A stretch of 64,000 nucleotides of DNA from Planctomycetota bacterium (lineage in GTDB: Bacteria > Planctomycetota > Phycisphaerae > Phycisphaerales > SM1A02), in assembly GCA_024230295.1 (NCBI GenBank), contig JAAERN010000147.1:62001-126000 (forward strand), in the 5' to 3' direction. Shown here piece by piece: positions 1-64,000 of this stretch. Each line of letters starts with the position of its first letter. Position 1 is the stretch's first letter. The position numbers were made by a program, and so were the translations under genes. The notes beneath the pieces are model-generated. The model was not told the DNA's origin. It saw nothing but the letters and a program-made list of their open reading frames with translations, and made no database searches.

Positions 1-1
1 T

Positions 2-475
2 GGTGGACTGTATGCGGCCAAGGGCAGTTCACCGATCATGCGAGAGTGCCAGTTCATTCGAAACCAAGCGTCATTCCAAGGTGGCGGTGTGTGTTCGCTT
101 GACTCCGCAGGAGAAGTTCTCGGCGGGATCTTCGAGCGGAACCGTGCTGGAAGCCACGGCGGCGCCGTGTACCTTGGATTCAGGACGACGCTACAGGCAG
201 CCGCATGTCAGTTTGTATCTCCAACGGACACGATTGACGGCACAAGCACGATCGCTCGCAGCAACCTTCGTCGAGGGGCTTGCGATCTCAGTGAAGATGT
301 CACCGTGTTGGCAGAAGAGTATGACTGCGTTTCAGCAGGCGGTGAGTATCGCGGGGATGGAACTCGATGCCCCTCGCCTTCGAAAGATCAACTCGCCCGG
401 CGACGGGGTGATCTTAATCGAGATGGGCGCGTCAGCAGACGCGATCTCGCCATCATGATGTTGCTTTGGCGCTGA
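2..475 (+). CDS. C-terminal part of exported beta-helix protein with dockerin-like tail (5' truncated)
   Basis: The frame is open from the window edge, so only about the last 157 residues are visible and the start and any signal peptide lie upstream. Short glycine-rich turns such as FQGGGVCSLDS and SHGGAVYLG repeat about every 22 to 25 residues, the pattern of a right-handed parallel beta-helix. The protein ends with half a dockerin type I calcium-binding repeat (GDLNRDGRVSRRDLAIMMLL) followed by W-R and the stop. Five other exported proteins in this window have the same kind of ending. It is probably a cell-surface or secreted protein. No catalytic motif is visible and its function is unknown. 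Confidence 0.75.
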   Translation, partial: GGLYAAKGSSPIMRECQFIRNQASFQGGGVCSLDSAGEVLGGIFERNRAGSHGGAVYLGFRTTLQAAACQFVSPTDTIDGTSTIARSNLRRGACDLSEDVTVLAEEYDCVSAGGEYRGDGTRCPSPSKDQLARRRGDLNRDGRVSRRDLAIMMLLWR

Positions 476-476
476 A

Positions 477-532
477 CGATCGGGGCGAACCCTTGCCCGG
501 CACTGGTCGCGACAGCGTTCGTTAGCGGCCTG
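477..532 (+). repeat. Left copy of a 56-bp direct repeat flanking the ebo cluster
   Basis: This 56-bp stretch matches 6317-6372 without gaps at 46 of 56 positions. The central core CGGCACTGGTCGCGACAG is identical in both copies. It begins just after the stop of the beta-helix gene and runs into the last codons of eboF. I found no other copy by eye. It could be a trace of insertion or duplication of the cluster, or a shared regulatory or termination element. Confidence 0.6.
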
Positions 533-1889
533 CTACTAACGATTCAATCAGGGACGACACCAGGCTCATTGGAGCCTGCTTTGGTAGATCCAGCGATTCG
601 CTGCACCACAGCAGTGGGTCAAGATCCGGATCGTTTCGGCCATGGCTTCCACGTACCAAGGACGTATCAAGCGGGATGACATCCATAAGAGTGCGCATTC
701 CCAGTTGGCGACGGAACAGCCGCCAGCCGATCGAGGTACGGGGGAACGTGATGGCTGGATCGACGAACAACTCTCGCGGGTCATAGCCAGGCTTCCGGTG
801 AATGTCGACGGTGCGTTGGTAGTCGGGGGCGCGTTTTTCATCTGTCCACCAGTCGTGGCAGAACCAGCGGTCTCTCGCTGCAACAAGCACGAGATCGCCG
901 CACCGCTTGTGCGAGAGCCCCTCGGACTCGATCGCTTCGCCATGGAGGACTCGATCGATTCCAGAATCAGTGTGAAAGAGATCTGCGACTCTGCTGGTCT
1001 GCGTAGGATCCGCGAGATACACGTGAGCAATCTGGTGATCGGGTACGGCGAAGGCGGCGCTTGCGCCAGCGTCGAGTAGTTCCCGGCCTTGCTCCATCCT
1101 CAACGCGAGGAAGCCAGCGGATCGGAGGATTCGATTTGGAGCAACGGCATCGGTGACCGCAGTAATGCCGTATTCGTTGACGAGAAGGATGCGGCGACCA
1201 TTCGCCATGAGCGATTCGATTAGATCAGCGGCGACGTCGTCGAGTTCACGGCACACCTTCGGGATGTCCGCATGATCCGGCCCGAACTTCTGAAGTCCGT
1301 AGTCAAGATGCGGCAGATAGGCGAGAAGCAGCGTGGGATCGAGCGTCTGGTCAACGTGCTTGGCGGTATCCGCGATCCATTGGCTGCTTGAGATGTCCGC
1401 AGCAGGCCCCCAGAACTTGAAGAGTGGAAAGCGGCCGAGCCGCTGCTGCAACTCATCGCGAAGTCCAGATGGCTGTGTCCAGACATCTGGAATCTTGCGA
1501 CCGTCGGCCGGATATTGAGGACGCGGTGTCACGGTGATGTTTGCCGCGCTGTACATCGCGAACCACCAGAAGCAATTGGCGGTTGTGATTGATGCGTCTT
1601 GGGCAGCAAGTCGGTCCCAAACCTTCTCGCCGTTCACGAGTCGATTGGACTGTTGCCAAAATCGTGTTTCGGCTCGCGCTCGATCATGCCATCCGTTTCC
1701 CACGATGCCGTGCTGGGCAGGTGTGGTTCCCGTGAGCATCGTGGACTGGCTGGTGCACGTGACTGCGGGAAGGGTGGGGTGTAGTACGCTTTGGCTTCCA
1801 GACGACATCAGAGCCGTGAGCCGCGGCATGTGTTTCGCTTCTCGCTCTGTCAGAGCCACAAGATTGATGACAGCGGTGCGGTGTGACAT
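522..1889 (-). CDS. eboF: EboF-like type I phosphodiesterase/nucleotide pyrophosphatase (alkaline phosphatase superfamily)
   Basis: A 455-residue metallophosphoesterase of the alkaline phosphatase superfamily, last gene of the Ebo operon. The nucleophile region reads PAVTCTSQSTMLTG followed by HGIVGNGW, with the nucleophilic Thr in VTC. Candidate metal ligands follow in LPHLDYGLQKFGPDH, VNEYGI and VPDH. The reading frame extends upstream to 2150, but that part lies over eboC. The ATG at 1889, four bases after the eboC stop and behind a GGGGGA stretch, fits the family N-terminus (MSHRTAVINL). In cyanobacterial ebo clusters the homologue is eboF, and the cluster is linked to export of scytonemin monomers; the substrate here is unknown. 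No signal peptide is visible, so it is probably cytoplasmic. Confidence 0.85.
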   Translation of the reverse strand: MSHRTAVINLVALTEREAKHMPRLTALMSSGSQSVLHPTLPAVTCTSQSTMLTGTTPAQHGIVGNGWHDRARAETRFWQQSNRLVNGEKVWDRLAAQDASITTANCFWWFAMYSAANITVTPRPQYPADGRKIPDVWTQPSGLRDELQQRLGRFPLFKFWGPAADISSSQWIADTAKHVDQTLDPTLLLAYLPHLDYGLQKFGPDHADIPKVCRELDDVAADLIESLMANGRRILLVNEYGITAVTDAVAPNRILRSAGFLALRMEQGRELLDAGASAAFAVPDHQIAHVYLADPTQTSRVADLFHTDSGIDRVLHGEAIESEGLSHKRCGDLVLVAARDRWFCHDWWTDEKRAPDYQRTVDIHRKPGYDPRELFVDPAITFPRTSIGWRLFRRQLGMRTLMDVIPLDTSLVRGSHGRNDPDLDPLLWCSESLDLPKQAPMSLVSSLIESLVAGR

Positions 1890-1893
1890 GTGA

Positions 1894-2787
1894 TCAGGAT
1901 CCCCCACCAAGCCGCTGCGCGCCAAGTGTGGCACCTGCGAGAACCATTGAGGCGGCCGACCAGCCCACATGGCCGCCCGCCAGAAGCATGCTGCTGTCCA
2001 GAACCGCAATCCCAGCAATAGCCCAGCACACGGCTGCGGTGAGGCGCCCTGCCTTGATGCGGCTGTGAACGGCCGGTGTCCATGCGGCCAACATGATGAG
2101 GACTGCGGCGCCAATGGCACCCAGCGAACCGCTGGGGCTTGTCCATCCAACGCCCATGATTCCGATGATGGCCAAGATCAACCAAATGATGCCAAGTGGG
2201 ATTCGCTTTTCGCCGCCGCGTTCACCTCTGCCGATGCACGTGATACCGACGGTCCAGAGGGCGACGCCTGCGGCAGCCCACCACACGATTGGACTGACCT
2301 GATCGGTCAGCAGCAGGGCGGTTAACACGGGGACGCAGCCTCGGCATCCGGCCATGAGCGCGGCGGCGGCCACTGCGTTCCGGCGGTGCACGATCTGGTA
2401 GAGGAAGATCATGGCCGTCAACGCTGCAGCAGCGATCAGCGATTCGAAATCGGTGTCGCCGGTCAATCCCCCGGTGGTCGCTACGGTTGCAAAGCCGATG
2501 GCCACAAGCAACCCGCCAGTAACTGCGGCGGTTTTCGCTGAGATCCGCCGGGCGGCAACGGGCCTGGTCGAGTTGTTGGCCCGATCGAATGTAGCGTCGC
2601 CTGCGTCGTTGATCGCCATACCACCGAGATAGAGCATTGACACGCCAACGATCGCGCCGGCTATGCCCGGCACGACGCCAAGATTGAATGTCGGCAGTGA
2701 AAGCCCGGCACCAAGCAGCACATTCGACCACACGGTCGGAAGATTCGCCGCTCGCAGTGTCGTCCACCAGTCTCGTAGGCCGCTCAC
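1894..2787 (-). CDS. eboC: EboC-like UbiA-family prenyltransferase
   Basis: Integral membrane protein of 297 residues with about eight hydrophobic segments. The first UbiA-type Asp-rich motif is clear: NDAGDATFDRANNSTRP, preceded by the usual N-terminal helix NLPTVWSNVLLG. UbiA enzymes move prenyl groups onto aromatic or sugar-like acceptors in the membrane, and EboC is the UbiA member of the Ebo cluster. The GTG start overlaps the eboE stop as GTGA, so translation is probably coupled. Neighbouring eboD, eboB, eboE and eboF make a quinone-biosynthesis UbiA unlikely. The true acceptor is not known. Confidence 0.88.
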   Translation of the reverse strand: MSGLRDWWTTLRAANLPTVWSNVLLGAGLSLPTFNLGVVPGIAGAIVGVSMLYLGGMAINDAGDATFDRANNSTRPVAARRISAKTAAVTGGLLVAIGFATVATTGGLTGDTDFESLIAAAALTAMIFLYQIVHRRNAVAAAALMAGCRGCVPVLTALLLTDQVSPIVWWAAAGVALWTVGITCIGRGERGGEKRIPLGIIWLILAIIGIMGVGWTSPSGSLGAIGAAVLIMLAAWTPAVHSRIKAGRLTAAVCWAIAGIAVLDSSMLLAGGHVGWSAASMVLAGATLGAQRLGGGS

Positions 2788-3866
2788 CAGTCAACCTCCT
2801 GCATGATCCCTGCGGTCCATTCGAGTTCGCGGGCAATCTCGGCCTGCACTGTCGAAAGTCGGAAGGACGGCGGCAACACATTCCACGCATAAGTTTCGAC
2901 TTCGACGGGCGGTCGCTGCCCGGAATCGGAAACGGCGGAGAGCAGCGCAGCAATCCACGACTGTGTCGATCCGAGTTCACCGAAGGTCGCTCGATGGACC
3001 GGCACATGAAGATGTGTTCGCCAGAGTCCTGCCTGATCCAGGTCAAAAGTTTCAGGCAGATCGTCGTACATGCTCAGGGTGCCACCGCGAAGTACCGATG
3101 TCTGGTGCATCCAGCGGCCTTCATTGAGCGATTGCATGGCTTTGATGCCCTTCGGCGAGTCGGCCTCGGGGGCCGACGACACCTGTACACGACCTATTCG
3201 AATCCCGGCATCGGTCAGCGCGTTGACCGCTACTGTCGGCTCTTCGTGTTCAACGGCCAGATGGCAGGCATCAAGACACGCTCGCAGGGTTCCGCGGCGT
3301 GCGGCACCTTGCAGTGATGTGGTCGACACGAACTCAGCAAGCGTGGTGGCCGTCGGCAGGAGGCAGCACGGCTCAGGTTCGACAGCTAAGAAAAGCTCCC
3401 TGTCGTTCTTGGAACCAAGTCGTTCGAGGGAGTCGCACGCCTGCTTCATTAGATCAGCGGCAGCTTCAATATCGATGTCATGGCTGGGCCAGCCGAGGGG
3501 TACTGTCGTCAATCCAATCTCATCCCCGGGGCAGGTGAGGGCGACGAGTGCTTCGGCGGCGCGAAGTGTGTACGAAAGCCGCGCGGGGTTGTCCCAAGCC
3601 GGCAGGTAGACGTCATCCTTTACATGGTCCCGATGAAAGTCACCCTGGGGAAACGCATTGAGTCCGAGCAGTGGGGTATTTATTCGAGCAAGCGCTTTGG
3701 CGATTGGCGCGACTGCTTCGGCGGGGTTTTCTCCAAGAACTCCATCTGGCAGCCACAAGCCGATGGGCGCGCCCGCCGGAATGCATGTCGTCATGGCTGT
3801 CAGCGCGTCAGCAAGATCATCGGTCGAGCGAGTTGGCAGCACATTGGTGCACCATCCGGGTTGCAC
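2784..3866 (-). CDS. eboE: EboE-like metabolite traffic protein (xylose isomerase-like TIM barrel)
   Basis: Protein of 360 residues starting with the family-typical CTNV motif (QPGWCTNVLP). It looks like a sugar-phosphate isomerase/AP-endonuclease-type TIM barrel. Candidate metal ligands are the Glu residues in LAVEPEPC, the Asp/His in CLDACHLAVEHE, and the His pair in RTHLHVPVH near residue 285. The start is GTG one base after the eboB stop; the nearby ATG is out of frame. It overlaps eboC by GTGA. EboE is a defining member of the Ebo cluster, but its reaction has not been established in the literature I know. Confidence 0.85.
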   Translation of the reverse strand: MQPGWCTNVLPTRSTDDLADALTAMTTCIPAGAPIGLWLPDGVLGENPAEAVAPIAKALARINTPLLGLNAFPQGDFHRDHVKDDVYLPAWDNPARLSYTLRAAEALVALTCPGDEIGLTTVPLGWPSHDIDIEAAADLMKQACDSLERLGSKNDRELFLAVEPEPCCLLPTATTLAEFVSTTSLQGAARRGTLRACLDACHLAVEHEEPTVAVNALTDAGIRIGRVQVSSAPEADSPKGIKAMQSLNEGRWMHQTSVLRGGTLSMYDDLPETFDLDQAGLWRTHLHVPVHRATFGELGSTQSWIAALLSAVSDSGQRPPVEVETYAWNVLPPSFRLSTVQAEIARELEWTAGIMQEVDW

Positions 3867-3867
3867 A

Positions 3868-4671
3868 TCAGGCCTCGACGCGAAAGTTCGGAGATCGTCC
3901 GAGGAACGAAACCGGGTTGGCGAACGTCACCTTCTCGATCATGTCGGTTGAGTGGCGGCGGCGTTTCATTTCCATGCGAGCCTTGGGAACCGCCAATGGA
4001 TCGGAATCGCCCCAGTCGCCGGCAGAGTTCATCCAGATTCGGTCCGTACCCCACTGTTCGAGAATGTCGACCGCTCGCTGCGGCGTGCACTTGGTGTCCG
4101 GATAGAGTGTCATGCCGGCCCAGAATCCGCGGTCGAGGACCAGCCCGACGGTGTGTTCTTCAACATGATCAATAAGTACGCGATCGGGGTTGAGACCAGC
4201 ATTGTTCACCGCGTCCAGTATGAGACGCGTGCCCTTGTGTTTGTCTTCAAGATGTGGCGTGTGGACAAGTACGAGTTGGTTCCGCTGGCTCGCAAGTTCA
4301 AGATGCGCTTCCAGCACAGCGAGCTCGTTCTTGCTGTTCTTGTTCAGCCCGATCTCACCAATGCCAAGTACATTTGGGCGATCGAGAAAGTCCGGAATGA
4401 TGGACATCACTTCCTTCGCAAACCCAGTGTCCTCGGCTTCCTTTGGATTGATGCACAGCCAGCAGTGATGCTGAATTCCGTACTGCGCGGCTCGTTTCGG
4501 CTCGGTGTCCGTGAGTTGCCGGTAGTAGTCACGGAATCCATCGACACTGCACCGGTCAAAGCCGGCCCAGAAGGCTGGTTCGGTGATCGCTACGCAGCCT
4601 GCCTGCGCCATCCGGCGGTAGTCGTCCGTTGTTCGGGACACCATGTGGATGTGAGGATCGATGTATTTCAC
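3868..4671 (-). CDS. eboB: EboB-like TatD family metal-dependent hydrolase
   Basis: A 267-residue amidohydrolase-fold protein. It starts DPHIHM, the two-His metal motif, followed by GIGEIGLN (Glu ligand), VHTPH and IDHVEEH, in the order expected of TatD hydrolases. TatD proteins are usually nucleases or hydrolases, but the Ebo member has its own branch and unknown substrate. The ATG overlaps the stop of the preceding small gene as ATGA. It lies between the unknown 102-aa gene and eboE in a fully coupled operon. No signal peptide is seen. Confidence 0.88.
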   Translation of the reverse strand: MKYIDPHIHMVSRTTDDYRRMAQAGCVAITEPAFWAGFDRCSVDGFRDYYRQLTDTEPKRAAQYGIQHHCWLCINPKEAEDTGFAKEVMSIIPDFLDRPNVLGIGEIGLNKNSKNELAVLEAHLELASQRNQLVLVHTPHLEDKHKGTRLILDAVNNAGLNPDRVLIDHVEEHTVGLVLDRGFWAGMTLYPDTKCTPQRAVDILEQWGTDRIWMNSAGDWGDSDPLAVPKARMEMKRRRHSTDMIEKVTFANPVSFLGRSPNFRVEA

Positions 4672-4976
4672 GGCGCTAAATCCGGATTTGGCGCACCGAA
4701 GGCGCCCTGCATCGGCGCTGCAGCGATTGGCTCACTGGACGGATCGCTGAGCAGGAGTTGAATGCGCCGAGCTCGATCACCATCACCGTCGGTCAGGATT
4801 GCGATGGCCTCTCGGAGGCAGGCGATGCGAAAGTCGCTGCCGTCGCCGCCCGAACGCTCGAGGCGATCGAGAAATGCCGCAAGGTCGAGCACCTTCGCGC
4901 GGTTCTCGAGGAAGTAGGCATCAACTACATCGGTGGGGGACATTGGGCAGTGTGGCTTATGACTCATGGAGACCAT
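4668..4976 (-). CDS. Small unknown protein inside the ebo operon, in an eboA-like position
   Basis: A 102-residue soluble protein with a helical core (DVVDAYFLENRAKVLDLAAF, then FRIACLREAIAIL), a motif RRIQLLLSDPSSEPI and a short low-complexity tail. I do not recognise a family. Its ATG lies one base after the eboD stop, behind a GCGGGG stretch, and its stop overlaps eboB by ATGA, so it belongs to the operon. The frame runs upstream to a GTG at 5069, but that part overlaps eboD. Known ebo clusters carry eboA, a larger protein without obvious similarity to this one as I remember it. It could be a divergent eboA, or a lineage-specific subunit. Confidence 0.7.
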   Translation of the reverse strand: MVSMSHKPHCPMSPTDVVDAYFLENRAKVLDLAAFLDRLERSGGDGSDFRIACLREAIAILTDGDGDRARRIQLLLSDPSSEPIAAAPMQGAFGAPNPDLAP

Positions 4977-4977
4977 G

Positions 4978-6183
4978 CTACCCCGCTCGGGTCTGCCGCT
5001 TCTCGCATCTTCCTCGGACCATGCGAATGGCCTGTCGCATCTGATCGAGATCGATCGACGAGACCTCACTGGAGGTACCGATCTCAGTCACCATGGTGAT
5101 CGCAAGTATGCCACCAAGATGTTCCCTGAATCGCTCGATTCCTTCCAAGAGCCGATCTTCGTCGCCCATGGCATCGCTCGTCAATGGGAACCCAAGTGAT
5201 GCAAGGCAGTCAGTGACTCGGCTTACGAGCGAGGACGATCCGCCGAGACTCAAGGCCGCGTATTGCAGATCAATGAGAAGCCCGATTGCGACGGCGTCAC
5301 CATGCGAGAGGCGGAACCCGGTCATCTGCTCGAGCCGGTGAGCCGACCAATGGCCGAAGTCGAGCGGCCTCGCTCGTTGGATTTCAAATGGATCTCCGCC
5401 TTGAACGATGTGCGCGACGTGCAGATCGGCGGTCCGAGTCACAATACGTTCCATCGTTTTGAGATCACGGGCCATGAGTGCTTTGACTGATTGCTCGACA
5501 TCGTCGAGCAGGTCAGGGCTCTTGAGCAGCGCTACCTTGAGTGACTCGCTCAGGCCAGCTCGCCAGTCCCGATCGGTAAGCGTCGGTAGGAGTTCGGCAT
5601 CGTTGACGACGGCCCACGGCGGGGCAAACGTGCCGATGAGATTCTTGGCGCCGAAGGCATTGATACCGTTCTTGACACCAACACCCGCATCAGCCTGCCC
5701 TAAAGTGGTCGATGGGAGTCGGATCAACCGAACGCCGCGGTGGGCCGTACTGGCCGCGAGCCCGACAGCGTCGAGCATCGCGCCGCCGCCAACGGCGAGG
5801 ACAAATGACTGCCGGCAAATGCGTCGGTCATGAATGGCTCTGACCGTTTGGTCGAACACAGTTCGATCGTTTTTGGCCCCTTCGCCACCAGGGAGCACGA
5901 GAACAGTGCCCGCCGCCGAAAGCCGTGAGGCGTGCCGATCGATCCATGTATTGATGCTCGCGGGGAGGTCTGGCTGCGCCGCGGCGAGTCCCTCGTCCAT
6001 GACACAGAGAACGCGGTGTGGCGCGGCTTCATCCGGAAAGAGTTCAGCGAGCGAATCTCCCTCAGCCGTGAAGGCGTTATTGCAGGACAACACGCGATGC
6101 CGCCACCGCACTTGAATCGTTCCATTTGATGGCAGTTCTCGCACACTTGGCTCCGACACGCCCGCACCCTTTTCCGGCCCCAT
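4978..6183 (-). CDS. eboD: EboD-like 3-dehydroquinate synthase homologue
   Basis: A 401-residue member of the sugar-phosphate cyclase (AroB) superfamily. NAD-binding motifs are visible (GGEGAKN, AVGGGAMLDAVG), then PSTTLGQADAGVG and GAKNLIGTF. Candidate zinc ligands are Glu in GLSESLKVAL, His in LDFGHWSAH and His in LSHGDAVAIG. It opens the Ebo operon. The ATG has no clear Shine-Dalgarno; a GTG eight codons in is preceded by GGAAAAGGG and is an alternative start. The location in the cluster argues for EboD rather than a shikimate-pathway AroB, and its product is not known. Confidence 0.87.
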   Translation of the reverse strand: MGPEKGAGVSEPSVRELPSNGTIQVRWRHRVLSCNNAFTAEGDSLAELFPDEAAPHRVLCVMDEGLAAAQPDLPASINTWIDRHASRLSAAGTVLVLPGGEGAKNDRTVFDQTVRAIHDRRICRQSFVLAVGGGAMLDAVGLAASTAHRGVRLIRLPSTTLGQADAGVGVKNGINAFGAKNLIGTFAPPWAVVNDAELLPTLTDRDWRAGLSESLKVALLKSPDLLDDVEQSVKALMARDLKTMERIVTRTADLHVAHIVQGGDPFEIQRARPLDFGHWSAHRLEQMTGFRLSHGDAVAIGLLIDLQYAALSLGGSSSLVSRVTDCLASLGFPLTSDAMGDEDRLLEGIERFREHLGGILAITMVTEIGTSSEVSSIDLDQMRQAIRMVRGRCEKRQTRAG

Positions 6184-6316
6184 GATACGGTGAACGGCCG
6201 TGATTCCATGAACAGACCGCTAAGAAACCCTGACGGCCCTGTCTCGGCGATCTTCCGCTCTGGTCTCACCATCGATTTTCGACGTATCTCGCGGATATGC
6301 CTTCGAATCGACGGTG

Positions 6317-6372
6317 CGATCGGGACGAAACCTCGCTCGGCACTGGTCGCGACAGTGTTTCTGGGCAGCCTG
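6317..6372 (+). repeat. Right copy of the 56-bp direct repeat flanking the ebo cluster
   Basis: Same orientation as 477-532, 46 of 56 identities and no gaps. It lies about 130 bp upstream of the eboD start, in the otherwise empty stretch between eboD and the next plus-strand gene. The two copies bracket the six ebo genes almost exactly. Confidence 0.6.
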
Positions 6373-6383
6373 TTCGAGAACGC

Positions 6384-6406
6384 ATCATCCTCCGGCATAG
6401 GATGAT
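6384..6406. promoter_or_regulatory. Perfect 8-bp inverted repeat between eboD and the 6431 gene
   Basis: ATCATCCT, a 7-base spacer, then AGGATGAT. It sits 25 bp before a plus-strand ATG and about 200 bp upstream of eboD. There is no T tract, so an operator or a 5' leader hairpin is more likely than a terminator. Confidence 0.35.
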
Positions 6407-6430
6407 CAGCCTTTGATAGGGAGCAATCGT

Positions 6431-6901
6431 ATGAACAGCCTGCAAGATCGCGTTTGCCGTCTGGAATCCGGGACTCGGCGGAGAATGGTGCCGCTACTGC
6501 TGAGCGCAGGGCTGGTCGGTGGACTTCTCGGCGCAGCCGCATCGGACACCGTTTCCCGGCAATTGATGGGTGGGTCGCTGGTCATTGTGAATGAGGACGG
6601 TCGCCCCGTCATTACGCTCGGTTCGGGGCCGGAGGGTCACGGGCGAATGTTCATTCGGAACACGGACGGCACCGCCATGCTTGTGTTGCATGCCAACGCA
6701 GAGAGTGGGGACATCGACGTATTTGATGACGAAGGTCACCGGCTGGCAAAGCTCGGCAACTCTCCTACTGGAGACGGAATGCTGCTACTCAGCGGGGCTG
6801 ATGGTGAGGCGATTGTCAGGGCTGGAAGATGGGATGCTGCAACCGATCAGGGGCAGGTATGGCTTCGCGCTGATTCAACTACCGAGCCTTCCACGCCATG
6901 A
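6431..6901 (+). CDS. Membrane-anchored beta-repeat protein of unknown function
   Basis: A 156-residue protein with one hydrophobic segment near residues 16 to 35 (VPLLLSAGLVGGLLGAAAS). Three or four short beta repeats follow, of the form G-x-x-L-x-x-L-G-x-x-x-x-G, for example GRPVITLGSGPEGHG, GHRLAKLGNSPTGDG and LLLSGADGEA. The chosen ATG has TAGGGAG seven bases upstream; another ATG six codons earlier lacks one. The C-terminus overlaps the convergent aminotransferase by 23 bp. It probably faces the periplasm from a single membrane helix. No function can be assigned. Confidence 0.65.
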   Translation: MNSLQDRVCRLESGTRRRMVPLLLSAGLVGGLLGAAASDTVSRQLMGGSLVIVNEDGRPVITLGSGPEGHGRMFIRNTDGTAMLVLHANAESGDIDVFDDEGHRLAKLGNSPTGDGMLLLSGADGEAIVRAGRWDAATDQGQVWLRADSTTEPSTP

Positions 6902-8090
6902 GGCCAGCCTCCAGAATCTTCACGCTGCGTCGAAGTACATCTTCTTTGACGCAGTAGGCCATACGCACCTCGTTGAGGCCAAGCCCGTCTGTGCGGTAGA
7001 ACCCGGCGAGTGGAGCGAGGCAAACGGTTTCGCCGTCAAGATCGAAATCGCTCACAAGCCAGCGGCAGAACGCGTCGGCATCGTCAACAGGCAATGGGAT
7101 GGCAAGGTAGAACGCACCTTGGGGTGTCGGCACTTCAAGACCGATTCCGCGAAGCCCGTCGACGAGGATGTCGCGACGATTCTGATACTCGGCGTTGACT
7201 TGCCGGAACCACGACTCCGGAACAGAGAGTGCTGCGTGTGCCGCGTATTGATCAACACTTGCTGGTGAGAGCCGTGTCTGAGCAAAGCGAAGGGCGGCCT
7301 CGCGGAGTTCCGTATTTCTGGTGATGACCCAACCAATTCTCGCGCCGCAAGCGCTGTACCGCTTTGAGACGGAGTCAATGATGATCGCGTGTTCGTCCGC
7401 GGCCGGGATATCGAGCAGCGAAGCTGCCCGTGTTCCGGGTTCAACGTCGTAGACGAAGTCGCGATAGACCTCATCGCAGATGAAGAAGATGTCACGTTCG
7501 ACGCAGATCTTGGCGATGGCCTCAAGGACATCTCTACTCAGCACTGTTCCGGTCGGATTGCCGGGCGTGGGGAGTATGAGTGCGCGGGTTTTTCCTGTGA
7601 TAGCAGCCGCGATGGCGGCGGGATGAACTTGGAATCCATCCGATGCTGAGAGTGTGACGGGCGAAACTTCAACGCCAAGGAGATGGCTGAAGCCCGCATA
7701 GTTTGTGTAGTAGGGCTCGCATACGAGCACTTCATCGCCTGGATCAGTGACCGATGCGATTGAGAAGAGCAGCGCCTCGGAACCGCCAGTGGTGACGACA
7801 ATATCCTCCGCTTCGATATCTCGGTGAATGCCGCCACGATCGGAATACCAGACGGCGAGGTCTTGTCTGAAATCCACGAAGCCATCGCTGGGGGCGTAGG
7901 CCAGAACATCGTCGTGATAGTTGCGATAAGCCTCCGTCATTTCAGACGGCGTTGAAATATCTGGCTGGCCGATGTTCAGGGCATGCACCGTGATGCCGCG
8001 TGCCTCTGCGGCTCGGGCCAATCCGGCCAGAGCGCGAATGGGCGATGCTGGCGCCTCCGAGCCGCGTCTGGAAAGTGTGCATGTGGACAT
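6879..8090 (-). CDS. Class I/II aminotransferase (aspartate aminotransferase-like, PLP)
   Basis: A 403-residue fold-type I PLP enzyme. Typical blocks are NIGQP near the N-terminus, TTGGSEALLF (PLP phosphate site), PTPGNPTGTV, FICDEVYRDF, and the Schiff-base lysine in SVSKRYSACGARIGW. The Arg that binds the substrate carboxylate is probably in NEVRMAYC near the C-terminus. The ATG at 8090 is preceded by AGGAGG at good spacing, so an ATG 11 codons upstream is not used. Probable cytoplasmic amino-acid transaminase. Substrate (Asp, Ala or aromatic) cannot be fixed from sequence. It is a single-gene unit. Confidence 0.88.
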   Translation of the reverse strand: MSTCTLSRRGSEAPASPIRALAGLARAAEARGITVHALNIGQPDISTPSEMTEAYRNYHDDVLAYAPSDGFVDFRQDLAVWYSDRGGIHRDIEAEDIVVTTGGSEALLFSIASVTDPGDEVLVCEPYYTNYAGFSHLLGVEVSPVTLSASDGFQVHPAAIAAAITGKTRALILPTPGNPTGTVLSRDVLEAIAKICVERDIFFICDEVYRDFVYDVEPGTRAASLLDIPAADEHAIIIDSVSKRYSACGARIGWVITRNTELREAALRFAQTRLSPASVDQYAAHAALSVPESWFRQVNAEYQNRRDILVDGLRGIGLEVPTPQGAFYLAIPLPVDDADAFCRWLVSDFDLDGETVCLAPLAGFYRTDGLGLNEVRMAYCVKEDVLRRSVKILEAGLMAWKAR

Positions 8091-8273
8091 TGGCGAGTCC
8101 TCCTCTGTGCGGGCCACTTCCACGTTGGCCCACTCCTAAACCATGGCAGGGTATCAGGGGATTTCGGCGATATCCCAGCGGCACCTCTCGGTCACCTATA
8201 CTTGCCCGGTGTCCATTGAAACCACGCCCGCGATGGGTGTATGGCCCCTCGATGACTTCAGGAGAAGATGACC

Positions 8274-9065
8274 ATGTTTGTTCGATCCTTGTGCTCGCTG
8301 GCCCTGCTTGGGACGCTGACTTTGACTGGGACCGCTGTTGGTCAAGGCATGGCTGCGTCTGACGCGGCCCCTGTCGATCTTGATGTTCGATTGCGAGCAC
8401 TGGAGACGATGAACGGCGCCGCAAGCAGCAAACTGGCTGATGCCCTCGCTCATGAGAAGTCACTTCGTGGCTATGTTCAGCAGCAAGGGCTGGCAGCGGC
8501 GTGTGGCGAAGCTTCGTCAAACACTCAGCACGACATGGCATTGGGTTTCGACAAGGCGCTTGCGATCGCTATTCAACATGAGCAGGTGGCCCCGTCGGGT
8601 AGCAATACGAATGCGACCCCTGGCGAGATCAAGGCGTACACCGATCTCGCCAGTAGCACATGGGACAAACTTCAGTCTTCCATGGCGAACGTTGAGCATC
8701 TCAGCGACTGCTTGCACAAGCAGAAGAAGTTCAACGACTACCTCGGCTGGTCGGGCGATCAACAGAAGTCGCAGGCCGAAGCGATGAAGGCCCGCAATGC
8801 CGAGGTCTCCAAGAAGAACACTGAGCAGTTGAAAGAGACGGAGAAGAAGGAGGACGACGAGTACGCCGCCTTCAAGATCGCCCAGCAGAAGCAACACCAG
8901 GCCTTTTTGAATCAGTCATGGACGAAGTACAAGTTTGACCAGACCAATGACCTCAAGGCTTACAAGTACCGCACCCAATATGGACCAAACTCCTACTACA
9001 ACTCGTATGCCGGCAACATGTACGGTGGCGGTGGTGGTGGTGGCTACTACGGCGGCGGTTGGTGA
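8274..9065 (+). CDS. Exported coiled-coil protein with Gly/Tyr-rich C-terminus
   Basis: A 263-residue protein with a clear signal peptide (residues 1-24, cleavage near TAVGQG). A helical, Lys/Glu/Gln-rich middle includes a charged run around KKNTEQLKETEKKEDDEY and probably forms a coiled coil. The end is Tyr/Asn-rich with seven consecutive glycines (GGGGGGGYYGGGW). AGGAG lies nine bases before this ATG; the ATG two codons earlier is too close to it. A TATACT box about 70 bp upstream may be the -10. The glycine/tyrosine tail suggests a sticky surface or extracellular structural protein. No family recognised. Confidence 0.65.
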   Translation: MFVRSLCSLALLGTLTLTGTAVGQGMAASDAAPVDLDVRLRALETMNGAASSKLADALAHEKSLRGYVQQQGLAAACGEASSNTQHDMALGFDKALAIAIQHEQVAPSGSNTNATPGEIKAYTDLASSTWDKLQSSMANVEHLSDCLHKQKKFNDYLGWSGDQQKSQAEAMKARNAEVSKKNTEQLKETEKKEDDEYAAFKIAQQKQHQAFLNQSWTKYKFDQTNDLKAYKYRTQYGPNSYYNSYAGNMYGGGGGGGYYGGGW

Positions 9066-9077
9066 TCTAATCGCCGC

Positions 9078-9911
9078 TTAGCTCTGGCGGACTTTTGTCT
9101 GTTCCAACTCCGCGTAGGCGTTGTGTGAGTGGATCGACTCGAAGTTCTCGCTGTGAATCCGATACCAGTCGATTCGTGCTTCGGCGTCCAGACTATGGGC
9201 GAGATCGCGCACGATGTCTTCGACAAACTTCGGGTTCTCGAAGGCTTGTTCGGTCACTACTTTTTCATCGGGTCGTTTCAGCACGCTGTAGACCGGGCAG
9301 CTCGCCGATGCTTCAATGAGTTCGACGAGTTCTTCGATCCACACCATACGGTTCATGCGAATGTCGGCCGAGATGACGCACCGCTGGTTGTGCGCTCCAT
9401 ACTTGGAGATCTCCTTGGAGCACGGGCAGAGACTCGTCGCTGGAGCGGAGACGCCCAGTACAAACTCATCGCCTTGGCTCGATGAATCACACGTCATTCG
9501 GACGGCGTAATCCATAAGGCCAGGCCGTCCGGTAGCAGGCGCAAACTTCTTGATGAAGTAGGTGAATGCCATTTCGACATGTGCTCGCTCGGCGTCGAGT
9601 GCCTCTCGAATGCCGCGGCAGAGTTCGATGATTCGACTGGGCGACATGCCTTCCCGGTAGTCATTGAGCATTTCCAGAAAGCGGCTCATGTGTGTTCCCT
9701 TGCGGTCGTCTGCAAGAGATACATACATGTTGACCGTGGCATCAACAGATTCCTGATTGCCATCACGGGTGGTGACACTGATCGGATACCGAATCCCCTT
9801 CACGCCAACCCGATCGATAGCAACGCGTCGCTCGTCAGATCGGCCTTGGACGTCCGGGATAGATTCTGCGGTCACCTCGGTAGTCAATCTGTCTGTGGGA
9901 GTGGTCGTCAT
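9078..9911 (-). CDS. folE2: GTP cyclohydrolase FolE2 (type IB)
   Basis: Converts GTP to 7,8-dihydroneopterin triphosphate, the first step of folate (and queuosine) synthesis. The 277-residue protein has the signature blocks of the FolE2 family: IPDVQGRSDERR, VGVKGI, KGTHMSRF, TSLCPCSKEISKYGAHNQR with the metal-binding Cys, and SCPVYSVLKRPDEK. FolE2 differs in fold detail from FolE and works with several divalent metals, which helps bacteria under zinc limitation. It is cytoplasmic. The upstream lipoprotein gene is on the same strand 76 bp away, so co-transcription is possible but not evident. No canonical folE is in the window. Confidence 0.93.
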   Translation of the reverse strand: MTTTPTDRLTTEVTAESIPDVQGRSDERRVAIDRVGVKGIRYPISVTTRDGNQESVDATVNMYVSLADDRKGTHMSRFLEMLNDYREGMSPSRIIELCRGIREALDAERAHVEMAFTYFIKKFAPATGRPGLMDYAVRMTCDSSSQGDEFVLGVSAPATSLCPCSKEISKYGAHNQRCVISADIRMNRMVWIEELVELIEASASCPVYSVLKRPDEKVVTEQAFENPKFVEDIVRDLAHSLDAEARIDWYRIHSENFESIHSHNAYAELEQTKVRQS

Positions 9912-9987
9912 AGCGGAACCCTGTGTGCTGGGGAACTTCGCATTCTACCTGAACCATCCCAAGAAACCGCCGTGGAATCCGGCCAGA

Positions 9988-10401
9988 TCACCGAGGAGGA
10001 ATCGATGGTGGAAGCCAAGGGGCGTCATCCTGACCGTGGGAGACTATCGGTGATGCGGCCCTGAGAACGCGACCATCGGAATCGAACCAGACAGTCCATA
10101 CGCGGTTCGGCGGAGGCTGATCGGGCATTGCTGCCGTCGTGGCGAGTGTGCCGAGTGTGTCCCCCCAGTGCCACCGAACAGACCACGGCGATTCTGGGCG
10201 GTCATCAGCGGCGTGTAGGCGGGACGAGGGGGGGCCGAGCACGTCGATCACCTGTTCTTGGCTCATTCCGGGCGAGATTCCAGCGAAGGAGCCCTCTTGG
10301 GGCGATCGGCATCCGGCTGTCGAGACTGTGAGGGTCGTGAGGATCACAACGGCGAGCAGTGTTGACCGGGCTGACCGAATGGTTCTGGTTTCCGTGTTCA
10401 T
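9988..10401 (-). CDS. Small lipoprotein with SmpA/BamE-like fold
   Basis: A 137-residue lipoprotein. The N-terminus has a basic start, a hydrophobic core and a lipobox VSTAGC. The mature part has the BamE/SmpA-like motif GISPGMSQEQVIDVLGPP, then an aromatic strand pair (SVRWHWGD, NRVWTVWFDSDGRV). In many bacteria such domains help outer-membrane protein assembly or serve as general small lipoprotein scaffolds. A specific role is not shown here. The chosen ATG is three codons inside the longest frame. Confidence 0.7.
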   Translation of the reverse strand: MNTETRTIRSARSTLLAVVILTTLTVSTAGCRSPQEGSFAGISPGMSQEQVIDVLGPPSSRLHAADDRPESPWSVRWHWGDTLGTLATTAAMPDQPPPNRVWTVWFDSDGRVLRAASPIVSHGQDDAPWLPPSIPPR

Positions 10402-10514
10402 GAGGTACATCCAATATGACGGGCTTCAGCAAGGCGGGCCTTCACTAGGCCGATTTGATTCGTAGCGAGGTCCGGCCCGTGTGCCGAACCTCGATTCTGT
10501 AGGAGGCACTGTAC

Positions 10515-11069
10515 ATGTCGTGTGGCGGGCATCGAATGAAATTGATTATGGCGGGAACCAGTACTGTGGTTCTGTTTGTGGCGGCGGTTCTCTGGTTGAG
10601 CCCTTCATCGCTCCAAGCTGCTGGGGCCTCGTCAAAGGGCGTCACGCCGGTTGTATGCGGCATTCATCCTGAATATTCCGGAGCGTTGTTTCGCCAATCC
10701 CAAGATGGTGAGTGGAGGTTGAGCATCGGGCTCAAGTGGAGTTGCCCGGCCGATCAGACAAGCGTCGCGGCTGCGACGGGAATCGTTCGTCTGTGGTCTC
10801 AGCAGTGGGAGTATGAGATGCCCTGTCGCGTCAATGCTGTGTCTCCAGGCCAACCGCTCTTACAGAACATCGCCGTGGATTGGGAGGAACAGAATCCTGC
10901 TCTTGAGGCGCTGCGGGTCGCGGCACCAAGTGATGTTCGATCTGCGTTCATTCCCGATTGGGTCGAGTTTGCTGCGATGCCGGAATCAATGCAAGCAGAT
11001 CAACAGGCTGATGATGCTTCAAAATCGGGGTCAAGATACAACCATCGCGGCGGCGGATCGCTTCGCTGA
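10515..11069 (+). CDS. Exported protein of unknown function
   Basis: A 184-residue protein with an N-terminal signal or anchor segment (residues 9-36, cleavage possible after SSLQAAG). The mature part has two cysteines in strand-like contexts (PVVCGIHPEYS and LKWSCPADQ) and a third in YEMPCRV. The tail is polar and basic (SRYNHRGGG). AGGAGG sits eight bases before this ATG, which decides the start. It is divergent from the lipoprotein gene at 10401. No family recognised. Confidence 0.6.
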   Translation: MSCGGHRMKLIMAGTSTVVLFVAAVLWLSPSSLQAAGASSKGVTPVVCGIHPEYSGALFRQSQDGEWRLSIGLKWSCPADQTSVAAATGIVRLWSQQWEYEMPCRVNAVSPGQPLLQNIAVDWEEQNPALEALRVAAPSDVRSAFIPDWVEFAAMPESMQADQQADDASKSGSRYNHRGGGSLR

Positions 11070-11130
11070 GCAGCGGTGGTCTGTATCGCAATCGAGTAAC
11101 GCCAGCGTCTGAGGCGCCTCATCCGCCGAA

Positions 11131-12963
11131 TCACCGAGATTCGCGGCGGCTTGGGAATGGTTCGAAGCCGTGATGCGTTCTGAATGCGGTCGCAAGTTCC
11201 TGCCCAAGATAGAAATGAGCAATGCGGCGATCGACCTGCATGAAGTCGACGAGCATGAGCCCGTCGATGCAATTGGCAAACAATCGATCGACATTGAATC
11301 GAGCAAGCAATTTTGCGTTGAGTTTGAGGTACTGTCGAATGAGGACTGGCACGCCCTCCTGATCTGACTCAATATCTGCGACGAGTTCGTCGACCTGCTC
11401 AATGGTCTTGCAGCCAGAGAGGAGCGTGTCGGCTTTGTTCTGGACAGAATCCGGCGCGGCCCAAGGGGTTTTTGCCGAGACAACACCTTCATATCCGTCC
11501 GCCATTTCGGTCTGCTCTAGAAACCGGGTGATCATCGCCTTCGAGAGTTCGGAGTACTCGTTGCTCATGGTGACCACGCCGAAGCAGTGGCGGTAGCGTC
11601 GGTGCTGTGCTCCGAAGTTGGAAATGCCTCGCCACAGCAGCATGAGGGGCTTGAATTCACGCTGATACTCCGGCCGGATGAAGGACCGTCCAAGTTCAAT
11701 CACGTCGCCGAGCGGCGTGATCATGCGCTCGTCGTAATCGAACAGCGTTCGCGTGTAGAAACCATCGATTCCCTTGGCGGGAAGGATCTCATCGCTGAGT
11801 CCGAGGCGGTAGGCCCCGACGATTTCCTGGCTCCGCTCATTCCAGATGAAGAGGTGGCGGTAGGTCTGGTCGTACTCGTCTAGGTCGACTTCGTTCCCGC
11901 TTCCCTCGCCCACTGCCCGAAACGTGACCTCCCGAAGACGGCCGATTTCCTTGAGGATGAGCGGAATGTCGCACGCCTTCGCGATGTGCAGGCTCAGCTT
12001 GCCGCTCTTGAAGTAGTGATTGTCTTCCGGCAGCGCCGCGATTTCGGCGGCAAACAACTCGCCGCCAGGTGATGGCGTCGGCGTGGAGGGAGTCGGGGTT
12101 GGAGAGGGGGTTGGTTTCACGGCTTTGTCATGACGTTCAGCGAGCATATAGACCCGCTCACGAAGGTAGCCGATGGCCGCTTCTCGGTCTTTGATGTTAG
12201 CCACTGTTTCTGGTGGAATTGGTTTTCCAATGGCTGTTCGAATGCATGTACCGCTCATAGATCCGTAGCAGCGTGGAATCAGCGCCGTTCGCAGTCGGTC
12301 CGAAATGAGACCGGCCCACTGAAACAGACGACCGTTGTGGCCACCGAAATACATTGGGACGACGGTGGCCTTTGATCGTTTGGCGAGCATCACGATGCTT
12401 GGATTCCAAGGAGGGTCAACAATGTTCGGGCAATCTCGAGTTCGGTGGGAGACCGCTCCAGAGGGAAACGTGGCGAGGACATGTCCGTCGCGGAGCCACG
12501 CGAGCCCTTCGCGAAGGGGTCCGGCATTTGCTTGCTTTGCCGGGTCATCATCCATGATGCTGACACTGATGTGGCGAGGCTTGAGGTTCGGGAAGACTTC
12601 CAGCACTTCGTTGACGAACTGTTTGTAGTCGGTCCGAACTTTCCGTACGAGTAGTGCCTGCAAAAGCCCATCGGCCATACCGAAGGGGTGATTAGACACC
12701 ACGATGACCGGGCCGCTCGTGGGGATATTCGCGAGGTCTTCATCGCTGACTTGCCACGAGATGCCAACTGCATTGAGACAGCCCTGTTCGAGTTCCCCGT
12801 CTGCTTCACGAGCGACGCCTCCGCCGTACGAACGGTCGGCCCACTTTAGCTTGGTGAACCACCGGATGAGGGGCCAGACCAATTTGAAGAGGATGCGCTT
12901 TACCGGTCCGAGTTGGGGCTCAGGCAGGTACATGTTCGGCATCAGGCTTCGGCGGTCGGTCAT
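11131..12963 (-). CDS. olsF: OlsF-like bifunctional ornithine-lipid synthase (acyltransferase + GNAT fusion)
   Basis: A 610-residue fusion. The N-terminal half is a PlsC/hemolysin-type acyltransferase: VVSNHPFGMADG holds the catalytic His and Asp, with ATFPSGAVS and VPMYFGGHNGR behind. A Pro-Thr-Ser linker (KPTPSPTPTPSTPTPSPG) joins it to a GNAT-type hemolysin/OlsB domain (HLFIWNERSQEIVGAYRLG, ELGRSFIRPEYQREFKPLML). OlsF of Serratia makes ornithine lipids with this domain pair: the C-terminal part makes lyso-ornithine lipid and the N-terminal part adds the second acyl chain. Phosphorus-free membrane lipids are the likely product, at the inner membrane. The start is uncertain (ATG 12963, 12942 or 12933; no Shine-Dalgarno). 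Confidence 0.78.
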   Translation of the reverse strand: MTDRRSLMPNMYLPEPQLGPVKRILFKLVWPLIRWFTKLKWADRSYGGGVAREADGELEQGCLNAVGISWQVSDEDLANIPTSGPVIVVSNHPFGMADGLLQALLVRKVRTDYKQFVNEVLEVFPNLKPRHISVSIMDDDPAKQANAGPLREGLAWLRDGHVLATFPSGAVSHRTRDCPNIVDPPWNPSIVMLAKRSKATVVPMYFGGHNGRLFQWAGLISDRLRTALIPRCYGSMSGTCIRTAIGKPIPPETVANIKDREAAIGYLRERVYMLAERHDKAVKPTPSPTPTPSTPTPSPGGELFAAEIAALPEDNHYFKSGKLSLHIAKACDIPLILKEIGRLREVTFRAVGEGSGNEVDLDEYDQTYRHLFIWNERSQEIVGAYRLGLSDEILPAKGIDGFYTRTLFDYDERMITPLGDVIELGRSFIRPEYQREFKPLMLLWRGISNFGAQHRRYRHCFGVVTMSNEYSELSKAMITRFLEQTEMADGYEGVVSAKTPWAAPDSVQNKADTLLSGCKTIEQVDELVADIESDQEGVPVLIRQYLKLNAKLLARFNVDRLFANCIDGLMLVDFMQVDRRIAHFYLGQELATAFRTHHGFEPFPSRRESR

Positions 12964-13056
12964 AGGGTGCGTTGAGTTCGGCGAAATGACATTGTGACAG
13001 GGTTTGCCCGCATTCGTAGTGCGGAGCTGGGAACTGGTTGGTATCTTCCCCATCCC

Positions 13057-13185
13057 ATGTTTATGACCCTGCTTGTCAACATTCTCTGGATGCTCTTCAT
13101 GCTCCTCTTTGGCGTGCTGTGCTTTAGCAACAGCCGAAGTTACCGCGCAACGCTTGAGCAGATCGACATCCCGGACGCAGAGTAG
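13057..13185 (+). CDS. Possible 42-residue single-span membrane protein
   Basis: Starts MFMTLLVNILWMLFM, giving one hydrophobic helix of about 22 residues, then a short polar tail ending DIPDAE. It is divergent from the olsF-like gene and ends 21 bp before the convergent DUF669-like gene. No Shine-Dalgarno is visible. The clean helix-plus-tail layout is the only support; it may be chance. Confidence 0.35.
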   Translation: MFMTLLVNILWMLFMLLFGVLCFSNSRSYRATLEQIDIPDAE

Positions 13186-13206
13186 ATTTCATCGATCAAC
13201 GATCGA

Positions 13207-13674
13207 TCAGAAGGGAATCTGCTCGTCGGTGACCGGTGCGGGCTGTGAGTTTGCCTCCGACGGCATAGTTTCGATCCCGGCGGCTGGTTTCGGAGAAGAC
13301 TGCCCATCGAGATACTCGGCCACGCTATTGCGATCGCTGAAGCCATCCCGACCTTCTTCGACGGTGATCTTGGCTCGGCTCTTCCGTCCAACACACTCTT
13401 CGGCAGTCAGCCGCCCGCCCTGGAATTGCGATTCCAGTCCAGTTGCGTCACAGAACATCTTGATCTTGAAGACGGCTGCTGTAGTCGAGACGAGATAGTC
13501 CCATACTCGGGCGTCGTATCCATCTGGATGCTTCGCCAGAAGCGTCAGAGCGATCATTTGGTTGCCCTTCTGACTCGTTCGCTCTTCAGCTTCAATGACC
13601 TCGATGTCGTATTCGCCCGCTGGAAGTAGGTCAAAGCCACTTTTTGGGGCGCCGTCGCTGGGGTTGAATTCCAT
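13207..13674 (-). CDS. DUF669-like protein with SSB-type acidic C-terminal tip
   Basis: A 155-residue protein resembling DUF669, a family found in phages and bacteria and thought to bind single-stranded DNA. Visible blocks are LLPAGEYDIEVIEAEER near the N-terminus, KGNQMIALTL, RVWDYLV and RSRAK-type beta strands suggesting an OB fold, then a disordered Ser/Pro/Glu linker. It ends in DEQIPF, close to the DDDIPF tip by which SSB recruits repair and replication proteins. The start at 13674 (MEFNPSDGAPKSGF) fits the domain. It is not embedded in phage genes here. Role inferred, not shown. Confidence 0.6.
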   Translation of the reverse strand: MEFNPSDGAPKSGFDLLPAGEYDIEVIEAEERTSQKGNQMIALTLLAKHPDGYDARVWDYLVSTTAAVFKIKMFCDATGLESQFQGGRLTAEECVGRKSRAKITVEEGRDGFSDRNSVAEYLDGQSSPKPAAGIETMPSEANSQPAPVTDEQIPF

Positions 13675-13793
13675 GGCCGCGATAGTACCACTGCGGAGAT
13701 TGAATGGCCTCAATTGCTGCCAAAGAGCAGCGTTTCTCTAGCAACTTCTTGCGTCTTGCCTCAGATTGGGGTCTACTGACGGGTCCGGTCCCG

Positions 13794-16145
13794 ATGATCC
13801 ACATGCTCACCCAAGCCGTCAGCCTGATTGCCGCTGCGTTTGCCATTGGCGGCGAGGAGTTGCCGTTCGCGCCGATTCGTCAGGGCGTCGAGCCGATGGC
13901 CCAGCGAATCATCCACGAGGATTGCCGCTTGCTCATCATTGGCGATTCCAACAGCGTCAAGGAGAGCCAGCCGCGGATGCTCGGAGGGTTGATGCGGACT
14001 TGGAACCCAGACCAATGGGTCGGAAGGGTTGCTCCCGGCACGGTGTCTGTGAATGAAGGTGTCAAGATCCTGTCCAATTCGACTGGCGTTGATGTGACCC
14101 CCCGGAAGATCTTTGATACGCAGACGAGTGATCCTGTAATCTGGAGTAATGGGCAGGATGGGTTTATACCAACCTACGGCATGGACTACGTCACGGATGG
14201 CACGGGTTTGCAGTACTGGTCCGAGTACGTGGTTGCTCGTCTGACGCGGCTTGACGAATACATTGGCGGCGATTGGGCGGTTGGAGCGCCCATGAAGGCT
14301 CGGCTGATCTATGCCCACGATGATGAAGGAATTCAGAGACTGCGATATCACGCGCGACGTGGAGGGGAGGAAGGTCCGTTTACCGAGTTCTGGCCATTTG
14401 ATCCCGATGCGGAACGACCTTGGATTGATTGGGTAGAGGTCGATGTTCCGGATGGTTCGGGTGAAGTGTCGGCGGTCGTCCAACCGCCGCAAGGCTGGCT
14501 TTCAGAAGGCAACGGCGGGCCATACCCGTGTCCGCAAAACTGCGAACCTGACAAGCGGTTCTTCTACGTTACGCAAGTGCTGTGGCGAACGGATGTGCCG
14601 GGTTTGCAGATAGACGCAGTGGCCGAGGGAGGCTTTACCGCCGAAGATCATCTTGCTTCGAGCGGCCACTGCGACCAGCAGGCGATCGAGGATTATCTTG
14701 CGGCGACAAGAGAACCCAATCTCTTCATGATCTTACTTGGGCAGAACATGAGTACGTCGGAGCATGAGAGTGTGCTCGTGAATTACAAGGCCCATATTCT
14801 CGGCATTGTGGATCGATACCGGAGTGCTGCACTGGCGGTTGACCCCGCGGCCGATCCGATGTTTTTGCTCGTATCTCCATGGCAGACTGGATCAATTGAC
14901 AGGTTCTTCGAAGCAGCGCAGGCCATGTATGAGATTGCCGAGTCGCGGGAAGACGTGGGATTCATCAACCTCATGGCCTTGGGTGGACACTACGAAATGA
15001 ATCGCGGAATCTACCTGCAGGTGAACGGCGTTCACTTCGATACCGACGCGGGGGCCGATTACTTCTGTGGTTTGATCTGGGAGCAAATTGTGCGTGCGGC
15101 GGCCGGGAAGGTGGATCAGGCGGTTCCTGGAGATGTTGATGTACTCGCAGACGCCGCACTTGATGTCGATGACGCCGCTATTCGTCTGATGCAGGGCGTG
15201 CACGATGGCCGGGTCGAGATTGCCACGAGCGGATTGACGATGACTGGGTGGGACCCCGAGTATTCGTTCCTCAACCTCTCGTCATACCCTGAAGGCGCGG
15301 TGCAGTGCCTGCCCGGTAGTGAGGTCGAGTTTGAGCGGATTGGAATTATTGGCGGGGATGGTCAAGAAGGATCAGATGGGCTGCGGCGTGGCGGTTGCCT
15401 GGTCGCAGAGCAGGCGAGTGTGACATTGAGCGAATGCCACCTGACTGGTGGGTCGGCAGATTTTGGTGGGTTGGTGTCGGTCTCCGGTGGCGATCTGACC
15501 ATGCGAGACACGAAGCTGTCTGGCGGAACAGCGACGCAGTTTGGCGGAATTGTGTACGCCCAGGACGCGGACATCACATGTGAAAACGCCTATTTCGTTG
15601 ACGGCGCGGCCCAAATGGGCGGTGGCGTGTACTTCGATGATTGCGAGGCGGTCTTTGAGGTTAGCGAGATGGCGGATTGCATTTCGGAAGAGGACGGCGG
15701 CGGAGCCTTCATTGCAGACGGTTCGCTGGAGATGGTCAGTACGCGCATCCGTCGTTGTGAGGCCACCCTCGGCGGCGGCCTTGCAAACGCCGGGGGATTT
15801 GTGGTCGTTGAAAGTGGTTGGATTTACTCGAACGACGCGGTCTCGGGGGGCGGCATCTTGAATGATGGAGGCAGTCTCTTTGTGTCCTCCAGCACGCTGT
15901 GCGGCAACGAACCGGACAATATCGTGGGGGCATGGTCGGATCTCGGCGGCTCCATCATTGAGTTGACGTGTGGGTGCCCCGCCGATCTCAACGGTTCCGG
16001 ATATGTCGATGTCATAGACCTGTTGGTTGTTATAGATGGGTGGGGGCCATGTGTTCCAGGATGTCTTGGCGATCTCAACGGCGATGACATCGTGGGCACC
16101 GACGACATCCTCGATGTTATTTCAAGTTGGGGCGAGTGTTTGTAG
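13794..16145 (+). CDS. Exported SGNH-hydrolase-like protein with beta-helix and dockerin-like tail
   Basis: About 783 residues in four parts. A signal peptide (MIHMLTQAVSLIAAAFAIGG) is followed by an SGNH/GDSL-like domain with RLLIIGDSNSVKES as block I. An Asn block (LGQN) and a late His (NGVHFDTDAG) complete the likely catalytic set. Residues 500 to 720 are glycine-rich beta-helix repeats (GGLVSVSGG, GGGVYFDD, GGGAFIADG, GGGLANAGG). The end is a two-repeat dockerin-like module closing WGECL. Likely a surface-acting esterase or carbohydrate deacylase. An in-frame ATG at 13704 has GGAG at five bases but would put 30 residues before the signal peptide. Confidence 0.7.
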   Translation: MIHMLTQAVSLIAAAFAIGGEELPFAPIRQGVEPMAQRIIHEDCRLLIIGDSNSVKESQPRMLGGLMRTWNPDQWVGRVAPGTVSVNEGVKILSNSTGVDVTPRKIFDTQTSDPVIWSNGQDGFIPTYGMDYVTDGTGLQYWSEYVVARLTRLDEYIGGDWAVGAPMKARLIYAHDDEGIQRLRYHARRGGEEGPFTEFWPFDPDAERPWIDWVEVDVPDGSGEVSAVVQPPQGWLSEGNGGPYPCPQNCEPDKRFFYVTQVLWRTDVPGLQIDAVAEGGFTAEDHLASSGHCDQQAIEDYLAATREPNLFMILLGQNMSTSEHESVLVNYKAHILGIVDRYRSAALAVDPAADPMFLLVSPWQTGSIDRFFEAAQAMYEIAESREDVGFINLMALGGHYEMNRGIYLQVNGVHFDTDAGADYFCGLIWEQIVRAAAGKVDQAVPGDVDVLADAALDVDDAAIRLMQGVHDGRVEIATSGLTMTGWDPEYSFLNLSSYPEGAVQCLPGSEVEFERIGIIGGDGQEGSDGLRRGGCLVAEQASVTLSECHLTGGSADFGGLVSVSGGDLTMRDTKLSGGTATQFGGIVYAQDADITCENAYFVDGAAQMGGGVYFDDCEAVFEVSEMADCISEEDGGGAFIADGSLEMVSTRIRRCEATLGGGLANAGGFVVVESGWIYSNDAVSGGGILNDGGSLFVSSSTLCGNEPDNIVGAWSDLGGSIIELTCGCPADLNGSGYVDVIDLLVVIDGWGPCVPGCLGDLNGDDIVGTDDILDVISSWGECL

Positions 16146-16214
16146 GGTTCAAGGCAAGGGTGTCCCACCCAGAGCTACCGTTGTCCCGCGGATTGGCTGC
16201 TATTCTTCGCAGTC

Positions 16215-17372
16215 ATGCGAATCGTTGAATACCTCCATCGAATCGATTTTGTCTACGGCGGTCCGCCGCGAGCGGTTGTTGATCTATGCAGAATTCTGCA
16301 CCGCCGCGGGCATGACGTCACCGTTGCAACAACAGTGACCAAGGACGTGCCTGCTGGCTGGATCGACGGCAGCGAGGGCGGTCCCAAAGTTCTTCAGGTA
16401 CCACCACCGTCGCTGCCCGGCCGGTTGTACATGCCAGGGCAACTCAATGAGTTGAGAGACGCGATTGCTTCTGCGGATGTGTTGCAACTTCATGGCGTGT
16501 GGGAGCGGGCCAATATTCAGATTTCAAGATTGGCGAGGAAGGCGGGCGTGCCGTATGTCGTGACGCTCCGGGGCATGCTTGACGATTGGAACATGACGCA
16601 AAAGGGTTTCAAGAAACGCATGTACCTGAACATGGGTGGTCGGAAGGTTCTCGAGGGAGCCGCCTATGTCCAGTGCACCGCTGAGGGCGAGCGTGCGCAG
16701 TCACACAAGTGGTTTCCAAAGGGGCATCCGCGGGTCATCCCAAACCTCATGGATCTGACGGACTTCGAAACGCTTCGTGGCCGCGGCCCAGCCGAGGCCC
16801 GATGGCCCAATCTTCGGGAGCCCGGCCCACACCTGCTCTTTCTCAGCCGACTGCATGTCAAGAAGGGGATCGAACACCTTCTTCGAGCGATGCCTCGACT
16901 TGTTGAAGCAAACAGTGATCTGCAACTTTTCCTTGCCGGTCCGGGTGAACCCGACTATGTCGACTCGCTCAAGGCGTTGGCGAAGTCGGTTGGCGTCGCG
17001 GACCGCACTCATTTCACCGGCCACATTGGTGGCGACGAGAAGTGGTCACTGTATGAGGCATGCGATCTCTTTGTGCTTCCGAGCAGCCAGGAGAACTTCG
17101 GCTTTGTTCAGTTCGAGGCGTTGGCCTGCGGCACACCGGTGATGACTACGAAACTGGTCGATACGTGGCGAGAGATCGTGGAGAGCGGCGGAGGTATCGC
17201 GGTCGAGCAATCGGCAGATGCCATTGTTGAAGGAATCGCGCCGCTGTTGTCTGACCGAGATCGTCTGGCGGACATGGGGCGAGCTGGCCGCGAATGGGTG
17301 TTCGACAAGATGTCGGTTGACCACATTGCCGGGCAGATTGAGGCGATGTTCGCCGATGCCGCGGCCGGCTGA
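16215..17372 (+). CDS. Glycosyltransferase family 4
   Basis: A 385-residue GT-B enzyme. The N-terminal domain starts MRIVEYLHRIDFVYGGPPRAV, typical of GT4 acceptor domains. The C-terminal donor-binding half has LLFLSRLHVKKGIEHLL, LAGPGEPDY, FTGHIGGDEKW, and the E-x7-E-like motif SSQENFGFVQFEALACGTPV that contacts the nucleotide sugar. Such enzymes build surface polysaccharides or glycolipids at the inner face of the membrane. The stop overlaps the next transporter by 17 bp, so the two are co-transcribed. Sugar donor not predictable. Confidence 0.88.
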   Translation: MRIVEYLHRIDFVYGGPPRAVVDLCRILHRRGHDVTVATTVTKDVPAGWIDGSEGGPKVLQVPPPSLPGRLYMPGQLNELRDAIASADVLQLHGVWERANIQISRLARKAGVPYVVTLRGMLDDWNMTQKGFKKRMYLNMGGRKVLEGAAYVQCTAEGERAQSHKWFPKGHPRVIPNLMDLTDFETLRGRGPAEARWPNLREPGPHLLFLSRLHVKKGIEHLLRAMPRLVEANSDLQLFLAGPGEPDYVDSLKALAKSVGVADRTHFTGHIGGDEKWSLYEACDLFVLPSSQENFGFVQFEALACGTPVMTTKLVDTWREIVESGGGIAVEQSADAIVEGIAPLLSDRDRLADMGRAGREWVFDKMSVDHIAGQIEAMFADAAAG

Positions 17373-18663
17373 ACCCACCGGCAAGCCGTGGACGCTGACG
17401 GATCGCCCTGGCTATCGGCTGCTTACCCTATGCGGCCTGTATTTCGCTCAGGGACTTCCATACGGATTCATGTTCATCACGTTGGCCGCCGTTCTGGCGG
17501 ACAACGGTCGTACACCCGGCGAGATCGGAGCGCTCCTTGCCACAGTGACCCTACCGTGGGCGTTCAAGTGGATCGCCGGTCCGGTCATCGATCGATTTGG
17601 CTTTGCGCCGATGGGTCGGCGGCGGCCTTGGATTCTTGCTGCCCAGGCCGGGATGATTCTCTCGCTACTCCTACTGGCATTTGGGCCTGACCCTCTGGAG
17701 CATGAGCGGTGGCTTGTCGCTGGTCTATTCATGATGAGTGCCTGCGCAGCGATGCAGGATGTTGCGGTTGATGCGCTGGCAGTTGATCTCCTCCGAGAGG
17801 AAGAGCGGGGTCGCGTCAACGGCTTCATGTATGGCAGTTCATACATGGGGAATGCGATCGGCGGCGCTGGGATGGGCACCGTGGTCGCAGTCATGGGACT
17901 TCGCGTCGGGTTCGTTGTGATTGCGGTCGTTGTCGCCGGTGTCATGCTGGCGCCGCTGCTACTGAGGGAGCGAAGAGGAGAGCGGCTCCTGCCGTGGACG
18001 ACTGGTGGCTCGGCGCCAGATGCGCCGGTCCCGGCAGACTCAATGTGGACGGTTGTCGTTCGACTCAAGCGAGCGTTTTCACTTCGTTCGACACTCGCTC
18101 TTGCAGCGGTTGCAGTGCTGATCAGTATCCCGAGTGGATTCCTCACCGGCTTCTCGACCGTACTGGTCGTAGAGGAACTCGGATGGGGCGTCGAGAAGCA
18201 AGCGACTTGGTCAGGCATCACGACCTGGGCTGGTCTTGGCGGATCGATTCTCGGCGGACTGCTTGCCGACCGTGTCGGACCTCGCCGAATGGCAGTGCTC
18301 GCCGGCTGCGGCTTGGCGCTGAGTTACCTCGTCTTTGCCGATGCCCGCGATCTGTGGAGCGCTGACACCTTCATCATCGGGACGATGGTGTTCGACTCGC
18401 TGCTCTCCGGCGCGTTGTATGTGTCGATCTTTGCATTGTGCATGAAGGTGTCCTGGCCCTTGGTTGCCGCGACGCAATTCACTGCCTACATGGCAATGCT
18501 CAACCTCTCAAGAATTCTTGGGCAGGGGCTGACTGCGCAGATTGAGGCGTATCTCACATTTCAGAGTGCCTATGCGGTCGCTGCCGTGCTGCAGCTACTT
18601 CCGCTCTTTTTTCTCGCGGCGATTGATTCGGGCCAGGCCCGGCGGGTGCTGGGCGAGGAATGA
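17356..18663 (+). CDS. MFS transporter of the AmpG/PAT type
   Basis: A 435-residue protein with about 12 membrane helices. LCGLYFAQGLPYGFMF and LPWAFKWIAGPVIDRFG are characteristic of the AmpG-like peptide/acetyl-CoA/sugar-nucleotide transporter branch. AmpG itself imports muropeptides for cell-wall recycling. The MFS loop motif appears as DRFGFAPMGRRRP, and a matching one, LLADRVGPRRM, occurs in the second half. The ATG lies inside the end of the glycosyltransferase gene, and a longer frame starting at 17218 would lie over it. Substrate may be a cell-wall fragment; not certain. Confidence 0.8.
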   Translation: MPRPAEPTGKPWTLTDRPGYRLLTLCGLYFAQGLPYGFMFITLAAVLADNGRTPGEIGALLATVTLPWAFKWIAGPVIDRFGFAPMGRRRPWILAAQAGMILSLLLLAFGPDPLEHERWLVAGLFMMSACAAMQDVAVDALAVDLLREEERGRVNGFMYGSSYMGNAIGGAGMGTVVAVMGLRVGFVVIAVVVAGVMLAPLLLRERRGERLLPWTTGGSAPDAPVPADSMWTVVVRLKRAFSLRSTLALAAVAVLISIPSGFLTGFSTVLVVEELGWGVEKQATWSGITTWAGLGGSILGGLLADRVGPRRMAVLAGCGLALSYLVFADARDLWSADTFIIGTMVFDSLLSGALYVSIFALCMKVSWPLVAATQFTAYMAMLNLSRILGQGLTAQIEAYLTFQSAYAVAAVLQLLPLFFLAAIDSGQARRVLGEE

Positions 18664-18668
18664 TCCGA

Positions 18669-19394
18669 TCAGGACGATCCCTCTCGCATGCGATCAAGGC
18701 TCTCGGGGAATGGATAGGTGGCAAATGCGCCGGTCGGAGCCTTCTGCCACATCGGCAGCGAGGGGTAGACGTCGCCGCGGTATCCAGCGTTGTACATCGA
18801 CCGAAGCACAAACTCGAACGGCGGCTCTTCGCCGTGCTCGTCGATCAGCCTGTTTGATGTGGCGCCGAGGAATGAAACGCTGGCAACGGGTTGACGGTCG
18901 TGTCGGCCGCTGAGCATCTTGGACACCGTGCGGAAACCCCGATCAAAGTCTTCCAGCGTGAAGCAGTCTTTGCCGCGAGGTCTGAGGATCGCGAAGACAA
19001 GAAGGCTGTCAAGGTCGAACTTCAGTACGTAGGGTTCACGGTCGCCTCGTCCGTGCAACGAGGCTGACTCTTGGAAGACGCGCGCATAGGAAGTTGCCGA
19101 TTCGACGGTCCACTGGCTCGTGGTCACCATCTCAAGAAGTGTTCCGACGATGCCATGGGTGTTGTCAACATCATTGATGCCGCAAATGACTGTGCGATAT
19201 CGCCCGGCGAGCACGTCACGGAGAAGGCTCTGCCCCCATTGAATGCGAATCTCGCCACCACCAATCGTGGATTCACGTGGATCGCCAGAGGGAAGAATGA
19301 TGATGCGGTCGCTCCGCCGATCAGCTTCCATCAACCGATCGCCATCGCCGGCGTAGAGTCGAGGTGGGGGCATCTTTGTGGCTGGTGCGTTCAT
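18669..19394 (-). CDS. Conserved-looking hypothetical protein
   Basis: A 241-residue soluble protein of unknown family. It opens with basic and proline residues, then has an alternating alpha/beta pattern: RTVICGINDVDN, YVLKFDLDSLLVFAIL and PVASVSFLGATSN. Near the end aromatic residues cluster in YNAGYRGDVYPSLPMW. GGAGAA six bases upstream supports the ATG. Its stop lies 5 bp from the stop of the convergent AmpG-like gene. A phosphate-binding fold cannot be argued from visible motifs, and no function is proposed. Confidence 0.65.
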   Translation of the reverse strand: MNAPATKMPPPRLYAGDGDRLMEADRRSDRIIILPSGDPRESTIGGGEIRIQWGQSLLRDVLAGRYRTVICGINDVDNTHGIVGTLLEMVTTSQWTVESATSYARVFQESASLHGRGDREPYVLKFDLDSLLVFAILRPRGKDCFTLEDFDRGFRTVSKMLSGRHDRQPVASVSFLGATSNRLIDEHGEEPPFEFVLRSMYNAGYRGDVYPSLPMWQKAPTGAFATYPFPESLDRMREGSS

Positions 19395-19543
19395 TGCCTG
19401 TTCTCCATTCTGCGTCGCTTCAGGGGACCGGTCAGCAGGGTCAGGATACTACCGCTGAAGCGAGGGGGCGCTGAAGTGAGGGGGTTAGTCGGCGGCCACC
19501 CGTAGCGGCCTTCCTTGGGATATCTTGTGCGGAGAAGACAGTA

Positions 19544-19609
19544 ATGGCGAAGCGACTGCTTCGGATACTGGCGGGAGCGATGGTCTTATGGGTGGAAGCG
19601 TTGGTGTGA
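19544..19609 (+). CDS. Possible 21-residue leader peptide coupled to the PqiA-like gene
   Basis: A short hydrophobic open frame (MAKRLLRILAGAMVLWVEAL then V) with GGAG about nine bases before its ATG. Its TGA overlaps a GTG in the PqiA-like frame as GTGA. The same coupling is seen in eboE/eboC and etfA/EMO here. It could tune translation of the downstream gene. Length alone does not prove it is made. Confidence 0.3.
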   Translation: MAKRLLRILAGAMVLWVEALV

Positions 19610-20739
19610 AATCCGACCGGAGTAGGTTCATTTCAGATCTGCCGCTCTGGGCCCGCATCCTTGTCCCGATGATGCTTGCGGTTTCTGCGGTTCTCAACCT
19701 GATAGCGTTGTTACCCGGCGTTCCGTTTCTCCAAATTGACTCCGCGCTTCTTCGGAGCCTCGCGGGGCCGTACTCGATCCTGCTTGTGATTCAATTGCTC
19801 TGGCAGCATGGCTTGTATCCCTTGGTCATTCTTGTGGTTGGGTTCTCCGTCCTGTTCCCCCCGATTAAATTGACACTTGCGACGGTGAGTTTGGCGAAGC
19901 CCATGACGCAGCAAGGACGGGAGCGGCTGCTCTCTGTACTCGGGCATCTTGGCCGCTGGAGCCTGCTCGATGTCTTCGTATCGCTGCTCATACTGCTCGT
20001 GCTGAGTAAGCAGGGCTTCGTCGGCGTTTCGGTGCATTACGGCTTGTACTGCTTTCTCGTCGCCATCATGCTGAGCATGGTTTCTGGCGCGATTCTGCAC
20101 GAACTGTGTCGGCGGTCTGTTCCCGATGACTGCTTGCCGGCGGATCATGTGCGGCCGCTCATTGTCTTTGCAGGCTGGCAAGGCATCGTGGCGACAGTGT
20201 TGGCGATAGGAGCTGTTATGGGGATCTTTCTGGCATTCTCCAAGCCGATGTTTCAGGTTGATCAATTCGGCATGGCGAGCAACATATGGTCGCTGCACGA
20301 AGGCATTTCGTTTCTATTCCGTGATGGACTTCGCTTGTTTGCAACCATCATGATGGTGTTTCTGGTCATCGCCCCTGCAATGGTGATGGTGCTGCTCATG
20401 ACGACGCTGTATGTTCCGCTTCCCCATCGTTGGCGGCGGCGCTGTTACTTGATGACCAAGTACACAGCCGAGTGGAGCATGCTCGATGTATTCTCGCTTG
20501 CCATGGTGCTGTACCTCTCGGAGCAGGCCAACTTTGTTCCACTTCAGATCGGTGGTGGCACTTGGTTCCTGTTCGGATCGGTTCTGGTCTTTGCCGGTGC
20601 GACGCTTTGGGCCGAATTTGTCATGCGCCGTGCGATCGCTCATCGCGAGCTCCTGGGGATTGCAGCATTTCGGATCCCATCGATCTCGATCACGCGGCCG
20701 ACGATCTTTAAAGAGGATGATGAGGAACACTCCAAATGA
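19606..20739 (+). CDS. PqiA-like double-domain membrane protein
   Basis: About 377 residues with seven or eight membrane helices arranged as two repeated halves. Each half has the PqiA/YebS hallmark: GRWSLLDVFVSLLIL in the first and AEWSMLDVFSLAMVLYL in the second. PqiA proteins work with MCE proteins (PqiB, YebT) in moving lipids between the membranes, but no MCE gene is in this window. GTG 19606 (GGAAG seven bases before) or ATG 19588 are possible starts. The gene overlaps the SMUG-like gene by ATGA. Confidence 0.75.
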   Translation: MKSDRSRFISDLPLWARILVPMMLAVSAVLNLIALLPGVPFLQIDSALLRSLAGPYSILLVIQLLWQHGLYPLVILVVGFSVLFPPIKLTLATVSLAKPMTQQGRERLLSVLGHLGRWSLLDVFVSLLILLVLSKQGFVGVSVHYGLYCFLVAIMLSMVSGAILHELCRRSVPDDCLPADHVRPLIVFAGWQGIVATVLAIGAVMGIFLAFSKPMFQVDQFGMASNIWSLHEGISFLFRDGLRLFATIMMVFLVIAPAMVMVLLMTTLYVPLPHRWRRRCYLMTKYTAEWSMLDVFSLAMVLYLSEQANFVPLQIGGGTWFLFGSVLVFAGATLWAEFVMRRAIAHRELLGIAAFRIPSISITRPTIFKEDDEEHSK

Positions 20740-21464
20740 GCGCGGGCGAATCGCTGGCTGGAGTCTCAACTCGTCTTTCAGAACAACTTGGCGATCTTGA
20801 TCCGGGTTGTGATGTGACGCATGTGCTGGACCCGACGGTGTATGCGAGGCGTTCTCATGAGGCGTACTGCTCATTGGCGAAGTCTGGTGTTGACGCGGTG
20901 CTCCTCGGGATGAATCCAGGCCCGTGGGGAATGGCACAAACGGGCGTCCCCTTCGGCGAAGTTGATCATGTGCGGAGCTTTCTAGGGATCGATGAGCCAG
21001 TCGATCGTCCGGCGAACGAGCACCCGAAGCGGCCAGTACTGGGGTTTGAGTGCCCGCGGAGCGAGGTGAGTGGCCGGCGGCTGTGGAGTTGGGCCGAAGA
21101 ACGATTCGTCACAGCCGATGCGTTTTTTCGCACATTCTTCGTATGGAACTGGTGTCCGCTCTGCTTCATGGAAGAGGGGGGCCGTAACCGAACGCCAGAC
21201 AAGTTGCCGCTCGAGTCGCGCCAAGTTTTAGAACCGGCATGTGATGCCGCCGTCCGGGAGGTTGTTCAGATTCTGAAGCCCAAGTCGATTATTGGTGTCG
21301 GGGCATTTGCGAGGAAGCGTGCTGCAAAGGCGCTCGAGGGCGTCGATCTGCCGATTCATCAAATCCTTCATCCAAGCCCTGCAAGTCCCGCCGCGAATCG
21401 AGGGTGGGCGCCGCAGGTTGATCGCCAGTTGCAAGAGGCTGGATTCGATTTTGTAACCGCGTGA
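20736..21464 (+). CDS. SMUG-type uracil-DNA glycosylase
   Basis: A 242-residue glycosylase of UDG family 3 (single-strand-selective monofunctional). The catalytic loop reads LLGMNPGPWGMAQTGVPFG, and the DNA-intercalating loop near the C-terminus is LHPSPASPAANRGW. The Asn in GMNPG positions the water and the His in HPSP stabilises the leaving base. It removes uracil and some oxidised pyrimidines from DNA. SMUG proteins are mostly eukaryotic but occur in some planctomycetes and proteobacteria. It shares an ATGA overlap with the PqiA-like gene and is convergent with the MFS pump. Confidence 0.88.
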   Translation: MSAGESLAGVSTRLSEQLGDLDPGCDVTHVLDPTVYARRSHEAYCSLAKSGVDAVLLGMNPGPWGMAQTGVPFGEVDHVRSFLGIDEPVDRPANEHPKRPVLGFECPRSEVSGRRLWSWAEERFVTADAFFRTFFVWNWCPLCFMEEGGRNRTPDKLPLESRQVLEPACDAAVREVVQILKPKSIIGVGAFARKRAAKALEGVDLPIHQILHPSPASPAANRGWAPQVDRQLQEAGFDFVTA

Positions 21465-21480
21465 TCGTTTCTCAGTGGGT

Positions 21481-22992
21481 TCACGCGCCGGTTGACGCAT
21501 TCCCTTTTGTTGGTCTGATGGTCGCTTGAGCAATGACCAATGCGATAGCAGCCGCGATCCCTTGCACGATGAACGCCGAAGCCATGCCCGATCGCCTGGC
21601 ATTGACGAGCGTTTCGGCAAGCGCTGGATCGTCCTTTTCCAATGTTCGAAGTGCGGCCACATCACCTTCGAGTGCACGATGCGCGGCGACGCCGGTCTTG
21701 CCGGCGGGAAGTTGTGACGGCATGCTGCCGCGAACGGTCCAGCCGATTGCCAGAACGCAAACGACGATGCCGATACTACTACCGAGTTGCCGCATGGTCT
21801 GTACGAGCCCAGAGACCTCTCCTCGCTGATCAGAAGGTGCGCGAGAGAGGACATCTGTATTTGCTGGCGTCGAGGCAAAGGTTGATCCGCCGCCAACGAA
21901 AACCATGCCGATTGCAAGTACGACATAGGAGCCCCACCAAATGGCGAGTACTTCAATACCCAAACCGATTAGCGTGATGATCAACCCGCCGATCACCGGA
22001 CGCGCGACGCCGATTTCGTCGTACATGCGGCCTGCGGAGTGGATGACGAGCACAACCGGAATGAGCAGGGGCATGCTGCCGAGGCCGGCCTGCAGCGGAG
22101 TGAATGCGAAGACTTCTTGCAGGTAGATCGCGCCGTAGATGGCTTGTGCCGACATGATCAGCGACACCAGGGCGAGCACCACAGCCTGTCCAAGCATGAT
22201 GCGTGATGAAATTAGGCGAACGTTCAAGAGTGGCCGCTTGGCCTTCGCGGCATGGCGGATGCACGCAAATACGAGAAGGCCGCCGGTGCCAGCCAGTGTG
22301 CCGGGAAGCCATGTGGCGTCGTCCGGTGGGTGACCGAGCCATTCGAGTCCGAGTACAAGTGCAGGAAGACCAGTGATAAGGAGCACCGCTCCGAGGATGT
22401 CGAGCCCCCGCCGTGCCATGGTTCGGGGTGGAAGTCCAAGTTTGATGCTCAGGAGCAGCGCTGCTACAGCCACCGGGATGTTGAGCAGGAAGATCCATGA
22501 CCAGTCCGCGTACTTGAGGATGAGGCCTCCGATGAGCGGGCCCGCCATGAGAAACAAGAGCGCTACGCCGAAGTAGGTTGCCATGGCGCGGCCGCGTTTT
22601 CCTTCCGGAAAGACGCCGATGACTATGGCGGTGGATGCTGGTTGCATGAGTCCTGCGGCGATGCCTTGGATCGCGCGTGCGGCGATGATTGAAGTTGCGC
22701 CGGTTGCGAATGCACAGGCGATCGAACCGCCCGCAAATAGCAGCAAGGCAATTCGAAATACGCCGAGTCGCCCGAACCGATCCGCAAGGCGGCCGCCGAT
22801 GGCCAGAGTCGAGGCGAGGGCAAGGAGAAACGCATTCGGGATCCACGCGGCCGTAGCGGTTGTCAGCTCGAGTTGCGCCTGCATGGTGGGGAGTGCCACA
22901 CCGACGACGGTGGCATCCAGAAAGATCATCGAGAGCGAGCCGGTCATCGCGATGAGTGTTCGGCCGGGCTGTGTTGGTACTTGGAGCGTCAT
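21481..22992 (-). CDS. MFS drug efflux pump, DHA2/EmrB-QacA type
   Basis: A 503-residue transporter with about 14 membrane helices, the size and layout of the DHA2 family. Loop motif A is GGRLADRFGRLGVFR. The motif C region RAIQGIAAGLMQPAS marks an antiporter. LDATVVGVALPTM in helix 1 is the D-x-T-V-V-N-V-A-L-P family motif with Asn replaced by Gly. Such pumps exchange protons for hydrophobic drugs or cations. No fusion protein (EmrA) lies next to it. The last 60 residues include an unusual polar loop (THRA-type, ALRTLEKDDPALAE) before the final helix. Confidence 0.88.
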   Translation of the reverse strand: MTLQVPTQPGRTLIAMTGSLSMIFLDATVVGVALPTMQAQLELTTATAAWIPNAFLLALASTLAIGGRLADRFGRLGVFRIALLLFAGGSIACAFATGATSIIAARAIQGIAAGLMQPASTAIVIGVFPEGKRGRAMATYFGVALLFLMAGPLIGGLILKYADWSWIFLLNIPVAVAALLLSIKLGLPPRTMARRGLDILGAVLLITGLPALVLGLEWLGHPPDDATWLPGTLAGTGGLLVFACIRHAAKAKRPLLNVRLISSRIMLGQAVVLALVSLIMSAQAIYGAIYLQEVFAFTPLQAGLGSMPLLIPVVLVIHSAGRMYDEIGVARPVIGGLIITLIGLGIEVLAIWWGSYVVLAIGMVFVGGGSTFASTPANTDVLSRAPSDQRGEVSGLVQTMRQLGSSIGIVVCVLAIGWTVRGSMPSQLPAGKTGVAAHRALEGDVAALRTLEKDDPALAETLVNARRSGMASAFIVQGIAAAIALVIAQATIRPTKGNASTGA

Positions 22993-23108
22993 GAGCTAGG
23001 GATGCTGACACGTGCGCGGTTGTCGGTCAAGGGTGGCCAATCTAGATGTCGCTATCGCACTTGACTCGAGGCTTCAGCGGGGAGGCGCTGCTGCAAAAGG
23101 AGAAACTG

Positions 23109-23569
23109 ATGGCCGTATCACTCATCTTGCCCGCGATCACTTGCTGGGTGTGCCGTGTGGATTGCCTCTGCCATCATCTGGATGTTTCTGGGTTGGTACG
23201 GAAAGGACATTCGCCTGCTGCCAAGCGAGGACGACTTTGTTGCAGGTCTCGGCGATCAACATTCTGGGTTTACGCCCCACCTTTGCTCGCAACCTGCTGG
23301 GGTCGCTCGCTATCAACTGCATCGTGGCATTTGGGATCGCGGTGGCGATTGGCTTAGCCCGCTCAGGAGGTGCCGTGGTCTGCGAAGGCTGCCAGATATT
23401 TGTGCCGGCACTCATTCTGGGCGGAGCCGCCTATTGCCTCGGCGGATTGCCCAATGACCTGTTTCTTGGAAAGCAGCCGCGATTTATCGCGACATGCATC
23501 CTGGACGGCTTGATCTACGCGCTCGTGCAGGCTGCAGTGCTCTGGTGGGCCTGGGCAGCGTCGGTGTGA
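23109..23569 (+). pseudogene. DUF1761-like membrane protein gene broken by two frameshifts
   Basis: One small membrane protein is readable only by joining three frames. MAVSLILPAITCW starts at 23109 behind AAGGAG. A shift near 23140-23155 leads into IASAIIWMFLGWYGKDIRLL and SEDDFVAGL. A second near 23250 leads into SAINILGLRPTFARNLLGS and on to a stop at 23569. The assembled protein of about 150 residues has four helices and looks like DUF1761. It is either a decayed gene or two base errors in the assembly. Only the last segment is long. Confidence 0.6.
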
Positions 23570-24072
23570 TGAGCAGATCACGGTCGTGCCGCCGAGGGGG
23601 GCCGTCGCATTTTCAGCAAAATGCCGTATGTTCGAGCCTATACCAGACAAATGGCGGCAATTGGACGAAGATCGCCGCATAAGCATGCGAATTCGACGCA
23701 ATTGAGCCACATCGCCTATCCGCTAGGGCATCGCCGCCTTGTGGGCTCATTTTTGCCTGTGGAGCAATTTGTCAAAGGCGAAACAAGTGCGAAGAAGCGG
23801 GCAATAAGACAAGAAATAGCGACAAATAGACGCAATTAGACAAAGTATCGGTTGGATAGCGGCATCGGGCATTGCTGTTGGTGGGCGTTCAGGCTTTATC
23901 CAGTGGGGTTTGGGGTTCGCGGCGGCCATCGCTGGGCTGCGGCCGCCTGGTCCAGAATGGCTTCTCGGAGATTGGACTTAAACAGACAAAATACCGATAA
24001 ACTGGTCTTGATATCAGGCCTATCTGGACCGATGCTGTTGTGTCCGGTAAGTCACTGGCGAGGAAACGGTTG
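23570..24072. other. 500-bp AT-richer intergenic stretch with short recurring motifs upstream of the heme operon
   Basis: No convincing gene. GCAATT occurs four times (23657, 23698, 23764, 23832), usually preceded by GGCG or GACG. AGACAA occurs four times (23644, 23807, 23838, 23984). A TGATATCA palindrome lies at 24009-24016. The stretch is clearly richer in A and T than its flanks. It probably holds the promoter region of the cytochrome gene, possibly with repeated protein-binding sites, or it is a decayed remnant. Confidence 0.35.
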
Positions 24073-26427
24073 ATGGAATATCAGGTTAGCGATCACACTT
24101 CATCGGGGAATCGCCCCCGGGGCGGCGGCGTTGACGCAGTATCTGAATGGCGATCGAAACTGACGAAGGTTGCCAGCGGACTGCTCCTCTATGAGTCGTT
24201 GACCGGATTGGCAATTCTGCTGTTGCCCTTCAGCCCCTTCAATCAGTTCAACGTCCTGCTGCACACCATTCTCGGCCTCGCCATGATTGCGCCGGTCCTG
24301 TGGTATTGCTGGCGGCACTGGATTGTCCGGCGCAAGGGCAACCTCAGCCACTACCAACTCATGGGGTACATCGCAGTAGCGCTGCTGTTGGCATGCCTTG
24401 TCAGTGGTGTTGTTCTGACGTGGCAAGGCGCCTTTGGAACAAGAATCGGGCTGACGTGGGATCTCGTCCACTTGGTCACCGGCATCGGCATGGCCATCTT
24501 CATCGTTGTCCATGTAGCCATGGTGGTCATTCGCCGAGTCAACAAGGAAGCGTCCCGCAGAGCATTGGCGGCGGCGCGGCGATCGTACTACGGGTGGTCG
24601 GCCGCGGTGTGTGCGCTGTTCGTGCTGGTGGGGCTCGGATGGGAGGCCAGCTACGAGTCGCCAGTACTTCAGACAGCGTTCGACGAAACGTACAACTGGC
24701 GGTACGGCGAGGATCGTCCCTTTGCGCCAAGCTTGGCACGCATCGAAAATACAGATTGGCAGGAGAGTGTCACTGATCGTGTTGAGGCTGCACTGCCTCA
24801 AGCGAAGCGACGTCTTTTTCACGCGTCACTCAAGGAAACTCAGCGGGATCCGATGGGCCTCTTTGCAAGATTGCGGCAGGGGGCAGCGCACGCCGAGGCC
24901 GACCAGTCCGAGCAATCGGCGATCGAAATGGTCCTGCAGGAAGAGTCGGCCCATGTGCGAGAGCAGAGTGCGATCGACCCACGCCTTCTCGGCGGATCGG
25001 CTGGTTGCGGCACAAGTGGCTGCCATCAGGAGATCTACAAAGAGTGGCTCCCGAGCGCGCACCGGTACTCATCGCTTGACATGATGTTTCAAGACGTGCA
25101 AGAGTTGATGGTCGCCGAGACCAGCGCAGAAGCAACGCGGTACTGCGGTGGTTGCCACGATCCGATTTCATTGTTTGCTGGTGCGAAGAATGCGCACACC
25201 GCCGTGGTGGGCAACCCAATCGGAATTGATGAGGGGACGAGCTGCCTGGTGTGTCACTCAATTGTTCAGACCGATGTGCAGGGCAATGGCGACTACACCA
25301 TTCGTCCGCCAGAGCGATATCTCTACGAATTGCACGAAGACGATCCGGTGGCCAAGTTCACCAGCGACTTCCTGATCAGGACCTATCCGAATCACCACAT
25401 CACCGAGTACTCCCGCCCGCTCTACAAGACTCCCGAGTTCTGCGCCGCGTGCCACAAGCAGTATCTCGATGTCGAAGTCAATACCGACATCGGCAAGGTT
25501 CAGGGGCAGAACCAATACGACAGTTGGTTGAACTCGCGCTGGTATCACGAAGACAGTCCAGATACCACCATCGGATGCCGCGAGTGCCACATGCCGCTGC
25601 AGCCGAGTAACGATCCTGCCGCCGGTGACCCGACCGATTACAACCGATCGCTCGTTGATGGAATGCACCGCGGTCACAGGATGTGTGGAGCCAATCAGTA
25701 CATCCCGACGCTGCAGAATCTCGAAGGGGGCGAGGAGCAGGTCCGCGAAGTAGAGAAGTGGCTCCGCGGCCAGACAGAGATCCCTGAAATAGCGGACAAG
25801 TGGACCCATGGCCCCGTTGTTCGCCTCGCGATCGATGCCCCAGAAACGATTGCGCCGGGTGAACAGGCCAACATTCGGGTGCTACTGACGAACAACAAGA
25901 CCGGACACGACTTCCCAACCGGCCCGCTCGACATGATCGAGAGTTGGATCGAACTCTCTGTAGTGGATGAGCAGGGTGAGTTGCTGTATCACTCTGGCGG
26001 TGTTGACGAAACGACCGACCAAATAGTGAATTCACAAGTGCTCTTCAAGGCCGATGGGTTCGACCGCAAAGGCGAGTTGATTGACCGCCACAACCTCTGG
26101 GATTTGGTCGGGGCCTCCTACAAGCGGTCGCTCTACCCCGGCGTCACCGACACATTTGAGGCCGAGTTGGTGTGTCCATCGATGGCGAGAGGGAGGTTGG
26201 ACATCGACCCTCGCGAGGCTCCGGGAGTTCGAGTTGACCAGTTTGCCGTCTCCGCAGCCGATCCCGGAACGCTTCGCGTCAAGGCGGTACTGTGGTACCG
26301 CAAGGCCAACCCAGAGTTTCTTGACCGTGTGTACGGCACCGAGGACGACGTTCGAAGTCCGGTGACCGCGATCTCAGAAACCGAGGTTGTGATCAGGGTT
26401 CAGGATGTCCAAGCGCGGATTCAATAA
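24073..26427 (+). CDS. Membrane-anchored five-heme c-type cytochrome
   Basis: A 784-residue protein. The first 200 residues carry five membrane helices with buried His residues (VLLHTILGL, WDLVHLVTG, FIVVHVAMV), like a small cytochrome b. The rest is periplasmic with five heme c sites: CGTSGCH at 312 (a CX4CH form), then CGGCH at 358, CLVCH at 391, CAACH at 457 and CRECH at 502. This resembles the cytochrome c554-type domain. A C-terminal 250 residues looks like beta sandwich. GAGGA about eight bases before ATG sets the start. It overlaps the CRTAC1 gene by 23 bp. Likely quinol or periplasmic electron transfer; partner unknown. Confidence 0.82.
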   Translation: MEYQVSDHTSSGNRPRGGGVDAVSEWRSKLTKVASGLLLYESLTGLAILLLPFSPFNQFNVLLHTILGLAMIAPVLWYCWRHWIVRRKGNLSHYQLMGYIAVALLLACLVSGVVLTWQGAFGTRIGLTWDLVHLVTGIGMAIFIVVHVAMVVIRRVNKEASRRALAAARRSYYGWSAAVCALFVLVGLGWEASYESPVLQTAFDETYNWRYGEDRPFAPSLARIENTDWQESVTDRVEAALPQAKRRLFHASLKETQRDPMGLFARLRQGAAHAEADQSEQSAIEMVLQEESAHVREQSAIDPRLLGGSAGCGTSGCHQEIYKEWLPSAHRYSSLDMMFQDVQELMVAETSAEATRYCGGCHDPISLFAGAKNAHTAVVGNPIGIDEGTSCLVCHSIVQTDVQGNGDYTIRPPERYLYELHEDDPVAKFTSDFLIRTYPNHHITEYSRPLYKTPEFCAACHKQYLDVEVNTDIGKVQGQNQYDSWLNSRWYHEDSPDTTIGCRECHMPLQPSNDPAAGDPTDYNRSLVDGMHRGHRMCGANQYIPTLQNLEGGEEQVREVEKWLRGQTEIPEIADKWTHGPVVRLAIDAPETIAPGEQANIRVLLTNNKTGHDFPTGPLDMIESWIELSVVDEQGELLYHSGGVDETTDQIVNSQVLFKADGFDRKGELIDRHNLWDLVGASYKRSLYPGVTDTFEAELVCPSMARGRLDIDPREAPGVRVDQFAVSAADPGTLRVKAVLWYRKANPEFLDRVYGTEDDVRSPVTAISETEVVIRVQDVQARIQ

Positions 26428-28228
26428 ACGCCACGCACTCATGCTTCGCTGGGGAGCACCGACCGCAGTGTTGACGGTTGGGGCGGCTGTCGCAGTGGTG
26501 CTCTTGACGCAACGCGGCGATCCAATGGCCCCCGGCGAAGATGGTTCGATCGACGGGTTGACCTCGGTGCTCTCGAGAGAGACCACCAGCGATATGGTCA
26601 CAATTTCACTGGTTGATGAGACAGGCGGCTCGGGCATCGAGTTCAAACACTTTCCCGATACGCGGCGATCGGTGTTGCCTGAGGACATGGGCTCCGGCGC
26701 GGCGTGGGGCGACTACGACGACGACGGTGACCAGGATCTCTTTCTTGTCAACTTTGCCGCGTCCATTCTGGAGCCTCTTCCCTTAGAGCCCGGCGCGGGC
26801 TCGTCGCGTCTGTATCGAAACGATGGTGCGGGCAACTTTGTCGATGTGACTGAGAAAGCAGGGCTTGCAAAACCGATTCGTGGAAACGGTGCAGCTTGGG
26901 CCGACTTTGACGGAGATGACGATCTGGATCTGTACATCACGGCTTGGGGCGAGAATCGACTGTACCGAAACGATGACGGTGCGTTTGTGGACATTGCATC
27001 TGAGGCAGGTGTGGATGATGGCGGATTCGGAACGGGAATCGCCTGGTTCGACGCGGACAGCGACGGGTGGATTGATCTGTATGTGTGCAACTATGTCGAT
27101 TTCGAGTATCGCGAAGATGATCTGGCCCGCCGAGAGAAACAGTACGGGGCCGAGGTGCCCTTTACGCTCAATCCGTCTTCATACAAATCGCAGCCCAATC
27201 GGCTCTATCGCAACAACGGGGATGGCACGTTTTCGGATATTGCGGAGGCGTCCGGCGTCGATGACAAGACAGGCAGAAGCCTCGGCGCCGCGCCGTTCGA
27301 CTTTGACCTCGATGGAGACATCGACCTTTACGTTGCCAATGATGTATCCGCCAACGGAGTCTTTTTGAATCAGGGCGATGGAACCTTCAAGGATATTGGC
27401 GCGTCTTCGTTGGCGGCTGACTACCGCGGAGCGATGGGCATGGCCGTTGGTGACATGGACCAAGACGACGACTTCGACTTGTTTGTTACGCACTGGATTG
27501 CGCAGGAAAATGCGGCGTTCGAGAACATGCACTCGGAGAACTGGAAGGACAAGGAGGGCAACCGTCGAATGTTCTTCATGGACAGCGCCGAGATGCTCGG
27601 TCTTGGTCAGGTATCGCTGAAGATGGTCGGATGGTCGACGGGGTTTGCCGACTTTGACAACGATGGCCTCGACGACCTGTGGGTTGTCAACGGCCACACG
27701 TTGGAAGACGAAGCCGATGCCACCAAGCTTCGCCCCCAGCGCATGCAACTCTTCCGGCAGATTTCCGATGAAGGTTTCTTCGATCTTGGAGAGGCCGCCA
27801 GTAAGTCGATCGCGGTTCCTCTTGTTGGCCGCGGCGGCGCCTCGGCAGATTTCAACGGTGACGGCCTTGTCGATCTTCTTGCCGTCGAGTGTGGGGGGAG
27901 GCCTCGGCTTCTTCGCAACGCGTCGGCATCGCCGGGCAACCATCTTGTCGTTCAGTTGCGGCAGCCCGGCCCAAATACGCGGGCGTTGGGGGCGATCGTC
28001 CGAGTGACCACGCCCGCGGGAACTCAAATGCGGCAGGTTGGCGGGCAGGCGGCCTACCTCTCCCAGGACATGCTCGACCCCCTGTTTGGCCTTGGCGAAG
28101 CGGATCGAGCTTCCATCGAGGTGGTATGGCCGGATGGGCTGATATCTGAGGAATCCGACATGCCGGCGGGATCGTCGGTCCAGTTTCGACGCACTGAAGA
28201 GGGCAAAATCAGCGTCGATCACCACTGA
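26405..28228 (+). CDS. CRTAC1/ASPIC-UnbV protein with FG-GAP repeats
   Basis: A 607-residue exported or membrane-tethered protein with an N-terminal hydrophobic segment (residues 17-35). A series of FG-GAP/VCBS calcium-binding blades follows: WGDYDDDGDQDLFLVN, WADFDGDDDLDLYITAWG, FDLDGDIDLYVAND and FADFDNDGLDDLWVVNGH. The last 120 residues are the ASPIC/UnbV domain (NHLVVQLRQPG, LGAIVRVTT, SIEVVWPDG). Its start lies inside the end of the cytochrome gene, so the two are made together. CRTAC1 proteins often sit beside multiheme cytochromes in planctomycetes; their job is not established. Confidence 0.87.
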   Translation: MSKRGFNKRHALMLRWGAPTAVLTVGAAVAVVLLTQRGDPMAPGEDGSIDGLTSVLSRETTSDMVTISLVDETGGSGIEFKHFPDTRRSVLPEDMGSGAAWGDYDDDGDQDLFLVNFAASILEPLPLEPGAGSSRLYRNDGAGNFVDVTEKAGLAKPIRGNGAAWADFDGDDDLDLYITAWGENRLYRNDDGAFVDIASEAGVDDGGFGTGIAWFDADSDGWIDLYVCNYVDFEYREDDLARREKQYGAEVPFTLNPSSYKSQPNRLYRNNGDGTFSDIAEASGVDDKTGRSLGAAPFDFDLDGDIDLYVANDVSANGVFLNQGDGTFKDIGASSLAADYRGAMGMAVGDMDQDDDFDLFVTHWIAQENAAFENMHSENWKDKEGNRRMFFMDSAEMLGLGQVSLKMVGWSTGFADFDNDGLDDLWVVNGHTLEDEADATKLRPQRMQLFRQISDEGFFDLGEAASKSIAVPLVGRGGASADFNGDGLVDLLAVECGGRPRLLRNASASPGNHLVVQLRQPGPNTRALGAIVRVTTPAGTQMRQVGGQAAYLSQDMLDPLFGLGEADRASIEVVWPDGLISEESDMPAGSSVQFRRTEEGKISVDHH

Positions 28229-28295
28229 GCCCACAAAGTCACGGTTCTAATTCTGCAACATCAGCGCAATTGGGTTCGCGCCTGTATACTTGACT

Positions 28296-28317
28296 ACCAC
28301 CTCCGATTGTCGGTGGT
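28296..28317. promoter_or_regulatory. Inverted repeat downstream of a TATACT box, before the Rrf2 gene
   Basis: ACCACC ... TCGGTGGT, with a CCGA/TCGG inner part, lies six bases after TATACT (28285-28290), a likely -10. A dyad at the transcription start of a regulator gene suggests autoregulation. The right arm is close to the GAGGG Shine-Dalgarno. Confidence 0.4.
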
Positions 28318-28333
28318 TGAGGGATGGCACCAC

Positions 28334-28792
28334 ATGCTTTCAGCGACTTCTGAATATGCGCTTCGAATGATGATTCTTCTGACTGAGGCGGATGGCATGC
28401 CGACTACGTGTGCCAAACTCAGTGAAGTCGGGCGGATTCCGCCGCAGTACGCCTCCAAGGTGCTCAATCTGCTCAGGCGGGCTGCCATGGTGAAGGGGCA
28501 GCGGGGTCGCTACGGCGGCTTTGTCATTGGGTGTGACTCATCCAATACGACGCTCTTGGATATCGTCAATGTGATCGAACCACTGCAGCGTATCGAAGGG
28601 TGTCCGCTTGGACGGTCGGAGCATTCGCACCAACTGTGTCCACTGCACTCGCAGATTGATACGGCGATCGCCCAGTTGGAGGCGGCACTGGCGCAACTCA
28701 CGCTGCGACAGTTGGTGGAGGAGAGCGACTCGGCGGTGCTGTGTCAGGACGCGTCCATCGCCAACCTGACTGTTAGCGCTCAGACGACCTGA
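28334..28792 (+). CDS. Rrf2 family transcriptional regulator
   Basis: A 152-residue winged-helix regulator with the Rrf2 N-terminus (MLSATSEYALRMMILL), the recognition helix region PPQYASKVLNLLRRAAMV and the wing RGRYGGFVIG. After the dimerisation helix come GCPLG (Cys90) and QLCPLHSQ (Cys102, His105). IscR and NsrR use three Cys for an iron-sulfur cluster; here only two lie in that region, with Cys67 nearby. It may sense Fe-S, redox or nitric oxide state. GAGGG about ten bases upstream supports the start. It lies between the heme operon and tryptophanase and may control either. Confidence 0.85.
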   Translation: MLSATSEYALRMMILLTEADGMPTTCAKLSEVGRIPPQYASKVLNLLRRAAMVKGQRGRYGGFVIGCDSSNTTLLDIVNVIEPLQRIEGCPLGRSEHSHQLCPLHSQIDTAIAQLEAALAQLTLRQLVEESDSAVLCQDASIANLTVSAQTT

Positions 28793-28853
28793 CGCGAACC
28801 TGTTTCAAAGTGGGGGTCTCGGGTACAGTGCGTGGTCTCTGGAGACACGCCAC

Positions 28854-30233
28854 ATGGTCGATGACCGCACGTTCGAAACCATCATCGAGCCCTTTCGCAT
28901 CAAGACTGTGGAGCCGCTTCGGCGTACGACAAGAGCGCGGCGAGAAACTGCGCTCCGAGAGGCGGGCTGGAATCTATTCTCGGTTCACGGCGAGGATGTG
29001 CTGATCGATCTACTGACGGATTCGGGGACCGGGGCGCTCTCGGCGCGGCAGTGGGGCATGATGATGCAGGGCGACGAAACGTACGCCGGTGCCGATTCGT
29101 TCTATCGATTCGAGGCTGCCGTGAAGGACATCACCGGTCTCGATCATGTCATTCCGACCCATCAGGGTCGAGCCGCCGAGCGCATTCTCTTTCGCGCGAT
29201 GGTGAATCCAGGTGATCTGGTTATCAACAACACGCACTTCGATACGACGCGAGCAAATGTCGAGTATCGCGAGGGCGTCGCGATGGACATTCCGTGCCGC
29301 GAGGCGGCGGATCAGGACGATCATCCATTCAAGGGCAACATAGATCTAGAGCAACTCGAAGAGGTGCTCTCGGGCAATCCCGGTCGGGTTCCGCTCGTCA
29401 TGATCACCGTGACCAACAATTCGGGCGGCGGGCAGCCTGTGAGCCTCGGCAATATCCGGGCCGCGCGAGCAATCTGTGATCGACACAAGGTGCCACTCTT
29501 CCTGGATGCATGTCGATTTGCCGAGAATGCCTGGTTTATTCACTTGCGAGAGGAAGGTCAGCAGGATCGAACGCCAATCGAGATCGCGCGTGAGATGTTC
29601 TCGCTCGTCGACGGCGCCACCATGAGCGCTAAGAAGGACGGCATGGCGAACATCGGCGGGTTCCTGGCGCTGAACGATATGGATGTTGTTGTGCAGTGCC
29701 GCAACATGCTCATCTTGACCGAGGGCTTTCCAACGTATGGGGGACTTGCCGGATACGACCTTGAGGCGGTCGCGGTGGGGCTCTACGAGGCGCTCGAAGA
29801 GGACTACCTTCGGTATCGCATCCGGAGCATCGCCTACCTCGCAGATCGCTTGGCGGAAGTTGGTATTCCCATGATTACGCCCCCGGGGGGACACGCGCTG
29901 TATTTGGACGCTGGGAAGATGCTTCCGCACATTCCATGGAACGAGTACCCAGGATGGTCGCTGGCGGTCGCAATCTATCTTGAGGGCGGCATCCGTGGCT
30001 GCGAGATTGGATCGGTCATGTTCGGGCAGCAGCCCGACGGCACCGAGCAGGCCGCTCCGCGAGAACTTGTTCGACTGGCCTTTCCGCGGCGGGTATACAC
30101 GCAGAGCCACGTCGACTACGTAGCGGAGGTATTGCTGCGGGTCTACGCCAACCGAGACCAACTCCGAGGCATGAAAATGCTCGACTCGCCGCCTGTGCTC
30201 CGGCACTTCACCGCCCGCCTTGAGCCCATCTGA
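28854..30233 (+). CDS. tnaA: Tryptophanase (tryptophan indole-lyase)
   Basis: A 459-residue PLP beta-eliminating lyase, normal length for the family. It opens EPFRIKTVEPLRRTTRA and continues IDLLTDSGTGA, PTHQGRAAE, FDTTRANVEY, NNSGGGQPVS and MSAKKDG, which holds the PLP lysine (260 or 261). Tyrosine phenol-lyase has an Arg in the segment SMERG where tryptophanase has EIGS; here it is CEIGSVMFG, so tryptophanase is favoured. It splits Trp to indole, pyruvate and ammonia. GGAGA lies about nine bases upstream. No tnaC leader or tnaB permease was seen. Confidence 0.88.
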   Translation: MVDDRTFETIIEPFRIKTVEPLRRTTRARRETALREAGWNLFSVHGEDVLIDLLTDSGTGALSARQWGMMMQGDETYAGADSFYRFEAAVKDITGLDHVIPTHQGRAAERILFRAMVNPGDLVINNTHFDTTRANVEYREGVAMDIPCREAADQDDHPFKGNIDLEQLEEVLSGNPGRVPLVMITVTNNSGGGQPVSLGNIRAARAICDRHKVPLFLDACRFAENAWFIHLREEGQQDRTPIEIAREMFSLVDGATMSAKKDGMANIGGFLALNDMDVVVQCRNMLILTEGFPTYGGLAGYDLEAVAVGLYEALEEDYLRYRIRSIAYLADRLAEVGIPMITPPGGHALYLDAGKMLPHIPWNEYPGWSLAVAIYLEGGIRGCEIGSVMFGQQPDGTEQAAPRELVRLAFPRRVYTQSHVDYVAEVLLRVYANRDQLRGMKMLDSPPVLRHFTARLEPI

Positions 30234-30351
30234 TCTCCGAACAGACCAGACGCAGCAGGGAAAGATTCTGCGATTCTGAGGGAGAAGCGCCTGAAGGTGG
30301 TGGACTTTAGCGCACCCGATACACTTCACACCTCAAACAGGAACTCTCTTC

Positions 30352-32241
30352 ATGCAGTGTGTTATGTGTGTCGTTGCTCTTTGTGCCGGGCTCAATGTCG
30401 AACACCAGCGCCTCGATGTCTCGATCGATCCAGCGACGGGCCTCGTTGAAGGTGCTACCGCGATCACAGTGCGTAAGGGAGGCAACCTACAGTATGAACT
30501 CAATCCTGCCGCTCGCATTCACCGTGTTCATGTGAATGGCGCCGAACGAAAGCCATCCAGCAGCGGCGTTGTGAAGGATATTCCCGCCGGCGCATCGGTT
30601 GAAATGTTCTGGTCTGGCACCTTCCGGGAGGATGTCGAGGCCGGAGAGAAGGTTGGACAGATCCACAACTTCTCGGTTAACGCGCACGCTGGTGAAGACG
30701 GCATATTTCTCTCCGATGGCAGCAACTGGTATCCGCAGCCGGTTGATGAGAAGGGCATCACGCAACTTCGCGAGATGGAGATCACAATCAAGCCGATCGA
30801 AGGCTGGACCGTCGTCGCATCGGGCAATCCTGCATCATCGTGTGGCCTGGAGACACCTTGTTGGTCGTACGACACACCGCGACCTGTGGACGGCATGGCC
30901 GTTGTCGGCAATCGACATCTTGTTTCAGGCCGCGTCGTTGAGACCGACTATGGCCCAGTCGAAGTGACGGTCCATCTACCGGAGGAGCACGCGGACAAGG
31001 CGGCCTACTACCTGGACGCAGCGGGGGATTACTTGGAGATGTACACGCCGCTCGTTGGGGCGTACCCGTACCAGCGTTTCGCCATCATCGAGAACTTCTT
31101 CTCATCGGGATTTGCGTTTCCGGGGTTCACGGTGCTCGGCCCGCGCGTTGTCGGCATGGCGCCTCGCTCGCTCAAGCCTGGCTACCTCGATCATGAAATG
31201 CTGCACTCGTGGTGGGGGAACGGCGTGTACGTCGATCCCGAAGACGGCAACTGGTGCGAGGCGTTGACGAGCTACTGCACGAATTACGGGCGCCGCGCGC
31301 TTGAGGATGGCCCAGACGCGGCGCGTACCTATCGGCGTGGACTGCTCAACAAGGTCTCGCTCGATCCTGCACTCGATAACGGTCCTCTCGGTGACTTCGG
31401 TAGCGCTGACCCTTCAGGCGGTGGCCCCGACCGGTTCGTCGGCTACGACAAGGGAGCCTTTGTGTTCATGATGTTGGAAGATGTGCTGGATGATGGCCCC
31501 GGCCCGGAGTCCCACGCCGACAGCGCGATTTGGCAGGCGCTTCGCTCCTTGACGCGGATGCACCAGGGTGAGCGAATTGGCTGGGACGAGATTCAACACG
31601 CCGCCGAAAGTGTCTACAGCGATAGGCCGGATGGTTGGCTTGACCCGTTCTTCGACACGTGGGTTCGATCGCATACTGTTCCAATGACTACCGCAACACT
31701 CACGGCCAAGCCGCCGCAGTCGCTGGAAGCCGTTCGAAGCGATGACGGTGTCTGGATTGAGATTGATCCCGAGTGCCGCTACTACCGCGTCTTGCCACAC
31801 GAACAAACAAGTCCGACGATCGCTGGCACACTTGGCAGTGGCGCATCGGTGCAGGTCGATGAGCCGATGCCGACGGCGGAGGATGTGACTGCGTGGATGG
31901 CCGAGGTCAAGCCGGGTGAGAGTGTTCTCCTTATCGGGCCCGAGTCGATCGCAGCTCATGCAGACCAGATTGCCCGCGCAGATGACACGATTGTGATCGA
32001 AGACGGCGCCTTTACCGTGGCAGGGAAGCGATGGGACAAGCCAGGCCAGTCATTCCTGCACACGATGCACGATCCCGATCAGCAGGGCCGGTACATCACG
32101 GTCTTTTACAGCAACGGCGAAGCTGGATGGGATCGGCTGCGGTACATCTGGTACTACGGCAAGGACACGACAGTCGTGTGGGATGGCGACGAGACGGTCC
32201 TCCGCCGCGCGCACGAGCCGGATGCGAGATTGCCGCTCTGA
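30352..32241 (+). CDS. Exported M1-like zinc metallopeptidase
   Basis: A 629-residue protein with a short signal sequence (MQCVMCVVALCAG). The zinc site is LDHEMLHSWWGNG, an HEXXH motif. A downstream Glu in NWCEALTSY, 17 residues on, takes the place of the third ligand (normally 18 in M1). An N-terminal beta domain precedes it (LDVSIDPATGLVEG). The C-terminal 200 residues have no clear family. It probably cleaves peptides in the periplasm or outside. AGGAA lies before the ATG. It stands alone between tryptophanase and the CotH gene. Confidence 0.78.
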   Translation: MQCVMCVVALCAGLNVEHQRLDVSIDPATGLVEGATAITVRKGGNLQYELNPAARIHRVHVNGAERKPSSSGVVKDIPAGASVEMFWSGTFREDVEAGEKVGQIHNFSVNAHAGEDGIFLSDGSNWYPQPVDEKGITQLREMEITIKPIEGWTVVASGNPASSCGLETPCWSYDTPRPVDGMAVVGNRHLVSGRVVETDYGPVEVTVHLPEEHADKAAYYLDAAGDYLEMYTPLVGAYPYQRFAIIENFFSSGFAFPGFTVLGPRVVGMAPRSLKPGYLDHEMLHSWWGNGVYVDPEDGNWCEALTSYCTNYGRRALEDGPDAARTYRRGLLNKVSLDPALDNGPLGDFGSADPSGGGPDRFVGYDKGAFVFMMLEDVLDDGPGPESHADSAIWQALRSLTRMHQGERIGWDEIQHAAESVYSDRPDGWLDPFFDTWVRSHTVPMTTATLTAKPPQSLEAVRSDDGVWIEIDPECRYYRVLPHEQTSPTIAGTLGSGASVQVDEPMPTAEDVTAWMAEVKPGESVLLIGPESIAAHADQIARADDTIVIEDGAFTVAGKRWDKPGQSFLHTMHDPDQQGRYITVFYSNGEAGWDRLRYIWYYGKDTTVVWDGDETVLRRAHEPDARLPL

Positions 32242-32311
32242 TTGAGTTCTGGCTGCTTTGTAATCAGCACCTACGAGGCAAACTGCAGTTTTGTCGATCA
32301 GCATTCGCTTG

Positions 32312-32488
32312 GTGAATGAGAAACTTCATCATGCACTATGGTCGAATGGCAACGGCGTGCCCGCTCCGGCAGGCTGGATTGGTGGCGGGATGTGCGATGA
32401 GGGGACGTATCTCTGGAACGGAATGTCCATCTACTGCAACTGCGAGGCCTTTGGCTGCGATGGCGGGAATTGCACCTGCCTGCCGTGA
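32312..32488 (+). CDS. Possible small Cys-rich protein or gene remnant
   Basis: A GTG-started frame of 58 residues ending in YCNCEAFGCDGGNCTCLP, with six cysteines in 16 residues. There is no signal peptide and no Shine-Dalgarno. It could be a metal-binding peptide, or the end of a decayed exported protein. The rest of the 450-bp gap between the peptidase and CotH genes shows nothing else, apart from the CotH leader. Confidence 0.25.
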   Translation: MNEKLHHALWSNGNGVPAPAGWIGGGMCDEGTYLWNGMSIYCNCEAFGCDGGNCTCLP

Positions 32489-32687
32489 TCCCAGACCGCG
32501 AGGTCAGCCGAATCAGCGTTTGAGCGAAGTTACTACCGGGCCCCTTTGCCAAAGTGAGTAATAATCAGTTGTCTCGGGGGATTCCTCGCTTGACAATGGC
32601 CGTAGAAATGTCCGTGGCTTCTTGGTGGGGCCGCTGTGTTCTGGTGGTGTGAGGGATACCACGGGCCGATGTCCCGAGGAGAGATGC

Positions 32688-35495
32688 ATGCATCACATTT
32701 TTTGCCGCCTTTTACCTGCTGTTGCCGGTTTGATGATCGCCGCTTCCGCGGCCGCCGATCCTGGAGACGATTTCTTCGACGACTCAGTCGTTCAGGAGAT
32801 CCGGATCTGGTTCGATGACCCAGACTGGTTCAACACGCTCGAAGATTCGCACGCGAGCGACCCGGACGACCCCTACTTTTCCTGCCGGTTCGAGAGCGGC
32901 GACACCGTGATCGACCCCTGCGGCGTTCGGATGAAGGGCAACTCGTCCTTTAGCCTTCCCGTCAAGAAGTCGTTCAAATTCGACTTCGACGAGTACGATG
33001 AGGACAACCCCGATCTCAACTTCGATGGGCTCAAAAAACTCAACCTGAATAACTCATTCAAAGATCCCACGATGATGCGGGAGAAACTCTTTCACGAGTT
33101 CGTGTCGGCCTATGCCCCGGCTTGCCGAGTCGTCCATTGCCGGCTCTACATTAACGATGAGTACTGGGGCCTCTACTCTGCCGTAGAGCAGGTGAACAAG
33201 GACTTTGTGCAGCGCAACTTCGGGGATGGCGAAGACGGCAACCTCTACAAGTGCGAGTCAACTGGTGGGTCTGGCTTTGGTTCAAACCTCGCTTGGATCG
33301 ACAGTAATCCAGAATCGTACTGGAACACCTACGAATTGGAGACGAACGAGACCGACTGGGACTACAGCGGCTTAGTTGAGTTCATCGATTTGCTCAACAA
33401 CTCGTCGGTAGCCGATCGCCCGGCAGTACTCGAGCCTGTTGCAGATGTGGACGGAATGCTTCAAGCAATCGCGCTCAATTGTCTGTTTGTGAATCTCGAT
33501 GCCTACAACGGGTCGGCTCACAACTACTACGTGTATGACCGCGACGATACTGGTCTGTTCACGCACATCTTCTGGGATGCCAACGAGGCGTTCGGGACTT
33601 TCCGCATGGGCATGCCACCAAACGAAGACGCTCGCGAGATGGAGGCGATGTGGCTTCCTGCGGGATCTCCACCCAATGGATCCGAGCCTCGCCCGCTCAT
33701 GGAGCGGCTGTGGGAGGTTAATGATTATCGCCGCGCCTATCTGCGGCACCTCGCTCGCTTTCTGCGAGAGGGCTTTGATGTGGATTCGTTCGATCCCCGC
33801 ATCACGGAGATCGCCGACCTCATCCGTGCCGATGTGTACGCGGACGGCAACAAGCAGTACAGCAACAGCGACTTCGAGCAGAACCTCGATAGCGATGTTG
33901 GCGGCGGCGGCGGTCCTGGTGGGGGAACGATCTACGGCTTGACTTCGTTTGTGCAGGAGCGAGCCGCCTTCATGAATGCCCACTTGGACACCTTCTCCTC
34001 TCGCAGCGACCTGCAACTCAATGAACTCATGAGTGTCAACGTGGCAACTCTGGCCGATGAATATGGGGACTACGACCCATGGATTGAGATCTACAACCTC
34101 GGGCCTGGAATGGTTTTCTCAAGCAACGTCTATGTGTCTGATGATGTCGCGGCACCGAACAAGTGGCAGATTCCTGGCGAGTCGGTGGACGATGGCACGT
34201 TCTTGGTGCTTTGGATGGATGGAGAGGCCGGCGAAGGTCCGCTGCACTCAAACTTCGCACTCGACGCCGCCGGCGGCGAACTGTTCTTCTCGAAGCGAAC
34301 TGGCTCGACCTACCAACTCATCGATAGCGTGGCGTATCCCGCCTTGGGTGACGATGAGTCGTGGGGACGCAGCCACGAGGAAGAGTCGGAGTGGCAAATC
34401 AATGCTTCGGCGACTCCCGACGCCGCCAACGAGCGGGCGCTTCCGAATCTTGAGGGCGTGCTCTTCATCAACGAGTTTATGGCCGACAACGGAAGCACCA
34501 TTGCCGACGAGACCGGGGCGTTCGAAGACTGGATTGAACTTTACAACGCAAGTGAGGATCAACTCGATCTCGGCGGTCTGTACATGAGCGACGATCTGCT
34601 CGACCCGATGATGTGGATGATTCCAGACGGGACCACGATCGAGGCCGGTGGTTACCTGCTCATCTGGGCAGATTCCGATGCCGAAGATGGACCGCTGCAT
34701 GCTGACTTCAAGCTTGGCGCTGGTGGCGAAGAGATCGCTCTCTCTGCGAGCGATGGCGCTACGCTGATCGACTCGATCGTCTTCGGCGATCAAGCCGAAG
34801 ATGTCTCGATGGGGCGTATTCCCGATGGCGGCGACGATTGGCAGTACCTCTCAATGCCGACGCCGGAGGCCGCTAACGTGGCCAATCCCCCGGAGACCCC
34901 AGAGCTCTACGTCAACGAACTCATGGCCGACAACGATACGACCATCGCCGACGAGGCGGGCGAGTACGACGACTGGTTCGAGATCTACAACCCCGGTGAC
35001 GAAGACGTCGATCTTGGTGGACTGTTCATGACCGATGACCTCGCCGATCCCGGTGCGTGGCAGGCTCCCGACGGTCTCATTGTTCCTGCAGGCGGCTTCC
35101 TGCTGATTTGGGCCGACAACGACGCCGATCAGGGTGACAATCATGCGACCTTCAAGTTCGGCGCCGGTGGTGAGACCGTTGCGATCTATGCCACCGACGG
35201 CGTGACCATTATCGACACCTTCGACTTCGGCGTGCAGGAGATCGATGTGTCCTATGGGCGCACCACCGATGGCGGTGAGACGCTGGACTATCTCACCAGC
35301 GCAACGCCTGGTACCAGCAACGAAGGTGGTGACCCATGCACCGGTGATCTCAACGGCGATGGGTTCGTCGGTGTCGATGACTTGCTCGCGGTTATCGCTG
35401 CGTGGGGAACTGCGGACGGCGATGTGGACGGTGACGGCATGACCGGCGTCGACGACCTGCTGCTGCTGATCAGCGCGTTCGGAGAGTGTGGCTGA
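32688..35495 (+). CDS. Exported CotH kinase-like protein with three lamin-tail domains and dockerin-like tail
   Basis: A 935-residue protein with a signal peptide (VAGLMIAASAAADP). The CotH domain (about 30-440) has VRMKGNSSF, KKSFKFDFDEY, NNSFKDPTMMREKL and EYWGLYSAVEQVNKDF, as well as FWDANEAFGTF. CotH proteins of spore coats are atypical kinases that phosphorylate proteins; the role in planctomycetes is unknown. Three lamin-tail domains start near 442, 591 and 740 (NELMS, NEFMADN, NELMADN). A two-repeat dockerin-like tail closes with FGECG. GAGGAGA supports the start. A strong terminator follows. Confidence 0.85.
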   Translation: MHHIFCRLLPAVAGLMIAASAAADPGDDFFDDSVVQEIRIWFDDPDWFNTLEDSHASDPDDPYFSCRFESGDTVIDPCGVRMKGNSSFSLPVKKSFKFDFDEYDEDNPDLNFDGLKKLNLNNSFKDPTMMREKLFHEFVSAYAPACRVVHCRLYINDEYWGLYSAVEQVNKDFVQRNFGDGEDGNLYKCESTGGSGFGSNLAWIDSNPESYWNTYELETNETDWDYSGLVEFIDLLNNSSVADRPAVLEPVADVDGMLQAIALNCLFVNLDAYNGSAHNYYVYDRDDTGLFTHIFWDANEAFGTFRMGMPPNEDAREMEAMWLPAGSPPNGSEPRPLMERLWEVNDYRRAYLRHLARFLREGFDVDSFDPRITEIADLIRADVYADGNKQYSNSDFEQNLDSDVGGGGGPGGGTIYGLTSFVQERAAFMNAHLDTFSSRSDLQLNELMSVNVATLADEYGDYDPWIEIYNLGPGMVFSSNVYVSDDVAAPNKWQIPGESVDDGTFLVLWMDGEAGEGPLHSNFALDAAGGELFFSKRTGSTYQLIDSVAYPALGDDESWGRSHEEESEWQINASATPDAANERALPNLEGVLFINEFMADNGSTIADETGAFEDWIELYNASEDQLDLGGLYMSDDLLDPMMWMIPDGTTIEAGGYLLIWADSDAEDGPLHADFKLGAGGEEIALSASDGATLIDSIVFGDQAEDVSMGRIPDGGDDWQYLSMPTPEAANVANPPETPELYVNELMADNDTTIADEAGEYDDWFEIYNPGDEDVDLGGLFMTDDLADPGAWQAPDGLIVPAGGFLLIWADNDADQGDNHATFKFGAGGETVAIYATDGVTIIDTFDFGVQEIDVSYGRTTDGGETLDYLTSATPGTSNEGGDPCTGDLNGDGFVGVDDLLAVIAAWGTADGDVDGDGMTGVDDLLLLISAFGECG

Positions 35496-35525
35496 GTCCA
35501 TAGCGCTTAATAGGAGGCTTGTCGC

Positions 35526-35557
35526 AGCCCCGCCACCTTATGGTGGCGGGGCTGTTT
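35526..35557 (+). terminator. Rho-independent terminator of the CotH gene
   Basis: Perfect 12-bp GC-rich stem (AGCCCCGCCACC / GGTGGCGGGGCT) with a TTAT loop, then GTTTATT. It lies 30 bp after the stop and before the end of the convergent protease gene. Confidence 0.88.
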
Positions 35558-35618
35558 ATTGGGATCAGTCGCCGTACACTCGCCCCGATCGACCTGTTGC
35601 ACGGTCTGACGGGTACGG

Positions 35619-37154
35619 CTACTCGCACGGCCCGAACGCCTGAATCACAGCGAGCACATCATCGACACCGACGAACCCATCACCGGTGACATCCGCGTCC
35701 TCATCGGTGGTGCCCCAGTAGCCGATGACGATCAGCAGATCGCCGACGTCGACCGCTCCATTGCCATTGATGTCTTCCTCGCAGACCGCTGGCTCAACAC
35801 CGAGGTAGAGGATCTCGGTGTCATCGCCGCTGTCATTGGTTGCCGTCACGAAAAAGAGATAGAGAAACTCGCTGTACACGGGGTCTGCCCAAAGCAGTTG
35901 TCCGGTTTGGGGGTTGATGGTGAGTCCGGCGGGCGGCTCTCCCGAGAGCGACCAAATCGTAGGGGCCATGTTGATCGGATGCGTGAGTGCTGGAACCGAA
36001 CTGCTCCATGGCTCGCCTTCCGTGGCGAAGTGTTGCCCCAGCGGGTCGACGATGTCGGGGGGCAGTCGATCGATGATCTGCGGGACGCAGTAGGCTGTGA
36101 AATTGTTGTCTTCCCACACCTCGTCGACGTTCTCGCCGCTGTCGATCATCGAGAGGATGTAGTAGTCGCCGGAAGCGATGTCAGCAGGCAGATCCTGAAA
36201 CAGATCAAAGTCGATCGTGGAGATCATGGGCAGGTCCCACGGGATCTCACCGAGGATGAGATCATCGGCCGAAGGGGTATCGTCGGTGCTCATCCAGATC
36301 GTCTGCATGACGCCTATGACCTCGGTCGTACCGAGGTTTTCGATCGCGCTTCGGACTTGGATACTCTCGCCTGGAAGAAGAACATCCGGATCGCTGAAGA
36401 CGGTGAAGGCGATGCCGACGTACTCGTCGCTCCAGGTGAAGTTGGGTGTTGAAAGGTCTGTGTAGGAGGGAATGGTGGTGGGGTACAGCACCATGGCGCC
36501 GAGCCGATCATCGCTGTGCAAATCCATAACGCGCGGTGTGCCGCTGCTTCCGCCGTGCGGATAGCCAGGATTCATCGTGCAGACCATCCACGGATCACCC
36601 GCTGGCTCGGTGCCGATCGGTTCATGCGCAAGGCCGATGCTGTGACCACACTCGTGCATCGTGGTCAGCACGAATGTGAAGCCATGGTCGCCGGGAATGG
36701 CCTCCTGCTCGCAGGTGGGGGAGAGTTCCATGTTCCATCCGACGCCCAGCGGAAAGTCGCTGAAGACCATGTCCATGTCGAACCACTCGGCGGCGTTATT
36801 GACGCTGTAGGTCAGGCCCAGCACGCCGGGGTCGAGATCATCTGCTGAAACGGCGGTCGTGTCGCTGTATCCGTCGTAATGATCCAGCGTGTAGTCCTGA
36901 TCGAGCGGGAAGTAGTAGAACTCGAAGCTACTTCCCTCGACGAGGTTCCACTGCGACATGCCGTAGAGCATGAGATTGAAAGTGTCACTGCCTTCGGGGA
37001 AGGTTGATGGGTAAAGATATCGCACCAATTGATTCTCGGGCCACACGACGATGTTGCTGCCATAGGTCCAGGCGTTATAAGCCGTGGCGGGCGCCGCGCC
37101 CATCAAGAGGCATAGGGCGGCGCAGGGGACGGAGCACGTGTGTTGGCGATTCAC
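35619..37154 (-). CDS. Exported matrixin-like metalloprotease with CARDB/Ig modules and dockerin-like tail
   Basis: A 511-residue protein with a signal peptide (LCLLMGAAPATAYN). The zinc motif is TTMHECGHSIGLAHEP, the extended HEXXHXXGXXH of metzincins, followed by a Met in the turn region (TPRVMDLHSDD). After the catalytic part comes a CARDB-like segment (LLPGESIQVRSAIENLG), then a putative Ig domain (WSLSGEPPAGLTINPQTGQL). A two-repeat dockerin-like tail ends FGPCE. It probably acts on proteins outside the cell. Its ATG overlaps the stop of the upstream gene at 37151, so both form an operon. Confidence 0.85.
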   Translation of the reverse strand: MNRQHTCSVPCAALCLLMGAAPATAYNAWTYGSNIVVWPENQLVRYLYPSTFPEGSDTFNLMLYGMSQWNLVEGSSFEFYYFPLDQDYTLDHYDGYSDTTAVSADDLDPGVLGLTYSVNNAAEWFDMDMVFSDFPLGVGWNMELSPTCEQEAIPGDHGFTFVLTTMHECGHSIGLAHEPIGTEPAGDPWMVCTMNPGYPHGGSSGTPRVMDLHSDDRLGAMVLYPTTIPSYTDLSTPNFTWSDEYVGIAFTVFSDPDVLLPGESIQVRSAIENLGTTEVIGVMQTIWMSTDDTPSADDLILGEIPWDLPMISTIDFDLFQDLPADIASGDYYILSMIDSGENVDEVWEDNNFTAYCVPQIIDRLPPDIVDPLGQHFATEGEPWSSSVPALTHPINMAPTIWSLSGEPPAGLTINPQTGQLLWADPVYSEFLYLFFVTATNDSGDDTEILYLGVEPAVCEEDINGNGAVDVGDLLIVIGYWGTTDEDADVTGDGFVGVDDVLAVIQAFGPCE

Positions 37155-37849
37155 GGCGCGGACTCCCGCGATGTGGTTGACGCTGGTTCGACTCCATTGG
37201 GTGGTTGGGTGTGGCCGCTCGGTGATCCGGGCGCTGCTATGAGGGAGGTAGGCTGATACGTGGGAATGATTCGCACGGGAGCATTCGGAGGCAGTTCAAC
37301 CGGAGTGCTCGCTGCGGCAACTGCCCTGAGTGCGTCGAGAAACGCATCGGTTTGCATGCGACTGTCGGCGGCTTTCGTCACGATGTAGCCGCCGCTATCG
37401 AGCGCGGTGACAGTTGCGCCGCGGCCGTCTTGCACGCCGCCATCGTTCATCAGGCGAAAGCCGCCCTGATGAATGCCTGCCGTCGGGAAGGAACGCCATG
37501 CTGGCAGTAAGCAGAGTGCCCATCGTTCACCTTCGTTGAACTCGGGTGCACCCGAGACTCTTGCTTGCCAAGTGCCCACGGTACCACCGGGAACGGTGAA
37601 GCTGAGTGTCCGCTGCGCGGCGTCGCCGCCCTTGAGGAACTCAGCGTTCGTAAGCGTGACCCGCGTCTCGATCCGTCGGGGGTTCTCGGCCCAGTAGGAC
37701 TGCACCGACGCCACATTCGCGACAACGATATGGCCCGAGAGATCGGCAATCCGCTGCAGAGGCATTCGAACGACGCTTGTGGCGTGGGCGACTCCTCCGG
37801 CGAGCGCCAGAAGAGCGCCTAACAGTATGTTTCGTTGGGGGTGTGTCAT
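37151..37849 (-). CDS. Exported protein of unknown function, operon partner of the protease
   Basis: A 232-residue protein with a signal peptide (LLGALLALAGGVAHAT). The mature part starts with RMPLQRIADLSGHIVVANVASV, and a beta-rich domain (ETRVTLTNAEFLKG, RTLSFTVPGG) gives way to a Pro-rich disordered tail. The pattern recalls exported proteins found next to matrixin genes in planctomycetes, where it may be a partner or inhibitor; that is inference. It overlaps the protease start by ATGA. Confidence 0.65.
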   Translation of the reverse strand: MTHPQRNILLGALLALAGGVAHATSVVRMPLQRIADLSGHIVVANVASVQSYWAENPRRIETRVTLTNAEFLKGGDAAQRTLSFTVPGGTVGTWQARVSGAPEFNEGERWALCLLPAWRSFPTAGIHQGGFRLMNDGGVQDGRGATVTALDSGGYIVTKAADSRMQTDAFLDALRAVAAASTPVELPPNAPVRIIPTYQPTSLIAAPGSPSGHTQPPNGVEPASTTSRESAP

Positions 37850-38010
37850 GGCACGTCGATAGTAGTTGCCTCCAAGGTGGTTCCAAAGGTCACGCTTGGA
37901 CGTTTACTGAAAATCTGTGCTGAGTTCTTCGTTGGAGTCCAATCGTTACATCCTGTTGCCTATGTTGTCACGTGCTACCGTGCCGACCTGAGAGGAACTA
38001 AGAGAGAACT

Positions 38011-39630
38011 ATGCATAATCAGCAAGCATTCGAACTTCTTCATGACCCGTTTCGGAACAAGGGCACCGCCTTTACCGAAGAGGAGCGGCTGGCGAACGGG
38101 CTTGAGGGCCTGTTACCGCCGACAGTCGAGACTTTGGATGAGCAGGTCGAGCGGATTCTCAAGCAGATTGTGCGGTGGGACAACGACCTCGAGCGGTACA
38201 TGATGTTGAGATCGCTGCAGGATCGTAACCGTACGTTGTTCTATCGCGTGCTTACGAGCGATCCCGAGCGTTTTCTGCCGCTCGTCTACACGCCAACCGT
38301 GGGGGATGCATGCGAGCAATTCGGACACATTCTCCGCCGCTCTCATGGTGTCTACCTTCCCGTGACCGCGAGGGGACGGGTTAAGGATCTTCTTTCGAAC
38401 TGGGAAGAGCGGGACGTGCGGTTCATTGTGGTGACGGATGGATCACGGATTCTCGGTCTTGGTGATCTTGGCGCTAGCGGCATGGGGATTCCGATCGGCA
38501 AACTGGCGCTGTATACGGCGTGTGCTGGAGTGCCACCACGCCTGTCGCTGCCGATTATGCTCGACGTCGGCACAGACAATGAGGGATTTCTCAACGACCC
38601 CCTGTACGCAGGGATTCGCCAGAAACGGTGCGATGACGAGACCTACTACGCTTTTCTTGACGAGTTTGTGCAGGCCGTGCAGGAACTGTTTCCAAAGTGT
38701 TGTATCCAGTTCGAAGACTTCAGCATGAATCACGCTGCGCCGCTGCTGGCGAAGTACCGCGATGAAGTCTGCTGTTTCAACGACGATATTCAGGGAACTG
38801 CGGGCGTTGCGGTCGCCGGGATCTACGCTGCATGCCGCGCCAAAGGAGAGTCGATTGGCGACCAGCGGATTCTCTTTCTGGGCGCCGGGTCTGCAGGCAC
38901 TGGCATTGCGGAACTGTTTGTCGAGGCGATCGTCGCTGATACTGGCAAGACTCGCGAAGAGGCCATGAAGCATGTTCAGTTGTTTGATGTGAATGGCCTG
39001 CTCGTGCAGGGACGGACAGATCTGATGCCCTTCCAGAAGCCATTCATGGCGGACGCACCGGCATGCGACGATTTCGTCGAGGCCATCAAGTCATTCAGAC
39101 CGACAGGAATCATCGGCGTATCCACCGTGCAAGGGGCCTTCAACGAGCAGGTTGTTCGAGCGATGGTGGAGGTCAACGATCGACCACTTATCTTCCCGTA
39201 TTCCAACCCAACCTCGCGTGCGGAGTGCACTGCGGAGGAGGCGTATGAGTGGACGGATGGCCGAGTTCTCTTTGGAAGCGGGACGCCAATGCCTCCAGTG
39301 AAGGTGGGCGGCAAGATGATCAAGCCATCTCAGGGCAACAATGTCTACATCTTCCCCGCGGTCGGCATGGCCATCTTCGCTACCGGCGCGTGGCGTGTTC
39401 CCCAGGAGGCCTTCCTCGCTGCGGCCCGAAGCCTTGCGATGCAGGTTCCCCAGTCATTCTTTGAGAACGGCCGGCTGTATCCAGATCGCGGGAACATTCG
39501 TGCTGTCTCACTGAACGTGGCCGGAGCCGTCGCGAGGACACTCTCGCAGCTCGGGCATGCCCGGAATCATTGTGATGATTGGGATAAGCGGATCGCAGAA
39601 CTGGCCTATCGTCCAGAGTATTCGACCTAG
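38011..39630 (+). CDS. maeA: NAD-dependent malic enzyme
   Basis: Oxidative decarboxylation of malate to pyruvate. The 539-residue protein is full length for the long malic-enzyme class. Signature blocks are FRNKGTAFT, VYTPTVGDACEQFG, LGLGDLGASGMGIPIGKL, DVGTDNE, FEDFSMNHA and FNDDIQGTAGV (divalent-metal Asp residues), with FLGAGSAGTGIAELF as the NAD site. NAD versus NADP use cannot be settled from motifs alone, but the layout is that of the SfcA/MaeA type. GAGAG lies shortly before the ATG. A 160-bp upstream region likely holds its promoter. Confidence 0.92.
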   Translation: MHNQQAFELLHDPFRNKGTAFTEEERLANGLEGLLPPTVETLDEQVERILKQIVRWDNDLERYMMLRSLQDRNRTLFYRVLTSDPERFLPLVYTPTVGDACEQFGHILRRSHGVYLPVTARGRVKDLLSNWEERDVRFIVVTDGSRILGLGDLGASGMGIPIGKLALYTACAGVPPRLSLPIMLDVGTDNEGFLNDPLYAGIRQKRCDDETYYAFLDEFVQAVQELFPKCCIQFEDFSMNHAAPLLAKYRDEVCCFNDDIQGTAGVAVAGIYAACRAKGESIGDQRILFLGAGSAGTGIAELFVEAIVADTGKTREEAMKHVQLFDVNGLLVQGRTDLMPFQKPFMADAPACDDFVEAIKSFRPTGIIGVSTVQGAFNEQVVRAMVEVNDRPLIFPYSNPTSRAECTAEEAYEWTDGRVLFGSGTPMPPVKVGGKMIKPSQGNNVYIFPAVGMAIFATGAWRVPQEAFLAAARSLAMQVPQSFFENGRLYPDRGNIRAVSLNVAGAVARTLSQLGHARNHCDDWDKRIAELAYRPEYST

Positions 39631-39633
39631 CAG

Positions 39634-39660
39634 GCGCAGGCGGGTACGGATTGCCTGTGC
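39634..39660 (+). terminator. Possible terminator hairpin after malic enzyme
   Basis: GCGCAGGC and GCCTGTGC pair over 8 bp with one G-U, around an 11-base loop. A short T run (TCTTTTG) comes only seven bases later, so support is moderate. Confidence 0.35.
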
Positions 39661-39719
39661 GAATCATCTTTTGTCAATAGGTGGCCCAACGACAGTGCTT
39701 TGATTGGCATTGTTGGGGT

Positions 39720-40574
39720 ATGTCACGAATGTACTACATCGCGTTTCTCGTAGTCGCCGCGGCAAGCTCGGCAGTTGCTTCCTCGCCCATGGGTTCGGCC
39801 GAAGGCTTTACCGTCTTTGTGCTACAGAATTACCAGGCCAACAACACCGACTGCACGGGGCGTGTTGCAGTCGGGGCCGATGCCCAATTCAACAACGTCG
39901 GAGTCGGGTCGGGCCTTACGAACTCGGCTGGCACCCGCGATGATCTCATTGTCGGCGATGACCTCACGTGGAACAACGGGCAGAACTTCAATGGCAACAC
40001 GCAGGTGAGCGATGACACCACGCTCAACAGCGTCGGCACTCCCAATGGATCCGTTGGGTCGAGCGTGAGTATCGACTTTGGCGATGCTCAGTCCGAGTTG
40101 GAGTCGCTCTCGGACGATCTGGCGGCAGTGCCCGCCGATGGCGAGGTGGTCCGGCAGTGGGGGCAGTTATTCCTCACCGGGACCAAGAACGACATCAACG
40201 TCTTCGATCTGGCTACATCCGACTTCTACCCGTGCTACGGCCTTCACATTGATGTGCCGAGCGGTTCAACTGCGCTCATCAACGTCTCGGGCAGCATTAT
40301 CGCTATGAACTGGTTTCAGCCGTTCCTCACCGGCGTGACCGCGGATCACCTGTTCTTCAACTTCGCCGGGTGCACGGTCTTCCAGATGAACGGAATCGGC
40401 TGGAAGGGATCGATTCTGGCCCCCAGAGCCACAATGCAGTTCAACAATGGCCAAATCGACGGGGCCCTCGTGATCAAGGATCTCCAGGGCAACGGTGAGT
40501 CGCACCACATGCCCTTTACGGGCGATCTTCCGGTGGACTCCGGCGGCGAAATTTCGGTTGCTCCCTACGATTGA
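39720..40574 (+). CDS. Exported choice-of-anchor A family protein
   Basis: A 284-residue protein with a signal peptide (MYYIAFLVVAAASSAVASS). The body is one choice-of-anchor A domain: FTVFVLQNYQANNTDCTGRV, GADAQFNNVGVGSGL, NVSGSIIAMNWFQP and GWKGSILAPRATMQFNNGQI, the typical repeated F-N-N and G-S-I-L-A-P strings. Members of this family are cell-surface proteins whose C-terminal anchors vary; here none is visible beyond the domain, so it may be freely secreted. The exact start (39720 or 39729) is open. Confidence 0.82.
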   Translation: MSRMYYIAFLVVAAASSAVASSPMGSAEGFTVFVLQNYQANNTDCTGRVAVGADAQFNNVGVGSGLTNSAGTRDDLIVGDDLTWNNGQNFNGNTQVSDDTTLNSVGTPNGSVGSSVSIDFGDAQSELESLSDDLAAVPADGEVVRQWGQLFLTGTKNDINVFDLATSDFYPCYGLHIDVPSGSTALINVSGSIIAMNWFQPFLTGVTADHLFFNFAGCTVFQMNGIGWKGSILAPRATMQFNNGQIDGALVIKDLQGNGESHHMPFTGDLPVDSGGEISVAPYD

Positions 40575-40648
40575 GTCATCCGAGGGCAAAGTGGGAGGGG
40601 GTAAAGGATTCTCGGATCCAAAAATCCCCCATTTATTCCAATGGTCCC

Positions 40649-40677
40649 TTTACATGACCTCGAGGTACTAGTATTCT
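40649..40677 (+). promoter_or_regulatory. Putative sigma-70-type promoter in the 40.6-kb gap
   Basis: TTTACA and TATTCT separated by 17 bp (five and four of six consensus matches). It points toward a strong hairpin at 40718, with no gene on this strand downstream for several kb. Confidence 0.45.
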
Positions 40678-40683
40678 CCGCTC

Positions 40684-40762
40684 AGGCGATCTCAATCAAA
40701 TATGCCCCCTTCCTCCCGGCAGCCTCCCTCCACCAATAGGTGAATGGAGGCTGCCTTTCTTT
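40684..40762 (+). ncRNA. Candidate small RNA of about 78 nt
   Basis: It would start about seven bases after the -10 at 40672 and end at the T-rich tail of the terminator. It contains CCCCCTTCCTCCC, which could pair with Shine-Dalgarno sequences of other messages. No known RNA family was recognised. Alternatively this is only a long 3' UTR of the choice-of-anchor A gene. Confidence 0.35.
40718..40762 (+). terminator. Rho-independent terminator
   Basis: GGCAGCCTCC and GGAGGCTGCC form a perfect 10-bp stem, with an inner CACC/GGTG pair in the loop, followed by TTTCTTTG. It can end the preceding plus-strand transcript. Confidence 0.78.
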
Positions 40763-40808
40763 GTATCGATAAGTGAATGGGCGGGAGTGGGCAGAAGTGC
40801 TCTGCGGG

Positions 40809-41384
40809 CTACATGCTTCCGCCCATGTGATCGGCCCTGGTCGGCTTGCCGCCGACCCAGATGTGCTTCGCGTTGACGATGAACACCCCTTCATCGTTGC
40901 GGTCCTGCACGACGCCTTCGACGAGCACGAACTTCGACTCGTCAAGGCCTCCCATGCCCTTGGCGGACTGCCGGAGCGGTTTGCCCGAGCCGTCGACGAT
41001 TTGAATCGTGGCGGTTCCCTCACGCAGGGCGTCGCCATCTTCACAGCAGTAGTCCCACGGCACGCTGCAGTGATCCTCATCACCCATCAACTCGCATGAA
41101 ACGAGCGATGGATCCGCCGCGATGAAGATGGCGTTGCCGTCGATGAAGGAAACTTTCTTGCCGCCGATTCGGCCGAGAAATCGAACCGTCTCGCCCTTCT
41201 TGGCTGACTTCTTTGCCTCGGTAATTCCGGGAGCGTCCGCGGGCCGGGCTGACACAAAGACATCGTTGGAGGGTGCGGCCGGAGTAGGCGAGACCGGGGC
41301 TGGCTTGGCGGCTTGCTCATTTGGACTGCTTTCGCCGCAGCCGACAAGGACGATTGACGCGAGGACAGTGGATCTGAGGAACAT
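40809..41384 (-). CDS. Cys-containing lipoprotein, last gene of the ABC efflux operon
   Basis: A 191-residue lipoprotein (lipobox IVLVGC) with a Pro/Ala-rich spacer. An OB-like domain follows: KGETVRFLGRIGGK, AIFIAADPSL, then SCELMGDEDHCSVPWDYCC with four cysteines and a His. TIQIVDGSGKPLR and KFVLVEGVVQ follow. The Cys cluster could bind a metal, inferred from the residues only. AAGGAG seven bases before ATG fixes the start. It lies 24 bp after the second permease, and probably serves that transporter from the periplasmic side. Confidence 0.72.
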   Translation of the reverse strand: MFLRSTVLASIVLVGCGESSPNEQAAKPAPVSPTPAAPSNDVFVSARPADAPGITEAKKSAKKGETVRFLGRIGGKKVSFIDGNAIFIAADPSLVSCELMGDEDHCSVPWDYCCEDGDALREGTATIQIVDGSGKPLRQSAKGMGGLDESKFVLVEGVVQDRNDEGVFIVNAKHIWVGGKPTRADHMGGSM

Positions 41385-41408
41385 GTGGAACTCCTTGGTT
41401 TGTTCAGG

Positions 41409-42575
41409 TTACTCCCCGGCGCGCAGCGCTTCGGGAATGGGTCTTCGAAGGCATCGCCACGCGGGCACAGCCGCGCCGAGAATGCCGAGAAACAGTCCGG
41501 CCGCGAGGCCGAGCGACAGGACGCCGGCATCGATGGTGATGCCGAAGACGCCCATTGAGAAACGAATGACGAAGTGGTCGAGCACAAGCAGGCCGATGCC
41601 ACATGCGATCAGCGCACCGACTGCCGAAGCGAGAATCGATTCCTGAATGAAGGACCAGAGAATGGCGGTTCGGGAAAAACCAAGCGTCTGCAGTGAACCG
41701 ATCTCCCGCACTCGACTGGCAAAAGCCGCGTACATCGTGTTGAGCCCGCCTGTCACTCCGCCAATGGCGATGAGCACAGCCGTCACCATGACAAGTAGTC
41801 GCACTGGTCGATAGAAGGCTCCAAGTTGCGCGTAGTAGTCGGTCTCGGAGATCGCAGCAAGTTCAAGGTCGAGCCGTGTCGCCGCGAAGGCTTCGAGATC
41901 GGCGAGTTCTGCCTCGTCCATTCGAAGAACGACAGTCGAGAGGCTGTCCCGCTGTGCGGTGATTTGCAGATCCGTCAGGGCCGTCCAGAATTCACCCTCG
42001 ATGACGCCGCCGTCTGCAGCCATGAGGCCGACGACCTCATAGGGCTCATTGTCGAGGATAAATGTCGTGCCCAAGATCGACACTGGTGGATCGAATCCAA
42101 GGGAGCGAGCCGCGAGTCTGCCGGCGATTAGCTCACTGTGCCCGGTGCGAGGTGATCGTCCTGCGAGAACCCGTGTTTTGTCATGCACCAGCCATGCTTC
42201 GGGTTGTATGCCGCGAATGACAGCAAGCCTACCGGGCGCATCTGGTTCAGTGGCGAGTGGCATGGCGAGATGAATCTCTGGTGAGACTGCATCGACGCCT
42301 GCCCGCGAGCGAAGCCCGGATACGCTCGCCGCGACAATCCCACTGGTTCGCATGGGAATCTCACTTCGCTCGATGCTCTCTTCGCTTCCGCTGCCAATCA
42401 GCATCACGGTATCGGGCGAGCCGCTGATTCGCATGGCTTTCTGCATGCCTCTGGTGAATCCAGCTGCTGCCAGAACGAGTAGAACAACCAGCGTGCTGCC
42501 GCCGACACTCAGGGCCAGTCGCAACGGAGAGCGACCAAGGTTTCGAACTGCGTATTCAAAAGGAAGTGTTCGCAT
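41409..42575 (-). CDS. FtsX-like ABC transporter permease (second)
   Basis: A 388-residue permease of the MacB/LolC-like type: one N-terminal helix (LALSVGGSTLVVLLVLAAA), a large periplasmic domain of about 200 residues, and three C-terminal helices with the FtsX motif (MYAAFASRVREIGSLQTLGFSRTAI split over the loop). AGGAG lies before this ATG. A longer frame upstream of 42575 would overlap the first permease gene and is not real. With the first permease it makes a heterodimeric pore. It pumps or extracts a substrate on the periplasmic side using ATP. Confidence 0.88.
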   Translation of the reverse strand: MRTLPFEYAVRNLGRSPLRLALSVGGSTLVVLLVLAAAGFTRGMQKAMRISGSPDTVMLIGSGSEESIERSEIPMRTSGIVAASVSGLRSRAGVDAVSPEIHLAMPLATEPDAPGRLAVIRGIQPEAWLVHDKTRVLAGRSPRTGHSELIAGRLAARSLGFDPPVSILGTTFILDNEPYEVVGLMAADGGVIEGEFWTALTDLQITAQRDSLSTVVLRMDEAELADLEAFAATRLDLELAAISETDYYAQLGAFYRPVRLLVMVTAVLIAIGGVTGGLNTMYAAFASRVREIGSLQTLGFSRTAILWSFIQESILASAVGALIACGIGLLVLDHFVIRFSMGVFGITIDAGVLSLGLAAGLFLGILGAAVPAWRCLRRPIPEALRAGE

Positions 42576-42585
42576 GGCTGTTCTC

Positions 42586-43746
42586 CTAGACCGCCCTGAA
42601 GCACGAGGCGATGTCGCGCCGCGCAAGACGCATGGCGGGGACAACTCCGGCGAGCAGTCCAAGTGTGAGTGCCGCTGCGATGCCAAGCAGCGGGGCGGTC
42701 CAACCGCCGGCAACTTCGACGTTGAGTCCTTCCATAGTGAGACTGAAGTTTCCAAGGCGGACAGTGGCAATTGCGGCGAAGGCGCCGAGTGCGCCGCCGG
42801 CGAGACCCATGGCGGCACCTTCGAGAAGCACCATCCAGCCGATGAGCGGGCCGGTGTATCCGAGCGTCTGAAGAACGGCGTGATCACGTACGCGGTCGCG
42901 CATCGCGAGAATGATGGCGTTCGCGATGAGCGCGAAGACTGCGGCGAGCGCTCCCCATGCCAACAGTCCGGCAAAATCTACAAGCTCAACGATGTCGCGA
43001 GCGGCGATTCCCACAAAGGCGCGCTCGGGCCGAGTGGCTGTGGGATGTTCATCATGGGCGAAGAGTTCGTCGATCTCCGCCGCAATGTTCTCAAGTTGTG
43101 TTGGATCTTCGACCGCGACGTTGAACTGGGTGACAAGGCCACCGGTTCCACCGCGGCGAGCGGCTTCTTGCAGGAATGGAAGATGTACCCAAGCGATGTT
43201 TCTGTCCTGCGGATGGTCCGTTTCAAGGATGCCAGCCACGAACACGGTGATCCCAGCGGCAGAGAACCGGTCACCGACCGAGATTTTCCGCCGAGCCGCT
43301 AACGCTTCGCCGATGATCGCGGCATCTCCACGAGTCTGCCAGTCTGCGATGGTACCGCCGGTGATGTGGGCGCCGGTTGCCAAGGCCTTGCCGAGGTCAT
43401 TTCGCGGGACGCCGCGAAACGTCACGACATCCAGCGAGGCGCGGCAATTTGAAACATGAATCTGCATGGGCACAACAGCCTTGACGCCGCCCAGGCGTTC
43501 GATGCGATCTCCGTAGAACTGTGGCAGTCGGCTTGAGAATGGACAGAAGCGATTCTCGCGGTACACGACAAGCGTCGTATCGCCTGCTTGGACCTGCGTC
43601 GCTGTATGCACGCCCTCCCGCATGGCCTCGACGGAGACGAAGAGGAACATGGCTACCGCGATGCCGCCGATGGTGAGGCTACTTCGAATCGGGCTGCGGA
43701 TAATCTGCCGAAGGACGGTTGGGATGACGCGAAACAACTGCATCAT
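42586..43746 (-). CDS. FtsX-like ABC transporter permease (first)
   Basis: A 386-residue permease with the same layout: N-terminal helix (IRSSLTIGGIAVAMFLFVSV), periplasmic MacB-like domain and three C-terminal helices. FtsX loop: AIILAMRDRVRDHAVLQTLGYT. The periplasmic part carries two cysteines (NRFCPFSS and HVSNCRASL), a possible disulfide or metal site. Its start overlaps the ATPase stop. Substrate unknown. Confidence 0.88.
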   Translation of the reverse strand: MMQLFRVIPTVLRQIIRSPIRSSLTIGGIAVAMFLFVSVEAMREGVHTATQVQAGDTTLVVYRENRFCPFSSRLPQFYGDRIERLGGVKAVVPMQIHVSNCRASLDVVTFRGVPRNDLGKALATGAHITGGTIADWQTRGDAAIIGEALAARRKISVGDRFSAAGITVFVAGILETDHPQDRNIAWVHLPFLQEAARRGGTGGLVTQFNVAVEDPTQLENIAAEIDELFAHDEHPTATRPERAFVGIAARDIVELVDFAGLLAWGALAAVFALIANAIILAMRDRVRDHAVLQTLGYTGPLIGWMVLLEGAAMGLAGGALGAFAAIATVRLGNFSLTMEGLNVEVAGGWTAPLLGIAAALTLGLLAGVVPAMRLARRDIASCFRAV

Positions 43747-44435
43747 GCCACGCCCTCCACGGCTTGCTCAACGAGTTGGCCCTTCTCGAGATGCAGAAGC
43801 GTATCGGCCCACTCGGTTGTGCGGGGGTCATGCGTCACCATGACGATCGTGCGGCCCTGTTCGGAGTTCAGCCGCGAGAGCAGTTCCATGACGGATGTAG
43901 CGCTTTCGCGATCGAGATCCCCCGTCGGCTCGTCGGCAAGCAGGATCGTTGGTTCCGTGACGATTGCACGTGCAATGGCGACCCGTTGTTCCTGACCACC
44001 GCTCAGTTGGCGAGGATAATGCATGTGCCGATCGGCGATCCCGACCGAGTCGAGTGCCGCAGCAACACGTTCGTGACGATCGCGGCGGGAGAGTTGTTGG
44101 AGCAGCAGTGGTAGTTCGACGTTTTCATATGCGGTTAGCACGGGAATGAGGTTATAGAGCTGAAAGATGTACCCGACGTGTGTGCTGCGCCATTTCGCCA
44201 GCGCGCCACGCGAGAGATTGTGAACAGGCTCGCCTGCGATCGAGAGCGTTCCCGCGGTCGGTCGGTCGATGCCTGCGAGCAGGTTGAGCAGGGTGGTCTT
44301 GCCGGAGCCGGACGGCCCCATCAACGCAACGAATCCGCCCGCCTCAATGTCAAGGTCGAGGTCCTGCAGGGGCGTGATCTCTTCCGCCCCGCGTCGATAG
44401 GTTCGCGTGAGTTTGCGACATTCAATAAGTGCCAT
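43743..44435 (-). CDS. ABC transporter ATPase (LolD/MacB-like)
   Basis: A 230-residue ATPase for the two permeases. Walker A is GPSGSGKTTLL, the signature is QLSGGQEQRVAIARAI, Walker B is ILLADEPTGDLD and the switch His is in VMVTHD. THVGYIFQLYNLIPVLT is the Q-loop typical of the MacB/LolD branch. It starts one base after the membrane-fusion gene and overlaps the first permease by 4 bp, so the subunits are made together. Confidence 0.93.
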   Translation of the reverse strand: MALIECRKLTRTYRRGAEEITPLQDLDLDIEAGGFVALMGPSGSGKTTLLNLLAGIDRPTAGTLSIAGEPVHNLSRGALAKWRSTHVGYIFQLYNLIPVLTAYENVELPLLLQQLSRRDRHERVAAALDSVGIADRHMHYPRQLSGGQEQRVAIARAIVTEPTILLADEPTGDLDRESATSVMELLSRLNSEQGRTIVMVTHDPRTTEWADTLLHLEKGQLVEQAVEGVA

Positions 44436-44436
44436 G

Positions 44437-45738
44437 TCAACGCCCCTCCTTGCCGGCTCGGACCAGTTCGCCTTGTTGCACCGGGCTTGTGATTACCCTC
44501 TCGCCGGGCGTGAGTCCTGTTCGCACTTCCCGCCACCCATCAACAGTCGCCTCGCCGAGCGTAACCGCCTTTGAGATTGCGTAGTTGTCGTCTGAGATCA
44601 CCATGACGGTGTCTCCCAGAAGAATGGCGCTGGCCGGCACGAAAACCCGCTCGACCGTTCGGGTCGCAGCCCCCGATCCCGTCGGATTCGGTTGAAGAAT
44701 GCGAACTCTGGCGAGCATGTCGGGCTTGAGCAGGTCGGCCGGATCGTTGATGCGAACCTTTGCTTCGAGTGTGTTCTTCTGCAAATCGGCGCGGTGCACG
44801 AACCGCGTGACTTCGCCGGTGAACACGGTATCGGGAAGTACATCGACGATGATCTCGGCCGGGTACCCAACGCCCACGCCAGCGGCGTCCGCGAGAGGAA
44901 CATCGGCCCGGACCTGCAACTTCGCCGGGTCATAGAGATGAATCACATGCGAGGCGTGCTCCCCGTTTCCAAAGCGAATGACGGAACCTGGTGAAGTCAA
45001 TCGTTCGATGACAATGCCGTCGATGGGGGACCGCACGGTAGTGCGAGCAAGTGCAAGTTCGGCCTCTTCGAGTTTCGCGGCTGCCACGGCGATGAGCGAC
45101 TTGGCGGAGCCCTCTTTGGCGCCAAGTACGCCGCGACGAGCTTCCAACATTGCGACTTCGGCATCAGCAGCTTCGATTGAAATGCGGAGCCGCTCGACCG
45201 GTCCGGCAGCAACAGCGCCGTCATCAACAAGCGCCGCCTTGCGGCGATACTCGTCCTGCAATGAGCGGCGGCCGGCTTTGGCAGCGGCGATTTCGGGTTC
45301 GATGGCGAGTGTGGCCGCCTTGGCACTCTCGAAACTTCGCTCAGCCACGGAAAGATCCGCCGTGGCTCGGTCTTGAGCGATTCTCGCATCATCAGAGACG
45401 AGTTGCGCGACTGGTTGCCCGGTTGTGACGCGATCGCCTTCCAGAACGAGCATGTCTTGCACGACGCCCTCGACCAGAGCGCCCGCGTAGACGCTGAAGG
45501 GATCTGCCTCTATCCATCCCGGGGCTTGGATGACGCGGCTGCTGTCTTGGGAAACGTCCAGCGGCTCATCGGTCTCGACGCCACGAACGACGACCGTGAC
45601 CGCATCGACCACTGTGGCAGGCCTGATCGCGTGCCATCCCGCATACAGGAGAACACATACCGTGGCAGCAAGAATGATCAAGGGGACGACGAGACGAGCG
45701 AACCATCGACGGCGCGGTATGGCAATAGAAGTCATCAT
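44437..45738 (-). CDS. Periplasmic membrane-fusion protein (HlyD/MacA-like)
   Basis: A 433-residue adaptor with one N-terminal helix (LVVPLIILAATVCVLLYAG), a barrel-sandwich start (GVVQDMLVLEGDRVTTGQPV) and a long alpha-helical hairpin (RATADLSVAERSFESAKAAT onward). The return lipoyl half (TTVRSPIDGIVIERLTSPG) and beta-barrel (EIIVDVLPDTVFTGEV) follow. It would link the inner-membrane pump to the outer-membrane factor. The start overlaps the outer-membrane gene stop. Confidence 0.9.
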   Translation of the reverse strand: MMTSIAIPRRRWFARLVVPLIILAATVCVLLYAGWHAIRPATVVDAVTVVVRGVETDEPLDVSQDSSRVIQAPGWIEADPFSVYAGALVEGVVQDMLVLEGDRVTTGQPVAQLVSDDARIAQDRATADLSVAERSFESAKAATLAIEPEIAAAKAGRRSLQDEYRRKAALVDDGAVAAGPVERLRISIEAADAEVAMLEARRGVLGAKEGSAKSLIAVAAAKLEEAELALARTTVRSPIDGIVIERLTSPGSVIRFGNGEHASHVIHLYDPAKLQVRADVPLADAAGVGVGYPAEIIVDVLPDTVFTGEVTRFVHRADLQKNTLEAKVRINDPADLLKPDMLARVRILQPNPTGSGAATRTVERVFVPASAILLGDTVMVISDDNYAISKAVTLGEATVDGWREVRTGLTPGERVITSPVQQGELVRAGKEGR

Positions 45739-47156
45739 GACTGGTTCTCCACAATTTTCGTTGCGGCGTAGTCAGTGGCGGGCAACGCGGTGAACGTTCC
45801 GCCGACGGCGCTGCGAAGTGCGATGAGCGCCTCGGATTCCGCGAGTTTCTGCGTGACGAGTGTGTGCTGGGCGGCGATGTGTTGCTCCTGTGCAAGAAGC
45901 AGGACTGTCAAGTCAATGACGCCTTCGGCATAGGCAGCTTGGCTGCGGTCAAGGGCGTTGCACGCTGCGGGCAGGAGTTCGGATTCGGTCACAGCCGACA
46001 GCGAAACTGCTTCTCGCCACCGGCTCCCGGCATCACGAACTTCGTACTCGATGCGGTTGGCCAGATTGATCCACTCAAGCCGGGCTGTGTTGATTCGAGC
46101 GGAGGCCTTGGCGATGGCTGGATCGCCGTTGTCGAAGATAGGGATCGTCAGCGTAGCGCCCGGTATGACGGACTTGCGATCACTGGCGTTGCGTTGCCAT
46201 CCGAATGTGAAACTGACTTCCGGGAGCCGCTTGGCGCCGGCGAGCGAGAGGCCAGCGAGTTCCTGCTCAACGGTGACACGGGCTGCAGCGAGGTCGAGCC
46301 GCTGTGATGCTGCAAGTTCGCAGAGCACGATGTCGTCATCAAATGCCGGTTGCTGTACTCCAACAGGTTCGGCGGCAGACCAGTATGTGTCGTGCCCTGG
46401 CCAGCCGATACTGCCAAGCAAGGCAAGCTGAGCCTGTTCGAGACTTCGAGCAGCGGCAGTGACTGCATTCTTGGCCATGTGCACGTCCACTGCAGCGCGG
46501 TCAACGTCAAGCGCTGCAGATTCACCGACGGCCAGTCGCCGCCTGATGATGTGAAGCGACTGTTCGGTGATGGCAAGATTCTGCTTGTCGAACGCCAGGA
46601 GATCTTGCGCGGCAAGTACACGGACGTGGTCGCGTGCAACCCGCTCGGCAAGATCGATGGTGGCGGAGCCTGCAGAGAGTACGGATTCACGCAGCGCTGC
46701 TTCTGCAATTGCGATGCGATCGGGACGCGTCCAGAGCCAAGTGAGCGTCTGAAGCCCTCGCAGAACAGCCGGAGCGCCGGCAAGTCCGTCGGTTGCAATT
46801 CCGATACCGAATCCAATGGTCGGATTGGGGAGGAGTTCGGATTGGACGAAATCTGCACGCCGCTCGGCGATATGGGCCAGCGAGATTCGCACCGCCGGGT
46901 CATTCTGAAGCGCGACGAGCAGTGCGGCTTCGGCGGTGAGAGGATCGATTCCGTTCCATGCGGTGCTTCGCACATCGAGCGGCTGAGCCCACGTCGATGC
47001 AGTGCTGGCGCCGAGACGCTCAGATGCAAGTGTCGAAGCCCGATCGATATCGGCAGCCGGGTCGAGGGTTGAGCAGCCCATGACAAGCAGAGTTGTAACA
47101 GGCCACCATGATGGTCGAGTACGCCGCCGTAGTGGCGGCCAAATAGAAATGTGCAT
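45735..47156 (-). CDS. TolC-like outer-membrane efflux factor (CusC/NodT type)
   Basis: A 473-residue outer-membrane factor with a lipobox-like LLVMGCS after an Arg-rich start. The OEP repeats are visible: LTAEAALLVALQNDPAVRIS, QSELLPNPTIGFGIGI and RDHVRVLAAQDLLAFD in the first half. LAAARVTVEQELAGLSLAGA and YAEGVIDLTVLLLAQEQ follow in the second. It forms the exit channel of the efflux system. The ATG follows the upstream Cys-rich gene by 78 bp. Confidence 0.9.
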   Translation of the reverse strand: MHISIWPPLRRRTRPSWWPVTTLLVMGCSTLDPAADIDRASTLASERLGASTASTWAQPLDVRSTAWNGIDPLTAEAALLVALQNDPAVRISLAHIAERRADFVQSELLPNPTIGFGIGIATDGLAGAPAVLRGLQTLTWLWTRPDRIAIAEAALRESVLSAGSATIDLAERVARDHVRVLAAQDLLAFDKQNLAITEQSLHIIRRRLAVGESAALDVDRAAVDVHMAKNAVTAAARSLEQAQLALLGSIGWPGHDTYWSAAEPVGVQQPAFDDDIVLCELAASQRLDLAAARVTVEQELAGLSLAGAKRLPEVSFTFGWQRNASDRKSVIPGATLTIPIFDNGDPAIAKASARINTARLEWINLANRIEYEVRDAGSRWREAVSLSAVTESELLPAACNALDRSQAAYAEGVIDLTVLLLAQEQHIAAQHTLVTQKLAESEALIALRSAVGGTFTALPATDYAATKIVENQS

Positions 47157-47234
47157 GACAAGAGTCCAAGTGAATCAAAAACACAGCATCACCGTCGATG
47201 AGTCGGCGGCGTAGAAGAGACGCTTCGTGTTGAT

Positions 47235-47654
47235 TCAGACTTGGAGGATGGTCGCGTGGCGCAGTGGGGGCGCAGAGGCACCCCATGGGCCAGGCGGTGG
47301 CCCCTTTGCTTGGCGACGAACGACCTTCTCGGCAGCAACGACCGATGGGGTTGCGATGATTACGGGCCAATCAATCGCGGCACCGATGGCATCCACCGGC
47401 GGCATCCATTGGTCGATGCTTGGGGGCGCCTTGAAGCAGCATGCGTTGGCGCATCCATCAGGCTCACTGCTGGGAGTCGACTGCTTGTCGCTGTCGCACT
47501 TCGAGGAGTCGCAGCAGCAACTGACAATGGCAGTAGCGTTGGGATCTGCTGGCGAGGCGGCCATGCTCTTCACGATGCAGCAGCACAGCGGCATCGTTGC
47601 TGCAAGCAGCAGTACGATGCATCGGCGGCCCAGATCTGTGGGAATCGAAGACAT
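47235..47654 (-). CDS. Cys-rich exported protein heading the efflux operon
   Basis: About 139 residues with a signal sequence (CIVLLLAATMPLCCCIV), followed by IVSCCCDSSKCDSDK and GCANACCF. That is seven Cys in the mature region, in clusters suited to metal binding. A Pro-rich tail follows. No family recognised; the cysteines and the adjacent pump suggest metal handling, by inference only. The start at 47654 is chosen because the signal sequence begins there. Confidence 0.6.
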   Translation of the reverse strand: MSSIPTDLGRRCIVLLLAATMPLCCCIVKSMAASPADPNATAIVSCCCDSSKCDSDKQSTPSSEPDGCANACCFKAPPSIDQWMPPVDAIGAAIDWPVIIATPSVVAAEKVVRRQAKGPPPGPWGASAPPLRHATILQV

Positions 47655-47996
47655 GGCCCACCAGCCTACGATCGGGCGGGTGCAGGTGCAAGCATGTGTT
47701 GGTGGATCAAGGGGCTTCATCAGGTGAATGGTGCGGTGCGGGTGTTATTCCCGGTCACAGCGTGCCAGAAAGACCCCAGGTGGGGAAGGCCTTAGGGGAT
47801 ATTCCGATTCGCCAGCCAGCACAGCACCAACTGCAAGGAGTGCGCCGAGATCGAACCAGTGCAGTCGAAGAAGCCGCATGGCGCGACGATACGGTGATGA
47901 TGGTGCTGCGTGTGTCGGTCTCATCCGCGCAGCACCACGCCCCGCAGGAAGAGTCTTGCGGGGCGTGGCGTGTGAGCACAGATGATCCTGTGAGGA
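47655..47996. other. Intergenic stretch upstream of the efflux operon, with two overlapping hairpins
   Basis: No gene on either strand is convincing. One hairpin pairs GGTGCTGCG (47902) with CGCAGCACC (47928); the next pairs CCACGCCCCGCA (47935) with TGCGGGGCGTGG (47957). They share two bases, so they can compete for pairing. The second is perfect over 12 bp and lies just after the 47997 gene on its strand, where it could act as a terminator, although no T run follows. Confidence 0.45.
47935..47968 (-). terminator. Probable terminator hairpin of the 47997-50348 gene
   Basis: Perfect 12-bp stem (CCACGCCCCGCA / TGCGGGGCGTGG) with a 10-base loop, 28 bp beyond the stop codon on the minus strand. 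There is no downstream T run, so a role as transcription barrier or RNA stabiliser is equally possible. Confidence 0.45.
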
Positions 47997-50348
47997 TCAG
48001 ATACTCCAGTTAGCGAGGACTTCAAGAAGATCGGCCATGTCAACCTCGCCGCTCTGGTCGAGGTCTGCGATATCGCAGTCTTGGTCCACGCCGTCGCACA
48101 CTTCGCCCCAGAGACCGATCAGGAACATCAGGTCGTCGACATTCACGACGCCGTCGAGGTCAAAGTCGCCGGGGAGCACGATGATGCACATGGGCAGTTC
48201 GATGCACTTGGTCTCTGTGCACACAGCGCCGTTGCTGAAAGTGACCTCAAAGTCGATGCACACGGTCGAACCCTGGGAGGCGCCGGTCAGCACCGAATCG
48301 AAGGGCCATGAGTGCAGTGGAGGCAGCGACATCGAAACGTAGTCAGGGCTGAGCGATGTGCCGGATGGCGGCGTCATCGAGACACTGGTGATCGCGCTGC
48401 CTGCATCCATGTTGCTTACGCCGAGGTGCAGATCAAACTGGAACGGTGGGAAGTAGCTGAGGCAGTCGATGTCCAAGACCTGAATCAAGGGGCAGTCAGC
48501 GACTGGATCGGGATCTTCGGACCGACGGGTGACAACCAGATCGCCGAGTAGCGTCTTGTCCTGAATGGACAGATTGTCGTTGTAGTCGATCAGCCAGCTG
48601 TCCACGATGGATCCGCCAGTGGAGGGAAGTCCCTGGAAGCCGTAGATGTTGTCGCCACTGCCGAGGTGAAGCGCGTCGCCAGAGGCCCAGACGCGTGTGT
48701 CCTTGGCATCGACGCCGCCAGCGGCGGACTCGGCGATGCTGCCGACGTGGAAGACGTGGGGTGTCAGTACCCAACCTGTGGAGGAGCATTCGTACTCAAG
48801 GACACGGGCATTGTGGGCGCTCATGTTGGTGATCCCGGCCTGTGATCGCTCGCCGAGCACCATCGTGCCCTCGGGGCTGAAGTCGATGTCGGCAACCGGG
48901 GAGGAGTAGGCGTAGTTGCCATCGATGTAGAAGTCGGCCAATGTGATTTCAAGTTGGCCTGTACTCGCAACTGGTGCGCCGCTGCCGTCGAGTTCCACGG
49001 ACCACACTTCGTTCTGGACGGATGTGGACGAATTGCTGAGGTCCTTGTTCCAGAGGCCGTAGTAGAGCCGCTCGCCATTGACTTCGAGTCCGAAGGGGCG
49101 ATCGCCAAGAGCGACTGGGCCGGGGCTGCCGGTCCACGGGGTGCCGTGATCGAACGTGTCGAGAATGGCGCCGGTTGCGTAGTCGAGCCGGTAGATGAGA
49201 CCGTCTTCGAAGTTGCTGACGAAGAACTGCCCGTGCTCGCAGTCATAGGTGATTGAGCCAAGGCTGCTGTTTGCGGTGGGAAGCACGGCGAAGGTTGATA
49301 TGGCTGCAGTGTCGGTGTCGATGCGATACACGGCGCCCCAACCGGACGGACCCATGACGTCAACATTCCATGTTTGTGAGGCAGTGACAAAGATGTTGCC
49401 TTTTTCATCGATTGCGAGCCCAAGGATGCTGCCGAGATTGGCGCTTGTCCAACTGGGGTGGGCATAGCGGCCGATCGGGAACGCTGTGTTGAAGGGCTGG
49501 GAGCCGATGCCGGTGAGGTCGAAGACTGTCAGCATGCGGTCACCGGGGATGCCAGGCGAAACAGTCTGCACGGCGACGCGGCCGGGGCCGAAGGCCATGA
49601 ATTCCTGGTCATCGTAATTGGGACGTCCAGCGCAGTCGCTGCCAGCAACGCTCTCGCATCCGATTGGATCGCAGTTGACGCCAGGGTCTGTGCAGTGCGA
49701 ACCGGCGCCGTACCAGACGCCCGACTGAGCGTGGCAATCGGCTATGGTCGTTTCAATGCAGTACCAGTAAGCGGATCCGGGTTCCTCTTCGACGCAGCAG
49801 GCGCCGTCCTCGGGAATCGGATCACACTCAACGAATGGATCGGAGCAGACGCTCCCGGGTCCGTACCAGTAGCCGCCGAGGTCGACGCAGTACTCTTCGA
49901 TCATCTCGGCGCAGACCAGGCCGTAGGTCGGATCTTCATAGCAGCAGGCGCCGTGGTCAGGCTCGGGCGGACATTCGATTGAAGGGTCGCTACAGGAGAG
50001 GTCGGGGTACCAGGTGCCACCCATGTCGTCGCACTTGTAGTCCTCTATGACTGCGCAGTGCCAACCGGCCGCGTCCTCAAAGCAGCACGCCCCCTCTGTT
50101 GGAAGTGGGTCGCACTCGACGAATGGGTCGGCGCAGTTGGTGCCGACGCCGTAGTGGAATCCGCCCAGATCAGAGCACTGATCGGGGCTGACCTCGATAC
50201 ACACCAGTCCGCCCATATCCGGGTCGTCGTAGCAGCATGCCCCTGAGGGGTCATCTGCATCTGCGAGCGAGGCTGATGTAAGGGCTGACAGGGTAGAAAC
50301 GAGGATTGCGGATGCAATGTGACGCTGACGGGGGGCTAGGGGGCTCAT
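47997..50348 (-). CDS. Exported protein with four Cys-rich repeats, beta-propeller-like part and dockerin-like tail
   Basis: A 783-residue protein. After the signal peptide (AILVSTLSALTSASLADADD) come four repeats of about 48 residues (36-228), each starting GACC and ending with a ECDP- or NCDP-type turn. Each has six to eight cysteines, probably in disulfides. Residues 250-560 look like a beta-propeller (LGLAIDEKGNIFVTAS, GSITYDCEHGQFFVSNFEDG). The tail is a two-repeat dockerin-like module (FDLDGVVNVDDLMFLIGLWG, then DLDQSGEVDMADLLEVLANW). GGAGAT supports ATG 50348 over the ATG four codons earlier. Extracellular binding is likely; no enzyme motif. Confidence 0.75.
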   Translation of the reverse strand: MSPLAPRQRHIASAILVSTLSALTSASLADADDPSGACCYDDPDMGGLVCIEVSPDQCSDLGGFHYGVGTNCADPFVECDPLPTEGACCFEDAAGWHCAVIEDYKCDDMGGTWYPDLSCSDPSIECPPEPDHGACCYEDPTYGLVCAEMIEEYCVDLGGYWYGPGSVCSDPFVECDPIPEDGACCVEEEPGSAYWYCIETTIADCHAQSGVWYGAGSHCTDPGVNCDPIGCESVAGSDCAGRPNYDDQEFMAFGPGRVAVQTVSPGIPGDRMLTVFDLTGIGSQPFNTAFPIGRYAHPSWTSANLGSILGLAIDEKGNIFVTASQTWNVDVMGPSGWGAVYRIDTDTAAISTFAVLPTANSSLGSITYDCEHGQFFVSNFEDGLIYRLDYATGAILDTFDHGTPWTGSPGPVALGDRPFGLEVNGERLYYGLWNKDLSNSSTSVQNEVWSVELDGSGAPVASTGQLEITLADFYIDGNYAYSSPVADIDFSPEGTMVLGERSQAGITNMSAHNARVLEYECSSTGWVLTPHVFHVGSIAESAAGGVDAKDTRVWASGDALHLGSGDNIYGFQGLPSTGGSIVDSWLIDYNDNLSIQDKTLLGDLVVTRRSEDPDPVADCPLIQVLDIDCLSYFPPFQFDLHLGVSNMDAGSAITSVSMTPPSGTSLSPDYVSMSLPPLHSWPFDSVLTGASQGSTVCIDFEVTFSNGAVCTETKCIELPMCIIVLPGDFDLDGVVNVDDLMFLIGLWGEVCDGVDQDCDIADLDQSGEVDMADLLEVLANWSI
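49665..50243 (-). repeat. Four tandem 47-50-codon repeats in the Cys-rich protein
   Basis: Units of 50, 47, 49 and 47 codons encode the pattern GACC..ED..........C.DLGG.WYG.GS.C.DP.VECDP. The Cys positions are kept while other residues drift, so the units are old rather than recent copies. Confidence 0.8.
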
Positions 50349-50781
50349 GACGATCTCCATTTTGGTGATTTAGCGGAAGCAAAGGCTTCCTCACCATGTC
50401 TCCGTATCTGGCCTCTGAATCTGTCAGCACGGAGGGGATCGCCGGCAAATAAACAGCAAATCGTTGTGCTGCAGCCGTTTGGGCGGCGTGGTGTGGGGGC
50501 CCAATCAAATGCTGGGCACCCACCAACATGGCTTGGGAAGGCAGAAAGTGAGGTTTTTGGGGCCTGGTACTGCTTCGGTACCCTTCTGCCCATTTGTTAT
50601 CTCAGCGGCAGGAAATCGGCGTCATTGCTATCTCAGCGTCAACGAGAACGGGGTTCCGCCATTCGGTGGAACCTTGAGCAATCGGCGGTTTATGGCGAGT
50701 AATACTGGACATCGAGGTCGTTTGGGCCGATCCTTGCCAGATGGACCGGTGCGCGGTGCTTTGCTTGGAGGCGGCGATTTT
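50349..50781. other. Intergenic region between divergent exported genes, with a 10-bp repeat at 31-bp spacing
   Basis: TATCTCAGCG occurs at 50598-50607 and again at 50629-50638, three helical turns apart, about 150 bp before the multiheme gene. A short hairpin (GGAAGC/GCTTCC) lies at about 50375-50390. No known riboswitch was recognised. An open frame spans most of it, but it is an upstream extension of the cytochrome frame without export signal. Confidence 0.35.
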
Positions 50782-53700
50782 ATGGCTATCAGAATGGTGA
50801 CTCAGGGGTGGGGACCTCGATGCGCTGCTGTGGCCGGAATGTGCACCGTCGTAGGCGTCGCCGCGGCCATGCCGGGCATGTCCCGCAGTGGCACTGTGAA
50901 CCCTCATGTGTCCGCCCCATCGCACGGCTTTGCCAGTGTCGATGTCCCGTTGACGTTCAATCCTGGAATCGGTCCGGTGAAGGTTGAGACTCCTGAAGGC
51001 ATCGAGTGGATCGAGCAGTGCGTGCGGCGTGAGCCAGGAACGCGCGGCGAGGTGTATCCGGGATGCCTTGAATGCCACGGCGAACTCGAGTCAGCGACAG
51101 TAAACATGGCGGGTCTCGATCTGGATTGCACGTTCTGCCATGGTGGCGATCCCGACGCCACGACCAAGGAACTCGCGCACATTCATCCGAACGGCAATGT
51201 TGTCTATGGCGCTGCCATCCCGCCAATTGATGACGACCTCGACTACCAGAGATTCGTCAATCCGTCGAACCTGCGCGCCGCACAACAAGTCTGCGGCATC
51301 TGCCATTCCAACGCTGCCCGCGATTTGCTCAAGAGTATGATGGCGACGACGGCGGGGCACTACTCTGGCGGCTTCTACCAAAACGACGTTGTCGACACGA
51401 AGGAAGCCATTTATGGGACCTTCGCGATTGAAGACAACGATGGCTGGGTGCCTGAAAACGCCGTGGAATCTCTTCTCGACCTCTTGATCTATGACGGCGT
51501 GGGCGATCCGCTCGTGGCCGCCACCCATTATCAGGCTGTGCCATCGCAGGCGTGTGCACGTTGCCATCTTTGGTCGCGAGGCAAGGGATACCGAGGAGCC
51601 GAGGGGCAGGACGGCCTGTACCGCGCCGATGGCTGTGCGGCATGTCACATGCTGTACGACAACGATGGCTTGTCGCAAAGTGCAGATACTTCGATCGATC
51701 ACACGCAGCCCGGCCATCCACGAATCCACACGATTACGCGGCGAGTTCCGACGGAGCAGTGCCTGCACTGCCATCACCGCGGCGCTCGAATCGGCCTCTC
51801 ATACACAGGGCGAGCTCAGATGCCACCGCGGCTTCCATCCGGCCCCGGTGTTCCCGGGACGACCGACGAGAAGTTCAATTCCAATTATCACTACTCGGTG
51901 GCGGACACGAATCCACCCGACATTCACCACGAACTTGGTATGCACTGCATCGATTGTCACGTCAAGACCGAGATCATGGGCGACGGCAATATCTACAGCC
52001 ACATGGACCGTGCCACAAAAATCGAGTGCCGGACTTGTCACGGTACGCACGACACAGAGCCGACCATGACCGATCATGACGGCGCTCCGATGCCGAATAC
52101 GTGGCAGGATGGCGATGGCGGATGGATGCTCACCAGCAAGGTTGACGACGTCAATCACTCGATTCCACTGGCTTCGGACGTAGTCGCCTCCAATCCAAAG
52201 GCCGCGCAGGCCATGGGGCATCATCACCTCAAGGACACGGGGGGGCTCGAGTGCTACGCGTGTCATACGTCATGGGTGCCGAACTGTTACGGCTGCCACT
52301 TCGAGCGTGACGAGACGCAGATGGGCCTCAACTATTGGACCGGCGAGTACGAGGTCGGCAAGGTCACGACGAACAACAAGATTTTCGAAGCTCTCCGGCA
52401 GTTCTCAATCGGACCCAACAGCGATGGTCGCATCGCGCCGTACATCGTCTCGTGCATGCCGATCGCGGATATCACTGCTGCCGATGGAACCAAGCTGCTT
52501 GACTACGTCATGCCTGTGTCAGGCAGCGGGATCTCGGGCTTGGCCCACAATCCTGTTCAGCCACATACGGTCCGCGGTGCAGGCGAAGTGCGAACCTGCG
52601 CAGAGTGCCATCGCTCGCCACCGACGCTGGGGTTCGGTACCGGAAGCGTGGACATCGCGAGAACGTTCGTTCATGGTGCAGGTTTCTCGGGCGTCTCATC
52701 GCATGATCGATGGGCCGATCCATTGACCCCCGTGCCGTCCGACCCGGTCGTTGATGGCATCCCGACCTATGGCATGGTGTCCATTCCGAACGTGATCGAG
52801 GGAACGGCGGACTTTATGTACGTCGCGCTCGGTTCCAGCGGCGTGAAACTACTTGATCGGTGCCCCGATGCGCCCGTCAATCCCGTTTGGGAACTCACTG
52901 ACTGCTTTGCGCTCGATGTGGAACGCAAGGCCCGCTATCTCTATGTTGTTGAAGCTGGCGTCGGTGTTCGGGTCTATGACACCAGGCACCCAGAAACGCC
53001 TACGTTCATCACGACAATCGCCCTTCCAGGTGCGAAGCGGGTGACACAATGGGGGATCCATCTCTTTGTGTCGATGGCCGAGCAAGGCCTGGCGATCGTG
53101 GACTTGTCCGATGACTTGAATCCGATCGTCACTGCCGAAGTCTCGGGCATCAACGCGATCGACGTTCAGTTGATGGGCCATTATCAGAGTGGATCGGACT
53201 TTGCCGTTCGAGCGTATGTCGCCGACCCGGACTTCGGGGTGCGCGTCATCGACCTCCTTCCTGACTTCGATTTCCCGACGCTGCTGAGTGGACTTCCAAT
53301 TGCGGATGGTGCCTACGGTCTCGATATGTATTCGCGTTGGCTGCCAGCTTCCGGAACAGAGCCATCCCACGAGCATGACTATCTCTATGTAGCAGCCGGT
53401 GAGGATGGTTTGCACATCTTCGACATCACGGAGCCCGATGGCATTGTCGCAGCAGCGCATGTTGACACGCTGGCAGGCTTTGCCGCCGACGTGGACGTCA
53501 ACAGTCAACTCTCGCCGCCCGGCGTGGACGACTACGCCGTGATCGCCAACGCAGATCTCGGCCTGCAGATCGTTGATGTGAATGATCCCAACAACCCGGT
53601 TGTCATCGGCGACGTCCCATCGTCAGCGCCGTGCGAGCGTGTGTTCGTCGAGGTGCAGCAACTGGATCGCTTCATCGATGAGCAGGGCGTGCAACTCAAG

Positions 53701-53955
53701 GACACCTCCCATCCAAATACCGGCGTTTTCGACCGGGCGGACATCGTTCGAATCCTGAAAACGGATATTGGTTCGATCGAACCGTGCGATGGCGATCTCG
53801 ACCAGTCGGGTGACGTTGGGGTCGATGACCTTTTCGCCATTCTGGGTGCTTGGGGACCGTGCGGCGGCTCGTGCCCCGAGGACATCAACGGCGACGGCTT
53901 CGTTGGCACGGATGATCTCTTGGCGGTGCTCTCGGGATGGGGTTCCTGCTGGTAG
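50782..53955 (+). CDS. Secreted 11-heme cytochrome fused to LVIVD propeller and dockerin-like tail
   Basis: A 1057-residue exported protein with an N-terminal signal (AAVAGMCTVVGVAAAMPG). Eleven CXXCH heme sites lie at 95, 116, 171, 258, 285, 327, 389, 416, 491, 502 and 606. Six LVIVD-type repeats follow (about 670-970), such as LYVVEAGVGVRVYDTRHP, LFVSMAEQGLAIVDLSDDLN and LYVAAGEDGLHIFDITEPDG. The tail is a two-repeat dockerin-like module ending WGSCW. GGAGG ten bases before ATG fixes the start; the frame continues upstream without a signal. Likely extracellular or outer-surface electron transfer. Partner and acceptor unknown. Confidence 0.85.
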   Translation: MAIRMVTQGWGPRCAAVAGMCTVVGVAAAMPGMSRSGTVNPHVSAPSHGFASVDVPLTFNPGIGPVKVETPEGIEWIEQCVRREPGTRGEVYPGCLECHGELESATVNMAGLDLDCTFCHGGDPDATTKELAHIHPNGNVVYGAAIPPIDDDLDYQRFVNPSNLRAAQQVCGICHSNAARDLLKSMMATTAGHYSGGFYQNDVVDTKEAIYGTFAIEDNDGWVPENAVESLLDLLIYDGVGDPLVAATHYQAVPSQACARCHLWSRGKGYRGAEGQDGLYRADGCAACHMLYDNDGLSQSADTSIDHTQPGHPRIHTITRRVPTEQCLHCHHRGARIGLSYTGRAQMPPRLPSGPGVPGTTDEKFNSNYHYSVADTNPPDIHHELGMHCIDCHVKTEIMGDGNIYSHMDRATKIECRTCHGTHDTEPTMTDHDGAPMPNTWQDGDGGWMLTSKVDDVNHSIPLASDVVASNPKAAQAMGHHHLKDTGGLECYACHTSWVPNCYGCHFERDETQMGLNYWTGEYEVGKVTTNNKIFEALRQFSIGPNSDGRIAPYIVSCMPIADITAADGTKLLDYVMPVSGSGISGLAHNPVQPHTVRGAGEVRTCAECHRSPPTLGFGTGSVDIARTFVHGAGFSGVSSHDRWADPLTPVPSDPVVDGIPTYGMVSIPNVIEGTADFMYVALGSSGVKLLDRCPDAPVNPVWELTDCFALDVERKARYLYVVEAGVGVRVYDTRHPETPTFITTIALPGAKRVTQWGIHLFVSMAEQGLAIVDLSDDLNPIVTAEVSGINAIDVQLMGHYQSGSDFAVRAYVADPDFGVRVIDLLPDFDFPTLLSGLPIADGAYGLDMYSRWLPASGTEPSHEHDYLYVAAGEDGLHIFDITEPDGIVAAAHVDTLAGFAADVDVNSQLSPPGVDDYAVIANADLGLQIVDVNDPNNPVVIGDVPSSAPCERVFVEVQQLDRFIDEQGVQLKDTSHPNTGVFDRADIVRILKTDIGSIEPCDGDLDQSGDVGVDDLFAILGAWGPCGGSCPEDINGDGFVGTDDLLAVLSGWGSCW

Positions 53956-54024
53956 GCACGAAGGCCCATTTCCATCCATGGGAGGCACAAGCGGGGGCTC
54001 AAACGGGGGCGATTCTATGCTATA

Positions 54025-54034
54025 CTGATATCAG
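54025..54034. promoter_or_regulatory. CTGATATCAG palindrome at the etf promoter
   Basis: A 10-bp perfect palindrome overlaps a TATACT box (54021-54026) 43 bp before the etfB start. The 8-bp core TGATATCA also occurs before the 24073 cytochrome and before the bamA-like gene. Confidence 0.35.
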
Positions 54035-54076
54035 TACCAGTTTATCTAGATTTATCCCCCTGTCCGGATCTTCCCT

Positions 54077-54862
54077 ATGAGACTCCTCGTTGTTGCAATG
54101 CAGGTTCCCGATTCTCGCGCTGCCGTACGAGTGCTGGAGGACGGATCGGGCATTGATCCGGTTGGTATGAAGTTCGTTTGCAGCCCATTCGACGAGTTCG
54201 CTGTGGAGCAAGCAGTTCAGATTCGCGAGCGGGACTGGGATGTCGAGGAGATTGTTGTGCTGACCGCGGGCGATGCTTCCGCCTCGGGAGTACTTCGAAC
54301 CGCACTGGCGATGGGGGCCGACCGTGGCGTGCATCTGTTGGGCGACTCGCTCCCACTGCATGACGAGATTGCGATGGCCAGATTGCTAGCGGCGACGGTC
54401 AAGCACGCGGGTCTGGAGCCCGACCTCGTGCTGTGTGGAAAGAAGGTCATCGACAACGACTCGGGTGAACTTGGGCCAGCGCTCGCGGAGTATCTGGGTC
54501 TCCCTCACATCGGTGGCATTTGCAGTCTGGAACTCAATGATGAGGCGAGCCGCGCTCGAGTCCACCGCCGAATGGACGGCGGTGACCTGGTGATGGAAGT
54601 TGACCTACCGCTCTTGCTGACATGCGACAAGGGGCTCGTTGATCCTCGCTATCCGGCGCTCCCGATGATCATGAAGGCCAAGAAGAAGCCTGTTGACGTG
54701 GTTGATGCCGCCGACGTGGCGAGCAGTGCTGGTTCCTGCACGCGGTTCGAGCGATTGCAGCCCCCGAACTCGTCCGGTGTCTGTCAGATGCTTGAGGGTG
54801 AGCCCGCCGAAATGGCCCAGGAACTCGTCCGCCTGCTCCACGAAGAAGCCAAGGTGATCTGA
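54077..54862 (+). CDS. etfB: Electron transfer flavoprotein beta subunit
   Basis: A 261-residue EtfB. VAMQVPDS near the N-terminus, then VVLTAGDASASGVLRTALAMGADRGVHL and DLVLCGKKVIDNDSGELGPALAEYLG are family blocks; the last holds the AMP/FAD-contact DxDSGxxG-type motif. It forms a heterodimer with EtfA and receives electrons from acyl-CoA dehydrogenases in the cytoplasm. Three bases separate it from etfA, and EMO follows, so electrons go to the membrane. It is not obviously the bifurcating type; that needs structure-level comparison. Confidence 0.93.
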   Translation: MRLLVVAMQVPDSRAAVRVLEDGSGIDPVGMKFVCSPFDEFAVEQAVQIRERDWDVEEIVVLTAGDASASGVLRTALAMGADRGVHLLGDSLPLHDEIAMARLLAATVKHAGLEPDLVLCGKKVIDNDSGELGPALAEYLGLPHIGGICSLELNDEASRARVHRRMDGGDLVMEVDLPLLLTCDKGLVDPRYPALPMIMKAKKKPVDVVDAADVASSAGSCTRFERLQPPNSSGVCQMLEGEPAEMAQELVRLLHEEAKVI

Positions 54863-54865
54863 GTT

Positions 54866-55852
54866 ATGTCGAAGAACACGCTGGTATTCATAGAACACCG
54901 AGACGGAGCCATCACGCCTGCCTCCTTGCGCATGGTTACGGCAGCAAAGTCCGTCACCGATGCCGAAGTGCACGCGGTCGTCATAGGCCACGGTGTTACG
55001 CCGATCGCTGAGCAAGCTGCCGTCATTGGTGTCGACAACGTCCACGTCTTGGATGACGAATCCCTTCAGCAGTACAGCGTTCTCCCATATACGCGAGCGA
55101 TGGACGCCGCGATCGAAGCCTCAGCCGCAGCGGTGGTCGTATTGGCCGCGAGCGGCCTGACGCGTGATTTTGCGCCGCGGCTCGCTGCTCGGCACAACGG
55201 ACTGATGGCGACCGACTGCACCTCTGTCGAGAGGATTGGAGAGTCAATTCACGTCAGGCGAACGATGTATGCGGCCAAGTGCGAGGGCGAATTGGAACTG
55301 CCTCCGGGCCAACTTCGAATCCTGTCGATCCGTGGCAATGCCTTTCCGCTTCCCACCTGCACGGGCAAGGCACCGATATCTTCGGTGGACGCCATCTTGA
55401 GTGAGGGTGACAAGCGAGTACAAGTAATCGAGTTTATTGCCGGTGACGAAGGCGAGCAGAACCTTGCCGACGCCGATGTCATCGTGTCAGGTGGCCGGTC
55501 GCTCGAATCCGAGAGCAACTTCTCCATCCTCTATGACCTGGCCCATCGTCTCGGTGGAGCGGTTGCGGCAACGAGAGCAGCCGTCGATGCTGGTTACCAG
55601 CCGCAGTCCCATCAAGTGGGCCTGACTGGAAACGTTGTGGCGCCGCAACTCTATGTTGCGTGTGGAATTGATGGAGCGATCCAACATCTCGCAGGTATGC
55701 GAGGAAGCAAGGTCGTTGTTGCAATCAACACCAAGGCCGAAGCTCCGATTTTTAATGTCGCAACTTACGGGTGTGTAGCCGATCTCTTTGAGATGGTCCC
55801 ACTGATCAACGAGGCATGCCAATCCCTTGACGGGAAGCCGGTCCTGCAGTGA
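54866..55852 (+). CDS. etfA: Electron transfer flavoprotein alpha subunit
   Basis: A 328-residue EtfA carrying the FAD. The C-terminal FAD domain shows VSGGRSLESESNFSILYDLA, SHQVGLTGNVV and YVACGIDGAIQHLAGM, with VVAINTKAEAPIF. N-terminal domain as usual. The stop overlaps the EMO GTG as GTGA. Together with EtfB it would collect electrons from acyl-CoA oxidation; no acyl-CoA dehydrogenase is in the window. Confidence 0.93.
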   Translation: MSKNTLVFIEHRDGAITPASLRMVTAAKSVTDAEVHAVVIGHGVTPIAEQAAVIGVDNVHVLDDESLQQYSVLPYTRAMDAAIEASAAAVVVLAASGLTRDFAPRLAARHNGLMATDCTSVERIGESIHVRRTMYAAKCEGELELPPGQLRILSIRGNAFPLPTCTGKAPISSVDAILSEGDKRVQVIEFIAGDEGEQNLADADVIVSGGRSLESESNFSILYDLAHRLGGAVAATRAAVDAGYQPQSHQVGLTGNVVAPQLYVACGIDGAIQHLAGMRGSKVVVAINTKAEAPIFNVATYGCVADLFEMVPLINEACQSLDGKPVLQ

Positions 55853-57855
55853 GTCCGATTTTTACAGCGATTCTCATGCTCGCAGCAGTGGGGGTATTTG
55901 CTGTTTCTGCGTGGCGCCGCTGGCGGCTGCTGGTGATCGGGGCGGGAGGCAAGAAGCCATTCGTATGCGATCGTCTCGGTGAGCGTGTACGCGGCACGCT
56001 TCAGTTGGCATTCGGTCAGAAGAAGCTGACTCGGTACCGACTCGCGGGTCTCGCACACAAGGCGATTTTCTTTGGCTTCCTTGTTCTTCTTCTTCGATCG
56101 CTCATTCTGTTTACCCGCGGATTCCTCGACGATCCAGGATTCGGTTACTGGCTGTTCGACGACGGCACGGTGTTTGGAAACATCTACGGTTTGATCAAGG
56201 ACATCTACGTCGTCCTGGTACTGATTGGCGTGTGTGTGTTCCTATATCTGCGTGTCATTGTCAAACCCAAACGCATGACGCTCGGTGTGGAAGGCATCGT
56301 CATCCTGCTGATCATTGGCGTGATGATGGTGGCCGATGTGCTATACGACGGTGCCGGAATTGTCCTGTATCAATCCAATGGTCCTATGTGGGGTGAACCG
56401 CTGGGCGAGCTGCTCTCAGGCGCCATTTGCGGGCTTCCGGAGCCACTCGTCGTGTCCTTGTGGCACGCGGGATTCTGGATTCACGTCGTGCTGGTGTTGC
56501 TGTTTTTGAATCTGCTTCCATATTCGAAGCACTTTCACATCATCACGGCCGTGCCGAATGTGTTCTTCCGGAATCTGAACCCTAGGGGTCGGCTCGCGCC
56601 TATCGAAGACATCGAAGGCCGGCTTGAGCGGGAAGAGACGCTTGGTATTCGCAAGATCAGCGAGATACCACCAAAGGGGCTTCTCGAACTCTACTCATGC
56701 ACCGAGTGCGGCCGATGCACTGACCAGTGCCCCGCAACCCGCACCGGCAAGATGCTCTCGCCCAAGCAACTCATGATCGATCTTCGCAGCCATCTCTACG
56801 ACAATGCGAGCGCTTTGGTGCATGGAAGCGACGAGGTTGATTTGGTTCCGACGGTGATTGATCCGGAAGTCATCTGGGCGTGCACGACGTGCGGAGCGTG
56901 CGAGCAGGAATGCCCGGTGATGATTCCGCCGGCTGCTCGCATCATTGACATGCGTCGGCATCTGGTGCAGGAATGCGGCGAGTTTCCGGAGCCGCTGCAA
57001 GAGGCGTGTCAGGGCATGGAGATGGTGGGCAGCCCGTACGGTGTCGGTCCCGAGGAACGCATGTCCTGGGCAGACGGCCTCGACGTGCCGATTCGCGCAG
57101 ACGTCGGCGAGGTGGATGTGTTGTTCTGGGTCGGGTGCGCACCCGCGACGGATGAGCGGTCCAAGCGTGTGGCCCGTTCGATGGTTGAACTTCTCAACCA
57201 TGCAGGTATCAAGTGGGCGGTGCTTGGTCACGAGGAAAGCTGCACGGGCGATGTTGCTCGAAGAATAGGCAACGAGTACCTCTTCCAAATGATGGCCGAA
57301 GCCAACATCGAGTTGCTCAACGGGTACGGCACCACACGCATTTTGACGATCTGTCCGCACTGCTTCAACACGCTTCAGAACGAGTACCCCGACTTTGGCG
57401 GGCACTACGAGGTCGTTCACCACACCGAGTTCCTCGCCGATCTCGTATCGCGGGGTGTTTTGAAGCCCGAGACACCGATTGATCGCACGGTTGTGTACCA
57501 CGACTCCTGTTATCTCGGCCGCATCAATGAAATCTACGATCCGCCGCGGACGCTGCTCTCGGCAATTCCGGGCGTCAACCTCGTCGAAGCGGAGCAGTCC
57601 CGGGACCGCGGCATGTGCTGCGGCGCAGGCGGGGCGCAGATGTTCAAGGAAGACGAGCCTGGCACCGAACGCATCAGCGAAGCAAGGTTCCAACAGCTCA
57701 CCACCACTGGCGCCGACACCATCTGCACAGCGTGCCCCTTCTGCATGCGCATGATGACCGACGCGAGCGCCGCCGATTCCAGTTCCGACGTCGATCAAGT
57801 CGACCCCGCCGAAATGCTTCTTGAATCCATCGCTCCGCGGCGAAGCCGCGCCTAG
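55849..57855 (+). CDS. EMO-type ETF:(mena)quinone oxidoreductase, membrane Fe-S protein
   Basis: A 668-residue protein. The N-terminal 240 residues are a NarI-like membrane domain with about six helices and several His (GLAHKAIFF, LWHAGFWIHVVLV) that could bind heme b. Then come two 4Fe-4S motifs, CTECGRCTDQCP at 284 and CTTCGACEQECP at 345, and CCG/HdrD-type domains (CPHCFNTLQNEY, HDSCYLGRINEIYDPP, GMCCGAGGAQMF, CTACPFC). This is the layout of EMO, which passes electrons from EtfAB to quinone in anaerobes that degrade aromatics or fatty acids. The GTG overlaps the etfA stop. Confidence 0.85.
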   Translation: MSPIFTAILMLAAVGVFAVSAWRRWRLLVIGAGGKKPFVCDRLGERVRGTLQLAFGQKKLTRYRLAGLAHKAIFFGFLVLLLRSLILFTRGFLDDPGFGYWLFDDGTVFGNIYGLIKDIYVVLVLIGVCVFLYLRVIVKPKRMTLGVEGIVILLIIGVMMVADVLYDGAGIVLYQSNGPMWGEPLGELLSGAICGLPEPLVVSLWHAGFWIHVVLVLLFLNLLPYSKHFHIITAVPNVFFRNLNPRGRLAPIEDIEGRLEREETLGIRKISEIPPKGLLELYSCTECGRCTDQCPATRTGKMLSPKQLMIDLRSHLYDNASALVHGSDEVDLVPTVIDPEVIWACTTCGACEQECPVMIPPAARIIDMRRHLVQECGEFPEPLQEACQGMEMVGSPYGVGPEERMSWADGLDVPIRADVGEVDVLFWVGCAPATDERSKRVARSMVELLNHAGIKWAVLGHEESCTGDVARRIGNEYLFQMMAEANIELLNGYGTTRILTICPHCFNTLQNEYPDFGGHYEVVHHTEFLADLVSRGVLKPETPIDRTVVYHDSCYLGRINEIYDPPRTLLSAIPGVNLVEAEQSRDRGMCCGAGGAQMFKEDEPGTERISEARFQQLTTTGADTICTACPFCMRMMTDASAADSSSDVDQVDPAEMLLESIAPRRSRA

Positions 57856-60740
57856 TTCACTGTGAGCGCCGGCGTCTCGGCTTTGGCGGCTTCCTTGGCT
57901 CGCAACGCTCGGCGGATCTTCTCCGGAGTGATCGGGAGGTCCGTAATCCACACGCCAGTTGCGTTGGCAATGGCGTGGGCGACGGCCCCGAGGACCGGGA
58001 GGGTTGAGCCCTCGCCGATTTCCTTTGCGCCAAACGGGCCGCGGGGCTCGTATGAGTCGACGATGCCGCTGAAGATGTCCGGAGCGTCCTTGATGGTCAT
58101 CATCAGGTAGCCATGCAGGTTCGGATTGAGCAGTTTTCCTTGCTCGTCGAACATCACGTCTTCCATGATGGTCTCGCTCGCGCCCATGATGACGGCGCCC
58201 TCGACCTGGCCATGGACCGTCTTCGGGTTGATTGCGCGGCCGCAGTCGTGGTAATCGGTGAACTTATCGATCTTGACCTTGCCGGTTTCAAGATCAACAC
58301 TCACTTCACAAACCGCGCTGCCGAAGGAGTAGGCCGGGCTCGTGCCGACCGTGGCGCCCTTGTAGTCGCCGCCGAGACCGTCCGGCGGGCGGTAACAACC
58401 GGTGCCGACGAGCGGGCCGTTTGCGTTGAAGTACTGGCGGGCCACTTCTTCCCAGGCGACGCAGCGATCTGGGTGGTCGCGGACGAACATCTTGGCGTTT
58501 CGAGCTTCGACTTCGTCTTCGCTGCAGTCGAGCAGCGATGCGGCGAATGGCCGCATGGAATCGACGACCGCCTGGCCGGCACGCGATACCGCGTGGCCGC
58601 CCATGAGCGTGATGCGGGATGAATACGCGCCGAGATCAATCGGAGAGATGTCGCTGTCGCCGCTTCGCATGCGAATGCGGGACGCGGGAATGCCCAGCGA
58701 CTCAGCGCACATCTGCACGAGCACCGTGTCGCTGCCTTGCCCGATCTCGGCGGCGCCAATCATCAGGACTGCCGCAGTGCCGTCTTCGGTGATCTTCACA
58801 ACAGCGTTGGCGTGCGGGAAGATCGACTTTTTCTGGAAGGGCTCACGGCCCTTCTCGTGGGAGAGTTGTACTTGACCGCGGTAGATGCAGTAACCGGCGC
58901 CCGAGACGAATCCGCCGCAGCCGATACCGATGCCCTTGCCGGGGGGAAGCTTGCCGTACTTCTCGGTCCAGTTCGAGCGCTCTTTGACTTCCCGCAGTGT
59001 GGCCCGGTACTCGCAACTGCCGATATCAAGGTCGTTGACGGTGATCGTCTCGGGATCCATCGCGTTCCGTTCGCGAATCTCAACCGGGTCGATGCCGAGT
59101 TCGTCGGCCACCATGCCAAGCAGACACTCGAATGCAAAACGTGGCTGCGGTACGCCGTGCCCACGCATCGCGCCACAGGCGGGCTTGTTGGTCATCACGC
59201 GGTAGCCGTCGTATTGATACGCGGGCAGGTGGTAGAGCGTCGGGATCATGCTGCCCGCGTAGTACGCGGTTGCGACTCCGAAACTCGAGTAGGCACCGCC
59301 GTCGAGATGGATCTCGCTCTTGAAGGCTTTGATCTTGCCGTCGCGGGTGACGCCGAGTTTGAATCGCATGTGCTGCTTGTGGCGGCCCCGCCCGTACTGG
59401 AACATCTCTTCGCGGGTGTAGACCATCTTGACCGGGCGGCCGATCTTCTGCGAGAGCAGGGCTGAGTTGATTTCAAGTGGTGAGGTCGCGGCCTTGCCGC
59501 CGAAGCCACCGCCGACGGTGGGGCGGATGACACGAATTCGGCCAAGTGGAATATTCAGCACGTGCGCCATCATGTACTGCACGTAGTGAGGAACCTGCGT
59601 TGAGGTGTACAGCACGAGCGTGCCGTCCGGGTCCCATGTCGAAATCGACGCGTGTGGCTCCATCGGACACTGGTAAATGTGATTGCCGGTGAACACTTCC
59701 TCGCGGATCAGGTCCGATTCGGCAAAGCCGGTTTCGATGTCTCCGAAGACTTGCTCGACATGCGTATTGATATTGCGTTCAAAGCGGTCATTGACCAGGG
59801 GGGCACCTTCGGCAATGGCCGACATGGGATCAAGCACCGCGGGCAGTTCTTCGTACTCGACTTCGATCAGGGAAACTGCTTGCTCGGCTGTGCGTTCGTC
59901 GATGGCTGCGACCGCAGCGACAGGGTCGCCCACGTGCCGAACCTTCTCCTTGGCAAGCACGTCTTCGTCGTACCGGGCTGGCGAGACGCCGTGCTTGGTG
60001 TCGGTGACGTCCTTGCCCGTCAGCACGGCGAGTACACCCGGAAGTGCTTCGGCTTTGGATGTGTCGATGCGCTTGACGAGGCCGTGGGCAATGGGCGAAC
60101 CAAGCAACTTTCCGTAGGCCATATTGGGCAGGAAGAGATCGGCGGTGTACTGCGCGCGGCCGGTGACCTTATCAACGGCATCCACTCTGGGAATCGAGAC
60201 ACCGACGGTGTCGTTTTCGGGTGCCTTCTCTGGCACGTTGCCGTCCTGGTGGTCCTGTTTGGCGCAGGTGCCGTCGGCGTTGTAGTTGCCGCACCGTTTG
60301 ACCGAACGCATGATGCCGGAGTAGCCGGTGCATCGGCACATGTTGCCCGAGAGTGCTTCCTTGATGTCGTCATCGCTCGGGTTGGCATCCTGTTCGATCA
60401 GCGCAGTCGCCGCGAGGGTCATGCCGGGTGTGCAGAAGCCGCACTGAATGCCGCCCTCTTCAACAAAGGACTGCTGGAGCGGCGTGAGCGTTCCGTTGCG
60501 GGCCAGGCCTTCGATGGTCGTGATCTCGCGTGAACCGACGGTTCCGGCGAGCGTCAGGCATGCATTGACCGGCACGCCGTCAAGAAGCACGGTGCAAGCG
60601 CCGCAATCGCCGACGTCGCATCCGCGTTTGGTGCCCGTCAGTTGGATCTTGTCGCGAAGGACATCGAGCAGTGTGTCGTGCGGTTCGATTGCAGCCGAGT
60701 GCTTCTGGCAATTGATCGTGAATGTACGAGCGATGGTCAT
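57852..60740 (-). CDS. Molybdenum hydroxylase: 2Fe-2S domain fused to Moco-binding subunit (xanthine dehydrogenase family)
   Basis: A 962-residue fusion. Residues 1-150 hold two 2Fe-2S sites: Cys41, 46, 49, 61 (CDVGDCGACT) and Cys100, 103, 135, 137 (CGFCTPG, CRCTG). Residues 175-950 form the Moco subunit: VGDPVAAVAA, IRPTVGGGFGGKAA, GAMRGHGVPQPRFAFE, GAAEIGQGSDTV and the catalytic-Glu motif GAKEIGEGS. In many relatives these are two genes. Some blocks (IGQGSDTV, YSSRITLMGG) resemble 4-hydroxybenzoyl-CoA reductase, but the partner lacks the extra cluster. Substrate unproven. It starts with an ATGA overlap on the FAD gene. Confidence 0.85.
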   Translation of the reverse strand: MTIARTFTINCQKHSAAIEPHDTLLDVLRDKIQLTGTKRGCDVGDCGACTVLLDGVPVNACLTLAGTVGSREITTIEGLARNGTLTPLQQSFVEEGGIQCGFCTPGMTLAATALIEQDANPSDDDIKEALSGNMCRCTGYSGIMRSVKRCGNYNADGTCAKQDHQDGNVPEKAPENDTVGVSIPRVDAVDKVTGRAQYTADLFLPNMAYGKLLGSPIAHGLVKRIDTSKAEALPGVLAVLTGKDVTDTKHGVSPARYDEDVLAKEKVRHVGDPVAAVAAIDERTAEQAVSLIEVEYEELPAVLDPMSAIAEGAPLVNDRFERNINTHVEQVFGDIETGFAESDLIREEVFTGNHIYQCPMEPHASISTWDPDGTLVLYTSTQVPHYVQYMMAHVLNIPLGRIRVIRPTVGGGFGGKAATSPLEINSALLSQKIGRPVKMVYTREEMFQYGRGRHKQHMRFKLGVTRDGKIKAFKSEIHLDGGAYSSFGVATAYYAGSMIPTLYHLPAYQYDGYRVMTNKPACGAMRGHGVPQPRFAFECLLGMVADELGIDPVEIRERNAMDPETITVNDLDIGSCEYRATLREVKERSNWTEKYGKLPPGKGIGIGCGGFVSGAGYCIYRGQVQLSHEKGREPFQKKSIFPHANAVVKITEDGTAAVLMIGAAEIGQGSDTVLVQMCAESLGIPASRIRMRSGDSDISPIDLGAYSSRITLMGGHAVSRAGQAVVDSMRPFAASLLDCSEDEVEARNAKMFVRDHPDRCVAWEEVARQYFNANGPLVGTGCYRPPDGLGGDYKGATVGTSPAYSFGSAVCEVSVDLETGKVKIDKFTDYHDCGRAINPKTVHGQVEGAVIMGASETIMEDVMFDEQGKLLNPNLHGYLMMTIKDAPDIFSGIVDSYEPRGPFGAKEIGEGSTLPVLGAVAHAIANATGVWITDLPITPEKIRRALRAKEAAKAETPALTVN

Positions 60741-61615
60741 GACGTGGCATCCTCGACTCGTTCAGTTGCAAGACGAAGCGCACGTGCCGTGAGTACGCCT
60801 GTCAGTTCTCTGCGAAACTCTGCCGATGCGCGAATGTCGCTGATTGGTTCAGCGGCCTTCATGGTCGCCTCGGCGGCCTCGGCCCACAGATCCTCACTCG
60901 GCGATTCTCCGGCCAGCAGTTTGGCTGCATCGCGGACAAGAAGGGGCGTTGGGGCGACCGCACCGATGGCGACGGCGGCGTTGTCAATCTGTCCCGAATC
61001 GTTCAGTTGAACGAAGGCCGCTGCCGCTGCGACTGCGATGGCATTGCCCTCGCGAAGCGCAAAGCGGACATAGGCGGCACCAGAGCGTGGCCCGGACTTC
61101 GGCACGTTGATGCTCAAGAGCACTTCGTTGTGTTCGCGGACCGTTGATCGTGGACCGGTAAAGAAGTCTGCAACAGGGATCGTTCGCACGCCCGAAGGAG
61201 ACCAGAGGTCTACGCTCGCGCCAAGGGCCATAAGAATGGGCGGTAAGTCGGCGCACGGCACGGCGCTTGCCAGGTTTCCACCTGCAGTTGCCATGTTTCG
61301 GATGGCGGGCGCTGCCATGACACAGGTTGCATCTTGAATGGCGGCCCACGGTCCATGCAGATCGGCCTCGTTGAGTTCGGCGATCGTGACCAGTGATCCG
61401 ATCGTCAGGCCGGATGCTCCTTGGGAGATGCCACGGGCCTGATCGATCCCAGCGATCGAGATCAGATGATCCGCAGCGGATCGTGATGTCTTGAGATCCA
61501 CAAGCAGATCGGTTCCCCCCGCGAGGAACTCGGCGTGGGGTCCGAAGCGATCCATGAGATCGGCTGCGTCCTCAAGCGTGTTTGCTTCGTGAAGTTGAAC
61601 ATTCGGGAGATGCAC
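60737..61615 (-). CDS. FAD-binding subunit of the molybdenum hydroxylase
   Basis: A 292-residue CoxM/XdhB-like subunit. FAD contacts lie in EFLAGGTDLLVDLK and TAGGNLASAVPCADLPPIL. It moves electrons from the iron-sulfur domain to an acceptor, or the reverse. True 4-hydroxybenzoyl-CoA reductase has an inserted 4Fe-4S loop in this subunit; it is absent here. A GTG start with GGAGG eight bases upstream is used. It lies 21 bp after the TetR gene. Confidence 0.88.
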   Translation of the reverse strand: MHLPNVQLHEANTLEDAADLMDRFGPHAEFLAGGTDLLVDLKTSRSAADHLISIAGIDQARGISQGASGLTIGSLVTIAELNEADLHGPWAAIQDATCVMAAPAIRNMATAGGNLASAVPCADLPPILMALGASVDLWSPSGVRTIPVADFFTGPRSTVREHNEVLLSINVPKSGPRSGAAYVRFALREGNAIAVAAAAAFVQLNDSGQIDNAAVAIGAVAPTPLLVRDAAKLLAGESPSEDLWAEAAEATMKAAEPISDIRASAEFRRELTGVLTARALRLATERVEDATS

Positions 61616-61636
61616 GGGCGAATCCTCCGTGGGTGA

Positions 61637-62302
61637 TCAATGGGCGTGGCTGGCGGCCGGTGCACAGATACCGGCCAAGAACTGATTCGTGATTTGGGTT
61701 GCAATGGCCTTCGGAGACGTCGGCCCAGTCGGATTCCACCAGCGATAGAGCCAGTTGAGAGTTCCAAAGAGTGACATCGTGGCGACATGGATGTCCAGCG
61801 GATACTCCGGCGGATTCTCTTTGATGATCATCGCGATGATCTCGCGAGTGAGGGTGTAGTAGGCGAGGCGAATCTCGCGGGCTTGCTCGTACGTTTCACC
61901 CTCAAGCGAATCAAGTTCGTGCGAGCATACTTTGAGTTCCGCCATGTGCTCGGCGAAGTACGTGATGTGGGCGCGGATCATGGTGCAGAGCCGATCTCGG
62001 GGCTCTTCGACACCGACCAGTCGTTCCTGCAAACTCGCGAGAAGCGAACTGAATACGCGGAACTGCATGACAAAGAGCAGCTGCTCCTTGCGGTCGAAGT
62101 AGTGGTACAGGCCCGCCAGACTCATGTCGGCTGCCTTGGCGATCGCCCGCATTGAGGCCTTCTCGTACCCGTGCTGGGCGAAAACGAGCGTGGCCGAGCG
62201 GAGGATGTGGTCCCTCCGCGTCTCGTAAGTGTCGCTGGAGGCGTCAGTTGGAGCCTCGGGCAGCGGGACGTCGAACATTTGATCGGCTCTTTGTGAGTCC
62301 AT
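61637..62302 (-). CDS. TetR family transcriptional regulator
   Basis: A 221-residue repressor. The helix-turn-helix is RDHILRSATLVFAQHGYEKA, then MRAIAKAADMSLAGLYHYF, a clean TetR DNA-binding domain. The ligand domain contains LLASLQERLVGVEEPRDRL and SLFGTLNWLYRWWNP, like acyl-CoA- or aromatic-responsive TetR proteins. GGAG lies seven bases before the ATG. It heads the molybdenum hydroxylase operon and is divergent from the bamA-like gene, so it probably controls both from the shared intergenic region. Confidence 0.9.
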   Translation of the reverse strand: MDSQRADQMFDVPLPEAPTDASSDTYETRRDHILRSATLVFAQHGYEKASMRAIAKAADMSLAGLYHYFDRKEQLLFVMQFRVFSSLLASLQERLVGVEEPRDRLCTMIRAHITYFAEHMAELKVCSHELDSLEGETYEQAREIRLAYYTLTREIIAMIIKENPPEYPLDIHVATMSLFGTLNWLYRWWNPTGPTSPKAIATQITNQFLAGICAPAASHAH

Positions 62303-62384
62303 GGGGGTCTCCAGAGGGTCCAGATCGCGGCAGAGCGGCGGCATCCGACATCATCCACCGTGGACCCCCCATCCGTCAAGGCCT

Positions 62385-62400
62385 TTTTTGATATCAAAAA
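62385..62400. promoter_or_regulatory. 16-bp perfect palindrome upstream of the bamA promoter
   Basis: TTTTTGATATCAAAAA, fully self-complementary, lies just upstream of the -35 box and between two divergent genes. It could be a second operator or contain the divergent promoter's AT-rich element. Confidence 0.45.
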
Positions 62401-62405
62401 GAGGG

Positions 62406-62435
62406 TTGACACACCAGTGGCCTGCACATCATAAT
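62406..62435 (+). promoter_or_regulatory. Sigma-70-type promoter of the bamA-like gene
   Basis: TTGACA (perfect) and CATAAT (five of six) with an 18-bp spacer; transcription would start near 62442, giving about a 90-base leader before the ATG at 62533. Confidence 0.7.
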
Positions 62436-62467
62436 CAGGATCAGCAGATCATCAGGTCTGTTTATAT

Positions 62468-62485
62468 CGAACGAACGTTCGAACG
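62468..62485. promoter_or_regulatory. TetR-type operator downstream of the bamA promoter
   Basis: CGAACGAACGTTCGAACG contains the perfect 10-bp palindrome CGAACGTTCG (62472-62481), with near-symmetric flanks. It lies about 30 bases after the predicted start site, a position where a repressor would block the bamA transcript. The adjacent TetR gene is the obvious candidate. Confidence 0.6.
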
Positions 62486-62532
62486 GGATTTGCGGCGTTA
62501 CCGCCCCGTTCCTAGCCTTGGAGTTCACCCAG

Positions 62533-63669
62533 ATGAGCATGTTCCCCACCCGCGAAACGAGTTCATTCGACTTCCAGGAGGTCGACTATCAGAAGGACGG
62601 ATTCGTCGCACGGATCACTATCAACCGTCCGCACAACTTCAATGCTTACAGCACGCCAGCCCTCGAGGAATTGGCGACCGCGTTCCAGGACGCATCGTGG
62701 GATGACGGCATCGCCGTTGTGGTGTTCACCGGCACCGGGCACAAGTCATTCTGCACCGGCGGCGACGTCAAGGAATACCAATCCTGCTACACGCAGAAGC
62801 CTCGCGACTATTGGAAGTACATGTGCCGCTTCAAGGCCTACATCGAAGCGATCACCAACTGCTCGAAGCCCGTCATCGCCCGCCTCAACGGCATGGCGGT
62901 TGGCGGTGGCAACGAAAGCCAGCTGGCATGCGACCTCGGTGTCATGGGCGAGCACGCCTTTATTGCCCAAGTCGGAACCAGTGTCGGTTCGGTCGCATGT
63001 GGCGGATCTACGCAGTGGCTTCCAATCACGGTGGGCGATCGCGCCGCTCGCGGAATTCTGTTCCTCAACCAGCGGTATCAAGCATTCACGAGTCTCTCAA
63101 TGGGTCTCGTCAATTCCGTCGTGCCAACCGTGAAGGGACCGGATGGCGAGTTCGTCACCAAGTTCACCAATGGCCGAACCTACCTGGCCGATTGGAACAC
63201 CGATCAGTGGGACGCGCCCTTCGAGAATCGTGCGACGCCGGCCGACATCAAGAAGGCCCTCAAGGGCGATGACGGCTACTCGATTGATTTCTCTCTCATG
63301 GACGAAGTTATCGCCGATCTCTGCGATCAGATTGTCAACAAGTTCTTCGAGTGCACCCGCTACACCAAGGCGCAGGTCAATTACTGGAAGGACTCCTCGT
63401 GGCACGCAACCGTCGGCCACGCTCGCGATTGGCTTGCAACGCACTACACCAGCCTTGAGCCGTACGAGGGTATGACTGCCTTCGTCGAGAAACGCAAGAC
63501 CGACTACGTCGGCATGCGAAAGCGAGCTGCCGATCCGAATGGATCGAGTGAGTTCCTGTGGGGTCCGTACTCGCAGACGTGCGGCGAATGTGGCGCCAAG
63601 GGCATTCCATCGCAGTTCGAACATTGCGGTCAGTGCGGCGCAGCACTAGCCGTCGCTATGGCGACCTGA
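62533..63669 (+). CDS. bamA: BamA/Oah-like 6-oxocyclohex-1-ene-1-carbonyl-CoA hydrolase with Cys4 tail
   Basis: A 378-residue crotonase-fold enzyme, close to the usual BamA length. Blocks include GHKSFCTGGDVKEY, NGMAVGGGNESQLACDLG, VGTSVGSVACGGSTQWLP, CTRYTKAQVNYWKD and HARDWLATHYTS, which fit BamA/Oah as I know it. BamA hydrolyses the ring after benzoyl-CoA reduction and is a marker of anaerobic aromatic degradation. The C-terminus carries CGECG and HCGQCG, a probable zinc knuckle. GGAG lies about ten bases upstream. The other benzoyl-CoA genes are not in the window. Confidence 0.8.
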   Translation: MSMFPTRETSSFDFQEVDYQKDGFVARITINRPHNFNAYSTPALEELATAFQDASWDDGIAVVVFTGTGHKSFCTGGDVKEYQSCYTQKPRDYWKYMCRFKAYIEAITNCSKPVIARLNGMAVGGGNESQLACDLGVMGEHAFIAQVGTSVGSVACGGSTQWLPITVGDRAARGILFLNQRYQAFTSLSMGLVNSVVPTVKGPDGEFVTKFTNGRTYLADWNTDQWDAPFENRATPADIKKALKGDDGYSIDFSLMDEVIADLCDQIVNKFFECTRYTKAQVNYWKDSSWHATVGHARDWLATHYTSLEPYEGMTAFVEKRKTDYVGMRKRAADPNGSSEFLWGPYSQTCGECGAKGIPSQFEHCGQCGAALAVAMAT

Positions 63670-63700
63670 TCGAGGCACAGCATTATCAGGGAGGCGCACT

Positions 63701-64000
63701 GTGGCATTGAGGCCAAGGCGAGCATTGGTAACGGGGGGGTCGACTGGAATCGGCCGCGCTGTTGCTGAGTCGCTTGCTCGGGATGGTTGTGATGTCGGCA
63801 TCGTTTTTGTGGGCGACCGGTCAGATGCCGATCCCGTTGTGGCTGCCATCGAGGATTGCGGCCAACGTGCATGGTCCCGTGTTGTGGATGTCTCCGATGC
63901 CGGTCAGGCGAAATCCGCAGTGGACGACTGCGCCGCCGAACTAGGCGGACTCGACATCCTCGTCAACAACGCGGGGATCGTCCGAGATCAGGTCATTTGG
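63701..64000 (+). CDS. SDR-family dehydrogenase (FabG/PhaB-like), 3' truncated by window
   Basis: The GTG at 63701 follows AGGGAGG at seven bases, 31 bp after the bamA stop, and the frame is open to the window edge (100 residues). The NAD(P) site is LVTGGSTGIGRAVAESLA; later DVSD and DILVNNAGIVRDQVIW are standard SDR blocks. The catalytic Tyr and Lys would lie beyond the edge. In this place it probably oxidises a 3-hydroxyacyl-CoA from ring opening. Confidence 0.85.
   Translation, partial: MALRPRRALVTGGSTGIGRAVAESLARDGCDVGIVFVGDRSDADPVVAAIEDCGQRAWSRVVDVSDAGQAKSAVDDCAAELGGLDILVNNAGIVRDQVIW

Follow-up and report, generated by a model that had tools for sequence, protein, structure and literature searches.

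What might be the role of a membrane cytochrome whose gene overlaps that of a CRTAC1-like protein? This question was raised by a locus in the window, the 64,000-nt stretch of DNA analyzed in this study (positions 62,001-126,000 of the forward strand of contig JAAERN010000147.1, assembly GCA_024230295.1), which derives from a Planctomycetota bacterium (GTDB lineage Bacteria; Planctomycetota; Phycisphaerae; Phycisphaerales; SM1A02). The ORFs of the cytochrome, the CRTAC1-like protein and the following Rrf2-family regulator, all on the forward strand, agreed with those in the preliminary description. The cytochrome, designated b2c5 (784 aa, 24073..26427), comprises a predicted diheme-b domain with five transmembrane helices, five c-type heme motifs and an Ig-like C-terminal domain. 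Its start is the ATG at 24073, preceded by a plausible ribosome site (GAGGAAA, 24060-24066), and an in-frame GTG lies ahead of it at 24040. The CRTAC1-like protein (607 aa, 26405..28228) consists of FG-GAP repeats and an ASPIC/UnbV domain (residues 527-591). The two genes overlap by 23 bp (26405..26427), as originally described, and exactly this overlap was found again in many relatives, including Parabeggiatoa. Relatives of the cytochrome occurred in two forms, that of the window and a sister form with TPR.

The AlphaFold model placed five transmembrane helices at residues 29-50, 55-86, 93-121, 127-153 and 159-193 (24157..24651, forward strand), and His64, His82, His133 and His147 were invariant in the aligned relatives (56/56 and 25/25), in agreement with the five-helix anchor with buried histidines suggested earlier. 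These residues are proposed to be the ligands at two heme b sites, a periplasmic pair (His64/133) and a cytoplasmic pair (His82/147), the pairing being deduced from topology. No family model in Pfam or NCBIfam exceeded its cut-off for the b domain of the window, while at E 0.001 DUF4405 matched 4/56 and cytochrome b561 2/56 relatives. No solved b-type membrane cytochrome was among the structure-comparison matches listed, which mostly covered the Ig-like domain; since that domain filled the list, this absence is no argument against the b domain.

One CX4CH and four CXXCH sites are indeed present in a single chain: CGTSGCH (residues 312-318; 25006..25026) is followed by CGGCH (residue 358; 25144..25158), CLVCH (residue 391; 25243..25257), CAACH (residue 457; 25441..25455) and CRECH (residue 502; 25576..25590), all on the forward strand. 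The CX4CH site had been regarded as unusual, but it proved to be standard within the family of this cytochrome, being located at the equivalent place in 102 of 108 loci; CX2CH was found there in three loci, and the remaining three fell outside the search pattern. Because the position is kept so widely and is otherwise occupied by CX2CH, CX4CH is considered a genuine heme site rather than a chance occurrence, and one interchangeable with the ordinary motif. Thirteen histidines (four b ligands, five c proximal, four distal) were conserved without exception in the alignments of both forms (56 + 25 sequences), only four distal histidines being common to the two. His673 (26089..26091, forward strand), present in 56/56 sequences of the window's form and replaced by Arg in 25/25 of the sister form, is a candidate, from the alignment, for the fifth distal ligand or for a residue of the pocket, in a region of low model confidence.

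The five motifs are followed by the Ig-like domain (residues about 581-777; 25813..26403, forward strand), to which rows 2-50 of the structure comparison mostly aligned; this is the arrangement of the penta-heme c552/PHC fold. The match to 5ZE8 spanned residues 302-774 (Foldseek E 1.1e-9; VIA Z 19.6, rmsd 3.3, 327 aligned residues), and the next structure row reached Z 10.0 over one domain. Since its modeled fold is that of the penta-heme c552 5ZE8 (Z 19.6), the soluble, c-type half is judged to be of a known kind. The NapC/NirT/NrfH domain PF03264 remained below its cut-off in the window cytochrome (E 0.31, 11.2 bits vs 24.1), and the NrfA domain PF02335 gave no match at E up to 1.

In animals, CRTAC1 is an extracellular protein; we know of no role for the bacterial members of the family, which are common in Planctomycetota. 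Membership of the partner protein was supported by both its FG-GAP (131.9 bits, cut-off 26.9) and ASPIC/UnbV (50.2 bits, cut-off 23.4) matches. The structure model showed an N-terminal helix at residues 8-35 (26426..26509, forward strand), predicted to be a membrane anchor. In 48 of 51 CRTAC1 relatives a basic stretch was followed by a strongly hydrophobic segment at the N terminus, and none of the 51 matched a lipobox pattern. These features point to a periplasmic protein anchored in the inner membrane, and the role of outer adaptor put forward for CRTAC1 in the preliminary description was therefore rejected.

In a gene-neighbour survey of CRTAC1 with multiheme genes, as the preliminary description had suggested, CRTAC1 was located directly downstream on the same strand in 31/35 loci of the window's form and in 70 of 80 named loci, a non-random sample consisting of the top 80 among 410 confirmed matches; seven of the 80 duplicated earlier loci and were dropped from the neighbour counts, giving 108 loci. 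Cytochromes lacking an adjacent CRTAC1 were mostly at contig ends, and a gammaproteobacterial group (L142, L144, L145 and L151) had the cytochrome without CRTAC1. In the sister form, CRTAC1 was downstream in 24/25 loci. Gene calls were simple ORF picks, among which spurious antisense ORFs occur, and the large negative overlaps in the neighbour data arise because these picks were over-long. Pairs of the window's form were spread over several phyla, relatives of the cytochrome were also found in the large sulfur bacteria Parabeggiatoa and Thiomargarita, and a homologue of either form was present in 204/392 Planctomycetota genomes. Cytochrome and CRTAC1 distances were correlated (Mantel r 0.85, 0/2000 permutations).

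Neither Pfam nor NCBIfam contained a model that exceeded its cut-off for the b2c5 fusion or its CRTAC1 pairing, and no description of either was found in the literature searched. With its conserved pairing, the locus looks like a two-gene electron-transfer module, as first suggested. A characterized family, which would count against this suggestion, was not found for the architecture as a whole, but the c-type half does have a known fold, that of 5ZE8 and of the PHC/ExtKL family (PMC11976967). What is new, as far as the models and literature searched go, is the fusion and its partnership; the fold of the c-type half was already known.

The Rrf2 gene that follows the pair (28334..28792, forward strand, from ATG 28334, with TTG 28307 as an alternative start) encodes a member of that superfamily (Rrf2 domain 82 bits, cut-off 30; TIGR00738 87.2, cut-off 73.3). 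An Rrf2 gene beside the pair, as noted in the preliminary description, was recurrent (15/108 loci). NsrR, the NO-sensing Rrf2 protein, has a three-Cys motif, and three Cys were present in 13/16 Rrf2 proteins beside the module; the window protein itself was not identified as NsrR (46.1 bits vs 182 for the NsrR model, middle Cys missing). Five upstream stretches aligned poorly, with a short common stretch in three close relatives, and a promoter scan detected nothing above shuffles.

Genome content associated the window's form with nitrate respiration. This form, defined by a match E below about 1e-90, was present in 34 genomes, possibly an undercount because two candidates were scored per genome. 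NarG, for which a score of at least 860 bits was required (54 genomes), was found in 24 of the 34 and absent from 10, compared with 30/358 genomes without the form (Fisher p 6e-16). The association was also seen in a within-family permutation of genomes with a family given (p 0.001) and at a strict NarG cut-off (50 genomes; 21/34 vs 29/358, p 7e-13). Only 3/77 sister-form genomes had NarG; outside Planctomycetota it occurred in 12/31 genomes with the form, a figure without a control set. This co-occurrence could mirror a common low-oxygen habitat.

N-oxide genes were neighbours in a minority of loci only: NarG genes adjoin the pair in L049, L054 and L174, NnrS in L065, L113, L128, L157 and L163, and ScdA in L158. 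NarG, NnrS, ScdA and Rrf2 neighbours were all absent from the 25 sister-form loci, a result weak by itself because fewer bases were covered there (0.47 Mb vs 1.26 Mb for the 108 loci). NnrS (PF05940) matches across the phylum were mostly weak, and a general co-occurrence is not proposed for this gene. The window's own genome contains narG, narH, narI and narK-like genes and ScdA; this NarI includes a c domain of its own, and the octaheme gene of the host adjoins NrfCD-like genes, so that neither is obviously in need of the module. NirK and NosZ exceeded their cut-offs in 1/64 and 4/64 genomes and NirB in 0/24, while NirS-like (>390 bits) and NrfA (>270 bits) matches occurred in 7/64 and 24/64. 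An octaheme HAO-like gene was found in 25/34 genomes with the form and 108/358 without (p 1e-6), and within NarG genomes in 19/24 and 16/30, respectively (p 0.08). Feeding of the octaheme enzyme by the module is only a possibility, because of the NrfCD-like genes beside the host octaheme gene.

Our preferred reading, to which we assign a probability of roughly 0.45, is that the pair is a quinol-linked periplasmic electron-transfer module for nitrate or N-oxide respiration. The five-helix domain would carry one b heme at His64/133 and another at His82/147, on opposite sides of the inner membrane, and exchange electrons with the quinone pool, quinol being the presumed donor. Electrons would then pass outward to five covalent c hemes, four of which have conserved pairs of His ligands, in the periplasmic penta-heme c552-fold domain. 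The CRTAC1 propeller, which shares the inner membrane through its anchor, may sit in contact with this domain as its regular partner, in a structural or docking role. Nitrate or N-oxide respiration would be the setting in which the window's form is used, its electrons probably reaching an acceptor in the periplasm; in some lineages an Rrf2 gene lies beside the pair. What the data show is the gene pair with its conserved association, the helices, ligands and fold, and the link to genome content; heme loading, the donor, the direction of flow, contact with CRTAC1 and the nature of the acceptor are inferred. Points against this reading are the b domain's lack of a matching family model, the genomes that have the form but no NarG, the small share of loci with N-oxide neighbours, and the gammaproteobacterial group without CRTAC1.

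Alternatively, the module itself might be a membrane-bound, quinol-fed terminal reductase, whose fifth c heme lacks bis-His ligation and whose Arg672/His673 pocket (Arg/Arg in the sister form) accommodates NO or a small oxyanion. The restriction of common distal histidines to four and the change of His673 to an invariant Arg are consistent with such an enzyme, as are the sPHC and lPHC proteins of the same fold, described from models as having at least one pentacoordinate heme and possible catalysis (PMC11976967); however, the fifth ligand could simply be His673, which lies in a poorly modeled region. NrfA, NirK and NirS were all missing, at the cut-offs used, from 16/24 genomes with both the form and NarG, but they were missing nearly as often from NarG genomes without the form (15/30, Fisher p 0.27), which weakens this argument, and 13 of the 16 have an octaheme HAO-like gene, so that these genomes are not necessarily devoid of a nitrite reductase. 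A terminal reductase is considered rather unlikely. Decidedly improbable is the fuller proposal of an undescribed multi-phylum respiratory complex, in which the two-b/five-c cytochrome with its anchored CRTAC1 would draw electrons from quinol and use the Arg/His pocket of its fifth heme to reduce nitrite or NO as the N-oxide itself, providing a reduction step for nitrate respirers that lack those three enzymes, while the sister form would catalyze a related reaction with another substrate.

The sequence sets no direction of flow, and the c domain might instead oxidize a periplasmic donor (a sulfur or nitrogen compound or another cytochrome) while the b hemes reduce quinone. The relatives in large sulfur bacteria would suit such inward flow, as would the origin of 5ZE8 from a purple sulfur bacterium, with a sulfur role suggested for that protein (PMC11976967); but the strongest association is with a quinol-consuming nitrate reductase and no sulfur-oxidation gene was recognized among the annotated neighbours, making this unlikely. 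The precedent of CbcL, a known diheme-b and multiheme-c fusion (PMC9129911), and an 11-heme gene near L144, L145, L151 and L162 raise the further idea that the cytochrome, like CbcL, forms the inner-membrane terminus of a route for extracellular electron transfer, or that it is a wire former akin to archaeal cytochrome nanowires (AvECN). The c fold has been tied to ExtKL and AvECN (PMC11976967), in the case of AvECN via literature only. We consider this very unlikely, with a c domain tethered to the inner membrane, a membrane-anchored propeller as regular partner, and no porin recognized beside the loci examined.

The pair looks like a little-studied piece of respiratory machinery in many, often nitrate-breathing, bacterial groups. 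Should it prove to be a respiratory complex, this widespread module would fill a gap in the electron flow of many uncultured bacteria. Its constant partnership with a quinone-type cytochrome provides a concrete handle on one bacterial CRTAC1, and the NarG link makes the module directly testable in nitrate-respiring lineages.

Among known systems, murine CRTAC1 (9ETN) has the same family and fold as the partner protein (phmmer 4.6e-18, Foldseek E 8e-31); unlike animal CRTAC1, the bacterial protein carries a membrane anchor at its N terminus, and its gene adjoins that of a cytochrome. A CRTAC1-family (FG-GAP) gene beside heme-protein genes has also been reported in HZS-like clusters of Planctomycetota (PMC12758564), where the neighbouring heme proteins are homologous to HZS alpha and HZS beta-gamma. 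The c552 of Thermochromatium tepidum (5ZE8) likewise has five c hemes, according to its title, an Ig-like part and, at the position of the CX4CH, a CX2CH site, but its chain of 435 residues lacks the five-helix b domain and is 20% identical over the aligned part. Through 5ZE8, the PHC family (ExtKL, Gsu2801 and the cable-bacteria sPHC/lPHC) belongs to the same fold group; in the passages of PMC11976967 covered, its members are extracytoplasmic, soluble cytochromes for which no CRTAC1 partner is named, whereas the window cytochrome has one. The ExtKL model (NF040886) matched 46/56 relatives weakly, and the window protein scored 24.4 bits against a cut-off of 250. CbcL, MtrH and MtoC likewise are single polypeptides that join a membrane domain for two b hemes to a multiheme c domain in the periplasm, CbcL with nine c hemes in its N-terminal half and six helices in its C-terminal half (PMC6295460, PMC9129911). 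Rather than this architecture of N-terminal c and C-terminal six-helix diheme-b domains, the window cytochrome has the reversed order, with five helices, five c hemes and the 5ZE8 fold.

The cytochrome gene (positions 24073-26427, forward strand, 784 amino acids) and the CRTAC1-like gene (26405-28228, forward strand) overlap by 23 bp, and an Rrf2 gene starts approximately 100 bp past the latter; the preliminary description of this region was correct. The Pfam analysis detected FG-GAP and ASPIC/UnbV domains in the product of 26405-28228 and Rrf2 in that of the third gene, all above cut-off; for the cytochrome, it gave multiheme and b-type hints, all below threshold. The source assembly comprises 180 contigs (2.7 Mb). 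A stretch 5' of the cytochrome gene (23996-24021, GATAAAC..TCTTGATAT..GGCC), partly common to two close relatives, is a possible regulator or promoter site. A tryptophanase/tyrosine phenol-lyase-like gene is found at 28854-30233 and also near the module in L051, L062, L097 and L147, i.e. at five loci, and a secreted-looking protein of 957 amino acids, with two dockerin-like repeats at its end as seen in translation, is encoded at 32622-35495.

The AlphaFold model of the cytochrome (mean pLDDT 83.4) contains five membrane helices, with His64 and His82 on helix 2 and His133 and His147 on helix 4, and these four residues were invariant in two alignments, of 25 and of 56 relatives. The charged loops suggest that the N-terminus is inside and the c domain periplasmic, and the b hemes would therefore be ligated by His64/His133 near the periplasm and His82/His147 near the cytoplasm. 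Five c motifs follow the membrane domain, the first being CX4CH. This is the normal form of heme site 1, because 102 of 108 loci with the window's form of the cytochrome (form A) carry it (CX2CH in three, missed by the pattern in three). When the periplasmic part was compared with solved structures, one match was obtained, penta-heme cytochrome c552 of Thermochromatium tepidum (5ZE8; Foldseek E 1.1e-9), which aligned with the model over 327 residues spanning 302-774 (VIA Z 19.6, rmsd 3.3) and was the best match by sequence as well.

Homologues of the cytochrome were found in 204 of 392 Planctomycetota genomes and fall into form A and a sister form B, which is about 950 amino acids long, with five CXXCH motifs, C-terminal TPR repeats and an N-terminal membrane domain with conserved histidines at the same spacings of 18 and 14 as in form A. 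The host genome (G000) also has a form-B pair on contig C66 (L069, G000:C66:1-18000), consisting of a b2c5 cytochrome of 934 amino acids with C-terminal TPR (6486-9290, reverse strand) and an overlapping CRTAC1 gene (4622-6493, reverse strand).

The window CRTAC1 (model pLDDT 91.8) matched murine CRTAC1 (9ETN). Since its model starts with an N-terminal helix (8-35), and among 51 aligned relatives 48 have a hydrophobic N-terminal segment above the set threshold and none matches the lipobox pattern, the most likely location of CRTAC1 is beside the cytochrome, tethered to the inner membrane. The invariant positions of CRTAC1 are chiefly Asp and include no Cys, and so give no hint that the protein binds its own metal or heme cofactor.

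Both forms are almost constantly paired with CRTAC1. CRTAC1 is encoded downstream and on the same strand at 31 of 35 form-A loci, including L047, where an over-long open reading frame made it appear upstream; each of the remaining four has a contig end no more than 331 bp from the cytochrome gene, with the beginning of a CRTAC1 gene visible in one (L048). L065 has a CRTAC1 reading frame broken into pieces. Among the best 80 of 410 confirmed matches, 70 have the same arrangement; of the ten exceptions, five (L114, L133, L153, L154, L169) end within about 1.1 kb, two (L144, L145) end within 1 kb with other genes following the cytochrome, and three (L142, L151, L171) have space and no CRTAC1. Record titles of these 80 include Planctomycetota, Acidobacteria, Gemmatimonadetes, Rhodothermales, Poribacteria, KSB1, Latescibacterota, Krumholzibacteriia and Gammaproteobacteria (Parabeggiatoa, Thiomargarita, Woeseiaceae). 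Four loci without CRTAC1 (L142, L144, L145, L151) are gammaproteobacterial; a CcsA-like gene is near all four, and an 11-heme cytochrome gene and a Crp-type regulator are each near three. For form B, CRTAC1 is downstream in 24 of 25 loci (exception, L076). Cytochrome and CRTAC1 distances were correlated (Mantel r 0.85, 48 pairs, 0 of 2000 permutations), as expected for co-inheritance.

In Planctomycetota, NarG (counted at 860 bits or more) was present in 24 of 34 form-A genomes versus 30 of 358 without form A (Fisher p 6e-16; p 0.001 by permutation with families fixed). Form B has no such link, with NarG in 3 of 77 genomes. Beyond Planctomycetota, NarG was present in 12 of the 31 genomes carrying form A, a count without a control. 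Form A adjoins NarG genes in L049, L054 and L174 and a type II DMSO-reductase-like enzyme in L126, and in two genomes (G016, G154) narG shares the contig with form A at a distance of 15-17 kb; NnrS genes are close in L065, L113, L128, L157 and L163, and ScdA in L158. The host has a narG split across two contigs, narH and two NarK-like transporters (named from the sequence), an ScdA gene and a NarI (nitrate reductase gamma subunit) whose chain also includes c-type heme domains by fusion (L176, 4498-6024, two CXXCH). Octaheme HAO-like genes were also more frequent in genomes with form A (25 of 34 versus 108 of 358, p 1e-6), but among NarG genomes the difference was not clear (19 of 24 versus 16 of 30, p 0.08). 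The octaheme gene of the host has its own NrfCD-like neighbours (named from the sequence), the cluster consisting of a ferredoxin-like protein, an NrfD-like membrane protein and the eight-CXXCH cytochrome (L181, 138-3897).

Rrf2 genes are near 15 of 108 form-A loci versus 0 of 25 form-B loci. A three-Cys motif is present in 13 of 16 Rrf2 proteins neighbouring the module; that of the window has lost the middle Cys. A cluster of Rieske, cytochrome b and GltD-like flavoprotein genes adjoins the module in L120, L129, L138 and L150, mostly accompanied by an Rrf2 gene; in L147 only the flavoprotein and Rrf2 were seen.

The simplest reading is that the module is a quinone-side cytochrome, in which two b hemes would span the membrane, the five c hemes would lie on the outer side and the CRTAC1 propeller would be the fixed partner. 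Because of the NarG link, it is taken as an electron carrier in nitrate/N-oxide respiration. A bolder reading, that the module may itself be the reductase, rests on the fifth c heme. Thirteen histidines are invariant throughout 56 form-A and 25 form-B proteins, namely four for the b hemes, five c-proximal and four more (330, 442, 535 and 612, window numbering), and His532 and His673 are invariant in form A only. From this alignment, a conserved His partner is evident for four of the c hemes, and the candidate for the fifth is His673 in form A, where all 25 form-B proteins have Arg. The AlphaFold model is poor at 662-684, the region holding His673. For pentaheme cytochromes of cable bacteria, from the same fold family, one or more pentacoordinate hemes have been reported on the basis of models (PMC11976967, section 14).

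In conclusion, no Pfam or NCBIfam model describes the b2c5 architecture found here, in both forms and with its near-constant CRTAC1 partner. In the literature searched, which left out most subscription papers and so is no proof of novelty, the sole link between CRTAC1 and heme proteins was that of CRTAC1 genes beside HZS-like genes (PMC12758564). The fold of the c domain, that of 5ZE8, is already known, and CbcL is a precedent for the fusion of b and multiheme c domains (PMC9129911), whereas in the window cytochrome the order of the two is reversed.

Follow-up and report, generated by a model that had tools for sequence, protein, structure and literature searches.

The question raised by this locus is whether a single chain combining a multiheme cytochrome, a β-propeller and a dockerin-like tail is a genuine protein and, if so, what it may do for the cell. 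The chain is encoded in the window, i.e. the whole stretch of 64,000 nucleotides analysed here, by an ORF that is free of stops and is preceded by GGAGG at 50767-50771 (Table 1). The same module order, each time in one frame, recurs on contigs of three other Phycisphaerae metagenome-assembled genomes (MAGs; L009, L010 and L011), whose proteins are 77-80% identical to the window protein, and the one-ORF state is kept in Phycisphaerae relatives, for example L009-L018. Since three other MAG assemblies repeat the ORF, an assembly join or frameshift can be ruled out, and the preliminary description was right to place all modules in one chain. When the protein is compared with these three relatives, replacement changes lie far below silent changes in every module, with silent sites near saturation. 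Conservation is strongest in the heme module (pN 0.05-0.10), while the propeller shows a pN of about 0.17-0.20; against L009 and L010 the heme module evolves about three times more slowly (0.05-0.06 vs 0.19-0.20). The ORF is thus real and under selection. An AlphaFold model of the protein with 58 relatives as input reached a mean pLDDT of 88 and a pTM of 0.84.

Table 1. Features of the cytochrome ORF (window positions).
Feature	Position	Strand	Description
Whole ORF	50782..53955	+	ATG at 50782; 1057 aa, 11-heme cytochrome predicted to be exported, carrying an inserted propeller and a C-terminal tag
Predicted Sec signal peptide	50782..50871	+	Residues 1-30, Arg-containing start, hydrophobic CAAVAGMCTVVGVAAA; judged from sequence
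ExtM-like module	51061..52653	+	Residues 94-624, 11 CXXCH motifs
Seven-bladed LVIVD β-propeller	52654..53661	+	Residues about 625-960, inserted into cytochrome chain
Closing cytochrome segment	53662..53769	+	Residues 961-996, contains His977; from alignment with relatives
C-terminal dockerin-like tag	53770..53952	+	Residues 997-1057, two Ca-loop patterns, WGxC end

The predicted signal peptide includes a helix at residues 14-28 of the model, and no lipobox was seen by eye in the window protein. As had been counted before, eleven CXXCH motifs follow (residues 95, 116, 171, 258, 285, 327, 389, 416, 491, 502 and 606), all of them within residues 95-610; same-composition shuffles contain on average 0.04 such motifs and at most 2 in 20,000. 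The module aligns with the profile of ExtM from Geobacter sulfurreducens (NF040943, E 6.2e-54), and its own model (residues 54-640) has a pLDDT of 85.8 and a pTM of 0.86. Foldseek found no match to it in the PDB below 0.001 and no candidate at Z 2, in a type of search that may miss models without hemes. Eleven histidines outside the motifs (133, 193, 249, 312, 316, 382, 388, 459, 482, 595 and 977) are conserved at 95-100%. We infer from this conservation that they are the heme ligands and that all eleven hemes are bis-His coordinated, which would favour electron passing rather than substrate binding. The secreted conductive protein of the preliminary description is best restated as a multiheme protein that is probably exported and whose most likely task is electron transfer. 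A narrow heme pattern searched across the window genome returned only the cytochrome gene and low-complexity matches, a pattern that misses the pentaheme gene discussed below, and the heme-attachment protein ResB was not found in this genome, a point against a functional electron relay.

The propeller assignment holds at the level of both sequence and fold. LVIVD (PF08309) scores above its cut-off (30.1 vs 20.2 bits) and is found in three stretches by a search confined to residues 651-1057, and residues ~625-960 of the AlphaFold model match seven-bladed propellers, an archaeal surface-layer propeller among them, with Z 28-30 (best 29.6, rmsd 2.8, 299 aligned). That the cytochrome is "fused to" this domain is correct in so far as both share one chain, but an end-to-end fusion is ruled out once unfused relatives, encoded in MAGs of Deltaproteobacteria type, of Nitrospinota and of archaea, are aligned with it. 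In these relatives, heme 11 runs directly into a closing segment of the type LDRxxDExGxxLKxxSHPxxRxxxxxEIxRIL, whereas about 315-380 propeller residues stand ahead of it in the fused proteins. Judged from this alignment, the propeller is therefore an insertion between heme 11 and the closing segment, whose His977 is kept in 96% of the fused proteins and in the majority of the unfused relatives. A propeller placed before a predicted heme ligand is an unusual multiheme construction. Several unfused relatives carry an extra CXXCH after the closing segment that is absent from the fused proteins, in which the tail, by the same alignment, occupies the place of the others' final heme.

This tail comprises the last 61 residues, ends in WGSCW and contains two calcium-loop patterns. 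The NCBI GC-type dockerin model NF041540 scores 18.6 bits, below its 29-bit cut-off, and no match to the Pfam dockerin PF00404 was reported for the protein; going by these scores, "dockerin-like" is a fair label and "dockerin" is not. Of the complexes to which the protein was suggested to be fixed, a cellulosome-like one is unlikely because the cohesin PF00963 is absent from the window genome (control positive). Moreover, about 85 further tag-like places were found in this genome of 2.7 Mb, and the tag occurs on many proteins of other design. The divergent neighbour at 47997-50360 encodes a protein of 787 residues that has Cys-rich repeats and a C-terminal tag of this kind. Among the relatives, tails vary by branch: dockerin-like pairs are nearly confined to Phycisphaerae-type rows, 22 rows have EF-hand tails that are about 270-330 residues long, and most other rows have little or no tail.

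A phylogenetic tree with seven unfused rows as outgroup places the 58 fused proteins together on one side of a branch with an SH-aLRT support of 99. In an even draw of 294 Planctomycetota genomes, a relative is present in 43, and 24 of these match through cytochrome and propeller, to residue 990 or beyond. Within this draw, the protein is absent from all listed members of the family, order and class to which the window belongs, yet near relatives are present among MAG contigs, and the spread is consequently patchy. As read from these sequences, the architecture is that of a family: within a known family of cytochromes, it forms a planctomycete branch that is widespread but had not been described. 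No viral copies of the protein were confirmed. Two more distant settings deserve mention. A contig filed under a Desulfurococcales archaeon MAG (L076, 3273-5630) encodes an ExtM-like protein with 12 hemes and a hydrophobic, membrane-like segment at its end; provided that the binning is correct, this would be an archaeal form. On Sphingobium megaplasmids (L114, 11836-15825), a 1329-residue multiheme relative adjoins heme genes and lies between ShlB/FhaC two-partner secretion genes, a gene setting that hints at a different export route for such cytochromes.

With regard to function, we consider it reasonably probable that the protein is an exported electron-relay cytochrome with a docking propeller and a sorting or holding tag. 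After export via the Sec signal, the cytochrome would receive electrons from the quinone pool by way of carriers in the membrane or the periplasm, the eleven bis-His hemes would hand them on, and they would exit to an acceptor or partner, either periplasmic or outside. The propeller may serve as docking platform for a partner or surface, while the tag may sort or hold the protein at the cell envelope. A slow heme module joined to a fast propeller is what would be expected of a wire plus a faster-evolving contact domain.

The strongest functional clue, provided by the gene content of a single locus, stems from a gammaproteobacterial MAG (L026). Its 11-heme and propeller-containing relative has an LSAGC lipobox and is a probable lipoprotein; it is followed on the same strand by a DmsE/MtrA decaheme (TIGR03508, 288 bits, cut-off 192), an MtrB/PioB barrel (TIGR03509, 453 bits, cut-off 240), a NapC/NirT tetraheme and a diheme c. 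By gene content, this run corresponds to a metal-reducing conduit (MtrCAB/CymA-type) with the relative in the place of MtrC. As L026 falls on the Phycisphaerae side of the tree, this operon may represent a borrowed use. MtrB/PioB is absent from the window genome as well as from five related planctomycete MAGs, and of the 43 planctomycete carriers of the protein, only 2 also have this barrel, there on other contigs. Because L026 is single and placed within the Phycisphaerae side, and MtrB/PioB is mostly missing, an electron-relay role appears likely and a surface role about even.

A periplasmic variant is possible, if tentative: the protein could link quinol-oxidising membrane proteins with periplasmic reductases, its tag stabilising or positioning it, in analogy to ExtM, which is present in several Geobacter fractions. 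The window genome, which has no porin-cytochrome partner, would suit this arrangement. A candidate quinol-oxidising partner that could provide electron entry to either form of the relay is also encoded in the window, namely a membrane pentaheme protein (24040-26427) with a hydrophobic N-terminal part, one CX4CH and four CXXCH, directly followed by the gene for an FG-GAP/ASPIC-UnbV protein (the pair spanning 24040-28228). This pentaheme family is enriched in carriers, as 13 of the 28 genomes with a strong match have the cytochrome vs 30 of 266 others (Fisher p 1.8e-5, uncorrected for kinship), and a distantly related gene lies near the cytochrome in L015. The sharing of the tag with proteins of so many other designs and the probable lipoprotein beside the MtrAB pair in L026 speak against a purely periplasmic role.

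Conversely, the exported relay might form the surface end of a planctomycete system for extracellular electron transfer that is still undescribed and works without an MtrB/PioB barrel. The inserted propeller would then dock a partner, and tags that differ between lineages (dockerin-like, EF-hand or none) would keep the protein attached to the cell; we regard this as rather speculative. If the protein is held at the surface, it would serve, in many uncultured planctomycetes, to mark electron exchange with solids or neighbours. To our knowledge, such systems have hardly been described in Planctomycetota outside the anammox bacteria. A conserved planctomycete partner was ruled out, as no heme partner is kept. 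In Planctomycetia-type loci, sigma-factor-like, DUF1549-like and Tat-exported DUF1501-like proteins are encoded upstream of the fused cytochrome (the latter two in many such loci, for instance in L049 at 1331-3595 and in L079 at 5516-7884), and the DUF1501-like neighbour has no match in the window genome.

An enzymatic role, in which hemes and propeller would together reduce or oxidise an oxyanion or nitrogen compound by analogy to the Ext proteins or hydrazine synthase, seems improbable, even though the gene cluster that includes ExtM has been linked to the reduction of selenite and tellurite (PMC5877670). The family profile does match eight-heme nitrite reductases and the hydrazine synthase beta propeller in the PDB, but these matches are short and weak (E 0.001-0.01). 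One conserved histidine is available per heme, and all motifs are plain CXXCH, none being of the CXXCK type typical of NrfA-like enzymes.

Directly downstream of the cytochrome, 121 bases away on the same strand, lie etfB, etfA and a gene for a CCG iron-sulfur membrane protein (54077-57855). The intervening gap contains a TATACT element, kept in L010, and a perfect 14-base palindrome, TACTGATATCAGTA, at 54023-54036 that is unique in the window; hence, transcription of the etf genes probably starts from a separate promoter. A function within an electron-transferring-flavoprotein pathway, suggested by this proximity and by etfB and etfA following the cytochrome in L010 as well, is very unlikely, since the arrangement is absent in L011 and other relatives with enough flank, which rules out a conserved operon, and the gap suggests separate transcription. 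Adjoining the etf genes at 57852-62344 are molybdenum hydroxylase genes resembling 4-hydroxybenzoyl-CoA reductase, with iron-sulfur and molybdenum parts in one chain, accompanied by a probable TetR-type regulator.

How, then, does the proposed relay cytochrome compare with known systems? The earlier remark that no described protein of this design was known stands for the exact protein within the open-licence papers searched, in which LVIVD joined to a multiheme cytochrome was not found (weak evidence of absence); the multiheme-propeller pairing as such, however, is known, and the heme part has a named relative in the ExtM family. In Desulfovibrio ferrophilus IS5, propeller genes neighbour those for multiheme cytochromes (PMC8322314), and for hydrazine synthase, subunit homologues that bear heme have been described (PMC12758564). 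In these electron-transfer proteins, too, a propeller is paired or fused with hemes, but it is encoded by a separate gene or forms part of a catalytic subunit. LVIVD and choice-of-anchor B proteins (PF08309, TIGR04312) share the LVIVD repeats and exchangeable C-terminal ends, whereas the window protein reaches only 21.7 bits against the TIGR04312 cut-off of 100 and its propeller interrupts a cytochrome.

The outer-surface decahemes MtrC and OmcA are exported multiheme proteins, as is predicted for the window protein, and the L026 relative takes the place that MtrC has in Shewanella beside MtrA- and MtrB-type genes. In contrast, the MtrC/MtrF domain scores 27.9 bits in the window protein, below the cut-off of 30, and MtrB and a visible lipobox are both missing here. 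As for ExtM (GSU2935), the unfused ExtM-like relatives agree with the window protein in the order of hemes and in having the closing segment with its His977. Yet, the window protein stays far below the equivalog cut-off (183.3 vs 800 bits), and its 11 CXXCH motifs compare with 12 hemes predicted for GSU2935 (PMC5877670), the last heme of the 12-heme relatives being replaced by the tail and the propeller inserted. The surroundings also differ: instead of a cluster of the extHIJKLMNOPQS type, the locus contains the tailed protein, etfBA and the CCG protein. By sequence, the heme part is therefore a distant relative of Geobacter ExtM and, by the curated cut-off, not ExtM itself.
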